From the NCBI RefSeq assembly GCF_964204865.1, contig NC_135263.1:11453426-11517425 (forward strand): 64,000 nt of DNA, in the 5' to 3' direction. Positions 1 through 64,000 of the stretch are shown one piece after another. The notes under the pieces were generated by a model, which worked only from the letters and a program-made list of their open reading frames with translations, was not told the origin of the DNA and searched no databases. Positions within the stretch are counted from its first letter, which is position 1. Every line of letters begins with the position of its first letter. The DNA comes from Styela clava (taxonomy: Eukaryota; Chordata; Ascidiacea; Stolidobranchia; Styelidae). Both the position numbers and the translations under genes were made by a program.

Positions 1-660
1 ATTGATGATTGTTGTTAAGCCTTTGATTTGAATGATTTTCTTATTTTAAGCTGAAGACGTCAACAAGGATCATAATCTCAACGACAAATAGTCTGCTAGG
101 AGAAAATGACAAAATTTTACAACCTGACCTAGAACCGAAGCTGAAACAAATGTTGTCTATAGATAGCTCTATGCGTTCATAGACCATACTTATGTGAACT
201 TTTCTTTATCCTTTCACGTGAAATTGTCATTGTCTGCATAATCATAAATATACTGCATAAAGAAAAATTTTGACAAAATTATTTATACACAAACATCCGT
301 GTCAGTGTTGCTTCTCAGTGCCACGTCATATTCAATGAAAAGATACGTTGTAGCGTTGGATTCAGCTTTATTAATACGAAATGCATGCCACAAAATTAGG
401 TTAGATGATATCCAATATACAGCATTAGATATGTCAGGTCGGGGTCTATTCGAGATTCAGTCAGCAAATCTTCTAGAAGGAAACAGCAAAATGTTTCAGA
501 CAGCGTTATCGAAATAGATGAAGTGGTGAAGATGAACCATGTGGTATGGTGAATAGTCCTTTTCAAACGGAATTTACGTCTTGCCCACGGTGATATGAAG
601 ACATAAACTGCAAAATAAAGTGAATGATTGAATATACTTCTCTAACTTATAATTAATATC
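1..660 (+). repeat. Left-most copy of the duplicated cluster segment (unit 0, truncated by window start)
   Basis: This stretch is clearly similar to 8934-9600 and 13085-13740. All three share the terminal exon of the secreted-peptide gene, then a block with GATAGCTCTATGCGTTCATA (near 160, 9095 and 13240), then TTGCCCACGGTGATAT (near 580, 9535 and 13665). Similarity fades near 660, before the membrane-protein exon present in the other two copies, so this unit is shorter or more decayed. Its left boundary is outside the window. Confidence 0.75.
51..91 (+). CDS. Terminal exon of an upstream secreted-peptide paralogue (partial)
   Basis: After a TTTTAG acceptor ending at 50, the exon reads in phase 1 as an acidic tail, AEDVNKDHNLNDK, then a TAG stop. 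It is nearly identical to the last exon of the gene at 7657-9022 (AEDVNKDHNLNDE). Earlier exons, if they exist, lie before the window. It may end a complete paralogue or be an orphan exon like the one at 13131-13171. Confidence 0.5.
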
Positions 661-2852
661 AAAACCAACACAGAGAATAGGGAGAGAAAAATGACAAATA
701 CGTGAAATCAGGGGGTTCAACTCACCAAGACAGAGATTTTTCCTTTTTTTTTTGAGTGAATGATATTCATGTTTTATAATTAACAACGATGAATCTGCTA
801 TTTTGTTCGATTTTTAATGTCTTGAGACGATGAAGTGATAATAAAAGTTCAGTTTCTGCAATTTTGTTCAATTTCAATTCTGTATTCTATCATCGAATAA
901 AAAACGATTCGAAGTAAGAAAACATCACCGGCTCAATTTCTCACGCTTTTCATATCTCAGTTTAGAAATGGCCTTGTTGCATTCCAGTCATGCAGAGTGA
1001 AAGTAACGTGAAACTCATAAAATTTATTGAACTTCGTTATACTATAAACATGAGGAATGTTGAATATAGGAGATGAATAGATATTTACTAAATCTAATCC
1101 CCTGACAGTAATGATGAATTGTACTGCAAGTGTTTTTGACATGGTTCTTTCGATTTGCGGGGTTGCGACCCATTTCAACGACTTTAAAACATCTCGCGAG
1201 AATTTTAATTTCCCGCCATTAATTAAATGACTGCCATATGCATCATTTTTGGAATGGGTGTACGAAATGTTACATTAATTTATGCCATTTTTCATATATA
1301 TTAACCATTTTTAGGCTTTTCATGAAAAATTTAATCACACTCAAAGCAGTACCGCTTTGTGATTTCACATTATCCATATCTATTATGACGTAACAAAATT
1401 ACCATATGCCGCGCCTTTGGCGATAGAATTCCCTTTAACACACGGTGGACGCTCGCTGCATTTTATGCAGTAGGGAGATTGAGAATGCTAGACTTATGTG
1501 TGACTATACTACTGACTTTTCTGTCACGTAAAATATTCAATTCGTGACAGCTACGAGAATCTATAAAAAAAAATTCTATATTGATATAATTGTGTCCAAC
1601 GTAACTCACAGTTGTGTATTCTTTCATCAAAATTTAAACATTACTAGTCTAAAATACCGCTTAATCTGTTGACGTAAAAATCTGAGATAAACATGTCTAA
1701 TTGTATTTAGTGTCGATACTTTTATGTGATCTTACGAATTCGTTGTCGCCGTTAGAAAAATCTCAAAATCTGTAATAAAAATCTCCTATAGTACAATTAA
1801 ATACATATGGAGTATATCAGTTAATCAAAATTGCATCTTTATCGCCTCGAAATCCCCGCGGAACGACTTTTTCGACGGATAATAACAATTTTTCTGTTGT
1901 GCAAAGTAATCAATCCATGACCGATACTGCCATATTTAAAAAATGTCTTGATTTGTTATAATATACTTGTCTTCGATTTAACCTGCGGCGGCGTCACCAA
2001 AATAAATGCCTCCCTACCCTAAAAGACCACGTCAATCCGCTGATATAAAAATGTGTGGTAAACATCCCGGTTATATCTAGTTTTGATCCGTATTTTTGCT
2101 TTTTTGCGGATTCGACAAATCTGAGCTGTACTTGAAACAATGACACCGCTCTATAGCAAAGCTGTCACTCAGATTATTTTCAAGATGAAACAGTTAGAAA
2201 AAAAAAAACATATCTGCTATAAAGTCTCACGGAGTAAAATGTATTCATACATCACCACGAACCTTATAATATGAATCATATAATATAATGGATAAAAAGG
2301 TAAAATCCGCGCACAATTGATTGTGTTTCGACTTTCGATTCTAGTGACGTTATGATTCTCAACGCCGTCCAAACTTATGTGTGCCCTAGAGCGCTAGGCA
2401 CACGAAATTTCGCATTTTACAATGTCTTGAAAAACTTTTTTTCTGTCGCGGGCCTTCCACAATTGTTTAAGGTTTCATAATTTAGTATTTTATATTGACG
2501 CCTTTCAATCAAAAAATTTGCGTCTCCGATTCACTCCTTTATTTGACTTCAGCATCTCGACGCCGATGATTGTATAATGACTCTCAGGGAATTCACAATT
2601 CTGGGCAATTACAAAAGAAAGTGATTATTATCGTTGTCGTGAAATAATTTTTATGATTCAGAGAGAATAGATATCAACTTTAAAGTGTTCACGGCCTAAA
2701 TAACACGTCACGCTGACAAAAACAATCGGCGATTTAAGCAAAAAGCTGTACGAATTGCCCAAAAGTATGATTTGATAAAATAATATTCAATATTTCACAA
2801 TTTTTTAAAGGGCAAAAAGTAACTCGACAGTAGTAGTAGTAAGTCGTTAAAC
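661..2852. other. No gene seen
   Basis: AT-rich sequence with only short spurious open frames. I found no exon with family resemblance and no RNA gene. The last 8 bases (2845-2852, CGTTAAAC) are the left target-site duplication of the hAT element that follows. Confidence 0.5.
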
Positions 2853-4136
2853 CAGGGGTCACCAAACTACGGCCCGCGGGCCGGATCCGGCCCGCGGCGT
2901 CATTTTATCCGGTCCGCAATAACACGCAAAAATGGCTAAATTTTTTTCCAAGGAAGATTTTCACGAGCATCGTCGTCCTTGTTTATTTCGTAACATTGGC
3001 CAATCGGCAAGATGCAGAAAAGTGACGTAATAACACTTTTGTCACCCTAACAGATTTTCAGTCGTGGTTGTAAACAAAACTTCGTTTTTGCGACTTTGAA
3101 TGCTACCAGTACGTAACGTTTTCTGCGATACACTTGTACACTCCTGGCGCTTGCTTTCGACGAAACTGTTTGTTTTTTGTGCTAAAATAAACGTCGAATG
3201 TGCATCTTGTGCTAACAGTACTGTAATCCCTCGCGTACTGCTCCAATTTCAAAAGCCACACTAACTTTTGTACTGCTTTAATGCGGATATTCATGTAGGT
3301 ATGTTACAAAAAAATTGAAGTTCTTCCGATTTAAATAAAAACTAACGGAGATATCGGAATTTTAGTACCGCCCGACTGCCAATTTTTTCCATAATGATTG
3401 TATTACTTTTTTGATAAGAACTGTACTAAATATGGAAAAATAACACATATCAATCACTAATCTTTCGATGTGCGTCATATCTATGGTATATTGAGATAAT
3501 TTCAGGATTTTATTCTGGCAACTGTCATTGACACCGCCGAATGATCGTCGCAAATAAACGCTGGAGTTGTGCATGATAGTTTGACAGTGGTTCATTGTGG
3601 GTAATAATTAACGATGTTCTGATTGTACGAACTTCATAAAAATTGGTACGTATCAAGTTAGACAAGAAATACACACGTCCATATAAATTTTATTGGTGTC
3701 CATAGACAATATCAATAATTTGCACTACGTATAACTGGAGCGTAATTTTTAAAAGCGTCGAATGTTGGGAAATTTATGCGCATGAAATTCAAATACCAGA
3801 TAATAGTTGTTTATTTTATCTAAATTATGTCAAAATTTCATAGAATTCCAAGATACAGGAGGCAGTCGTTTTTATGAGCGATATTTCAACACGGCGTAAC
3901 GGTACTTAGCAAACGTGATGCGTACATTTTTTGTCGCGGATTTTGTAACATTTCTAATTCATGACAGCAACGTTTTGATAACAGCTAAACTCCTTGGATG
4001 TTCTCGATCTATATTCTGCGATATTCCCAACATTTGTGAATTTATTGTATTGCATTGACAAAAATATTCATCCGGCCCGTTTCAACACAATTTGAGTCAT
4101 ACCCGGTCCGCGGACAAAAAAGTTTGGTGACCCCTG
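2853..4136. mobile_element. Non-autonomous hAT transposon with perfect 8-bp target duplication
   Basis: The left end is CAGGGGTCACCAAACTA and the right end is the inverted AGTTTGGTGACCCCTG. Both are followed inward by GC-rich CCCGCGG / GGTCCGCGG stretches typical of hAT ends. The flanks are identical: CGTTAAAC at 2845-2852 and at 4137-4144, the 8-bp duplication hAT transposases make. Length is 1284 bp with no transposase-sized open frame, so it is non-autonomous. A relative of its left end lies inverted at about 43230-43464. Confidence 0.92.
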
Positions 4137-4375
4137 CGTTAAACGAGTAGTTTTAGTTGAAGTAGCGAAGCGTTTCCGAAAGTAGCCAAATATGGCAACA
4201 CTGCATCGCGCATGCTTATCTACACCAAAGTGATTATAGTCACTACACTGATTTCGCGTACAGATTTCGGCCTCTCGTCGATTGCAGGTAAATATTGCAT
4301 GTTTTTCCAATCAATTCGTGGAATTGTTAGTTTTTGTTCAAATGTAGAATGTTTGTGACACTACAAAAATAAATA

Positions 4376-4464
4376 TCTGAATCTGCCTCAAATCACTTGG
4401 CGTGCCATGAGAAATTCTCTCGCGTGCCACAATTGGCACGCGTGCCAGGGGTTGCCGACCCCTG
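4376..4464. mobile_element. Right end of a second hAT family (GGCACGCGTGCC type), truncated
   Basis: The stretch ends GTTGCCGACCCCTG and contains GGCACGCGTGCC, matching in inverse the left end at 12396 (CAGGGGTCCGCAACC, then GGCACGCGTGCC). No partner left end was found upstream, so this looks like a truncated copy. Confidence 0.6.
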
Positions 4465-6321
4465 CTAGCTATTGAGGCTCATGTTTTATACCGATATTCG
4501 GTGCAGTGTGGGAATCATCATTACGTTTAAACACAGAATAAGTTGTAGCCTACCTACTGACCGAGAAATCTATATCGACAAAAAGTCGGGTCACATATTT
4601 TACGAGGTAATTTTTTTTTTAATACGGCATATTGAAATTGAGATCACTATAGTAAACCTATGGCTGAGTTCATACCTAAAAATTTTACAGATGAAAAATA
4701 TACTTGTCTGTAGGTTCTGTTAAGTGTCATTTACACCAAATTGATAATTTCTACAAATGGTATTACAGTATATAATTATCTGTGACTGTATCATAATCTT
4801 GCTAGCTTATGTGATGTGCAAGATTGGTTTTATTAAACCCTCATGCCTCTACCAACGCATCTGACGGTTGTCGAAGTTACTTGCTGGCTCACTTTGCCGA
4901 TTAACAAAATAGACGGCAGAAAGAAAAAAAATATCAAATCAAGCATCAAATTACAGCATTTAAAAGAAGTAAAAAATGACTTAAGCGTTGTCACGTGAAA
5001 TCACATTGATTTCGCAAGCATGTAAAATCAATGAAAGCCGTGTGGAAGTCTCTGAGAAAGAGTGCTATATGTGGAGAAAACCTACACTTCATCAATCTTC
5101 AATACATTTTTAGTGAAGTTGGAAACAGGAAATAGGCATAAAATACTCGAAGAGCTGAAAACATTTCCAGCACTGATTTTATAGTTTTATTCAAAAGTTT
5201 TATTTTCAAATAAAACACAAATATGTGCGCAAAACCTTGAATCTAGCTCTATCACACACAAGTGTTATAAAAAGATGGTACCAAAAGGTTCGTTTCGTTT
5301 TGGACATCTTGAGTTTAGGCTTTCATTTTCATCAACTGCTTATACTGCGATAATATACAAAAGCAGTATGCTCGTCAGCTTTGCATTTTAGAGTGTTTAC
5401 AGATTCAGAGAGTTGTAAATATTTTGCTATTCGCTATAAAACTATTTGTAACCCATAAAAATTGCGTTATATATTTGACTGACCATCTGCACTTGTATAC
5501 ACGATATTCTAATACAATGTAGATCATAGGCATGATGTAGATCTCGTTCTTGAAAAAATGTGGTGGTTTGAGCGATTACACAGTAGATATAAGTGGAAAC
5601 AATTGTTTTTGAATGATCTCCTAAAAACGCAATAAACTCCACGAGAGAGATTTCACCAAAGTCTTCAGTTGGTCTCGCTCACGCTAGTTCTATTTATATG
5701 TATAGCTCGGGTACTACAGAGCCAGGCCACGCAGTGATTTTGAGATCGTCATAATATACATACAAATACATGGAAATACATACCAAATACATGGAAATGG
5801 GAAAGCGATTCCGAAAAGCCACCTCGGGTGATGTTCTGTAGTCGTGAATGTTCGCTTTTGACTGATACATTGCCCATATTACTCATCACCGGCTTACGCA
5901 AAATGAAAGAAAAATAGCACGGTATGGTGGGCTCGGATCTATTAGCGTTTCATACTTTATAAGAAACGAATCCATATCAGGCGAATATGCAAGAAAAATC
6001 GACGAAAATAATTGATTTCTGTGGAATACCATAATAAATGCAATTCGCGGCACGTCTTCAAAACGAGAAAGCCTTGATCACACATAAATGAGGGAGGAGC
6101 ACACTCTCTGTGGTCTCACCCCATGTGATTTTTGTATATACCCAAACATGATAAATATTGATTCGATCATTTGTTCTTTGTTGTAGGTATCTTCAGTTTA
6201 TGAGAATCAAACAGAAAAGACAAAAAATGGATAAATTACTCATTCGTGAAAATGACCACGTCTACCATATATATCTTGTGTTGGGGGCCTACGGCAGGCA
6301 TATAAGTGAGCACAATCTTAC
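4465..6321. other. No gene seen
   Basis: AT-rich intergenic sequence. It has short imperfect direct repeats near 5755-5800 (ATACATGGAAATAC-like) but no exon I can support. Confidence 0.4.
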
Positions 6322-6433
6322 CTTGCTGTGACACAAAATGCACAACAGGTCCACGTCGAGGAGGAGTCGATGATTGAGCAATTTCCGGCACATTAGTAAG
6401 ATCGAAATTTTGAAAGTAAGGTATATAGGTGAG
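6322..6433 (-). CDS. Possible isolated exon, proline-rich tail (weak)
   Basis: On the minus strand a 112-nt open stretch lies between a possible acceptor (TTCTATAG) and a good donor (AAG|GTAAGA). It reads as a proline/tyrosine-containing peptide with STPPRRGPVVHF. This would suit the cytoplasmic tail of a small membrane protein like those further right, but I found no matching ectodomain or membrane exon nearby. Treat it as a candidate only. Confidence 0.2.
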
Positions 6434-6507
6434 CTATAGAACTCGCTAAAAAATATTCCTTTTTTTATGCATCATATCGGGGTTGCGGACATTCTGAGAA
6501 TCTTATA

Positions 6508-6838
6508 TAGGAAGTCCTCGACTTACGACGTTGTTCCGTTTTTGAGAAGCGGTGTAAGTTGGAACATTATACTGTACAGTACATAAATTACTCTATAGGC
6601 CTACATATCGTACTGTTTTGTAAAGTATGGTACAGTAATAAAATGTACAAATAATGCAAAAAGTAGGCGATGTAAAATACGAAAACCAATGAGCCCAACG
6701 CACTGATTTTCTTGATCACAGTGATCCAGTTTAAGGGCTTAGATATTACAGTACAGTAATATCTTTTATATTTTTTGGAGTGCGTTAGTAACCTCGAAAC
6801 AGCGCAAGTCGCGACCGTCGTAACCCGAGGACTCCCTG
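6508..6838. mobile_element. MITE with ~23-bp terminal inverted repeats (Tc1/mariner- or pogo-like)
   Basis: The left end (AGTCCTCGACTTACGACG) and right end (CGTCGTAACCCGAGGACT) are inverted near-copies. The flanks are TA-rich, compatible with a TA target site. At about 330 bp with no coding capacity it is non-autonomous. Assignment to the TA-target superfamilies is inferred from the ends only. Confidence 0.65.
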
Positions 6839-7267
6839 AATAAAACTCTTCATATTACCCTTCATGAAGTAAATGGCAGAATACTACCAAACAATCTACC
6901 GCCAACGACCCAATAGCTCATTGCAAGTCATATAGTATACAAAATAAAGCATGACATTTGACATTTTACCACACGGAAGCGGACCTGATCACATAACCTT
7001 TCGCTTGAAATGTCTTATCCGTGCAATAATGTGTTTCTGTATCCTGCACAAATGTCACTAAAAACATTGCTAAAAGTATAAATTAGTCTGAAACTTGAAC
7101 CTCTCAACTGCAAACTACAAATCATTTTGTACGGCACGCAATGGCAGGTTCGCCAAATTTTACTGGCGCGTAATAATATTGAATCAAATAGGATATTGCA
7201 CCCGTTTCACATTCTAGCTTTTCTTGGCGCGGTGAGAGTGCCAAGGTGACAAAGTTGCTCTTTTTAA

Positions 7268-7380
7268 GCATTTTTAATGAGAACCAAAATTAGATTTTTA
7301 GTAATGTGAATTTGGTATCGCGTATTATGCATTTTTAATGAGAATCATAAATAGATTATTGTAATGTGAATTTGGTATCG
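7268..7380. repeat. Two-copy direct tandem repeat, ~61 bp period
   Basis: GCATTTTTAATGAGAA begins both copies (7268 and 7329) and GTAATGTGAATTTGGTATCG ends both (7301-7320 and 7361-7380). It lies about 280 bp upstream of the secreted-peptide start codon, so it could be promoter-proximal; no regulatory role is shown. Confidence 0.75.
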
Positions 7381-7656
7381 TGCTTTTATTTCAATTCCTA
7401 AAAGACCATCCGATTAAAGCACTCGTGTACTGAATATTTCAACATACAGACATTGGCAACACTTGCACACACGCAATCTCGCCAGTCAGGTTCTATCACG
7501 CTATGAACGGCCCATCTTGACAAGCTCATATGAATTCCAAAACACTCCAAAAGATGCACTTTAGAAAGGACACACATATCACCATCGTTGGGTACAGTGC
7601 TCATCAGCTTTTTACAAGATAAATTATATTTTTAGATTGTGTAATATCGAACAAAT

Positions 7657-9022
7657 ATGCAAACCAAATTGTTGATTGTTCTTGGTCTTGTGGCGATTCT
7701 TGCCTTTGAGGGTGGTGACTCCTTTTGGAGAAGAAGGCGTCGTAGAAGAAGACATCACTGTTCCTACCCGTACAAGGCTCACTACTATTCCACCCTGAGG
7801 CACTACCGTACTGTCAGCTCAAGGTACCACGTCATCTTGAGGCATTACAGGATACTTGTTAATTACATACATCACGTTGGCGTCAAAGCACTCAGATACG
7901 GAGGCCACGTGACTTCTATAGGAAGACAACTTCTTCATCAGTATTCCAGACACCAGTAAGCAATACCCGAACAATATTAGTATATATGTGTAATATGGCA
8001 ATTTAATAATTATAGTCTTTTCGACCAAGAATGAAGAGTTTCGTTACTAGAATTTAAAAAAGTTTGTAATACCATCATTTCTACAATTTAGAAATGAAAA
8101 TTCCATACTGTTTGTTCTCTCTTCTACCCCAAAATTAAAAACTGTTTTTGAATTAAATTTTCGGAATTTCTATCTGGTAATCACCCAGACTAACGTTCTC
8201 AAAATAAGATCGTATTTTTCAGTTTTATATATATTTGGAAAATGAGTTGCCCTCTTTGGCGTGTGTAGCTGAATGAACGTAATTTTGCACCAACTACTAG
8301 ATTCTAAGTATTACGAAATGCGTTGATTGAGGATTGTTATATATTCCGAGCCAATAAAATTTGAAAATTTATCATATTTCAGCCATATATCTCATGTCTA
8401 CGGAGATGAAGAAGATATCGAAGAGAGTGATCTTTTTGCCGAAAAAGATGTTCGTAAATTTATTTTTATTTGAATAAAATTTGGAAATCAGTTATCGTTT
8501 CAAATAAATCGAAATAGGCCAACTTTGATCTCATGTTTGCCTAGTTTTAAGTTACTGACAACAAAATCAAGATGTAACGTTATATTCACCATAATGATGT
8601 CAAATATCTTTTACTTTAAACTTTAATCACAATACTTTACTACTTGAGTTCAAAAGAATGTGCTTACTATATATGCCGAGTAGAACAAGTAATGATATAA
8701 AATATCATTGTACGTTAAGAATAATCGAACTTATTAAAATAAATATTATTGATCTTACATAAACTTTATTAACAGAATGATAGTTTCGAACAAGAATTTG
8801 ATGACCTGAACGATGATCAGGATATGTTCGAAGACTCTGAAGATACGAGTGAAAACGAAAATGAAGAAGTCCTGAAGGAACTCCCCGAAAAAGGTGAACA
8901 TATTTAAGTTGTGTTACTCGTGTTGTAAAAGGTTTGATGATTGTTCTTAAGACTTTGATTTAAATGATTTCTTATTTCAAGCTGAAGACGTCAACAAGGA
9001 TCATAATCTCAACGACGAATAG
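7657..9022 (+). CDS. Secreted arginine/histidine-rich peptide precursor with acidic tail (antimicrobial-peptide-like)
   Basis: Proposed exons are 7657-7955, 8383-8449, 8776-8893 and 8982-9022, giving 174 aa with consistent phases. Residues 1-22 form a signal peptide. FW and eight consecutive arginines (25-32) follow, then a Tyr/His/Arg-rich region with LRHYR at 47-51 and 61-65 and IHHVG at 71-75. From about residue 105 to the end the chain is strongly acidic (about 32 Asp/Glu in the last 75 residues). A signal peptide, cationic core and anionic tail is the layout of several ascidian antimicrobial precursors, so a secreted host-defence peptide is inferred. Only one Cys (35) is in the mature part. 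The exon 2 donor (GAT|GTTCGT) is poor; the better GTAAAT four bases on would give an early stop, so the exon 2-3 junction needs transcript support. The terminal exon is repeated at 51 and 13131. Confidence 0.7.
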
Positions 9023-9723
9023 TCTATTATAAGAAAACGACATGATTTTACAACCAGACATGGAACCGAAGCTGAGACAAATGTTGTCTATAGATAGCTC
9101 TATGCGTTCATAGACCATACTTGTTTAAACCTTTTTTTATTCTTTCACGTAAAAGTGTCATTGCTTGCATAATCATAATATACTGCATTAAGAAATATTT
9201 TGACAAAATCATTTATTAGCACAAAGATCAGTGTCAATGTTGCTTCTCAATATCATGTTATGTTCAATGAAAGGACACGTTGTAGCTTTGGATTCAGCTT
9301 TATTAATACGAATTGCATGCCACAAAATTAGGTAAGATGATATCCAATACTGTATACAGCAATATACATGTCAGGTCGAGGTCTATTCGAGGCTTAGTCA
9401 GCAAATCTTCTGTGTATTTAATTTACAAAATATATTAGAAATACCAGCAAAATGTTTCAGGCAGCGTTTTCGAAATAGATGAATTACTTTTTGGTATGTT
9501 GAATAGTCCTTTTCAAACGGAATATACAACTTGCCCACGGTGATATGAAGATTTATACTGCAAAATAAAGTGAATGGTTGAATATAATTTTGATAAATAT
9601 CAAAACCAATATAGAAACTACAACTTCTTACGATAGAATTGATTAAAATCATATATATGTATATGCATTTCGGAACTTACCTTAGGTAGCGCGACATGCG
9701 TTGGTCAACCAATTCAGCAACGA

Positions 9724-11568
9724 CTACGTCTTACGATAAAGGTTTTTCGAAGCATGCAGGGGTACGGCATATAGTGGAATCGGCATATTTCCAGTTGTTA
9801 CTGAATTTCGAGTTTGCTTTTTACTCTTATTCGAAGAAGACGAACATTTGCAGGCATTACAGCAGCATATACAGTGAAAAACAGAAAGAACAAATGCGAA
9901 GGAAATTCCAATCCCAGCACATTTCACATACCTCGAAAGGCGAACTAAAAAAATGAAAAGGAAATCCAGATAAGAACACTTTTGTATTTAAAAATCTCAT
10001 TCCCATAACTACATAGACGTGTGTTATTTTAGTTTTATCCCGTGTTAAAGACACGCTTGAAATAAAGCTAAAGACATTCATAAATTAATGGCGATAAGCA
10101 GACCCCTTTTACGCGTTCACAAAAGTATTAATATATATATGCAATATTTGCCCAGCACCTATTTAGTTGTTCTACAATGTCGGTGTCTTTGAGAACATAC
10201 CCAGCACAAGTACAAAAACAATCGAATTTCGTATCTCCATTCCAGTCCCCGTACCTTTTTCTCATCGGCTCGGTTTCGCGCCAAGCTCTGTTCGCGAACA
10301 GCGTGGTGATTCACCGTGGAGTTTCCGCAGTGAAATATTACAATTTAAATCAGTGCTGAGAGACGACGAAAACTAACCTAATCATACCCGCATGTATTAG
10401 CTTTATATTTACCACAGTTATCCACTTCGCTTACGAGATCAAATAAACCCAGACTGATTTAATATAGGCCATTCGCAGTTTTGCTTTACTAGTACTCGTA
10501 CTTGCATCTGCATGGCTTAATCTTTGAGTCAAGCATATCACTACTGGCGAGATCAAACAGATAGCTGCAGCAGCAGCGCTCGGTCCCTGCGGGGCCGCTC
10601 GTCGCTTTCGTTTGCGGCCGAAGCAATCGCCTGCGGCCGTACTCTGCTTGGACGCGATGTCCACGCACTCGCCAGGCGAGTGCTTTGCTTTTCGACTTTA
10701 CTCGCCCTACCTGTACCTTGCCCTTCTGTATCCTGTTTTTCACATTGATCTATATCACCGAAACAGCAATAAAATCCACCACGGCAACAGCATCCCTCTG
10801 AAACACATGATTTACTATTCAACATTGCAATATGCCAGATAAACCGAATATGCCAAATTTCATAGAGTATGGTAGCTAATGTTGTGTCACAGAATACTAG
10901 AACATCAAAAGATGTTCGTCTCGCTCTTAAGAAAATCAGAGTTTCGCAACTCCAAAATGTGGAACAAGTTTTGTGGGTGCAACTTGTTGGTACCAAGCAC
11001 CCCGCTTGAAATCCTACAAAAGTTTATTTCAGCTATAACATTATAAAGTATAAAGTAGTAAAGAGCCATATTTACAAATTATATCGCATTGAGAGTTATG
11101 GAAAATTTTTGTTATGTATTCGCATTTCTATAAAACGCGAAACTAATTATTGATATATACTATATATCTATGGAGCTGAAGAAGAACTTAAATATATACT
11201 CTACCCACCTGGACAGTGGTATCCTGCTCCGCAGTAATCGTAGGCCTATAAATAAAGAGCATTGCTGAGTTTTAGAACGATATTCAGTATAAGCAGAAAA
11301 CGAATTTTCTAACGCTTTATACCAGAGATCGTCAATCAATTACTTAGAAATCTGAACAAACTTTCATGAACACATAAGCGACGCAAAAATATTTCAGTTG
11401 AAAATGGTTGTGGGGGCAAAATTTATTCTTTCACGTGAAAGTGTCATTGCTTGCATAAAATAATCCTAAAAATAAAATCATAAAAAATAAATAAAACCAC
11501 AAAATATTTACCCGTACCTTGGATTCTACGATGATTGTCAACAATATTCCAACAACAAAGAAATTCAT
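9724..11568 (-). CDS. Small Shisa-like (STMC6-type) single-pass membrane protein, copy A
   Basis: Exons in transcript order are 11518-11568, 11209-11245, 10759-10797 and 9724-9944; phases agree and give 115 aa. Exon 1 encodes a signal peptide (MNFFVVGILLTIIVESK). Exons 2-3 encode the short ectodomain AYDYCGAGYHCPEGCCCRGG followed by FYCC: six framework cysteines plus one extra. Exon 4 gives a membrane segment (GIGISFAFVLSVFH), a cysteine-rich juxtamembrane stretch and a tail with MPIPLYAVPLHA. Tiny Cys/Tyr/Gly ectodomain, one membrane helix and proline/tyrosine tail match the Shisa-like group, whose members act as membrane adaptors; the function here is unknown. A small extra 3' exon is possible because a donor-like site occurs near the stop. 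Copy B is its tandem duplicate. Confidence 0.72.
10177..10359 (+). CDS. 60-aa open frame, unrecognised (weak)
   Basis: It starts at an ATG (10177) with MSVSLRTYPAQVQKQSNFVS and runs to TGA. It lies in the last intron of the minus-strand gene A. The homologous stretch in unit B (from about 19028) keeps the ATG but has a stop after about 14 codons, so it is not conserved as a frame. It could be a relic of a processed gene inside the repeat. I do not recognise the protein. Confidence 0.18.
   Translation: MSVSLRTYPAQVQKQSNFVSPFQSPYLFLIGSVSRQALFANSVVIHRGVSAVKYYNLNQC
10520..10760. repeat. GC-rich element in gene A intron (copy at 19320-19570)
   Basis: A sharply GC-rich patch (for example GCAATCGCCTGCGGCCGTAC) sits in otherwise AT-rich DNA, between exon 3 and the membrane exon of gene A. 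The equivalent position in gene B holds a diverged copy (about 19320-19570), carried along by the tandem duplication. No protein-coding frame is shared by both copies. It may be an older inserted repeat. Confidence 0.55.
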
Positions 11569-12395
11569 TTTGTGAATTCGACCGATATATGTCAAAACAA
11601 ATACTCACTTATATATATTTATATACACTTATCCTGTAATAAAATTTTAATGACACTTCCCTGCTAATTTTTAATTATCATTATTATCTATGAATATAAT
11701 CAATTTGGACGGAAAGCCATCACCAGCCTCCACTGCAATCTACTGAATGGATCAGAAATATGATAATCGTCAAAAGAAACAAATATTTCCTGATTATCAT
11801 ATTACAATATCACAATAATATAATATTTAGATATTGGTATATTTCTATCAGAATATCACTAGTTTATTTTTTTTTAACAATTTTACAAAGATTCAATATA
11901 ATCTCAAAAACAATGTTAGAATATGTAACATAAATATTGTGTAGTGGGCTTAGATAAATTTGTTTGTGAAACATCATTTCTCACCCACGCTCGAATCCTA
12001 TTCTTGATATTCTTTTGTTTCGCAGTTTCGTGGGCTATTTCCTTGTTATTGAATGACAGGGCAAAAGGCGGTTTACACCGTTGATATATCATAAATTGTT
12101 GCTAAACTGCTATCAAATATTACAAATGAAAATATTTACGATCATAACGTATATCTGCGTACAAAAAAAAACATAACACCCTCTTAAAGATCAATTGAAA
12201 ACATCCTATTAAAGTATATCTTTGCATAATTCGCGATGAATCTACACTGATATACTTAATACCCTTCGTTACCGCGACGTAAAACTGCTTTATACTTCAA
12301 ATTTTGCACTTCAATATATTGATAATTGAACAATCCTAAAGCGCCAGTGATATATTTGGAATAGTTTATATATACATTGAAAAGGCATCATAGAG
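11569..12395. other. Upstream region of gene A, no other gene seen
   Basis: AT-rich sequence upstream of the gene A signal-peptide exon, so its promoter must lie here; no TATA box or motif can be assigned. The equivalent of about 11360-12210 is deleted in unit B, which removed this putative promoter and exon 1 of copy B. The last 8 bases (TCATAGAG) are a hAT target duplication. Confidence 0.5.
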
Positions 12396-13060
12396 CAGGG
12401 GTCCGCAACCCCCGGCACGCGTGCCAGTCATGGCACGCGACGAGATTTTATATGGCACGCGGCGTCGTGAACATTTTTCCAAAAAAAAACATGATTTAAA
12501 ATGTTAAAATATTGAAAATAAATAACCGTACATGCGGTGCAAAACGCGTGGTTATTTTTGCTTTGTTTTATTGATACGTCAATATAATTTTTTTCAATAT
12601 TTTCACGACATTATTGCCCGCTTTCATGCTGGTATTTGCGTTTTATTACCAATTTCAAGAATTGTTGATCTGCTGTGAAAATGTCGTTGACAAATTAAAC
12701 GTCATTTTAAAACCTACACACAAAAAACTGACTGAGAAGAATGAAGCTTTTAAAAAGGATCTTTCACGTTTCAAAAAAGCAAAGTAGTATTTTCAACAAA
12801 AGTCATTCTCAGTGGAATTCAAAGTACGGAAAGTGGCCATAAAATGCAGACTGTATCGCTAATCGTTGGAAGCCTTTTACCGTTGGTAATTTCATTAAAA
12901 AGTATTTATCAATTGTTTCGAAGTTCTCTTTGAGAATGTGCCAAATAAAAATGTCATTCTCTCAAGAAATTAAAATCACCCAGTGTCTGCTCTGAGTGAG
13001 AAAAAACAAGGGCAGGTATCTTACTAAAACCTAGGGTTATTGTGAATATTTCTTTGTATA
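12396..13060. mobile_element. Left part of a hAT element cut by the duplication breakpoint
   Basis: It starts CAGGGGTCCGCAACC and continues with GGCACGCGTGCC. The left flank is TCATAGAG (12388-12395). The element has no right end here: it stops at the unit A/B junction. The right end of the same element survives at 20741 followed by TCATAGAA (20742-20749), one mismatch from the left flank, so the two pieces look like ends of one ancestral insertion. Confidence 0.8.
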
Positions 13061-13130
13061 TTACTCGTGTTGTTTCTCGATGAGGTAACGGTGGTAACGG
13101 TTTGATATTAAACAAGCTTCTTATTTTAAG

Positions 13131-13171
13131 CTGAAGACGTCAACAAAGATCAGAATCTCAACGACGAATAG
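13131..13171 (+). pseudogene. Orphan terminal exon of the secreted-peptide gene
   Basis: It encodes AEDVNKDQNLNDE plus stop after a TTTTAG acceptor, nearly identical to the last exon at 8982-9022. The duplication started inside the intron just upstream, so no signal peptide or cationic core precedes it. It could only be used by long-range splicing from 8893. Most likely non-functional. Confidence 0.75.
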
Positions 13172-14214
13172 TCTGCTACAAGAAGAGTCCTGCAAGACAA
13201 AATCTGACCTGGAACCGAAACTGAAACAAATGTTGCCTATAGATAGCTCTATGCGTTCATAAACCATACTTATACTTTTTTTTTCATTATTTCTTAAACG
13301 TGAAAGTGTCATTGGCTGCATAATCATAAATATACTGCATAAAAAAAGTTCTGACAAGATCTTTTATTAGCTCAAAAATCAGTGTCAGTGTTGCTTCTCA
13401 ATAACATGTCCTGTTCAATGAAAGGACACGTTGGATTGTTGGATTCAGCTTTATTAAAACAAATTGCACGCCACAAAATTGGGTAAGATGATATCGAATA
13501 TACAGCAATATATATGTCAAGTCGGGGTATATTCGTTTAGTCTTCTGTGTATTTAATCTCCAAAATACAATACAAATAACAGCAAAATGTTTCAGGCAAC
13601 GTTATCGAAATAGATGAAAAGCCTTTTGGTATGTTGGATAGTCGTTTTCAAACGGAGTTTAACACTTGCCCACGGTGATATAAAGACATTGACTGCAAAA
13701 TAAAATGAATGGTTGAATATAATTTCGATGAATACCAAAACCAATTTAGCAACGACTACGTCTTACGATAGAATTGATTGAAATCATTTATATATATATA
13801 ATTCTTTCGAAACTTACCGTAGGTTGTGCAGCATGCAGGGGTATGGCATGCAGTGGAATCGGCTTATTTTTATTTGTTACTGAATTTCGAGTTCGAAGAC
13901 GAACATTTGCAGGTACCACAGCAGCATTTACAGAGCACATAAACAGTAAGAAGGAATAAGAAGGCAATTCCAGATGCAAATAATTTTGCATGCCTTCGAA
14001 CACGACCTAGAATAGGTAAAAAGTAAATCCAGATAAAAACACTTATGTATTTTCAAATCATCATTTTCAAGTTATTCACATAACTAAATATAGATGTGTT
14101 TTATTTTAGTTTAACCCATGTTAAAGACACGCTTGAAAAAAGGGCGAAAGAAATTCATAAATAAAGACTATGGCGATATGCAAGGCCTTCGTTTACGCGT
14201 TCACAAAAATGTTA

Positions 14215-14217
14215 ATA

Positions 14218-14290
<73 letters not shown>
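14215..14290. repeat. (TA)n microsatellite
   Basis: About 75 bp of almost pure TA repeat, directly adjoining the left end of the 4.7 kb transposon. A shorter TA run (18960-18990) adjoins its right end, consistent with insertion into a TA tract. Confidence 0.9.
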
Positions 14291-14292
<2 letters not shown>

Positions 14293-17200
14293 AATACGGT
14301 AGTTAAGTAGACATACCGTGCTAAAAAAGCGACAGTTATGTAGACGGAAAAATTGGGTAGACATTTTCCTGTCCGCTTAATTATTCCACGTTCCATAATT
14401 AAAACGTTTTGCGATATTTTGCTGAAATCTCTTTTTCTCTGATAAAACAGTATCAAAAATAATATGTTCTTTCAATATTTTTTAAATAATAGCACATTTT
14501 CGCCAACTTTAATGGGACAGTAGTTCTGCTGGTTTATAATCAACGGGTTTAATTTTCGTACATAAAGTGGACATTTTATTTATGCAAAAATCTTTTAATT
14601 TTTCGGTATATGTTTTTACGATTTTTGGAGAGTAGGTTTGATAATTTTGATACAATAACCAGGCAGAACATGAAGATCGTCCGTTCTGTTTTTTGCAATA
14701 TAAGCTCAATAAACTGAAAAGGACCTCAATTCACACTCCGTACTAAAGAGGCTTTGTGTCGCAATAGTAAAACTGTCGGGTTCGCCGAGAACTTTGCCGT
14801 TTGCCGTTTACCACGTTTGCCGTTTTGTTCGCAAGTAACCTGGGCGCCGTGAGGGGATTGGGATCTTCATGAGTGCGTGATTGCCGAAATTTAGATAAAA
14901 TAGAACAGTTGTGTTTGGAGAAGCGTTCCAAGTCTTTTGTGTCAGGTGTTATCAGTTACCCAGTGAATTGAAGTCGAGTCATAATAACTTGAAACAAGGA
15001 TTTCAACGTCACCGAGGAATGCTGCTGGAAATCATCACTCATCGGATAAGGTGATTAGTCATAACGATTTTTAATATTAGGGTTACTATATTTTTGGTGT
15101 TGAGATTTTTCACGTAATCCAGATTATCAAAATTTAGACCATCAAAATAATGATACGACTGGGTTTGCGTTTGTAAAAGTGTGTAATTCAGAAGGATTCC
15201 AAATCCAGACGAAAATACAAACGAAGAATGTGAAAATTCAATGAATTCAATTTTTTGTCGAAAAAGAAGGATATACGAGAAGTGAGTGGTTGACGTTTGT
15301 ATAGTTTGGTGTAAATAAAAATATCTAATACACCGCTCCATATTAGATTAAAATATTTCCTCTTCGGAAAACAGTTTTGAAGAATTGCATTGCTAGCAAT
15401 TTTGTTTTGTGATTTGGCACATATCCCTGAGTTATTTTACCATCCTCATCTAGTTATTTACTGGGCTGTATTTTTTGTTCACATTTAGGTGACTCTCCAA
15501 CGAGATGGCCCACGTTTCAGAACTTGGCAGACGGAAATGCGGGTAGTGATTCGGAGAAAGCTGTGCCAGGAGGTGACTAAATGAGTTTGCTATGCTTGTT
15601 TTTTTATTAAATACGGTATCGTAAATTGATACCAATGAATGGTAATAAACCAAATCATAATATCATTTGTAGCCCATCACAAATAGCGCAGCTATCTACG
15701 AATAATTGTAGTGCACCGTTTAGAAACCTGGTTTATTTGAGTAATAATGCAATTATCCATTTCAAACATTTCGTTTGTTCGATCAATCAAGAGTAGCGTA
15801 ATTCTGAATTGGACTAAAACACTGTGATGATGTTTCGTGACTTATGCATGTATTTTTGACCAAAGTTTCAGATAAGTCAACAGAGTATACCGCACCATCT
15901 TCAGAGTCACTTTCAATAAGCAATGTAAGTGATTTCAAAGAAAACCATATATATGGAAAAGAAAAATGCTGTAAATCAATTCAAAAAAAAGCTTCTAAAC
16001 AAAAGCGAACCAGAAAAGAAACTACGAAAGAAAAATAATTGCACGGATTGGTATATCTTGTGAGAAGTTTATTGTAAAGCTTTAAGACATCTCTGTATAA
16101 TTCATAAAGATGAACCGGCAGTGAGCATAATCTTGTCTCTCCTCAACAACTTAACCTAGTGGGCATATCCACATTCGTATACATACTTGGCACACATTTT
16201 TACTATTCAATTATAAATTCAAAATAACAATCATGTTTTTGTATTCCGAGTTGGTGAAAAAATTTTAAATAAATTGTGCAAAGATTCTAAATTGGTATTG
16301 AGGTTCAATAATTTCATTTTGATCGCTTGTATAGTTGACTGTATAATCAATCACTGCTATAATTAGGCGCCCTGATAGGTTGACATTTGAGTTATAATTG
16401 GTGTAATGTTTCTCATTTTAGTTGACATGGCAAAATTTCGTTTCGCATTCATAGGCCCCATTGAAAACGTCCCTTAATTGAACATTTGAGATATGTTGTG
16501 TATAATGTTTCTCGATATTTTATTCAGAATTTCGTGTTTTAATTACATACCTTCTGAAATGGTTGAAATTTTTTTTGACTGCTTCTCAATATTATTGCCA
16601 TTCCAAAATATCATTTTGCATTTACATGACACACTTACGTAGCTAAGTAGATGACGATTTGCGATTTATTTTCTGTTTTGTTTTTCAATATGGTTTCAAA
16701 ATTTTGTTTTATAATATTTGTCACTCTCAAGTTATCGGATAGGTGAACAGAGATAAATTTTGAGCAATTTTCCACAACATCAAAATATGATTAGTATTCG
16801 AAATTTCGTATTTCAGTTAAATTTCACACACTGTGAAGTGTAAGTGTGTGAGATATATTTTGTGTAAGATTTCTCAATACGATTCCAGAATTTTGTTTCA
16901 ATAGTTGTATGCCACACTTAGGTGGTCGGATATGCGGACATTTGAGATATATATTTTGTGTAATGTTTCTCAAAATTATTTCAGAATTTTCATTTCAATT
17001 TTTGCATGTCCACACTTAGGTGGTCGGATAGGTGGACATTTGAGATATACTTTGTGTAATGTTTCTCAATATGATTTCAGAGTTTTCATTGTGATTGTTT
17101 TATGCCACACTTAGGTGGTCGGATAGGTGGACATTTGAGATATACTTTGTGTAATGTTTCTCAATATGATTTCAGAGTTTCCATTGTGATTGTTTTATGC

Positions 17201-18957
17201 CACACTTATGTGGTCGGATAGGCGGACATTTGAGATATATTTTGTGTAATGTTTCTCAATATTATTTCAGAATTTTCATTTCAATTTTTGTATGCCCCAC
17301 TTAGGTGGTCGGATAAGTGGACATTTGAGATATATATACTTTGTGTAATGTTTCTCAATATGATTTCAGAGTTTTCATTGTGATTGTTTTATGCCACACT
17401 TAGGTGGTCGGATAGGTGGACATTTGAGATATACTTTGTGTAATGTTTCTCAATATTATTTCAGAATTTTCATTTCAATTTTTGTATGCCACACTTAGGT
17501 GGCCGGATAGGTGGGCATTTGAGATATACTTTGTGTAATGTTTCTCATTACGATTTTGGAATTTTCATTTTAATGTTTCATGCCACACTAAGGTGGCCGG
17601 ATAGGTGGACATTTGAGATATACTTTGTGTAATATTTCTCAATATGATTTCAAGAGTTTTCATTTTGATTGTTTTATGCCACACTTAGGTGGTCGGATAG
17701 TTGGACATTTGAGATATACTTTGTGTAATGTTTCTCAATATGATTTCAGAAGTTTCATTTCAATTCTTGTATGCCATACTTAGGTGGCCGGATAGGTGGA
17801 CATTCGAGATATAGTTCGTGTAATGTTCTCAATATGATTTCAGAATTTTCATTTTTATGTTTATTGCCACACTTAGGTGGCCGGATAGGTGGACATTTGA
17901 GATATATTTTGTGTGATGTTACTCAATATGATTTAAGAATTTTCATTTAAATGTTTAATGCCACACCTAGGTGGCCGGATAGGTAGACATTTGAGATATA
18001 CTTTGTGTAATGTTCCTCAATATGATGTCAGAATTTTCATTTCAATTTTTGTACGCCTCACTTAGGTGGCCGGATAGGTGGACATTTGAGATATACTTTG
18101 TGTAATATTTCTCAATATGATTTCAGAATTTTTATTTCAATTCTTGTACGCCACACTTAGGTGGCCGGATAGGTGACATTTGAGATATATTTTGTGTAAT
18201 ATTTCTCAATATGATTTCAGAATTTTTATTTCAATTCTTGTACGCCACACTTAGGTGGTCGGATAAGTTGACATTTGAGATATATTTTGTGTAATGTTTA
18301 TCAATATTATTGGAATGCCATAATTTTGACTTGGTATTGATATCTTGACACTCACAACATAGCATCTGTTTAATCTATATGTTGCACCATAGGGTTGGAA
18401 TAGGCGAACATTTGTGATATGCTCTGTGTATTTCTCAGTTTCAAATATATAACACGTTCGGATCAATTTGTTTCGATTTGTCTACCTTCACGTTGCATTT
18501 CGAGTATTTTTTGATATGGAAGATTATTTCCAACACCAAACAAAGTGCATCTCCCTTGCACGAAAGACTGAACATTGAAAAAGGAAATGCTATTTTTTGT
18601 GATAAATATTGCTAAATGGTTCGAATCCATCGGAAATTAAAGCAAGGTCATACGCTTTAAAATGCGTATTAAAATAAAAGCAACATCATTTATGTAGACA
18701 TCCAGGGCGACATATAAGAGGGGTCCGGCTTAGTGCCGAAATAGGCTAAAACATTTGGTGGTCTGAATTAAGTGGACGAATTAAGCGGACAAAAATTTTA
18801 TATCTGTTATCGAGAGGATTGTGTTGACTCTTTTTCTCCGTAGTTGTCAACGGCTCTCGCGCTCTCCAAGCACGTATTCAAAAACAATGATACGGACACA
18901 GGAACGACGTCCGCTTAAGTACTGCAATTATGGCAGGTCCGTTTAACTACCGTAATA
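14291..18957. mobile_element. ~4.7 kb DNA transposon with terminal inverted repeats (pogo/Tigger-like ends)
   Basis: The left end begins CTAATACGGTAGTTAAGTAG. The right end, read inverted, begins CTATTACGGTAGTTAAACGG. Both ends carry subterminal TTAAGCGGAC-type words, as in pogo/Tigger-like TA-target elements; that family placement is inferred. The flanks are TA repeats on both sides. Small minus-strand frames at 14509-14931 are too short and unrecognised to call a transposase, so the copy is probably non-autonomous or degenerate. It contains the ~95 bp tandem array. Confidence 0.72.
16340..18440 (+). repeat. Tandem array, ~95 bp unit, core at about 16880-18310
   Basis: About 15 clear copies plus degenerate copies at both edges. 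Each contains CACTTAGGTGG, CGGATAGGTGGACATTTGAG and TTTGTGTAATGTTTCTCAAT. Spacing measured between the units at 17102 and 17197 is 95 bp. Copies differ by scattered substitutions and a few short indels. The array is internal to the 4.7 kb transposon and has no coding potential. Confidence 0.9.
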
Positions 18958-18960
18958 GAG

Positions 18961-18993
<33 letters not shown>

Positions 18994-20046
18994 ATATTTC
19001 TCCACCACTTATTTAGCTGTTCTACAATGTCATTGTCTTTGAGGACATACATATCTCAAGTACAAAAATAATCGAATATAATATCTTCATACTATCCCCC
19101 GTACCTCTTGTCCATCGGCTTCGCGTTGGTTTCTCGCCTTGCTTTGTCACACGGTTTGCGAACGGCGTGGTGGTTGACCGTGGAGTTTCTGCAGTAAAAT
19201 ATTACAATTCAAATCGGTGCTGAGAAACCAAAACTGATTTAATGAGCCATTCTAAGTTCCGCTTTACGAGTACTCGTACTTGCACCTGCATGGCTTTATC
19301 TTTGAGTGGAGCATATAACCATTATCAACGGGATAACCGAATAGCTGCGACGCTACGCTTGGTCCTAGTGGGGCCGCCCGGCGCATGCTCGTCGCCTTCG
19401 TGTACGCCCGAGGCAATCGCCTGCGGTCGTACTAGGCTTTGACAGTCGCTGTCCGCGACGTCCACACACTCGCCAGGCAATGCCGGCCGAAGCGCTTTGT
19501 TTTTCGACTTTGCTTTCTCATGCCTGACCTTGCCCTTCGATATCCTGTTTTTCACATTGATCTGAATCACCGCCGAGACAGCAGTAAAATCCACCACGGC
19601 AACAGCATCCCACTGAAACACATGATTTGATATTCAGCATCGTAATATACCAGATAAGCTAACTATGCCAAATTTCATAGAGCATGGCAGCTAATATTGT
19701 GTCTCAAAATACTTAACTAGAACATTAAAAGATGTTCGTTTCGCTTTTCAGAAAATCAGAATTTCGCAACTCCAAAATATGGGACAATTTGAGCTGAAGA
19801 AGGAAAACTTGAATTTAATTAAAACTCTACTCACCTATACAGCGGTATCCATTCCCGCAGTGATCGTAGGCCTATAAATAAAAACATTACTAAATTTTAT
19901 AACTATATTCAATATAAACAGAGAAACGAATTTTCTAGATATTATTCTAACGGTTCATAGCAGATAACTTCAACAAAATAATTGGAGATCTGAACAAAGT
20001 AAAGTAAAGTATATCTTTGCATATTTTGCGATGAATCTACACTGAT

Positions 20047-20741
20047 ATACGCAACCCCCGGCACGCGTGATATTGATACGTCAATATAATTTTTGTCAAT
20101 ATTTTCACGACATTATTGTCCGCTTTCATGATGGTATTTGCGTTTTATCACAAATTTCAGGGATTGCTGACAACAGACTTTGTGTTTGTTTGTCGTAATA
20201 ACCATCTGCTGTGTCGTTGTTGGCAAATTAAAAGCCATTCTGGAACCAAACACAAAAAAATTATATAAAGGTGAAGAGAATGTAGCTATTAGAAAGGAAC
20301 TTTCTCGTTTCGAAAAACAAAGTATTATTTTTCAAAAAATTCATTCGCAGTACAATTCAAAGTATGGAAAGTAGCTGTAAAATGCAGAATGTATCGCCAA
20401 TCGTTGGAAGCATTTTACCGTTGGTAATTTCATTAAAGAAGTATTTATCGATTGTTCCCTTTGAGGATGTGCCAAATAAAAATGTCATTCTCTGAGTGAG
20501 GAAAAGCGAGGGCAAGGATCCCACTGAAACATTGGGTTATTGTGAATATTTCTTTGTATATATAATAAAAATAACTTCAATAATTTTTCGTGAAATATTA
20601 CATTTAAGCATAACTTTAGGTAGTTAAACTATTGCCCCAGGTCTGATTATATAACGCAATTTTTCATCGGCCCGCAAACGTACATTTGGACATTAAATTT
20701 TAAAAATTGGCACACCGAAAAGAAAACGTAGCCGACCCCTG
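20047..20741. mobile_element. Internally deleted hAT element retaining the right end
   Basis: It begins within the family's left end (GCAACCCCCGGCACGCGTGA), skips about 145 bp relative to 12396-13060, then follows it to 20560. It continues to the right end GTAGCCGACCCCTG at 20741, followed by TCATAGAA. This is the unit B remnant of the element whose left end is at 12396. Confidence 0.75.
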
Positions 20742-22548
20742 TCATAGAATATCTACATGACAATAAAATTTCTTCAAAAAAACTTTCACGTTTTATTAGG
20801 CCACCATAATATCTTAACGACATCTATACAGTGAAATTTTTAAAAATATGAAAAAAAATTCTAGATTTTTGTATTTTTCAATAAAAGTTCAACAACTACA
20901 TTTATCATCATATGTAGTATAATCAAATATTTCAATCAATGGTATTCTTTCATGAAAGTTTTTCATTGCATTAATATCCAGTAATTAAAAATTGGGTTCT
21001 CCGAGTAAAATATTAAGCCATGAAAATATCAACAATGATTTTTGATACGTTTTCACGCCCTTTTTCACCACAAGGATTTGTAGATGTAGCCAGCCGTAAT
21101 AAGATGCTAATATTATAAAGAGCAGAATTTTTAATTCATGTTAGGTATTGCGTAGCTATTGTATCTCGTCTCGGGTCATGCGGGACTATACAGAGAAAAA
21201 TACTGAAGTAATAAATAATTGTCTTGGCCTGAAATAAAAGTCATTCCTTTCTGACGAACGCGCACATAAAGATATCTAATTAATTTTCGGTACAAATATT
21301 CTTTTTAATATTTGAGGAAAGGGGGAGGTTTGAGGCATGTTTAATAGGCTAGTGGCACCAAACTACGTTGTCATTGCAAGTTGGAAGTTCACGAAAACTG
21401 TGACAAATTAGGTAAGCTGTATTTCACTGGCTGCATTTGACAACAGCTATTTCTCATGGGTGTTCTTGTTCCAACTTCCAGGTACCGTTATAGCACAAAG
21501 GACAAATTGCTGTCAAAATCAGATCCATAATGAGATACATAGCATATATATATTTATGTATTGTGAAGTTAAAATTGTTCAAATATCTTGTTGGACAGGA
21601 ATAATAATATACGTTAAAATTCCATAAACACAAAGCTCAATTATAATGTTTCAATTCAATATAGTATAGAGACTTAAAAAAAACTATATATAATAACATG
21701 AAATATGAGTTTAATATACATAACAGCGATGATCTTTGTTAGTCAATAGGGATATCAATAGTGGGTATATTTCTACAGAGTTGTGAGCGGGCTCATCGTA
21801 TAAGGACTGATCTAAGACTGAAACCATAAATACTAACCTGTACCAAATCATCATCATTGTGGGAGACCCACGCGATGAAACAACTCAATCAATTTAACAG
21901 TTCATCATGTAAATTGTCAGTTATCAATTCTCGTGTTTGGATTACAACAAAATCGTATACTTAATCTGCGATAGCAACAATATCAGATAATCGTATCGTC
22001 AAATTTTCAAACCGATTAATTGATATCCATTCAACGTCCTTACCACACAAACACTAATTTACAGAAACATAAAATAGTAAAATATTAAAATAGTATGTAT
22101 TTTCATAGATGATCAATTTTTCTTGAAATCAAGTCTGACGAACTGGTACTGTTTGCTGCATGAAATGAAATAGTTTACGTTAGAGAGATTAAAAGAAGTT
22201 AGAAGACTCGAAGTATACGTAAGCCTAATTAACCAAATTTACTTTCTAACCCACTGTCAACATTGGCAAAAATAATAGTATTTTGTTTTATATTAAAAGC
22301 TAACTTCGTAGTAAAAATGATGTCTAGAATTAACTTTGTGGTATCATTCAGCATAGCGTCTAGGTCGTGTTGCCAATTTGGAATTGTAAATTGTTTATTT
22401 ACAACCTTTTAAATTCGAAACTAGCATTTTAAAGTTAAGTTTGTTTCGCCTGAACTACTGCGAACATAATTTCTTTAGTATATTGTTAAACTTATATGAC
22501 GTCATTCAATCATGTTTTGATGCATGGTTCGATGCACACAAATTGGTT
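20742..22548. other. No gene seen
   Basis: AT-rich spacer between unit B and gene C. I saw no exon, RNA gene or complete transposon. Confidence 0.45.
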
Positions 22549-24157
22549 TTATCTAATTATCGCCATGCGTTTTTTCCAGAAGCACCAAAAACCAATTGCG
22601 CATCCAGCTAGTACAAGCAGTACAACGACGATAATCCCGACCCCTAGTATAGAAATTACATATCTCAGATTCAAATAGATAAAATTATAAAGTGAAGATA
22701 GTGATGTTATTTTTTCCAAAAAAAATATGATTAAAATTGATTCTATTTTCGGGCATTTTTGTTTTTATAAATAAGCTGTTTAATTTTTACTCGAGTTTAG
22801 AAAACTAATTTCTTTTTGAATCTCGAAAGGCGACTAATTAAATGGTAAATGATACAGATAAAATGAAAAGGTATTTACGGCGATATGGCTGAACATCCGA
22901 TTACAACATTAAATTCGTTTTTTTTTTTAATTATATAATTAGAATGTTTATCACGTATTATATAAGGTCTAACTGAATTGTAATTCAAACATATATGTAC
23001 ATATTGATCACATTATTCTAGAAATAATTAGGCGGCCAAAATTGGACATGAAGCTTAAATTATATAGTAGAAAATGAGAAAAATGAATATCATTTTGACT
23101 GTTTTAATATGAGCATATAATACTGGAGGTGGCAAATAGAAATATACTATAGGAATTTAGAACAACTTTTCCCATTGCTTGTCGAACAAACACTCACACG
23201 ATAAAGATCCCCAGTACAGCAATAACCCCTGCCTGTGCAGCAATATCCGGCTGAAAGTGAGAAATTGTTACGTTATAACAAGACTGTGCACATCAATGTG
23301 TATAATTTAAATTGTGCTATGTTTTCATATTAGACAAATATTCGTACATACATGGCACACACAGTTTTATGAATGACTTTCAAATAAAGTTCAATTTATT
23401 ATTATGCAGTGAAAGTGTTAACATTTTAAAGCTTTTTACATTAACTAAACTTTTTTGTGTGACGCCTATGTTAATGCATTACTATTGAGTTTGCATAACA
23501 CAAATTCCAAGCGACAGAATTAAATTTATGACGGGAAGTTGAAGAATCCGACTTTTATGGTGCCATATTTGACAGTAAGCTTACATTGAGGGTATTGTAT
23601 GATTTTATAAGGACGTAACATAAAACAAAAGGTTAACACACAACTATATCTCATAACTAACATATTTATATATGATAAAATACTAATTCTCATTACTCAC
23701 AATAACAGTAAAATCCGTTACCGCAATATTCATATGCCTGCGTACAAAATAAAAGTGTGGCTTTATTTTTTTACACATACCAAAAAATGTCACATTTATA
23801 GAGATTCCTACCTACAGGGTAATTCCAGAACGACGAAGGGCAGTTAACTTCGAAAAAATATAAAGTTTTTAAAGTTCGATTATTCATTTTTGTTTTCTGA
23901 ATGTTTTAAAAGATTCCTTCTCAGTAATTGCACGCTGCTCGAGTGACATATGTAAATAAATGTACTACAGCTGATAAAATTGTTGTGTTCTCGATTTACT
24001 TTAGATATATATTTTTTGCTAGTGACTGTATATAATAAAAACATCCTACAACTAGTACATATTTCATTAGAAGCAAACGTATTATGTTTACCTGGCAAGC
24101 TACGAAGAACGTTGTTAAAAATCCGATAATACGAGAAAATATCAACCTCCCTTTCAT
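22549..24157 (-). CDS. Small Shisa-like (STMC6-type) membrane protein, copy C
   Basis: Exons in transcript order are 24092-24157, 23701-23737, 23200-23250 and 22549-22643; phases 0-1-1 agree and give 82 aa. Exon 1 is a signal peptide (MKGRLIFSRIIGFLTTFFVA). Exon 2 (37 nt, AYEYCGNGFYCY) and exon 3 (SGYCCTGRGYCCTGDLY) form the C-X5-C-X4-CC-X5-CC ectodomain. Exon 4 is a hydrophobic helix (VGIIVVVLLVLAGCAIGFWC) and a short basic end (WKKRMAIIR). Unlike A and D there is no proline-rich tail, so either the tail was lost or another 3' exon exists that I could not find. It lies outside the A/B duplication and is more diverged from them. Function unknown; membrane adaptor or receptor is inferred from family architecture. 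Confidence 0.72.
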
Positions 24158-26613
24158 TTTGATGCGATTCCAGTGTAAATTGTAGTGTTTTAAATCTACA
24201 AATATACCAAAAAGGCTATTGGTCGAGGGCTAGGCATTACAGATTCCCAACACTTTTGTGATTATTTGTTTCATACTATTTAATAGTATATAAGATAGCT
24301 ATAATATTACAAATATGCACTTGGTAAGGTACAGAGTTGCCCGAACACTTTTCGCATTTACACAAAAACGTGAAAAAAAATCCAGGATTATGAAGTCAGC
24401 GTTTTGATTGAGCAAACAAACATTTTTAGCTTCAATCAAAGCAATACCACGAACATAAACCTATTCAATCGTGTGGATGAAAGCCTCTCGAGCTTCAAAT
24501 AAATTTTTGCTGGAGTAGAACAATCATGTTGCTCGGGCTTTATCAAGAACACCCGCCACAAAATCTGGTCTTACCACTGCTAAAGGATACATCAGAGTAA
24601 CGACTCAGACAGACAATACGTTCCCATCGAGTGATACTCAATAAAAATACTCTGAGCGTATTCAGCGTCTGCAAACATATACAGAAAATGAAATCATTCC
24701 ACAATCTATATGATGAAGTTGTGACACAAAGATATATTATGTTTCCTATATCTCTGTATATAATACACTGTTGATAAATTCATAAATTTGTTCGTGGATT
24801 GGAAGTAAATCATTTGCCATGAACTTTGTGTCAAGTTGATATTTTACTTCTATGTAAGCACACCTCACCAACAGTTCATTCCCGAATTCCTCTCATCAGT
24901 GGTTGTACTCGAGTACTTGATAACTTAAGTGTGCAGAAAAAGTAAGTCAATTTAATTACCATATATTGCTGACAGACATGCTAGAAATTGATTGTAGTAC
25001 AAGTAATCAATACCGAAAATGGAATGAAATCATTACCGTGATTATTCAACAGACTTCACTTGTCATCAATGTTATCATACCCAGGAAGAAGTGTAATTCA
25101 TAAGACGTTATTTTCTACAGTGTTCACGTTGTGTACAGTAATTTTGATGAATTGGTAACAAAATTTTTCATTGTTCGCAACCTCTATACTCCATATTCTA
25201 TCCAATCCAATCTTGTTAGGACGAAAAGTTGAAGTCGTCCCATGCTCTCGAAATAACACGCATCTCTTTGGGCATTTACCAAACCTCCAAAAGATTTATT
25301 AACGAAAAATATCACACTTGTTCAATTAGTTATAAGAATTTGCTCAGGGTTACGGGCCCTCATCTGGATGGAGATAATACTTATATACTGTTATACTGTT
25401 ACCGTCGGCAACTGGAAAGTCAAAAGTTAATGAAACTATTTAGATTAATGGTAGTACATTACATGTAAATGCCCAATACCACAAAATAGTTCAATACCAA
25501 AACTAAATTGACATTCATAAGCTAATTAATTTCACGTAACTAAGTTCTCGGTTTAATCGTGACGAAAAAAAATTAGTTATTTTCTGATTAATTTTCCAAA
25601 ATTCGTGAATCGTTGATAAACTGAAAAATTCGGCATTTCATGTGTAGCTCATCCTTCAAAATTTCTTCATTGACCATATCCTTAATATTATGTTTACTGT
25701 AGTTGTCAATATATCGAGTTAGTGCTGAAAAATGCATCTTATGATAGTCGCTCCCAGTCGAATAGAACACTCATTTAAATTATAACCCCGAAGAATCATG
25801 TTAAATTATTGAAATATATATATATATAGAAAAAAACATTGATACCAAGTAGAAAAAAATCCTATTGAAGTGAATTGTCAACAAAATGATTCCCAATATA
25901 TTTTTTTGCTTGCTGTAACATTTATTGTCATTTATAAACAATGACGGTCTACATATCATCCATACACTTTTCGAAAGTGATCGTTGTGACGAAAACTACA
26001 TTGCATACAAATGTTAGTTCCATGTAGACGCTGCTATTAAAGACTTTTTAATGGAGCAGCGATAGTATTGCAAATCTAGCAAAATTCTATCAAATAAAAA
26101 TAGACGCTTAGATTAAAAGTTTCATTAACATAAAAATTTCAGTTACTTTACTAATTTTGTACATTGTTTTTTCTAATAACTAATATGCTAATAGATCCTG
26201 CAGGAAAATAGCGTTGTCGTATGATTCAGTCATCTTCCGTGATGATGTCATCAGATTTGTTCGTGACTAACTCAATAGATATTGGATCATATCTTAATGG
26301 TGTTTTGAATTTTGACATAATAATATTTTCTTAATTAAAAATTAATTTTCAAATAATTGTATATTATTCTAAGATATGGTTATATAGCTCTGCATTGGCC
26401 TCTCCCCATTTAGATAGACCAACTTTTAAAGACTTTAGTTTAGGGAATTATATACACCAAATTGAATTTTAATAAGAGTAAGGCATTACCGTGTGTAATT
26501 TATTAAGATTTTCAATATCCAACATTGGAATCTTGGTAAATAATATTATTTGACACAAATAGTGGTAATAATTTATTTTATACAGCGTATAGACGACAAC
26601 TTGACATTGTCGC
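24158..26613. other. Shared upstream region of genes C and D
   Basis: Genes C (minus) and D (plus) are divergent, with 2.46 kb between their start codons, so both promoters lie here. The DNA is AT-rich. I could not place core promoter elements, and short open frames at 25229-25770 have no support. Confidence 0.4.
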
Positions 26614-28137
26614 ATGGATTTGAACATGATTTATCTTCGTTTCATTGTCTCGGTATCAACTTTGTTGAACTATTGCCAGGTACCTTGCTTTTGTACAATA
26701 ATAAATAACGTTAAAAAAATACTAGATTTCAGTTCAATCACACATTGTTAATGACTTATTCTAAGAAAACAAAAAAATTTATTTTTTCACGAAACTCTTA
26801 GTGAAAGTTACCACACTATGATACAACACTATGTTGAAGCGAAAAAGAAACATTTTTATTGCCATACACCTGTCTTGTTCTGTTCCAACATGCTTGTATT
26901 CATGATCATATAGCGAGCGGTATCACAGGAGTAGCCAAATGCTCACACGACTGGATTGGTTATGGCTTAAAAAGAACTAATTTTTTAATTTTCTCCATAG
27001 GCGTATGAAAGTTGTGGCGGAGGATATTACTGTAACAGTGAGTACGAAATTAAATGCCAGAAAATCCTGCATTTTTGCTAATTTCAAATCATACATTCAA
27101 ATGCACTCAATTTTTAAATATATTAATGATTCGGATTTATAAAAAAAAATCGGATTTCAGAGAGCCAATTTGTGATTTTTGTAGAATCTATCAATGAAGT
27201 GCTAGCTATGTGTACACTCTACACCCATAGTGCTAACCGCTTCCCCATACTCTTTCTGCTTCTTTTGAAGAACCTCCGCTTGGATGAATCTCTAATGTGT
27301 TCGTCGTACAAAGTATTAATAAAGTTCCACTTTACGATATTCTACGGCTACGCTTATGTAAAAAGTACTCTATTTTTAGCCGGATACTGCTGCAGGGGCG
27401 GAGTCTATTGCTGCACATACAACACTGGAACGTCTGGAGGATCTCTGTGGTGTAAGATGTTATATATTGGCCAAACAGTGACTACGCTTTTAAACAATCC
27501 ATATTTTGCAGCAACTCGTATATAAACATTAAATGTTATTAATTGATATAGTTGGTCGCTCAGTGATGGTTGATTTTGAATTTGAATAAGGCTTTCCAAG
27601 TGTTATTTGTGCATCGATAACAACAAACAAACGGAATTTCTAATGGGTAATATATAACCCTGTATCTGGAAGCACCAACTTCGCATCAACCCAATACTTT
27701 TTTTTTTAATCTGTTGTCATAGTTATACGAATCATTTTTATTTAACAGGGGTTAGTCTTATCGTCTTTTTTCTGCTGGCAATATGTGCCGTAGTTGGATG
27801 GTGGTGCCGACGAAGAAGAAATGCGGTTCCCGTTCAGGTTCCAACTACCGCCGTCTTCACGACATCTCAACCTTATAACCCTGCACCGCCGTATGTTGCA
27901 ACGGTATGGGATATATTTTGACAAACATATTTTCTATTGAATAAGTAAAAAGTGGGAATGCAGCCTTGGGTTAAGTATCGTTTGATATAGATGCTGCAGT
28001 TCAGATAAATCTTCGTATAATTATTATAAAAGCGCAAGGGTATTGATCTATGGAATCGACAAACAAAAGTGCTATTCGTGTCATAGAGATTATTCATGTC
28101 TTTTTTTCAGCAGACAACAACTACTGCTCAGACCTGA
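26614..28137 (+). CDS. Small Shisa-like (STMC6-type) membrane protein, copy D
   Basis: Exons 26614-26679, 27001-27037, 27380-27451, 27749-27903 and 28111-28137 join in frame to 118 aa. Exon 1 (66 nt) is a signal peptide (MDLNMIYLRFIVSVSTLLNY). Exon 2 is again exactly 37 nt (AYESCGGGYYCN); exon 3 gives GYCCRGGVYCC and a Gly/Ser/Thr linker. The cysteine spacing is C-X5-C-X4-CC-X5-CC. Exon 4 has the membrane helix (VSLIVFFLLAICAVVGWWC), an RRRR stop-transfer and a tail with PYNPAPPYVAT; exon 5 adds QTTTAQT and the stop. This is the fullest member and best fits the Shisa-like layout (proline/tyrosine tail, though not an exact PPxY). It diverges from gene C, and its 3' flank is duplicated at 30735-31300. 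Confidence 0.75.
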
Positions 28138-28911
28138 TCATTGACGTGACAAATGATTGTTAACAAAAAATAGATGAATTTTACTAATTTTCATTATCCG
28201 TATTTAATTAAATGAACATAATTTTATGTGAATGCAATATTTATACCCCTACATATATTTTCCTCATTTTTATTCCTCGCTAAGTGGCTTTATCAACGTC
28301 ATAACGTACCGCAGTTTTCAAAGTGGACGATGCCGTCTCGAAATTAATTAACTACATGGTGTTTGTTGTTTTCTAGGATGTTTTTTAAACATGCATTGCT
28401 CAAGACAAATACGCCACGCATATATGTATATATAATTCTTGGGTGGACTTTGTTCTGATTCTGTATTGCAAGTTGCATAAAATGTATAAATTGTATAAAA
28501 TGTGGAATGTTTTGTGACAACTTGTAAGATAATTTTGGCACTGGGACTCCGGTACTGAGTTGACCAATTTTATGTGTATCAGAAGTCAGTATATTATCAA
28601 AATTTATTTCGAATCAGATACGATGTGATTAATTTTTTACTTTTTCCTAACATATAAGTTAGCAAACAGCAAATATATATCTATTAAGTTATTACAATAA
28701 TAAAAAAAAAATGAAAAATCGAAGACGTGTTTTTCACTGAGCGTTTATATCCAGGATTTTATTTAGTCAAATCGTAGCCAGCCTTTTGTCAATTCCACAT
28801 AGCAAAATTTCTTTAATAATATATGAAATCACAAGTGACTATAACATATTAAATTAATATACAAATTAACAAGTGACTATAACATAAATCCGTTCACGTC
28901 AGATACTGGTA

Positions 28912-29550
28912 TTAAAACTCGTCGTGCTTGTTGCCGCTAAATTCCCATATTGAGATAAATCCATCTTTGTTGAAATCTTCCAGTTCGAAAATATCGTTCG
29001 TAAGTTTCATCTCTTCCGCTGACGACATTGTGTGGCCTTTAGCCTTCTCTACCTCCATGCGCAAGTAGTGAACAAATTCAAACTTTGAAAGATGTTTGTC
29101 GGCATCCAAATCCATTTCTTTGAATACATCGGGATGACGAGGTCCCTGCTCTGCGTGGACTAATTCAACTTCGAAAATTATGGTGCCACCAGGCATTTGG
29201 GGCACGCTGCCTCCATCCACGCCATATGCCATATTAGGAGGCACTGTTAGCCTTCGTTTCTCTCCAGGACACATGTCAATAAGACCTTCTTCGAAGCCTT
29301 CAATAACTTCGCCAATTCCTAACTGAAATCTGAACGGCTTATCGGGGTGGCTTTTGTCGAAAAGTTCACCAGTGTCAAACTTTGTTCCATTGAAGTGAAC
29401 GAAAACTTGGTCGCCATATTTGCTAAGCCTTTCGCATTGATCCGGCTTTTGTAATACTTCAACCTTAAACTGAAGAGATCCACAAGTAACGCCTACATAC
29501 AAAGTTAGCACACAAGTTAAAATCCAAACTGGTGTATTACCCATATCCAT
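28912..29550 (-). CDS. FKBP14: FKBP14-like ER peptidyl-prolyl isomerase
   Basis: A 212-aa single open frame, close to the roughly 211 residues of vertebrate FKBP14. Signal peptide 1-24. The FKBP-type isomerase domain (about 30-135) has the HFNGTKFDTGELFDKS, GEVIEGFEEGL and PPNMAYG blocks; Cys39 and Cys94 probably form the family disulfide, and NGT at 54-56 is a glycosylation site. Two EF-hand loops follow, with calcium positions D147/D149/D151/S155/E158 and D192/N194/D196/S200/E203. The C-terminus is HDEF, a variant of the HDEL/KDEL ER-retrieval signal. The family assists collagen and other secretory-protein folding in the ER. The gene is intronless here, unlike vertebrate FKBP14, which could mean intron loss or retroposition. 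Confidence 0.95.
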   Translation of the reverse strand: MDMGNTPVWILTCVLTLYVGVTCGSLQFKVEVLQKPDQCERLSKYGDQVFVHFNGTKFDTGELFDKSHPDKPFRFQLGIGEVIEGFEEGLIDMCPGEKRRLTVPPNMAYGVDGGSVPQMPGGTIIFEVELVHAEQGPRHPDVFKEMDLDADKHLSKFEFVHYLRMEVEKAKGHTMSSAEEMKLTNDIFELEDFNKDGFISIWEFSGNKHDEF

Positions 29551-29892
29551 CTCACAAAGGCACCCTCATTCACTTATTGCCGACAGCAGCGATTCGCAGA
29601 CAGATGACGTGAAACTAGGGCAACAACGCAAAAGCGTTGAAGTGCGAAATGAGTTTCTTTTTTCTGTCTGGCGGATTTAATGTTTTTGCTCTCGCCCGCA
29701 GAGCGTGTGACCCAAAAATCTCGCTTGGGAATCGCACAAACACGATCGATTTGAACCAAATGATCAACATAGGCTTGTTTAGCAAGCGTCGCATAGGTTC
29801 AATCGCCGTCAACCACTGCACTGTGTAATATGTAAAAACTAAAGTATATACATAGTATAACAATCATTGTCGGCGTTTATCGAGTTAATGGG

Positions 29893-29988
29893 ATTGATTT
29901 ATATTTGATTCAAACTGGTTGTGCGTATAATTAAACAATAATTGATTTATATTTGATTCAAACTGGTTGTGCGTATAATTAAACAATA
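29893..29988. repeat. Perfect 48-bp tandem duplication upstream of FKBP14
   Basis: Two adjacent identical 48-bp copies (29893-29940 and 29941-29988), each starting ATTGATTTATATTTGATTCA. They lie about 340 bp upstream of the FKBP14 start codon. Confidence 0.92.
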
Positions 29989-30734
29989 ATGTTTAATCTA
30001 TTTCACGACTCGATATTCTAGGTCAGTTTCGTTTTCGTAGCACATAGAACTCATAGGGAAGTGGCACATTGAAATTTATTTTGAATGTGTTTTGAATACA
30101 TGGCATGCGTCGGCGGTTAATGTTATTCTACTCAAAGTACTTACAATAAAAATATTTCTGAATGTAGGCGGAAACCGAAACAGTTGTTGGAAACTCTAGA
30201 ATTGCTTCAGCCCACTCCAAATACTCATTTTAAAACTGCAAAATTCGTAAACTTCATCAAATATTATGGCATATACCATTATGTTGTTTCATTCAAGTTC
30301 TGTGTAACAATGGTTACTTAATAAATGGTTACTTAAATAAATTGGCGAGTATGGATCGCGAGGGGGTTAAAGTTTGGAGTTTGAACACATTCAATTGCGA
30401 ACAACAGTAAACATGAGTATCGATTACACCGTCTTCAATTGAAGTGTCTTCATAGTATTTTTCACGTACAGAAAATAAATGAAGACAATCTCTATAATAT
30501 CACATATATATATACATTTCACAATTTGTTTCGCATTTTTAACAATTGCGAGTGAGAAAAATGTATTTGTATTTTTTGTCTTTGATTTGTTTCCCATTGC
30601 ATAATATCTTAGTTTCGACAATACTTTGACATGTGTTTAATTCTTTTTATGAATGTTTGATCAAAACGGCATAGCGATGGCTCATCAATGAATCGAGCCA
30701 AATTAACTTCTCAAGAGTTAAGTTGCAAGTGACC

Positions 30735-32060
30735 ACTATTATTCCATTATCCGTATTCGATTAAATGAACATAATTTTATGTGCATGCAATAATTATACC
30801 TCTTTAAATGTTTTCTTTAATTTTATTCCTCGCTAACTGGCTTCACTGGCGTCATAACGTACGCAGTTTTCAAAATGGACAATACCATTTCGATATTAAC
30901 TACATGGTGTTTTCTAGTATGTTTTAAATATGCATTTCTCTAAACCCTCAAAACAAATACACCACGCATATATATATATATATAATTCTCGTGTGGATAT
31001 TGTTCTGAGTCTGTATTGCAAGATATCAAATGTGGGATGTTTTGTGATATTCAAAAATCAATACACATCTTGTAAGATAGTTTAGGCACTGGGATTCCCG
31101 TACTGAGATGACCAATTTTATGTGTATCAGAAGTCAGTATATGTATTATTGAAATTTATTTCGAATCAAATACAAAGTGATTTATTTTTTACTCTTCCTA
31201 ACATATAAGTTAAAACAGCAAAAAAATATGTATTAAGCTATTATAATAAAAAAAAAATAATAAAAAAAATGAGGGCGTGTTTCTGATTGAGCTTTTAAAT
31301 CCAGGAATAACTATTTGTGCTGATTATTTGATTTCTGCGAGACTAACTACTTATCCTTCTTCTATGTTTTTGTGCCGGTGGATCCGTATGCATATACTGC
31401 AAGGATGCTGTAGCATGAGAGTATAGTAAAGATAACTATCCTAAGTGATTCAGGAGTCTTGCTGCTCACTAACACAAATATATTTCTGTAACGTTTCGTC
31501 TGACCAAGGCCAGACTTCTCCAGACATACATAATGGAACTCACAAGGAAGTGACACATTAAAATTTATTCTGAATGAGTTTCGAATACATGACATGCGTC
31601 GGCGGTTAAAGTTATTCTACTCAAATTACTTTACAACATATTTCTGAACGTAGGCGAAAACCAAAACGATTTTCAGATCTTCTAGAATTGCTTCAGCCCA
31701 CTCCAAATACTCATTTTAAAACTGCAATATTCGTGAAATTCATCAAATTTTATGACAAATAGCCATATATATGTTGTTTTATTCAAGTTCTGTGTAACGA
31801 TGGTTACTTCGGAAATTAGAAGTAATTAAGTTGGCGAGTATGGATCGCGAGAGAGTTTGGAGGTCGAACACATTCAATTACGAAGAACAGTTAACATGAG
31901 TATCGATTCAATTGAAGTCTCACTACAGTATTTTTCACGTACAGAAAATAAATGAAGACAATCACATATATACATTTCACACTTTGCGTTGCATTTTTGA
32001 CAATTGTGATTCCGACATATATATATTTGTATTAAGTTGCAAGTGACCACTAATAGTAAT
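30735..32060. repeat. Second copy of the FKBP14-flank duplication, gene lost
   Basis: 30745-31290 copies 28180-28740 and 31510-32060 copies 30000-30640. Between them (about 31300-31510) is unrelated sequence with no FKBP coding remnant that I can see. Confidence 0.8.
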
Positions 32061-32795
32061 GAGGTTCGAACAGATTTTCATGTACTAACTAGAGCTAGTG
32101 AGAACGTGCATAACTCATGAAGTCCCAAACATTTGAGATATAAAACGGAAAATTGAAAAACTTTGTACATTAAAAAGTTTTTCGTGGATTTCCCGATCAT
32201 GAGAAATTGTACATTGTGCTTTCATATATATAACTTCGAGAAATCAAAATACGCATTCTTATGAAAACATGATTCATCAGTAAAATATCTGTATGTCCAA
32301 AATCCAAACAACACAGCCAGGTCCAAAAGATTGAATAAAACTGTAGCGAGTACCGCCACTGGTTATACCCAGCTAAAATAACTTTAATAATAATGGGGAG
32401 AAGAAGAACATGTTGACCAAGGAACAATCTATCCTAACATATTTTCATTTTTGTGGAATGTAACGGTTAGAATTAACTTCTGAGCGAGCAGATAAATAGT
32501 CTTGTTTAAGATAAAGAACGGTTGAGAATATGTTTTAGAAATCGTATTTTTTTTTTATATTGTTGCTCTTAAATTCGATAAATTGTGCGCTGGAAATTTC
32601 ATTTTTATGGAGAGGGTAATTGAGCTGTTGGCAATTCGATTTGGGTATCTTCTTTGGGCATGAAATAGTTAATCAATACGGTTAGTAGTTTAGAATTTGT
32701 GTACAGATGTCTTATGTTTGGGATGGGCGAAAATGCGCAAAAAAAAGGTGGACTCGAGCCTGTTTTCAGATTTTGCTAATTGCTATGATCTGGCC
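32061..32795. other. No gene seen
   Basis: AT-rich spacer. A 76-codon minus-strand frame (32197-32427) has no start context or family resemblance. The last 8 bases (ATCTGGCC) are a hAT-type target duplication. Confidence 0.4.
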
Positions 32796-33065
32796 CAGTG
32801 ATTTTCAACCTTTTTTTGAACTGCGCAACACTTTATCATAATCTTTTGCAGAACTCTCACAGTTGATTCTAATTATCAAGCAACAGATTCGTGAAATGCG
32901 TGATATTTGATTCTTAATTTTTTTTTTTATATCATAAAATATGCTAATCAGAAAAAAGTGAAACATCATTCTGTGGAGGAACACCCGAAACAGCGAAAGG
33001 CTTTCGTCACTTCGTGGAACCGTAGTAGTATATATTTACGGTGGAACACTAGTAGAGAACCACTC
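32796..33065. mobile_element. Short hAT MITE with 8-bp target duplication
   Basis: The left end is CAGTGATTTTCAACC and the right end is GTAGAGAACCACTC (imperfect inverted match). The flanks ATCTGGCC (32788-32795) and ATCTAGCC (33066-33073) differ at one base. 270 bp, non-coding. Confidence 0.65.
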
Positions 33066-33073
33066 ATCTAGCC

Positions 33074-33370
33074 CAGTGGTTCCCAACCCCCGGTCCGCGG
33101 AGCTTTTTTGCCGGTCCGCGAGAAATTTTGTTGTTTTGTTGTGTTTATGCCGTCTCAATCGCTTTACCGAATACGAGGTTACGTTGGTTTATTATGTAAC
33201 TTCGCTTCCGCTCTCATATTGCGGCATCTTGAAGACGTCTTGGCGTCGAGTAATCACACTTTTCGCTTTTTCGGCTCCGATTCGTCGCGAAAGCGCTTCA
33301 TCAAATATCGCGAGAGAAACCTAGAAGTCGGCACGCGTGCTTTTTCTGTTCTGCATGTCTTTCCTTATTA
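33074..33370. mobile_element. Left end of another hAT element (CAGTGGTTCCCAACC type)
   Basis: It starts CAGTGGTTCCCAACC, then two GGTCCGCG words, a common hAT terminal design. It abuts the right target duplication of the previous MITE. Two overlapping open frames (33076-33371) are within it and are not recognised proteins. No right end was found before the XPNPEP3 start. Confidence 0.55.
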
Positions 33371-33531
33371 ATATGACAGTCCATACTAAACGTTATGCAT
33401 ATTTCTTTGTTTAAAACTAGAAAACATTATAATATTTCAGAAATTTTTTGCTGGTGCCAGGTGATAGTTACTAACTGTGATAATTCATATAAAAAAAGTT
33501 CTTAAATGTACAATACCTGTCATACTACACT

Positions 33532-36500
33532 ATGAAAATGAAACACTTTCTAAACATCTGCGGCCATGGAGTGAAGACATTCGCAACAGTTGCAAATCAG
33601 CAATCGGTTCAAAGATGTCTTGGGCAGCCGACAGCATACAGTCATCCTTTCTTGATGAAAACGGGTATGACGACTATGTTTTTTTGTTGTGACATTTCTG
33701 GGTATTTTTCCTGTTGGTGAATGAATTTTATTTTGCATGACAGATGAAGTTACTCCAGGATTGACAAAAGAAAACTATAGAACTCGAAGACACAATCTTA
33801 TTGAATTAATATGCAATGAAAAAGTTACCACACCTCAACAAGATAAAGTAAGGTCTAACTATTGCCTACATAAGGAAAATCATACCTGAACTGTAATAAA
33901 ATAGTTGATATAGTCTGTCAGTCAGTAGTTTATTTTCACCAAAATGAACATACACTAGATGCAAACAAACACTAGAAAAAAAACATGAAAATGGCATTTT
34001 ATGGTGAAGGGTGACGCGAAAAAACATTGTTGGTTATCGAGTAGCGACACTTGTGATAAAATTCTAACTCTGATACAGGTAGAATAGAAAGAAGTTGAAC
34101 AAATATGTGTAATTAAAAAAATGAATATACTTATATGCAAATACAATAAACATTTTTGTCTTGGACCTACCATCCTGCAAGGCAGAAAAATTGTGCATTT
34201 AATATAAAGTCGAAATACAGAAATATGCAAATTGTTACTAGAAATCCTCTAAAAACGGACATTTTTGAATGACCCAAATGTATGAATCATAACTTTTATA
34301 ATAGCTGCCTCACTCCACGCCTCTCTTCAATCTATTTACGTTCCTTGTGTCTTGATGTGTATTGACTGTTGTTGTTATTTCAGATTTCCAACAAACATAT
34401 TATAGTTGTTCTGGGTAATCCAGTCAATTATATGAGTCAAGATATACCATACCAGTTCCATCAGAACACAAACTTCTCTTACCTCACAGGATTCCAGGTA
34501 TTCAACTTGTGTCTCCTCTCGTTGCATGTAATCTGTTGTGCATATTTTTTGTTGATTTAATAACCAGCAACGTTATTTTTATATATATGGAACATCATAA
34601 AAAATCATAATAGAATTTATGCGAATTTTTATTCTTAAAAGCACCTTGTTGCCTGAATTCGAAAGAGTGATTGGCCTAAAACTAGCATCAGGATTACAAA
34701 ATCTTTCCCGTTGAGGAACTGTGGCTTTACTTAGTTTATTTCATGTATATTTTTCCTGACTAGATTTGTTCATGAACTTTTTGTTATTTCTCAATGCTAG
34801 CAGCCAGTTCTCATCCACACACACTGTAGAACATCTGACTTTTCATGCTAAAAGGTTTTTTTCCAAGAGCGTTCACTATGGGAAATTCACTTCATTTAAG
34901 CTATTTCCTTGACAGTGTTGACTTGATCTGTTACAAATTTTGTGTCATCTGCTGGTATAGCTATTAGTGACTCCTCTATTACTACTATATTTCTTTTAAT
35001 TGAGGACCCCGGACTTTGCTTGAACAAAACTTATATATGCCAATTGTTGCTTGCTAGTGGCCAAAATGATAGAGGATTATTAACATCAGTTCATCCATTT
35101 TTTAAACTGAATTATGACCTCCCAATTCAGTTTGGCAGCTGCTTTGACCGAATATCTATTTTTAAGGAACCAGATAGCTGTTTAGTTATGGAATCAATGC
35201 CCGGATGTGAATATCCAAATCATAAGTCTACTTTATTTGTTCAAAAACGTGACCCAGTAAAAGAACTTTGGAATGGAATAAGAGCAGGAACCGATGGAGC
35301 ACTCGAACATACAGGTGCATAAATGATCTGCCAAGGATTTTATTTCGATTCATTGCACCATTCAATACAACGACTTTGAAGGCTGATATTTGTGATATAC
35401 CAATATTTCAGACTGTGAAAACAGTAGAACTAACTGAAGTGCCACAATACTGAAAAACAATGGGATTATACTTTAGCTCTCCTGAAATCTCAAATTATAT
35501 TCTTTACTTCTGCAATAAATGATAAGTACATGAGTTATCACAATCACTCGAATGCAATAAATTTAGCCCCTCAAGAAAAGGATTGCACTCAAATTTTCAA
35601 ATTTTTTTACTTACAATATATTTTGAAATAGAATGAGCTTTGCATAATATAAATCAGGGTGGTCCAAGGTTGTCGGATCCGGGGGCCACAAAATTATTTT
35701 TACATTGTTCGCGGGCCACAATAGTGCCAAGAATAGGTGAACAGTGCAAAAAAAACACCCGGCATGAATTATATTGTTAGGCCATTACATTAATTAATAT
35801 TTAGTTATCAGGCATAGCCAACTTAGGCTAATAGAATTCGCATTAGGTTTTTAGTTTTCCATGATGCCAAAATTGTTAGCAAATATTCCCGACCAAAACG
35901 ATATAAAGCCAGATAACAATTTAGACTACCAAGCACATTATTCAACTTCGCTAGTTGCCTCAGCAAGCCATAACACTAGTCAATTCAGTGACATTAGTGA
36001 TGTTACAAAATGTTATAAGTTTTTTTCGTTTTAATTTTATAACGAAACAACACGAAATGCGATTTTTCGATATTTTCACTTTGAATGCAATGCAGGCCAC
36101 AGATAATGAGGTGGCGGGCCATGGTTTGGACCACCCTGATATAAATGATTCCTCATCATCTCTATGCTGTTTGACAAAGTATCTATTTTAATTGCTAGGT
36201 GTTGATTACACAGAAGAAATAGAAAGCCTTGGACAGTTTTTGACTAATCATATCTCTGAACAAAATACAATTTGGTTTGATTTTCATAGGATGACAAATT
36301 TACAACTGCATTTGAATCATGTAAGGTACAACATTATAGACTTGTTATATTGAATAATCGTTATTTTTTACAACTTGCCATGACAAGTATGAATTCAATG
36401 GAATTGTTTATTCTTATATGTGCTCTTAATAATTCTATTCACAAGCATATACGCAAATGTACTCGGACACATAAACTAAGCTACGAATTTAAACTGGTTA

Positions 36501-39500
36501 TGAAAAACCATCATCTTTTTCTTTATCCAAAATTTAGCACTATATATGGGCCACAGTTGAATGTTAGTTCTTTAATCTGGTCACAGGTCGACCATAGCAC
36601 CGATTCAATCATTTGGTTAAATTTTGCTTTCATAATTTTCTTTTTTCATTATCAGCATTTTATGTTTTAGGGGTTTCTTGCAAACAGCACACAAAAAAGG
36701 TATCCAAATTCGCCAAGTTGAAGCTCCCATACACGAGCAGAGGAATATCAAATCTTCGGAAGAACGTACATTAATGTTGAAATCTTGTGATGTTATTTCA
36801 GAAGTATGTACTTGGATTATGGTTCTGGTGCTGAGATTCTTAACAAATTATAATGTTATATATCAGGTTTCCATTTTATGCAGTTCTTTTGCAGTTTTTT
36901 ATTACAAAAAAAATCTACAAATAATTGGTTGTCCGAAGCCTTGTTCTGAACAAAATGTGAAACATCTAGTATAAGAATGATATTTGATTATAAATTTGAA
37001 CCGCAACCAAACATTTGGTAATGAAATTTGAAGATTTTGAAACATCAGGTATATAAATTTCTGTGTTGCAAAATATGAGGAGATTAATTTCCTATAGTGC
37101 CTATTTCAATTTTTTTTAGTGTTATCAGAGAAATAGTCTGGTATCCTAATACGAATGATAATTAAATATATATTCTGTATGCGTCTTTTTCCATTTGAAT
37201 TTCCTCAAAAAAATGTACATCACCAATTTCTTGTCTTATCTCTTCTAATTGTACTCTGCATAACAGTTTGTTAATATAGATATACATACGGTTTCAGAAT
37301 TCCTTTCCAATTTTCAGGCAATCTCCGATACAATGGCTTATTGCAAGCCAGGTATGAATGAAATTGAATTAAATGCCAGAATAGAGTTTGTTGCCAAGAA
37401 GAATGGGGCTCAAATGCTTGCTTTTCCTCCTGTTGTTGCATCTGGAAACAGGGCAAATACCCTACATTATGTTGACAATGATCAAATAATTGAGGAGGGT
37501 TCATTAGTATTAGTGGATGCAGGTGCTCGTTACCATGGTTATGTTTCAGATGTAACAAGGACATTTCCAATTAATGGAAAGTGAGTTTGTGGCATTGATC
37601 TTAAATTTTAAGAAGACATTGAACTAGCACTTCGTTTCAAACAATAAACCCCTATTATATGAGGGGTAGCTTTGAGTTTAATAAAACCAGACTTTGAGAA
37701 AAATTTAGGAAATCTTGTACCATTGGGATTATGTCCAATAAAAATAATAATCATTATGGGTTGATAATGAGGTCTCTTCAAATGAGCATTGTATCAATTT
37801 TTAGTACCCAGTTGTAAATGTAATAAGAGCTTTAACCACTTAAAAGCAACAAAGCATGTTATATGCGTAGAAACCAGGTCCACCCAATTCATTCCCTTAT
37901 ATGATTACTATATACAAGATTATCATGCAAGCATTTTGCAAAAGGAAGCTTGGTATTCCCACCCTGCTCAAGAATTGCTTGTCTTTGTTTCATTGCTTAA
38001 TCCAGGTGTACGTATTCATAATTTGGTATTATTTAGGTTTGGCTATTTATTCATTGATATTTTCCATCCATTTAAATTTTAACAGCATGTGAGCTTACAG
38101 CGTACATGGGCTTTTTACTTAGTTTTAAATGTATTTTTTAGTTGTAAATCGAATTGTTCATATATGTATATTCTAAATATTATATGTTACTTGCTATAGA
38201 TTTACAGAAGTACAGAGAACATTATATGAAGCAGTACTCAGGGTACAAGAAATATGTATAAGATTATGTACTATTGGTCAATCAATTGATGACATTTATA
38301 ATGTTATGACAATGACTCTCGGGAAGGAATTATACGATACTGGAGTCTTTAAAGAAAAATTGAAACCTACCGAACTAATGCAGGTACGTTTCGTAAACAT
38401 TATTTGGATTTGTCATCTTTTCAATCATTGTCTTTATATGGAACGTTCTGATTATGTGATTGTGATTTGGGAAATATTTTCATGATTCCGTTAGATTATT
38501 ACAAGTTAATAAAATTTTATCACTTATTTTTTGACCATACTACACTTTACAAAATCGTTCTCAATCAATTTTTGACATAATTCAAGTTCAAAGAGAGATG
38601 TTTTCAAGAGTGATACTATTGTTATTTTTCTTTTCTTGAGATTTTTTTTTCTATATTTATGAGGTAAATTTGTCATTTTGCTTTTAAATATTTAGATATT
38701 CTAAATCAAACTAAATCTCGAAATAGATTTCTAGGATATGGACTTTGGAGTTTTGTTTTGAATATATTAATAATCTTCTTTTTTATACATTCTTCAGCAT
38801 GTAAGAGAATTATGTCCTCACCATGTTGGTCACTGGTTAGGTATGGATGTTCATGATACACCGGATATTAATAGATCAATGAAATTCTTACCAGGGATGG
38901 TGATTACCATTGAACCAGGTATTTTATTCAAAGATAAATTTATTGGTTTGTTGGACTAGCATGTATGTAAACACTGCTCTTTCTATCTGTCTTTATGTTC
39001 ATGGAGTCGTATGCATTGACAGCAAGTACACTTTCCGAACATTCGAAACTGTTATATCAAGTAGTTTAAACTGCTTGTGTAAGTCTGACCTTGTCAGTCA
39101 GGCTAGATGTTACAGATTATAATTTATTGTTCAAAAATCTGAATTTCATACATTTAATAGTAAAAAGTTCAATTTAAAATTCTTATATCACAGACAGGTT
39201 TCGAGTCCCACTGCCACAAGCTATATTTTGGCTGATCTTTTGTGGTAGTGGACTAGTGGTCACACCCAAAAACTGACTATGAAGCCAGAGCTGGAGCCAC
39301 AAGCCCACAACGATTACGAACCAACCTCCCAGCCCTGGTTGTGATGTCATAAACAAACTTTTCAATAAAATTTGCTGATTCCTTTTAATAATTGTGTCAT
39401 GTGAGGAGAATTTAGTTTTGTGTAACAATTATTCTCTCACCAGATTTGAAAACATTACTCATGCAACAGAGACCAGTTGGCAAATGATTTACAGATGTAA

Positions 39501-39761
39501 CATCTCTTTTTCATTTAGAATTTGTTCTGTTTTTATAACATGTTAGTTTGCAACATTACCATCTGCTTTGACTGATGTTAACATCATCCTTTCACAGGCT
39601 TATATATTCGAGAAGACAACGAAAAAGTTGATTCAAAATACAGAGGAATAGGAATTAGAATTGAAGACGATATTTTAATCACGGAAGGAGAACCAATTGT
39701 TTTGTCATCTAAATGTCCAAAATCTGTAGAAGATATTGAACGAATTATGGCTAAAGGTTAA
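33532..39761 (+). CDS. XPNPEP3: Xaa-Pro aminopeptidase 3 (mitochondrial)
   Basis: Ten exons: 33532-33664, 33744-33847, 34384-34497, 35167-35314, 36199-36325, 36671-36803, 37318-37580, 38200-38383, 38798-38918 and 39598-39761. Phases agree, giving 496 aa (human 507). The M24B peptidase removes an N-terminal residue from peptides with proline at position 2; in mitochondria it trims proteins after presequence cleavage. The N-terminus ([20 protein letters not shown]) is presequence-like, then comes the family block [12 protein letters not shown]. The N-terminal domain has [20 protein letters not shown] and RDPVKELW. All five metal ligands are present: D320, D331, H414, E441 and E465, plus H421 in DVHD. 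The exon 5 donor is set at 36325, not at the GTAAGG five bases earlier, because only this keeps frame and the conserved HVRG. A hAT MITE lies in intron 4. Confidence 0.95.
35655..36138. mobile_element. hAT MITE in XPNPEP3 intron 4, perfect 8-bp target duplication
   Basis: The left end CAGGGTGGTCCAA and right end TTTGGACCACCCTG are inverted copies. The flanks are identical ATATAAAT (35647-35654 and 36139-36146). 484 bp, no coding capacity. It ends about 50 bp before the exon 5 acceptor. Confidence 0.92.
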
Positions 39762-40712
39762 CTGGATGTGTATGCCATACTGCTTACTCCTCTCTTTCTG
39801 TCTTTGCGTTAGTGGTTCCTCATGTATTGGCTGCAAGAATACTCCAACACTGAAACTACTGTATTGATTGGTTCGAAAAACAATGCATCAAACTTTGCAA
39901 GTGTTGTTCTGTAATATTTTGTCTAACCAAAGACTTCCATAGTAGTTTACAACAATCATCGGCATAAAATTTGTGAATGTATGATGCAAAGACATTTTCA
40001 CTTTTACTTGTGAGTTTAGAGTAAACCTACCATTTCGAGTCTGTGATTGCTACATGGCTCATGATTGTGATTAATCAGTTGCAAATTGATGTATAGTTGT
40101 TTGATACCTTTTTAGGTCCTATTTTGTACTACAATACTTAGGTATCTTGAAACTCTTGTGCATGATCAGTTTGTTTTCAAAATAATTTATACTTTCCACA
40201 AGCTTGGAAATGTGTTTGTTCGATAAATTATTTATCTAGTTATAACCCTTCATTCAGTTTTTATGAGGGGCCGAGATTAAACTAGTAAATGGAGTCTGTT
40301 ATAATGAATTGATTCGTTGTAGTGTTTTGTTGCCAAATTAGCATTGTGGTACCATGCTTTGTCATATTTTTCTTTGATTTTACCTATCTTTCTGCCTAAT
40401 TCCAGTGAATTAAAGTCTAATAATTTTGACAAACAGTTGTGGTCTTTCGTTTTTTTCGGCGCAAGTACAGTTGTTGGGAAAATGCCACGAATTGGGGACT
40501 AACCTCCTATAATGGACAAAATTTAAACAACTTACAACATCACGTAGCAACCAGTTAGGGTCGTTTGAAACAGGTCTGAATAATCCACCTTGAAATATAT
40601 TGGCCTGCTGTGACATTCGCGAAAAGAGCAGATCGTGATTTGTATTATGTCAAAGACTCGAGAAAATATTTATCTCTATTGCTAAAACGCAAATTAGATA
40701 AACCACATCTTG
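39762..40712. other. 3' flank of XPNPEP3, no further gene seen
   Basis: The first part is probably 3' untranslated sequence. A 68-codon minus frame at 40410-40616 has no recognised similarity. The stretch just before 40713 would be the promoter of the candidate gene there. Confidence 0.4.
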
Positions 40713-40891
40713 ATGGAGTTACACAAAGAAGTCTTTCAGAAATCCTCCCCCATCGCCGGCGGGTCGTATGTTGAATGCCGATGTTCTGTCAATTATTCGC
40801 AGCTTGCACGTAAAATTTATGAGCGTCAGGGAAGTTTTGAAGTCGCTTTTTCTCGACTTCCGATTGCAATAAAAAGGAAAGCTAATCAGTG
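40713..40891 (+). CDS. Candidate first exon of an unrecognised gene
   Basis: From ATG 40713 (context TCTTGATGG) a 59-codon frame runs MELHKEVFQKSSPIAGGSYV and on through SQLARKIYERQG to a good donor (CAGTG|GTAGGT). The composition looks like real coding sequence, but I do not recognise the family. It lies between XPNPEP3 and the last exon of the minus-strand carrier. The phase (2) does not join directly to the candidate last exon at 43606 without making a stop, so at least one exon in between is missing if they belong together. Confidence 0.35.
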
Positions 40892-41953
40892 GTAGGTACC
40901 GTATGTTTAATCAATTTTCTGTTGCGGTTTATATAAATTATACATCTTCAATTTTTTTTTCGCAGATTTTGATTTTTAATAACAAAGGTTTTGTAAATTT
41001 CAAAAAATCTGAATGGAGGTTATTGCCGACCATGAAGTGAATTTGTAAAAAGTCAACTCTTTCAACGAGTAGTGCAATCGCGAGAACTTTTTCAGAAGCC
41101 GTTCCGCGAATATCTTGGATCTGTGGAAGCTCCAGACCCATTAGGAATTTTGGCTGTGCTACTGGTACTTAGCCTGAATGGATAGGGTAGTGGGATCATT
41201 TGCACTTAGCGAAGTTGGAGGGGAAAAATACATCTTTTTGAAGTTGGCCATACCTTGTTTGTAAGTACATTAAACGTTTGGACTATTCTCCCAATAGACC
41301 CCTGACCCTGAGTGTATCATGTTTTAGTTCGTTGCTGAGAAAATAGGCCCACTCATTCCAATATCTGTCAAAATAGGAGGCTATTGAAAAAGTGGTTGGA
41401 GTAGGCTACGGCAATAATAAATCTTTAGCTTTATAGGTAAATACAGTATATAGGAAACACCCAATTGTGCAATATAATAATATATTTATAAACATTTCAT
41501 AAGCATAAAAATCAAAAATATTTTGCACCTTATAAGCACAGATAATTTATTATAAGAATAACACAATGTTTATGAAATACTCGCATGCTGCAAATAGTTC
41601 TCAACACAAAAATATGCATAAAAAATAGCACAAAAAGTAAATCAAAACAGCCTTAGTCATTAGACTCTGGGATTGCACATGTCACTAGCACGCTGATAAT
41701 GAGTAGCTAAAGCACAGCAGCACCAGTGTGGAACATTTGTTTTCAGTTCGACTGTATTTACTACCAGTCGACACGCTATCTGTATGGGACAATGGCACGA
41801 CAGTTCGGATACGGAATGTAGGATTCCAGTGACAGCGTCTGCCGGTCTGTTAGTAAAGACGCTGTTGATGTACAAAACAGAGTAGAAAAATTCTTCAATG
41901 CCTTTGCTTTGCATAGTGCACCTTATGACTGTATCAATTTATTTGCGAGCTGA

Positions 41954-44900
41954 TTAACCTCTCATCACACGCACCGACATTTCATATCCGAAAAATAACG
42001 CAGCACTCTGTGGAAACCCACGCAAGGCATTTACACCCAGTCCTCGAAAAAACACCGGCAACCCTTCTTTACGGTACATATTCCATGCGCATTCGAACAC
42101 GCCAGTTTTTCCACCTTGTAGTTGAATTCTAAAAGCAGATGAATAATTAATTTAATCGAGTACTTACGTACGTATTTCAAGGGGATTTCAAACTCTTTTG
42201 ACCGCGGCCAGGTATGACTCAAACTGTGTTGAAACGGGTCGGACAAATATGTTTGTCAATGCATTACAATAAATTCCCAAAAGTTGGGAAATCCATTCAA
42301 ATTATTTAACAATATAAATTCTACATTTCTGAAGTCTTGAATATTGAATTCGATATCGCAGAATAGAGATCAAGAACATAATAGCAAAACAAATACCGTA
42401 TTTGCTCGTTTTGTAGCCCGGGCCAATATTTTTTTAACCAAACGCACTAACCGGGCCCTTATTTAAACACGGGCGCTTGTTATTTTTAGAGTTAAATTAT
42501 ACAAAAAAATATATGAGAAAAACATATATATACATGGAGATAAGATAGATTGTTACAATAATTAATATATTGTCATTTCCATGTCTCAAGTATGATTTGA
42601 ACAAGAATAACAACAATTTTGACTTTTTCTAAGCACCGCAGGTACAAATCCGCAAAAGAAGAAAAGCTTTACGACGCCCTATCAATATTGAAACGACGCA
42701 CTTGGGCGTCGCGACGCCCAGTTTGAGAACCACGGTGTCTGTTATGTAATATGACGCCCAAGGCGTGAGGGTTATCTACCACCGGCGCTTAAAATTCAAC
42801 AGCGCTGTGACAAAAGCGCTTCTTATTTTCATTGTTCCCTACCACTGAAAAATCAGCTTTTACATCGGGCGAGTGTTCAAGCACCGGCCCTCATTTATTT
42901 TTATGTTCTTTTCACACGGGCGGCTATTCAAACGGGCCGAAGATCGGGCGGTAAACCGATCATATACCAGGAGAAACGTACATAGCAACAGTTTCGCCGA
43001 GAACACGCGCCACGACTTCCTTCGCAGAAAACGATGCGTAGCGGTAGAGAATTTTAGCCTATTTTATCACACTTATTTCTAGACAATTTTTGATTACTGC
43101 AATTAAACTACAACTCCTAAGAAGGCGAAATGATAATTGATTTATTTGATTCATACTTAGATTTCCGAATCACGACTGAAAACTAACGAATAGCATTCAA
43201 AATCGCGAAAACGAGGTATTGTTTGAAACCAGAACTGGAAATCTGTCCGAGTGACAAAAGTGTTTGAGCGGTTACGAAAGGGTCTATTATTACGTCAATT
43301 TTTGCATCTTGCTGATTAGCCAATGTTACGAAATGAACAAGGAAGTCGATGCTCGGGGAAACATCCCTTGAAAAAAATTCGCTATTTTTTCGTGTTATTG
43401 TGGACCAGATGAAAAGACGCCACGGACCGGATCTGGCCCGCAGGCCGTAGTTTGGTGACCCCTGATTTCAAATGCAAATGTACAGGAATCGCCAACACGC
43501 CGGTTGTTCTCGAAAACAGATATCGGATTTGATCTTGTGGAACAGTCACGGGTTTCCCCAAATCCGTTAAAATTGCTAGTTACATAAACATGTTTTGTTT
43601 TATTCCATAGACCGTATGCTAAAAGAGATATCAAACGCATGGGCAGCTATGTAACTGATATACAATACATTTCTGTCGACAATCGCATTACGTCACGGAA
43701 AATTCTGAATTTCGTAGGAAAATTACAAAAAAGACCGGAGGAATTTGATTATTGGCAGCATTTTTTCGAAAAGGAATGTACTTCAAAAACTTTCTTTTTC
43801 GCTATTCGAGAGCGCAATTTCTCTCTCGTCTGATCTATAAACAGACTAATGTAGTAATAAAATTCAAGTTGGCATCTTTATTGCCATAATACAATTATAC
43901 GCCATTTTGTTCAAAAGCCTGCGAAACAAATATCGGATATCTATAAATACACAGACATAATGTTAAGCACCATAAAAACGATATAGCGAAGTTCCAAGAA
44001 ATTTTCATCTATATGATATAGTTTTGAACCAACTTACCTGCTTTTTACTGTATCAACTGGATGCATTATACCCCAAGACAAAACACCTGCAAGTCCACCA
44101 GCAAGAATAAGGCCGATTGGTCCTGTCCGTGATTCATTTCTGCTTTTAAAAGCATTACAAAGGATAGTGTATGGGAGAAAGTACACCACGTATCCTGGTA
44201 TATCTCGAATCAACATGGCAGGTCCACCACCTTTATAAAAGCCTCTTAGTCCATCTTTTTTGTATATTTTTAGCAGGCAGTCCATGACCCCTCGGTATTG
44301 TTCAGGCTGATTAGAACGGATAGGTATCAAGTTGGCACTATCTGACGACCTCACCAAAAATGACTCTATTTGCGAGACGATTGGTAGCGGATTAGGCTTT
44401 AGAAATCCTGAAGTAAATAAAATAGATTAGGAAAAATGCATGAAATTTTTTCACAGCCATTGCCCCAAAAAGCACGTTGTGGATTTTGGTGAATATATCA
44501 CAACAACAATGCTGATATGGGGCAGCGGGGGTCTTCTAAGTCTAATAAAGTGTTTTAAATTATGATTTCACGTATTAGTGATTAGTTTTCATGCCCACCC
44601 GTGCCATTTAAAGGTTAATAGATCGGGCTGGTTGCGAATGCTTGAAAGAATTAGGAAATCCGTTTAATAAACAATATAATTTCCTGGCGCCGCCTGTAGT
44701 TTTGTTTGGGCCTGCTTAGTCAATATTATAAACTCTTTGAAAACCGATCAAGTGGAATATCAGTAATCACATGGCGAACATAAATTAGTCCGTAGCCATT
44801 ATGTGCTGAAGTTGATGCCAATTTAATTAGGGCATGAATTGAATAAATTTTCGAGTCGAACTGGAATTATACACAAGTTGTTGTGTGTGCAGTAAAATTG

Positions 44901-47900
44901 ACATTTGCATCTCGGACATTTGATCGTATCTCAATTGGAAAAACAATGCGGAACGATCCATATAAGACAAACAAAGTTGCGTTCGTTATATTTTGATATT
45001 TTTAAATCAAATTTCGTGTATTGGTAATCTACCCAACAATCACAAATAATTATAATATGGCATGACTTTTCTAGTTTTGGAGATTAGTTGACGCACCAAA
45101 AAGGGTCACCGTAGAACCACAATGTGGCCTAGACTTGATTCCGTGATACAAACATTTGAATAATGACATGATACAAAAAATATTCGATTTGACTCTCAAA
45201 AATCTCCATTTATGAAGTTTTTATTTTCAATAAAACCTCATTTTTCAGTTATTCGAGTACACGGAGTTAGTTCTAGATATTTTGCTTGTCAAGAAGAATA
45301 GTTAAGTATCAGAAGATGACGCCTGATGAAGCGATGCAACTTGAGACGTATCCAATTTGAGCTTCATCAGCCATCTCGAAAATCCAAGCCCATATCGTAA
45401 TTTTAAATAAAATCATTTTCCAATAAAGAGAATTGTTATTTGGCATTTTGACTTGCTAATAATTTGACTTTGACATTTTTCGAGGTTATTATATATAGAC
45501 TAATTTTAACTTTCAGCCCTGAAATATATTTAAATTGAAAATCAATACTATTTAAAATTATTACGAGCATTGATTGCGAAAAAAAACAATTGAAGCAAGA
45601 GAAAATTAAATTTCATACATTTTAATAAAAAAAATAAGATTACATGGAATAAAATAACAAAGGTTTAATCTTATACAACCTATATACCTCCGATACTCAC
45701 CTCCCAACGAAAGGCGAGGAATGCCTTGAATTGGTTTAACGTTTTATTTCCATGGGCTGACGTGGCGCGGCCAGCCAAACTAAAGATAAAAATTCACGTG
45801 AAACTAAACAGGGAAAACTTACTGCATTAAAGTTCTTTCATTTAAAAGAATATCATTGCAAGAATTCCGTTATTTAAAGTCTGAGATTTTTTAGACTTTT
45901 CCAAGCACAAAACAAAATATGCGTTTATATCCGAAAATGTACTTTAGGGCTTACAGAAATAAATACCCAATGATTTGAAATTGTATGAAATTATATTTTT
46001 GAATTGAATTAAATACCGCCTATTCGATATTTTTATAGTAAATTAGGTGATGAATGAATTATAAAATTAGTTATGATCACGATACAAAAATTTGAGAATG
46101 TGCGATTATTTCAGGACCTAGAACGACAACTATTAGCGAACCCAATTTTTTGATTTGCCTTGGTCTATATTTGTAAGACTGGGAAATTTAAGCTTAAATT
46201 GGGGCCAAATTCCAGGCTGCAAAAAGTTACAAGCTCATTCCCCGTCCTCATTGAAATGAAAACCCCATCATAATATTTCATAGTTTTCGGATATACAAAG
46301 TATTATTTTGGGATTAGGGGTAATTTAGTGAATTTCTTCGCAAATACCAAAATTAAAACCCTTAATGAAGTCATAGTTAATTTTATCGAATATAAAAATC
46401 ATTTTTTATCTGGTCGTGTCACTTTGTACAGGAAAATGAGACAGGAACAAAATTTTGGATGACACGATGTACATGAATATTTGATGGATAACGATCGATA
46501 TACAAATGAAATATATAACTGAAAAAAGATATAAAACCTGCATGGCACACAAACAGAAATACTTTGCCGATGAGTGAAAATTCGCATGGTGAAAATGCCG
46601 GAAGTTTGCATCCTTGAAATATTCTAATAAAGCAACAATGAATAATTGTATTCGATTGACAATTGGAAAAGAGCGCTCCCGAAGTATGTGCACCATAATG
46701 ACGCACAACCTGAACTTTAATCTGGTACACATACTAAGTTAAAGTTGTGCGCCATCTTGGTGCACATACTTCGGGAACTCCGAAAAAAAGTCATTTGGTT
46801 TAATTTCGGGAATTGAAAAACCTTTTTTCAATTTATTTCAGCTTCAATTTTTGTGATATAATTGAAATGCAAATCAAATCATTGTCATTTTCAAACATTT
46901 GTTGAGATTTAGCAACTGTCCTATTATTGGAAAATTATCAATCACATGTGAAGAATCATAGTATTATGTTTACCTCTTTTTTCCACTTTCCTCGTCACAT
47001 TGGTTTTTACATCATTGAGTCGTATGGGTTCGACAGATCCTGTTTGTGTTTGTAAACGAATTTTGACCAGATCAACAGGTGCTCCAATTGACACCGACAC
47101 TGCCCCTGCTATCATTGACGCGAACGTGATATCTGAATACCTAGCTTGGTGGTTCGCATCATTGTACCGCCACTGGCATATTAACTTCGTAGTATTGCTG
47201 TAAAAATGTATTTTTGTGAGATCGTGCCGCTGAATTTAACAGAATGTCTGTGCTCAGGATGGAACATAAATTCTAAATTAGAAAATGGCCTATTGACACG
47301 AGTTCTGCCACTAAATATATGAGATATCGTAGGAAACTCAATATTAACAAGGTCATTCATTCTTTTCATTGCTTAATTACTATGAAATCAAATATAATTA
47401 CGGTAATAGTGTTGTATGTGAAGACACAAACATAGTTATGAAACAATGCCGTCCTCACCTAATGCTTGCAATGAGAAACGCTTATCAAACGAAGAGATTA
47501 CTGATTTTGACTCATTTAACAAAATCTTGTGACGTTTGATGGGTGGTTCCAAACAGATATTATATATTATGACCTCCTGTCCTTTTATGTAATATGTCAT
47601 AATACGGAGCTAAAGTATAATATGATTAAACGCTATTAATCATCTTCTAAATATTATTTTTGAGTAATTAATTACGTCATAAAAATATGGTTGCTGTCAT
47701 CTGTTGCTACACAGTGAACTATGACTGAATTAAAAAACAACTATTACTTTTAAACGCAAGTTTACCTGTATACTCCGAATACTAACGCGTTGTACCCAGC
47801 TACAGACAATAATGGAAAGGACATTCCTTTGAAAAATCCCTTTGGTCCTTCTTTATGCATAATTTTGATGCAACAATCAATTGTCCCCTTGTAGGCGTTT

Positions 47901-50637
47901 GATGTTTGCAAGCGCACCTGAAGTATTGATAAAAACTCTTATTAGGAGATGCAATGCAGCCGATCAATAACTCTCTGCTTGTGTGTCCGGCGCTTTATAC
48001 TTTATAAATTTTTAGGAACCTGTGTTTACAACATGTATATTGAATCTAGTATGATATCTGTAATGTTATTTTCGTTTTTGGAAAACAATTTTAAGCTCTG
48101 GAAGAGCTCTCCCATTATTATGCGACTACAATAACCGACCATGAAATTCTTCTTTAAGCCGAGTGAAAATGAATATTGAAAAATATTTTCAGCACGGGAC
48201 TAGTTTGATCAAATTGAATTTATGTTTCGGATAATAGTCGAAATAGCAACTGTTTATGCATTTGTATTTATGTTTTGAATAACTGATAGAAGTTAAGATA
48301 GCCTACAAAACATGTTCAATATAGTTGTGCCCCATGATCCAATTTCAAGCCATGTAATTTATGCATAATATTAACAAGGAACTAAAAATGTATCCAATGG
48401 ATATTGTTATTCCAATATAAACGGATGTATTTATTTAGGTGACCGTACATTTGAACCCACGTACATTTGAACACATGTGTATATTCACGGGTTTAAACTA
48501 TATACGGGTGCTAAAACCCATGGGTTAGGGTTAGTATGAGTTCAACTATCCGAAAAACAAAAAGAAATCCGTAGGTGCAATAGCATACAGGTGCAATTGT
48601 TATGGGTTCAAATGTACGTGGGTTCAAATGTAATGGAATCATTTATTTACATTACACAATATGTAATCGTTTCTCACAAATAAAAGGAAATTTGCGTCGA
48701 AGAGAAAATAAATATAAACTTGTGTGAACTTGAAACTGCTATGTCTGATACATTTTACGAGTAAAAAGGTGTGGTTTGCATTTGAAAATAACAAATACGT
48801 TTTAGCTTCGAGGACAGACTTTCGGTAATTTGGAATTCATGATTCCCGCCAGAAAACACCAGTATTTTTCCACGAGACGGGGATTTTTCCCCAAGCGCTG
48901 GGATGTATCCGGCGCCTCCATTCATAACTGGTCACGCCTACATTACGCCGGTATACGACATTGTATACATTCCGCGACTCTGAATGACGTTGAATGTATT
49001 TCGTTTCTCGGATACCAAAGGCGACGCGTTCATCTGAGCAGATGAATTTTTGAGTGCCGGTAAATACCGTACGTCATAATCATGGTTGAAATGCAAAATG
49101 CCTTACTTTAACGGTGTCCAATGGATGGCTTGATTTAACACCAGCTGCACCTGCGAAGGGAAAACAGGTTTAAATTTCCTCACTTAAACACTCTGAATTG
49201 TCCAATTTTACTAACAAAAAAAGCAATGAAGTATATACAAAATATAGTAAATACAATTTTCAAGGGCATTAAAACACTATTGGATTTAAACAGTGTAAGA
49301 CTGCAGGTTAATTATTTACATTGGATCATTTAATTTTAAAAAATATTGCGTTTAACTATGTTATGCGTAGGTAAACATATCCGAAGAACCCAGAGTGAAC
49401 CCTGGCTACGCTTCTATATGCGGTATTGAGTAAACATGCTTGCAATACAGCGCCCACCAAAGTGGGCCAATGGCGACAGCGGGTGTACAAATGCTTACAA
49501 AAATATGGGTGAGTGACCGACCCTAGGCGGGGAATGGGCGGTTACAACCAGACTTAACCTAGCATGCACCGGATACGTAACTATTTCAGTGAAAATATAC
49601 ATTTTCCGATATGCGCCAAACTGGATGACATGGAATTAAAGCAAATTTATTGCATTTGCTTGGAATATACATATTGATATTCGCTTATGTGCATAATTTA
49701 CAACTTGACAAATAACAAAGAATGGATTTTTTATTCTGATTGTTTAGAGATATCCATATTTGTCTCGATATACATAAAATATGGTAAGATTAGTAGCAAA
49801 AAAACTAAATAACTCTCCATCTTAGTTTTTACTGTACATGCGCAAAATATCGCAAATAGCGCTGAAACTGGAAAATCATTATATTTTTTCGGGAAATTTT
49901 TTTAACCGAAATTTTCATATAAAAAGCTTCAAAAAACGCACAAGTATGAATTTTTCATAAAATGAGAAATGTGGAAGCTCGTGTAGGTAAAATAAAAATA
50001 TAAACCACCTCTCCTCGAAAACGAAACTACTTCTTTCCGATACCTCAGTGTTTCGGATATACGTAAACGTCATACGCAAGCTTAAATATCACCATTTCAG
50101 CTAAAACAAATAATATGGACATGGAATTTGAATAATTTTTACGTTCATCATCAAGGCATAAAAGTGACCATTGAATGATAATGTATCGTTTCGTAATCAG
50201 AAAAACACCGTAACCTCGCAATTATCATAAACAACCACTCTAACAACGACGATGTCTGGGATTAGCTCGTTTATAAAGCCTGAAAATGACAAACCATGCT
50301 ATGAGGAACTTCACGGATTATACACATTTACATACACATTATACATATTGCTTTCACAGAACGGATAAAAAACGATTATTTTCGATTTTCTGGTGATCGA
50401 TATCGATGATAGACGAGATCAAACGCATTGAAAATGATTTTTACTAAGCATCAAATTTAGTACACGACTCGTTCAGACTGTCCCATTCATATTTCACACT
50501 CAATCATGTCTCAGTTAAAAATATACATTTTCGACAAATAGACTAAAATACAAAATGTCTGTGATTGTGGTTAAATAAATATAAAACTCACCCCCGATCC
50601 ATCCCGCCAGAAAATCACATGCGTCCACAGATGGCAT
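41954..50637 (-). CDS. SLC25A48: Mitochondrial carrier, SLC25A48-like
   Basis: Six exons in transcript order: 50592-50637, 49107-49150, 47766-47917, 46974-47197, 44038-44407 and 41954-42128. Phases agree, giving 336 aa (human SLC25A48 is slightly shorter). The three carrier repeats are visible through their signatures: PLDTVKVRLQ (25-34), PVDLVKIRLQTQ (from 121) and PVDTVKSRIQLQ (from 272). Family blocks FFKGMSFPLLSVAGYN, RDIPGYVVYFLPY and FFRGLGVNALRGFPQSAA match the SLC25A45/47/48 clade, nearest SLC25A48. It is expected in the inner mitochondrial membrane; the substrate cannot be told from sequence. The loop after repeat 2 motif (about 130-190) is longer and more polar than usual. Introns are large and carry several MITEs. 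Confidence 0.92.
42395..42990. repeat. Probable transposon-derived repeat in carrier intron (weak)
   Basis: CGTATTTGCTCGTTTTGTAG followed by several CGGGC / GGGCCC words, including CGGGCCCTTATTT (42443) and GGCCCTCATTTATT (42886), resembles the end of a DNA transposon. I could not identify a second terminus or target duplication. Confidence 0.3.
43230..43464. mobile_element. Inverted terminal fragment of the 2853-4136 hAT family
   Basis: The end TTTGGTGACCCCTG at 43464 is the inverse of CAGGGGTCACCAAA at 2853. About 230 bp inward aligns in reverse with 2853-3080 (for example CGTAACATTGGCCAAT at 2989 versus ATTAGCCAATGTTACG at 43314). The other end was not found, so it is a partial copy. Confidence 0.7.
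43606..43833 (+). CDS. Candidate terminal exon of an unrecognised gene inside the carrier's last intron
   Basis: After an acceptor-like TTTTATTCCATAG, an open frame reads PYAKRDIKRMGSYVTDIQYI and on through KLQKRPEEFDYWQHFFEKEC to TGA at 43831-43833. AATAAA follows within about 25 bp (43855), as expected for a last exon. The mixed charged and aromatic composition looks like a real protein, but I do not recognise it. It is on the strand opposite the carrier gene. It may belong with the exon at 40713-40891. Confidence 0.35.
   Translation, partial: HRPYAKRDIKRMGSYVTDIQYISVDNRITSRKILNFVGKLQKRPEEFDYWQHFFEKECTSKTFFFAIRERNFSLV
46677..46776. mobile_element. 100-bp MITE with 18-bp perfect inverted ends
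   Basis: TCCCGAAGTATGTGCACC (46677-46694) is perfectly inverted at 46759-46776. Related sequence with the same ends occurs in a VPS15 intron (62057-62300), so this is an interspersed family. Confidence 0.8.
48438..48640. mobile_element. MITE with 27-bp perfect inverted repeats and 9-bp direct flanks
   Basis: The arms at 48446-48472 and 48606-48632 are perfect inverted copies (TACATTTGAACCCACGTACA start). Just outside lie direct repeats ATTTATTTA at 48429-48437 and 48641-48649. A 9-bp target duplication would fit a Mutator-like element, but the flank is AT-rich so chance is possible. It lies in an intron of the carrier gene. Confidence 0.75.
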
Positions 50638-53600
50638 ATTTTCTGTTGAAAAAATACGCCTTCAGCTAAGTGACAGAATAAATAAAATAGTATACCCAGC
50701 TCCAAATACCGTGCACATATACCAGTGTCAGTAACTGAATAACTATGAATCAAAATAGAGAGAAGTATAAAACACCAAACGGATGAGTGCATTACGTCAT
50801 ACAAGAATGGCAGTATTCTATTCAAACGAAACAACAGCTATTTACCGCCGATCGATGTATTGCGTGACTCAGGGTTTACGTGGAATTTGTTACGTACGAT
50901 TCATTCCCCCATGCCTGCATTTTCTCCCAGAACGCGACTCCCATGTTTGTGATATTTATACTAGGGTGCGACTCCCATGTTTGTGATATTTATACTAGGG
51001 TGCATTGGAATTCTGATTCATTCTTCAAATTTTATTGAGTCATAAAATTTTATAAACAAAAATTCTGTGGAAGTTCCATATTTGGATAGTACAAAGGCGA
51101 ATCACAACCGTCAAAGCTGAAATATATATATACCAAATCGCAAAACGCGAAAAAATTGATTGTCACACAATCAGACAGACACATGACGCAAGATTTTTGA
51201 TTCCGCTAAAACAAACATGGCCACGGTAAATGCGTCTTAAGCCAGGGATTCGTTCACTTCTTTTGCTCTGTAACTTATCCTAAACTATCCTAGAAAATAG
51301 AAAAAAAATCGAATAAAATTAGTGGCGGAGCAATAACATGAAGAGCTACTAAGTCAATATTAGTTATCAAATTAAAGAAATTATCTGAGATTTGAACACT
51401 TGGAAAAGATTTGAAACAAATCCCTAGAATATCATGAATTCCCTAACATTAACACCTTTGTCCTGTCTATTTACTCATATTCAATGGAGTGGAGTGGTAT
51501 AGTAGTCCAAAGTGGGGAAAGTATAGTAAAGTTTAAAAGTTGTTTCTGATATGCCACGTCTTATCTCCTTGCATCATATTACTGCTAGTCAACGATTCGA
51601 CGCATGCTAATGACGTGAGCAGAGGCGTGAATTATTGTGAGTGAGAATAATGTGGTTAGTTAGGTGTGAACAAATGATAGCGACATCGTGACAAAGCGTT
51701 CGTCGTTTATGTGCCAAACCCGATAAGAAATAATTTTCTCGGGTAAAGCTGCTTCGATACTGCCGGTCATACGGGTGCTTGGCTAATTCTTATTGCGTCA
51801 CATATTTAAACATATTCAAGATTTTATTGCCTTTTTCAAACTACTTGAAGGCGATTCACAAAAAAAAATAACATCAATAGTACCACTGCCTTCTGGAGTC
51901 TGCCTTTCGACAAAAACATCAACCGCGTGTATAGATAAAATCAAATACACGACAAAAAGCGCCGTGTCTCTCATTCTTCGTATAATATGATACATTTACT
52001 CGCGTATTTCATTTAAATGTTTGGCAAAGGATCATACATAAGCCAGACGAGTTTATTAAATATGCATGTGGTTTAATTAAAATGAATTGAACTTGAGATA
52101 CATGTTATATACTGTATCAGTACACATACAAATATTTTCTACTCGATTGCCGAACGCACTGTAATACACATTACAAAGTATTAAGAGGTGTGAACATTTA
52201 CAATATTCGATAATTCAAACTGCACAACCTTTCAAGCACGAATATGAGTTCAATTATGTGCGGTTATTCACCAGTCATGTCGGAACTCGACAATCAGGAA
52301 ATCTTCTTATCCCACAATCCCACTTTCTAACGATTATAACTAATGAGATATACAATAGAATCACTCGTAATGTTTTTGGAAATACATTCAACGATCTATC
52401 CAATAGCAAGTAATTTCAGTAGTGTTATTCAGAAAATCGATGAAATCACTTTATAGAAAACCTAAAGAACTTGTTCGCTTGGTACCTCGGCAGATACCAG
52501 TACATACGTAAATTATCCGGCTCCAATTCAAACGATTATGGGTCAGGAAGATACATCCAAAGAATTTTACAGTTCCTAAATGTATTATTACACCTTTCAT
52601 AACTTAACTATAAATCTACTGCTATTTTATTCCTAATCATTTATCCACTGTAACCTGATATCAAAAGCAGACAAACGATTATTTAACAGACTCCGATTTC
52701 CTGTTTGATCACAATAACTATAGCCTACTACTTTGTTTACTGGACAATCGAACTCATTTCATGTAGGGTCATAGATGCTTTATGGATATCTGGACGATGA
52801 ATGACCTACTTCTGAGCAAATACCAAACCTGTTTAATGGTATTACAATCATGCTTGACCTATAATATCTTGTTGTGTGTCTATTGCACTCTGACCAATGG
52901 TCAATACAACGCATACATTTATTGTAAGTGCTACCTTTGAGCCCTAAGGGCCGGGCATTGTAAATGGCGATTGCCTGTTGTCATATAATTAACACATTTT
53001 ACAAATGATTTACACCCTCTAATCATTGGTCAATGAAACTAAGCCTTTGATTGGCATATTCGAGTTTTATTTATTATTACATTCAAATTTGATTCCACCC
53101 TAACGTACAATTACACTTAAAGTATCTCAATTTTTTTTCTATATTAACCTGAAAGAGGCAAAGGCTTAGAAACGGTGGAAAGAAGGACTGAGAGTATCTA
53201 GTGCCCATCAAGAGCCTACACATAAAACAATTACATCGTTGTAATATATATAATTTATATATCGTTCTAACGATCTATAACCTCCCCGAGTCATCTAATT
53301 TCATCTAAACTATTAGCACTAAATCTGCCTATGTATATTAAATATAACAACTTGTAATATATAATTTATTCACCAGCATAGTAAAATATAACAGCAAGAC
53401 AAATAGCACTATTAAACAAATTAACACCAAACACACCAAGAAAATGGCAACTTTTGTATTGATATACTTTATTCTCTCTATTTTTGTTATATTGTTTGTT
53501 CTTTCTCTTCTTTCTCACTTATTTATAGGCCTTTTTCTCTCTTTCTAAACTTTCCCTCCGTCATCTTGACATTTTTCTCCTTCTTTTCTCCTTACCTGGC

Positions 53601-55519
53601 CAAGACGAAATACTCGTCACTGGAGGGCTCAATGAGTGTGTATCAAGGTGCATTTCTCCTAGTGATGGGAACTTCTGTTAACTTTTTATTTTGTTTTATA
53701 GAAAAAGAAAAACCATCTGACAGCCTCCCCTGAAAAAACGTAAGTATGAAAAAAAAGTATCTCAATTTCTGTGTATATCTGCGGCTATGATTATTATAGC
53801 AATTTATTGGTAAATTTTTTCACCATCTTCCGAGAAAAAAGTGGTTATATCAATAATATAAATTGTGGGAGTTTAAAATTTGTCCGCATAAATGTGATCC
53901 TGTGTGGGCAATCCACGTGTTAGGGCAATCAAAATAATACATCGAGTAAACTCGTAGAAGCAGTAAAATCAAATCAAGTTTTTACGTTTAAAAATACGGA
54001 ATTAATTATTAAAATATTGCGTTTCTTCAGTATTTATTAACAATATTTAAATACACACAAAGCTTTGAAAGAGGAATTTATTAATTGTTGTACCTGTGAG
54101 TGATACGAGTGTACTTATCGGTTTGCAAACTTCTTATTATTATTGTTGAGATGGTTTGGTCTGGTCATAATCCAGTAAAAGAATCGGGACATGATTTCGT
54201 CAAAGTCTGGATATAGTATAGGCCTACGAATACAAAATTAGGATTTCCTAATCTATTTTATTTTTTGAATTACTTCAACCTGCACCTGACAACGTCTTGA
54301 TGAATAAAAAAATCAAACTAAACAAAGTTATTCAACGTTTTGAGAATACTACTATGCGACTTATATTGAGATTATTTAAATTTTCTAATGAAAATTATCA
54401 TATATACACAATTACCGTACAAAGTATTATTTTCTGTTAATTTGGTCGGTCAGTCTATTCACATTAGTTCTTGTAAATAAATAACTAATGAACGAAGTAC
54501 TTGGATATTTATATAATATGTTGCCTTCTTGCTCGATGTTGCACCTGACTGATACCACAACCAAAATCAACATCATTTAGTAATTATTGTACTGTATATC
54601 ATGAACACGCGCTAGCAGTGCTTATTATCCTGTTTAATCTTTTCAATGCAATTGGAAAATGATAAAGACCCAAACACTTAGGTACATGTAGTGCAACAAA
54701 TTGATTTTTACAAATACCAAATCAATGGAATAGCTGGACATCATTTTTAGGATGGAATCATATTCTACCCATTCATGACATCCAACGATAGTATGCACAT
54801 CGAGGTTTTCATGGATATTTTTAAATGGCATAGATCGATTGGTCCACGGTCAAATAGATCTGAAACGTTCAACTATCGTGATTTGCAAAATGATTATAAT
54901 GTTTTTCGAGAAAAGTTTTCATGGTTGTTTAACCGCCTTACTTCTTCTTAGGGTAAACATAAAAACATATTTTTGTATACCTCAAATTATATGCAAATAA
55001 TCGTCATCCTCTTCCGATGCCATAGCCGTGCGTGTCGTGTGCGGTCAACTTGCAAGAAAATATTTAAGATGGGATTTACATATTCATTCCGAGGGAGAAG
55101 GAAACTGATAAGACGGCTTAATCATGTGGCGAACCACTGCCTACATTTTACCAGAACAGCCCCATGTCGATAGATCGCGCGAGAACATACTTTTGTGCAT
55201 ATGTTGCTTTTCAAGAACAGGCTTTTGCCATAATGATATTTGGTGAAAATGGATTATGCAAATATGCAAAGTATGTATTTTTCCAAAAACAAACATCTGT
55301 GCGACTCAATTTTGCGACATTATTGTCGAAATTATTCTCATAATTACTCCCGAATATTTCCACTCAAATTTACCCCTTCTTTTAATCACTACTGACATCT
55401 AACGATTGTTTGGACCGAGTCATCGACACTGTTTTTGTTTTGGTAAATTGTCTTAGAATCTGAGTTACGTTAACTCAGCTGTAAGTTACCTTCTTGGTTT
55501 TCAGTGAGAATTGGGAGAC
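50638..55519. other. 4.9 kb divergent intergenic region between the carrier and VPS15
   Basis: The carrier (minus) and VPS15 (plus) diverge from this region, so both promoters lie at its ends. It contains a perfect 34-bp tandem duplication (50934-50967 and 50968-51001). A pyrimidine-rich stretch (about 53460-53600) may be old transposon sequence. I see no exon or RNA gene. Confidence 0.45.
50934..51001. repeat. Perfect 34-bp tandem duplication
   Basis: Two adjacent identical copies beginning GCGACTCCCATGTTTGTGAT, about 300 bp upstream of the carrier's start codon. Confidence 0.92.
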
Positions 55520-58500
55520 ATGGGTAATCATCTTGCTGCAACAGCTCCTTCTCAGATATTGAGCGTGGATAGTTATTTGGGAGATGCAACGGATTATCAA
55601 TTCGATAAAAGCCTGGGAAGTACACGGTTCATGAAGGTGAGTCATTCTGTCATTAGAAAACTAAAAATAAAATATTATCAATAACTCAATAAGGTCATAG
55701 CCATGACTTTCTGACATGAATATTATCATTTTTCAAAGGTTGCAAGGGTCAAGCATCAAGAAGGACTTGCTGTTGTCAAAGTTTTTGCAATTCATGACCC
55801 AAACTTAGATTTAGAAACTTACAAACAACATGTTGAAAACATCAGAAGTAAACTCAAACATGCATCTAATTGTTCTCCATTTCAAAATATCATGCTCACA
55901 GACAAAGCAGCATTGCTGTTTCGGTAAGCTATTTTGTTATATTTTGCTATGAAGTTTCACATATTTATGAGGTTGTTTGTGTAACCATCGGCTTCTTGTA
56001 ATTCGTAATAACCTATTATTACCTGCTATAAAAGAATCAAAACATGATTATCAGCCAAAGTATCATGTGAATTCTTTGCTTTGATAAAACTATGGTATAG
56101 TTTAGTACCGCATGTATTTCTAGAAGCTATACCTCCACAATTTTTGCATATGTCTGTATGTCATTCCTAACCCCCACCTGACTACGTCATCCAAAGAGTT
56201 ACAGTGGCGACCATCCAAAACGCTTAGACAATCACCCAAAATCGAGCATGCTACATCGTATACAAAGTCATACTTCTTCATTTTTTTCATCGTGACAATC
56301 TTGCCTAGAAGTACTTGTGGCACTAAACTACACTAGACCAAAACTATGCATAACTTTTTATTTTATAAAATAGCATACTTCCATTTTCCAAATTGTAGTA
56401 GGCTATTTAAAATATACTGATAATCCAGTTCTAGTTGAGCAATTTTGATATTTAACATCAGAAATATTCGGTTTGTTTTTATCGAGTGAAAATTGCTGTC
56501 TAATAACCAAATAACTGATGCTCATTCTGATGAAAAGATGTTTTTGGTAGAATTATAGTAGAATTTAGATATCAATTTTCTAGTTTTATCTCCGAGCCAT
56601 CAGAAATTGTATGCTGTGTACAGTTTTCGTGAGTGTAGAGATTTGCCAAAACATTTTTTTGATGCTCACCTAGATTTTGAATGTATCATAGATAACTGAA
56701 CTCCGTTAAATATTTTATATTTTTCTATTTGAGAATGATCCGAGTGAACAATTCCTTGTTAAATTCATTTTCAGACAATTTGTCAAACACAATTTGTATG
56801 ATCGAATCAGTACAAGGCCTTTCTATAATATGATTGAACGGAAATGGGTGGCGTTTCAACTCCTGTGTGCTCTAAATCAGATGGCAAAACTTGAAATGTG
56901 CCACGGAGACATTAAAAGTGAAAATGTAATGATTACTTCATGGAATTGGCTGCTTCTAACCGACTTTGCAAGGTGAGACTAACGTATATCAATTATCGAA
57001 CCAACGTACTACAACAATAAAATTTAATTTAAATCCATTTTACCTTAAACTGTATATTGCATTAATGTTGTGGTCCGCTGATTTGAATTGTTTATTTTCA
57101 TTTTCAACCTATTTTCATGTCACTTCCTTCACATGTGATAACTGCGGACTGTTATATTTATTTGGCAAAAACTTGATTTTCACCATTGCCTTTATTTTTA
57201 TAATGTGTATTAGGTTTTTACGCTAATGTGTTTACTCAAAGCATTGTTTGAGAATATAGACAAGATAGAAGTTTATTATGTATGAGTTGTCAAGTACAAT
57301 CGCTGCTAAATCTTAAGGTCACTAGTACATATCTTCTTGTGTGTGCTGTTGGCTGTATATTTAGATTCTAATACTTATTTCTTTCTTCTATAATATTAGT
57401 TACAAACCAACTTACATTCCTGATGACAATCCAGCTGATTTCAATTATTTCTTCGATACATCTCGACGTAGAGTATGTTACATTGCTCCAGAAAGATTTG
57501 TTGAAATGTCACTTGTAACAGAAGATGCAGCAACTAAAGAAACGCAAGGACTTGATCATTCAATGGATATATTTTCTGCTGGATGTGTCATTGCTGAGTT
57601 GTTCACAGATGGGACACCGCCTTTCGATTTCTCCCAGTTGTTGGCATTCAGGTAATAGAATATAATTGTAAAAATGAGTACCTTTACAATGTTCATGGAA
57701 GGATATATTGCTCTCTTGGAACACTAGTCGTAGTCCATAGGGCAGTGGTTCCCAACCACCGTGAAATGATTATTGGTGTGCCCAAAGAGATTTTATTTTT
57801 GAATTTATTTCAAATGATTCCAATTTGGAAGTAGCATATCAATCTACAGATGCGCATTTAAATTTAAAATAGGAAAGAAGATGAGGGTAAACTAAGTGGC
57901 TCATGTACGTAGTCATATTGTAACGTAAGCCAAGCACTGAAAACGCTTTTTCACATCGGGTGACGCTGTGAACCTTCTCTGCAACTGTTTATTTACACGA
58001 TATATTTTACTATATTTTTTTTATCTACTAAGTAAGGTTGGGTGTAACTTTTGTGCAATTTTTTACATATTCAATAAAGCAACTGATTGGACAATGAAAC
58101 AAAATATGTAGCTGAAAATGTGAAAATGTATTAAATTTAACAACATGCAAAATTTCTGGAATTGTCCTGTAGTGTCACTTGGAATAGCCCACAATCATTT
58201 CTTTCTACTATCTTAGGACTCTCAAGGCTAGTAGTAGTTACAAATTCATCCCCCTCTGATATTTGCATTGCTAAAAGCAGGGCAGTTGGAATTGGATTTT
58301 CTTCAACCTGAAGTCAAAAATCCGTCATCCAGAAGTCAGAGTTGAAGTCGTTTTTAAATGGCTTAGGATCGAAGTTGAATGAAAATTATACCATATTCTT
58401 CTTCCCTGGTTGAAAGAACGACACTCACTTTAACTGAATCATATGACAGAAATATTTTTACCCAGACAAAAGAAGTATTACCCAACTGCATGTTTAGCTA

Positions 58501-61500
58501 AAATTGACGATCCTCATATCAAATCACTGGTTGAACACATGATTCAGAGAGATCCACGTAAAAGATTTACAGCTGAACAGTACTTGACAAAATGGAAGGT
58601 AATTGACTTAATTTGTATCTTTAAACACATGCGCATGAATGGGCCTTCCTTTTTGATTTTCCCCTAGTTGCAACTTTTATCGGCTATTTGGTGAAGCAAA
58701 TTAAGTGTTACTCTTTTATAAGACATTTTTACACCTTTAAACACATTTGGGATAGAAATCCTATCTTCCCATAAAATTTGTAGATATATGATAATAATTT
58801 ACTATGCCTTTAAAATTGAAAAAAATTTGCCAATAGACTATAGGTGTGAAAAAAGCTTATTTCTCATAATCTGGAACGATATTCTGATATTTATAATTAG
58901 AAACATGGCCTATTGTGGGTAGACAATCGAGATACCTGATCAGTCTATAATCAGACTTGTACTGTCTGCATGGTTTTTCATGGTATTTCATATTTCAGGG
59001 CAAAGCATTTCCTGTTGAATTTTATTCTCATTTAAAGAAATACTTGGGTAGATTCTGCGAACCTCCTTTGTTATCTGCTGATCAGACAATAAATACATTA
59101 CATAGTGATCTATCAACTATTCTTCAGAACCTAGTCGAAAAGGTGAACACTTTTTTTTTTGCTAGCATACTTGAGTTGTTACCTTGCCGGTAAATATGGA
59201 TTGTTCACAGAGTTTATTCGACAAAATTTAAAATTGGTGGCTGGAGGATTGTTTAAACTATGTTGAGATGTGAAATTAAAGCCTGATCTCAAGGACCCAG
59301 TCAATTCCTTGTTTCATGCAATCAGGGGTAAGATATTGGGTATGGTTCGTCAGATTTAAATTTACTAATAGTTGATTGAATTTGGGTATTTATCAGTGAA
59401 ATAAATCCAATGAAGAATTTCAAGTCTACTCTCAGTAGAGTTTATTCAGTGCAAACTTCAGTGATTTTCCTCATACCAAACATCTTTGCTTATGGAAGTG
59501 ACTGAAAATATGACAAATATCAGTTTGATCGTCAAGAGTCGAGAATTTCCATCTCATCTTATTTATTCTTTGTACATTATTTTAGCCTGGAACGTCAGAA
59601 TCTCTCATCATCGTCGCAACAATAGCCTTATCTTGTTTACGCAGACTGAAGTATTGTAATTGTAAACTGAGAGCTCTTGGAATAATCACTGAATTTTCCA
59701 AATATCTTTCTTCAATTGATATTCTGGAAAGGTATAGTCATTGAGATTTTACATACAAATATACCTTGATTCTTAAAATTCAAAATTGCTCAAAAAGTCG
59801 TATCCCACATTAACAAGATATAACTTTCAGTAGAAATTGACATTTCAGTGAGATGGCTTGAATGACCTATTCGAGAAAATTCCATTTTAAAAAACTTCAT
59901 TCCAAGGATAATTGGGCAACATATTACTAATGTAAGCCACTCTTTCTACTGGTTGACACTTGCCAGTCCATGTCATTTATGAATGTATTGTCGGTTGGTT
60001 TAGGAATCCATTATCACTGACTATGGTAATAATCTCAGATTTATTATGCTTCTTTCCTCATATTTTCGTCCCACAGTCGATTTAAATATGTTTGATTTAG
60101 GGGGCTGTGTTAATCTTATAAATGTCTATAAATTTGGCGTTGGAGTCTTCTGATTCTTCAGCCATTCTCAGCACAGTAATTAGTTTTATATTATCAGGTT
60201 CAGGTAGCAACAAATTGTTTTTTATAGAACTAATTTTTCATCTTACAGAATTGTTCCATACTTGATGGAATCAATAGAAGATAAGATGCCTCGTGTTCGA
60301 GCTGAAGCATTTCATGCTCTTGCAATATGTACTTCATATGTTCATTACGTACCTCAAGCCGAAGTCAATATTTTTTCTGAGTTTATTTTTCCCGGAACAT
60401 CAGCTTTGGCACAAGATAAAGCTGTGTTAGTCAGGTTAGTTAATATATTTTTCTCATATATATTTACATCTTTAATACAAACTTTCCTTTTTTTTCAGAC
60501 AAACTTATGCAGAAAACTTGTCACTGCTGGCTGAAACCGCTCTAAGATTTTTAAACAGTTCTAAATTTGATCAAAGCAGTAATTATATTTCCACTGGAAG
60601 TAATTATCAACCTGGTTACGATAACCAACTGCAGAATCTACATGAAACTGTTCAGGTTTGTGCAATTATTTGCAATCTGTTAAGCGGTGATCACTTCTTT
60701 TTTTATGCCAGAAGAAATTGTATATCCCTTTGTTTTTACTGTGAAATTGTAGTAAATTTATTGCTTTTTTCAGCAAAAACTAGGACGGCTGATATTTGCA
60801 TACTTTGGTTTCTGGTATTCTTACAAACAATTATTAATATTGATTTTCAATAATCTATGTAGATCACATTACGGCAACATCATTTGCTCTACCTTACAAT
60901 TGAATTTGCCATTGAATATTTGAACCATCATGTCAACCCTATAAATTCAAGCGATATTTAAAATAATTTGAATTATATTTTCGAAAAATAATTAACTTTC
61001 ATTTAAACAGGCAAAATTTTTATTTAGGAAAGCGTTCAGGCTCTTTTCAGTGACAATGACAGTACTGTTCGACAATGTTTACTAGAACACTCTGTTGCGA
61101 AGCTTTGTAATTTCTTCGGTCGGCAAAGATGCAACGATGTCATTTTGAGTCACATGATTACTTTTCTCAACGATAAACAAGATTGGCAATTGCGATCTGC
61201 ATTTTTTGACAGTCTCGTACAGGTTGCAATGTATATCGGATGGCAATGTACTGTTATACTGAAACCGCTGTTACAACAAGGTACGGTAGTTTTTATTGCT
61301 TATTGAAGATGGAGTGGACATATTGTTTGGTTTGTTAAACCGTAATTCTTGGGGTGATTATGGTTGTTCTTTTTGCGGAAAAAATGGTACTCCCGCAGTG
61401 TACCAGGTTAGGGTTAGGCCATAATTTTTATTCCGATTTTCCTTATTTTAGTTCTATTACGGGTTCGGGGACTGTCTGTGTTAGCCAAGTGAATATACCC

Positions 61501-63661
61501 CTGCCCATAGGTTTCAGTCTTTTCACACAACTTGTTAAACTTGATGGTTTAGTGTTTGTTAAACGATACTCAAGTTACTATGGAAATTATTTTTTTATAT
61601 CTAATTAAAAGCTTTTTTTAATAGGAAGCAGTTCTATGTTGACAACTTGTGTAATACGTAACTAGATCATAATAGATGGAAATTTTGGTCTGCTTTTTTG
61701 GTGTGATCTTAGACTAATTTACGATATAGGAAATGTCATTACTATTTTTTTACCTTTTCAGGTCTGAATGACAGTGAAGAATTTGTGATTGGTCAAACAC
61801 TGAATGCTTTAACATCTCTGACTAAAGTTAAATTATTATCGAAACAAATGACGTTTGAGTTACTGCGTGAAACAATTCCATTGCTTCAACATCCTTGCAA
61901 ATGGATTCGATTTGTGAGTATGAATCACTACAGGGTTTTTATTATCCATCTCACTGAGAAGTGTTTTTATATTGCCAATTGAAGGTTGAGTTTCAGATTG
62001 GATTTTTTACTGTACATCGAATAGGATTTACATATTTATCCCAGGGAAAACAGTACTCCCGAAGTATGTGAAGTTCACATTGTGAACCAAGATGGCTTAC
62101 ACTGGAATATAGTATGTGTACCACGTTAGGGTCAGGCCATAATTTTATTCCAATTTTCTTCATTTTAGTTCTATTACGAGTTCGGGGACTAGCTAAGTGG
62201 CTCCCGTTAGTCCCGTAGTATTTGTACCCAAAATTATGGCCTAACCCTACCCTGGTACACACCGAGGTCCGCCATCTTGATTCACATACTTCAGGTGTAC
62301 CGGGAAAACGGCCCAATCATATGGCAAATCATTCTGATCAATCTGAATGTTCTGATTATTTCATTATATGAGAAAAATAACAATTTATTACAAATCCCAA
62401 GAAATTTGTATTTCAAATGTTGTCAAAGTAAAGCATAAAGTCGCATTATCCATTTACACTAAGCACAATTTGATGAGTACCTGTTTTACAGAACACTGTT
62501 GGTTTCATATCTGCAAGTTCTAAATCAATGAATATTGTTGATCTACATTGTCATGTACTGCCAAAACTTGATGCATATTTAACAGATCCCATTATCCAGG
62601 TACCTGATATTTTTTACTTTCTTTTACATCAACCATCCAGTTTGATTCACTTCAAGTTGTGTTTATATGATATTCAAGGCATTCAAAATATGTTCAAATT
62701 GTAGAATTTAGGATATTCCATATTACTCTTTTTGTGTGCCAAAATGGCCTACTTTTAATTCCCGAAATCTGTAGAATTAGAAAACCAATCAATTCTAACT
62801 TTCCCAAATTTCCAAATTAAAATCAAGATATGAATACACACTAGCTTCTGTGCATTCTTTTTTAAACATAACCCAATTTAGAATGTATTCAATGTTCCAT
62901 GTTCAAAAATGTTACTTTTATAAAAATGTATTGAATAGTAAACTATTTGGTTTTGGCTTTCCCTACAGTAGGGAACTTACTCCAGGCTTCTTTTTTGATT
63001 TTGCATTTTCAAGCTGAATTAGAACCTACAAAGGAACCTCACTTACAGCATTCCCTAAAATTACTTTCAGCCTGACAGTGAATCTAGTTTATTATCAGTT
63101 CTTAAACCTGGTGTTCAAAGACAGTTGTATGAACTTGTACTTTCATCCTCTCACATCGGAACATTTCTAAATCACCTGCAAGCTAGAAAAATGCAAAGGT
63201 ATATTAACTTAACTATAACTAGAAGAATATGGTGCTTTTTTACGATCATTTTTTAGACATGCGACTCTAATTTTACTTCCTGGCCACAGGAACACCTCAG
63301 ATGACAGTTGGTAGAAGATTTAAATTCTCAATTGCCTCGTTCATACAATTCACTTTGGTAGTTCTTACACCATAGATATTTGTATTTGAGACCTCATTTA
63401 TTATATGTCAGTGTCACCCATATATATTATTGTAAATCTTCACTGAAAGTGTTTTATCACTGTTATACCTAAGCTCACATTAACATACCATCCCAGTTTG
63501 ATTCAGCATCCAATTTGTGTTTAAGGCCTTAACTACAAAATTATTTTTATAAATTGTGTTTTTCATGCTTCAGACATTCATATCGTAAAGGTGAAGAAGT
63601 AATCTATGATGATGTACCAGAAGGTATTGTTTCACAAACATTCCATAAACTAAAATCTCAC
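55520..63661 (+). CDS. PIK3R4: VPS15 / PI3-kinase regulatory subunit 4, N-terminal 749 residues (continues past window)
   Basis: Fourteen exons: 55520-55636, 55739-55923, 56775-56972, 57400-57651, 58466-58598, 58999-59142, 59586-59731, 60249-60434, 60499-60655, 61028-61280, 61762-61913, 62492-62599, 63071-63198 and 63574-63661. All phases agree. VPS15 is the pseudokinase scaffold of the VPS34 lipid-kinase complexes in autophagy and endosomal sorting. The start [20 protein letters not shown] is nearly invariant and gives an N-myristoylation glycine. The kinase domain keeps Lys53 (VVKVF) and HGDIKSEN (144-151) but has DFA (164-166) in place of DFG, as is usual for VPS15. HEAT-type repeats follow ([44 protein letters not shown]). 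The WD40 end is outside the window. Intron 1 is 102 bp; others reach about 0.9 kb. Confidence 0.95.
57743..57860. mobile_element. Possible hAT end in VPS15 intron 4 (weak)
   Basis: CAGTGGTTCCCAACCACCGTG at 57743 matches the terminal word of the element at 33074 (CAGTGGTTCCCAACC). No opposite end or target duplication was found before exon 5. Confidence 0.4.
61360..61500. repeat. Fragment of the TCCCGAAGTATGTG repeat family
   Basis: TTAGGGTTAGGCCATAATTT and TTAGTTCTATTACGGGTTCG match the interior of the related copy at 62057-62300. It lies in VPS15 intron 10 and is partial. Confidence 0.6.
62057..62300. mobile_element. Longer member of the TCCCGAAGTATGTG MITE family
   Basis: It starts TCCCGAAGTATGTGAA. 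The far side has the inverse TTCACATACTTC (62281-62292). AAGATGGC near the left and GCCATCTTGA near the right are also inverted. Inside is a second inverted pair, GGCCATAATTTT and AAAATTATGGCC. Non-coding, in VPS15 intron 11. Confidence 0.65.
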
Positions 63662-64000
63662 GTAAGTTGAATCACTTTAAAGATTAATTCAAAGATTTTT
63701 GGTGATTCTAATTTAGCTACTGACTTTTCCACTGGGGGGAAGTTTAGAAATTATTCGGAATATACTTCACGATTCATAAAACTTTTCATCATACTTATCA
63801 AGCAGTTTGATTTTGTCAGTTTCATCATGATATTAGACAGCCAGTAGTGTATTTTTTCACATGCACATGGTACAAACATAATTAAGAAAGATGAAAAAAA
63901 TGCATTTCATTGTGAAGGGAAACTCGATAAACCAATGATGGTTATCGAACAGCATCACCTATGAGGAAGTTAGTCTAACATTAAATCATACTTAGGAGAG

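Follow-up and report, generated by a model that had tools for sequence, protein, structure and literature searches.

What kind of proteins are encoded by a cluster of very small, cysteine-rich membrane protein genes in the ascidian Styela clava, and are all of its members intact? The window analysed, 64,000 nucleotides of contig NC_135263.1, holds four copies, A, B and C on the minus strand and D on the plus strand. A sequence-only reading had described them as four gene copies on both strands with an invariant exon design and had placed them in the Shisa-like group. The reading that we prefer, with a probability of about 0.55, is that this tunicate cluster is a tandem offshoot of WBP1, a branch of the Shisa-like (STMC6) group of transmembrane adaptors, with A, C and D apparently intact, B a pseudogene, one extra intron, and PY motifs that are degenerate or lost.

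Gene copies and their exon design

Exon 2 is exactly 37 nt long and ends in phase 1 in all four copies, just as had been claimed; it is flanked by AG and GT and followed in order by an exon with CC-X5-CC and one for the membrane segment. With a pattern modelled on the copies (37 nt in which codons 5 and 11 are Cys, then a CC-X5-CC exon), the exon pair was found four times in the window versus none in 60 dinucleotide shuffles, in which exon-2-like sites averaged 0.3. Over 264 kb (the window and 100 kb on each side), four of the five exon-2-like sites and all four exon-3-like sites are those of the copies. Significant DNA matches between C and D fall only on exon 3 with its edges (E 1.7e-6) and exon 2 with its edges (E 2.5e-4); where exon 4 begins, their similarity is at chance level (E 0.45).

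Table 1. Features of the cluster, in positions of the window.
Feature	Position	Strand	Description
Copy A	9724-11568	minus	
A exon 1	11518-11568	minus	candidate signal peptide, MNFFVVGILLTIIVESK; phase 0 end
A exon 2	11209-11245	minus	37 nt, AYDYCGAGYHCP; phase 1 end
A exon 3	10717-10797	minus	81 nt, EGCCCRGGFYCCFGDIDQCEKQDTEGQ; phase 1 end
A exon 4	9724-9944	minus	membrane helix, Cys-rich juxtamembrane stretch, IPLY tail, stop
Copy B	13870-19871	minus	
B exon 2 remnant	19835-19871	minus	37 nt
B exon 3 remnant	19529-19612	minus	84 nt; poor donor GTCAGG
B exon 4 remnant	13870-14006	minus	ends at early stop after 20-nt deletion relative to A
Copy C	22549-24157	minus	
C exon 1	24092-24157	minus	candidate signal peptide, MKGRLIFSRIIGFLTTFFVACQ; phase 0 end
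C exon 2	23701-23737	minus	37 nt, AYEYCGNGFYCY; phase 1 end
C exon 3	23200-23250	minus	51 nt with donor GTGTGA; phase 1 end
C exon 4	22549-22643	minus	membrane helix, about 10 cytoplasmic residues, stop
Copy D	26626-28137	plus	
D exon 1	26626-26679	plus	candidate signal peptide, MIYLRFIVSVSTLLNYCQ; phase 0 end
D exon 2	27001-27037	plus	37 nt, AYESCGGGYYCN; phase 1 end
D exon 3	27380-27451	plus	72 nt, GYCCRGGVYCCTYNTGTSGGSLW; phase 1 end within second Trp codon of LWW
D exon 4	27749-27903	plus	membrane helix, proline-containing tail with APPY; phase 0 end
D exon 5	28111-28137	plus	QTTTTAQT, stop
Tandem duplication	8954-20561		A half 8954-13061, B half 13101-20561
Insertion	14291-18961		terminal inverted repeats; within last intron of B

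The remainder of the proposed design holds only in part. Candidate signal-peptide exons, judged by hydropathy only, precede exon 2 in A, C and D, but none was found for B in the 2.7 kb upstream, and the segment of A that contains this exon is absent from B. The second Cys exon ends in phase 1 in A, where a second donor 6 nt further is likewise in phase, and in D, but C reaches this phase only through a weak donor that lies beside a perfect, overlapping GTGAGT, and the donor of B is poor. The membrane exon is present in A, C and D, but that of B runs into an early stop after its deletion, the old tail being still readable in another frame within 13824-13961. Because it lacks a signal exon and carries a 20-nt deletion and a poor exon 3 donor, B is very probably a pseudogene; four copies on both strands there are, but only A, C and D are best counted as genes, all three apparently intact. 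Both halves of the A/B duplication align in longer blocks at 74-82% identity, introns included, and the insertion in B contains a 95-bp tandem array (16849-18311). Scans of the window for Rfam families (at the gathering threshold) and for tRNAs gave no match. Judged by GH6, the genome looks tunicate; a COX1 search, intended to read the mitochondrial code, had no hit.

Cysteine core, membrane helix and tails

The copies have in common a core of 24 residues with six Cys, whose loops vary from one copy to another. The reported spacing C-X5-C-X4-CC-X5-CC, following the candidate signal peptide, is exact in C and D, but A and B read C-X5-C-X3-CCC-X5-CC with a further Cys after six or seven residues, and thus add two Cys, not one as had been stated, for eight in the ectodomain. 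Codon comparisons show that the core is under purifying selection in A, C and D: for the pairs A-C, A-D and C-D, the 24 codons have 10-14 differences at third positions versus 5-7 at first and second positions, with pN of 0.18-0.28 versus pS of 0.67-0.85. This, together with the open frames and usable splice sites of these three copies, makes it highly improbable that all four are decaying relics without function, a view suggested by B, which is broken in several ways and whose exon 4, compared with A, has amino-acid changes accumulating no more slowly than silent ones (pN 0.29, pS 0.20), and by the divergence of the tail of A from that of B.

A single helix is predicted after the Cys block, from hydropathy only, with best 19-residue windows of 2.12 (A), 2.85 (C) and 2.62 (D). 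Such strongly hydrophobic windows in each of the three copies argue against the proteins being precursors of small secreted Cys-rich peptides, with the Cys block shed or made helix-free by splicing, which we regard as quite improbable. Defence peptides typically have short Cys-dense cores, as here, and in C use of the stronger donor GTGAGT, 2 nt on, would shift the frame and yield a 63-residue protein without a helix.

The cytoplasmic tails of A, C and D had been quoted correctly and do differ sharply. PPxY and LPxY, the PY motifs by which we examined kinship with the Shisa-like/STMC6 group, are absent from A, B, C and D; there are only IPLY in A and APPY in D, and P-x-Y is expected in 14% and 28%, respectively, of their shuffled tails. 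The assignment to the Shisa-like/STMC6 group points to the right neighbourhood as regards Cys framework and topology, but the proline/tyrosine tail that it invoked is degenerate in A and D and absent from C.

Relation to WBP1 and to other Shisa-like families

Within this neighbourhood, the arrangement of exons favours the WBP1 branch over Shisa proper. The same genome has one clear WBP1 gene (contig C10; E 6.2e-34 for the joined protein), in which a phase-0 intron lies four codons upstream of the first Cys and a phase-1 intron, at the other end of the Cys exon, splits the second Trp of LWW. D has both introns at these positions and in these phases, the split Trp included, and the two introns that we set as the criterion for WBP1 membership, the phase-0 one at this distance of four codons and the phase-1 one ahead of the helix, are found in A, C and D alike. 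The third intron was rejected as an additional match, being in phase 0 in D versus phase 1 in WBP1 (159-nt exon). Aligned from the exon start to LWW, D and this WBP1 score 58, a value reached by none of 5000 shuffles with Cys fixed and by 52 of 5000 with both Cys and Trp fixed.

Other comparisons discriminate less. In local alignments with WBP1, Cys-fixed shuffles reached the observed score in 46 of 2000 cases for D, 746 of 2000 for C and 224 of 2000 for A, so that by this measure D is only modestly above chance and C and A are not; the membrane exons of D and WBP1 align weakly (score reached by 114 of 2000 shuffles). The search against family profiles by which the sequence-only reading had proposed to verify its assignment gave no support: Pfam WBP-1 (PF11669) scored D at 9.9 bits and C at 9.1, far below the gathering cut-off of 28.1, with no score for A, and we discarded these matches as evidence of membership since the profile was also hit by 3 of 30 shuffles of D with Cys kept in place (best E 0.0019), equalling or bettering D itself. 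Pfam matches to such Cys-rich families thus require a Cys-fixed shuffle control, and intron position may retain a signal of homology where sequence barely does.

These data also bear on a somewhat unlikely alternative, that the cluster encodes tiny tunicate-specific surface proteins of independent descent, which reached C*C*CC*CC on their own and act through the ectodomain (as receptors or in defence) and not through WW binding. Profile and local-alignment scores are mostly explained by Cys pattern and helix, PPxY is missing, C is nearly tailless, A and B have two extra Cys and the core loops vary, all of which would fit independent origin; the two intron positions and phases in common with the C10 WBP1 gene, including the split Trp of LWW in D, and the anchored ectodomain alignment of D, unmatched by any Cys-fixed shuffle, speak against it.

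Compared with WBP1/WBP1L, the C10 gene included, the cluster proteins are alike in the C*C*CC*CC order, in the four residues from the second Cys to the first CC (in C and D), in the single helix and in Cys near the membrane. They differ in one extra phase-1 intron inside the Cys block, in a first loop of 5 residues (10 in WBP1), in 5 residues between the CC pairs (4 in WBP1), and in lacking YYYEL and a tail exon with LPxY or PPPPY. WBP1L, according to PMC6991692, is palmitoylated, interacts with NEDD4-family ligases, and has three [L/P]PxY motifs and a presumed compact C*C*CC*CC domain. CYYR1 likewise is a small protein with a signal peptide, a short Cys block and one helix, but its three PPxY motifs, described as WWP1-binding in PMC11399591, are missing from the cluster. 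PMC5578492 and PMC11399591 name TMEM92 and VOPP1 beside WBP1 among the related members of the Shisa-like group.

None of A, C and D had a listed match to the CYYR1 profile (PF10873), which had no hit above cut-off in the genome and was matched by 1 of 30 shuffles of D (E 0.016). Shisa proper also combines a Cys-rich N-terminal domain, one helix and a proline-containing tail, but its ectodomain is much longer than that of the cluster proteins. Shisa_N (PF13908) was not among the matches listed at E up to 10 for any of A, C and D, and had none above cut-off in this genome, in agreement with the Shisa loss reported for Ciona intestinalis in PMC7653359.

The proposed lineage-specific expansion would be a local one, to judge from searches of the whole genome in which the D, C and A proteins served as queries and which found relatives in this window only; these searches cover this one genome and are insensitive, the D query having missed A, B and C. 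Rejected on inspection were the single hit of D elsewhere in the genome (contig C13, E 1.33), which proved no relative on reading, a weak WBP-1 place (C10:1704475, E 0.926) with no CC-Xn-CC block in the 4.6 kb leading up to it, and two NCBIfam matches to bacterial families, far below cut-off. Pattern searches matched 72 stretches in viral contigs and 26 in prokaryote genome contigs, none of them confirmed as a relative.

Possible function and evolution of the cluster proteins

If the cluster is a WBP1 offshoot, each protein would be of type I, with a disulfide-folded Cys block that binds a partner in the extracellular space or the lumen, and with juxtamembrane Cys that may be palmitoylated by analogy with WBP1L. 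The IPLY and APPY tails of A and D might bind the WW domains of NEDD4-family ligases weakly and so send the bound partner to endosomes, and the nearly tailless C could act as a non-recruiting competitor. Descent from WBP1 would have involved gain of an intron within the Cys block and loss of the tail exon bearing PPxY. Were this so, the cluster would show how far a WBP1-type ectodomain can shrink and a route to losing a ligase-docking motif, and a tunicate in whose genome no Shisa gene is detectable would have elaborated the WBP1 branch instead. A bolder proposal, which we hold to be unlikely, is that in tunicates, seemingly without Shisa proper, a former NEDD4 adaptor of this branch has given rise to several minimal surface proteins, each with a disulfide core of some 24 residues on one helix, with tails swapped or dropped from copy to copy and a new recognition role for the ectodomain alone.

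The Shisa-like group has a four-aromatic motif in the membrane segment, according to the S1 legend of PMC5578492. By eye, the segment of D has WW, FF and WW and the inner end of that of C reads FWCFW, and A has no such cluster of aromatics.

Exon design of the four copies

An exon 2 of exactly 37 nt that ends in phase 1 is present in copies A, B, C and D of the small Cys-rich membrane-protein gene, as the sequence-only reading had described; in each copy four codons precede its first Cys. The search pattern for this exon, an open frame with AG/GT borders and with Cys as codons 5 and 11, occurred at four sites in the window, each with a CC-X5-CC exon at most 1.2 kb downstream, while 60 dinucleotide shuffles of the window gave a mean of 0.3 exon-2-like sites and no exon-2/exon-3 pair. 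As the copies themselves had served as template for the pattern, this count tests chance only and is no independent prediction. Widening the search to 264 kb added one exon-2-like site, partnerless, and no extra exon 3. The DNA of C and D gave two significant matches, exon 3 (E 1.7e-6) and exon 2 (E 2.5e-4), edges included; a third, which is in register where exon 4 begins, was at chance level (E 0.45) and lay among other chance matches. The helix of copy C is in frame only with donor GTGTGA, the overlapping donor GTGAGT yielding a 63-residue protein without helix. A and B each have eight ectodomain Cys, one in place of the Tyr before the first CC and one after the second CC, and not the single added Cys counted earlier.

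Copy B and selection on the core

The proposal of four gene copies stands for copies of one gene type but not for four genes, copy B being very probably a pseudogene. Compared with A, its partner in a tandem duplication, B lacks ~0.8 kb, the segment that carries A's signal exon. A first-exon scan (17 candidates across the whole window, both strands, some nested) yielded one candidate each in A, C and D and none within 2.7 kb upstream of B, so the signal-peptide exon attributed to all four copies is retained, as a candidate, in three. The membrane exon of B also carries a 20-nt deletion and an early stop, and the former tail of B can still be read in a different frame. Its exon 3 donor is poor, and 4.7 kb of inserted DNA with inverted ends interrupts its last intron.

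In the 24-codon core, the pairs A–C, A–D and C–D differ at 10–14 third, 5–7 first and 5–7 second positions, with pN of 0.18–0.28 versus pS of 0.67–0.85, ratios that are rough, because silent sites are near saturation and codons few, and clear in direction. For A–B, pN was 0.13 and pS 0.18 in the core, and 0.29 and 0.20, respectively, in exon 4 upstream of the deletion, relaxed change as expected if B is dead.

The insertion in B is flanked by AT microsatellites, has terminal inverted repeats (CTAATACGGTAGTTAA-type ends) and contains a 95-bp unit in 15.4 copies. Each duplication unit has at its far end a ~490-bp repeat (74% identical) that adjoins GGCACGCG-rich sequence resembling a DNA-transposon end.

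Probable relationship to WBP1

A profile search of the joined proteins against Shisa, WBP1 and CYYR1, suggested earlier, brought up WBP-1 as the sole entry among related Pfam families (E 1.5 for D, 2.7 for C, none for A). Among 30 Cys-fixed shuffles of D, three matched WBP-1, one at E 0.0019 (4/31 with D itself included), and one matched CYYR1 (E 0.016); we therefore discarded the WBP-1 match as evidence of membership. Across the genome (376.6 Mb, 379 contigs), two exons, both on contig C10, exceeded the WBP-1 cut-off, and nothing exceeded that of CYYR1 (weak places at E 1.92–6.24) or Shisa_N (E 3.45–7.53). According to one study, the Shisa family is lost from Ciona intestinalis, and VOPP and WBP1 serve there as outgroup (PMC7653359).

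The C10 gene is this genome's WBP1, its three joined exons matching WBP-1 at E 6.2e-34. Its Cys exon opens in phase 0, DEEV preceding the first Cys, and closes in phase 1 after ELW plus T, a second Trp being restored by the exon that follows. In copy D the Cys part likewise opens in phase 0, AYES preceding the first Cys, and closes in phase 1 after SLW plus T, again with a second Trp restored by the following exon. A and C have both intron phases and the first offset in common with WBP1, whereas an extra phase-1 intron in the cluster, one codon past the second Cys, creates the 37-nt exon. By a naive, rough estimate, two shared phases plus the offset would arise by chance in ~1% of cases. An alignment anchored at both introns, run for D only, scored 58 against WBP1, a score reached by 0 of 5000 Cys-fixed and 52 of 5000 Cys- and Trp-fixed shuffles. 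Against this, Cys-fixed local alignment of core, helix and tail start reached the real score in 46 (D), 224 (A) and 746 (C) of 2000 shuffles, as did 114 of 2000 for D's membrane exon alone, and the intron after that exon is in phase 0 in D versus phase 1 in WBP1. On this balance copy D likely descends from WBP1, and such descent for A and C would rest on their paralogy with D. Because neither a match at the Pfam cut-off nor a PY motif was found when both were tested, we file the cluster as a WBP1-derived variant of Shisa-like kind, not a WBP1 member. Our searches of the openly accessible literature turned up no account of a tunicate cluster of this kind.

Features of the window and of the WBP1 gene
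Feature	Position	Strand	Remark
Copies A, B, C, D	9.7–28.1 kb	A, B, C minus; D plus	one gene type
Tandem duplication	A unit 8954–13061; B unit 13101–20561		longer aligned blocks 74–82% identical
Insertion in B	14291–18961		
~490-bp repeat	12569–13061; 20071–20561		
Secreted-looking protein	7657–7956	plus	open frame
FKBP-type isomerase	28915–29550	minus	single open frame
M24 metallopeptidase match	37267–37581		exon
Mitochondrial carrier match	44037–44390		exon
VPS15-like helical domain match	60211–60498		exon; just under cut-off
WBP1 gene	within C10:13521001–13531000		splice sites inferred from sequence
WBP1 candidate signal exon	C10 13527202–13527092		
WBP1 Cys exon	C10 13526930–13526825		106 nt
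WBP1 membrane exon	C10 13524457–13524299		
WBP1 tail exon	near C10 13522767–13522633		LPKY, PPPPY

Cytoplasmic tails and genomic setting

WBP1L is described as having a presumed compact C*C*CC*CC domain and as a palmitoylated interactor of NEDD4-family ligases with three [L/P]PxY motifs (PMC6991692), and the PPxY of CYYR1 as recruiting WWP1 to late endosomes (PMC11399591). The first Pro is dispensable, since a VPEY motif of yeast Rcr proteins is reported as an Rsp5 binder (PMC5578492). By analogy, ligases of this kind may be bound weakly by the A tail through IPLY and by the D tail through APPY; C has about ten residues on the cytoplasmic side and would be incapable of such binding. Shuffling the tails also produced a P-x-Y, in 14% of cases for A and 28% for D, so the docking is an inference. 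In A, six Cys fall within ten residues that span the inner end of the helix and the stretch just after it, a juxtamembrane cluster that would suit palmitoylation.

Pfam GH6 was above cut-off on contig C9, in a gene spanning several open stretches read by eye; to our knowledge, GH6 in animals occurs only in tunicates, as a cellulose synthase fusion, and we accordingly regard the genome as that of a tunicate. PMC6339383 mentions that cellulose synthase was transferred horizontally in ascidians.

Within the window, the secreted-looking protein of ~100 residues is His- and Tyr-rich, has eight consecutive Arg behind its signal peptide and matched nothing in Pfam at E ≤ 1; its role could, at a guess, be antimicrobial or in the tunic. 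The FKBP-type isomerase, which contains EF hands and ends in HDEF, is encoded convergently with copy D.
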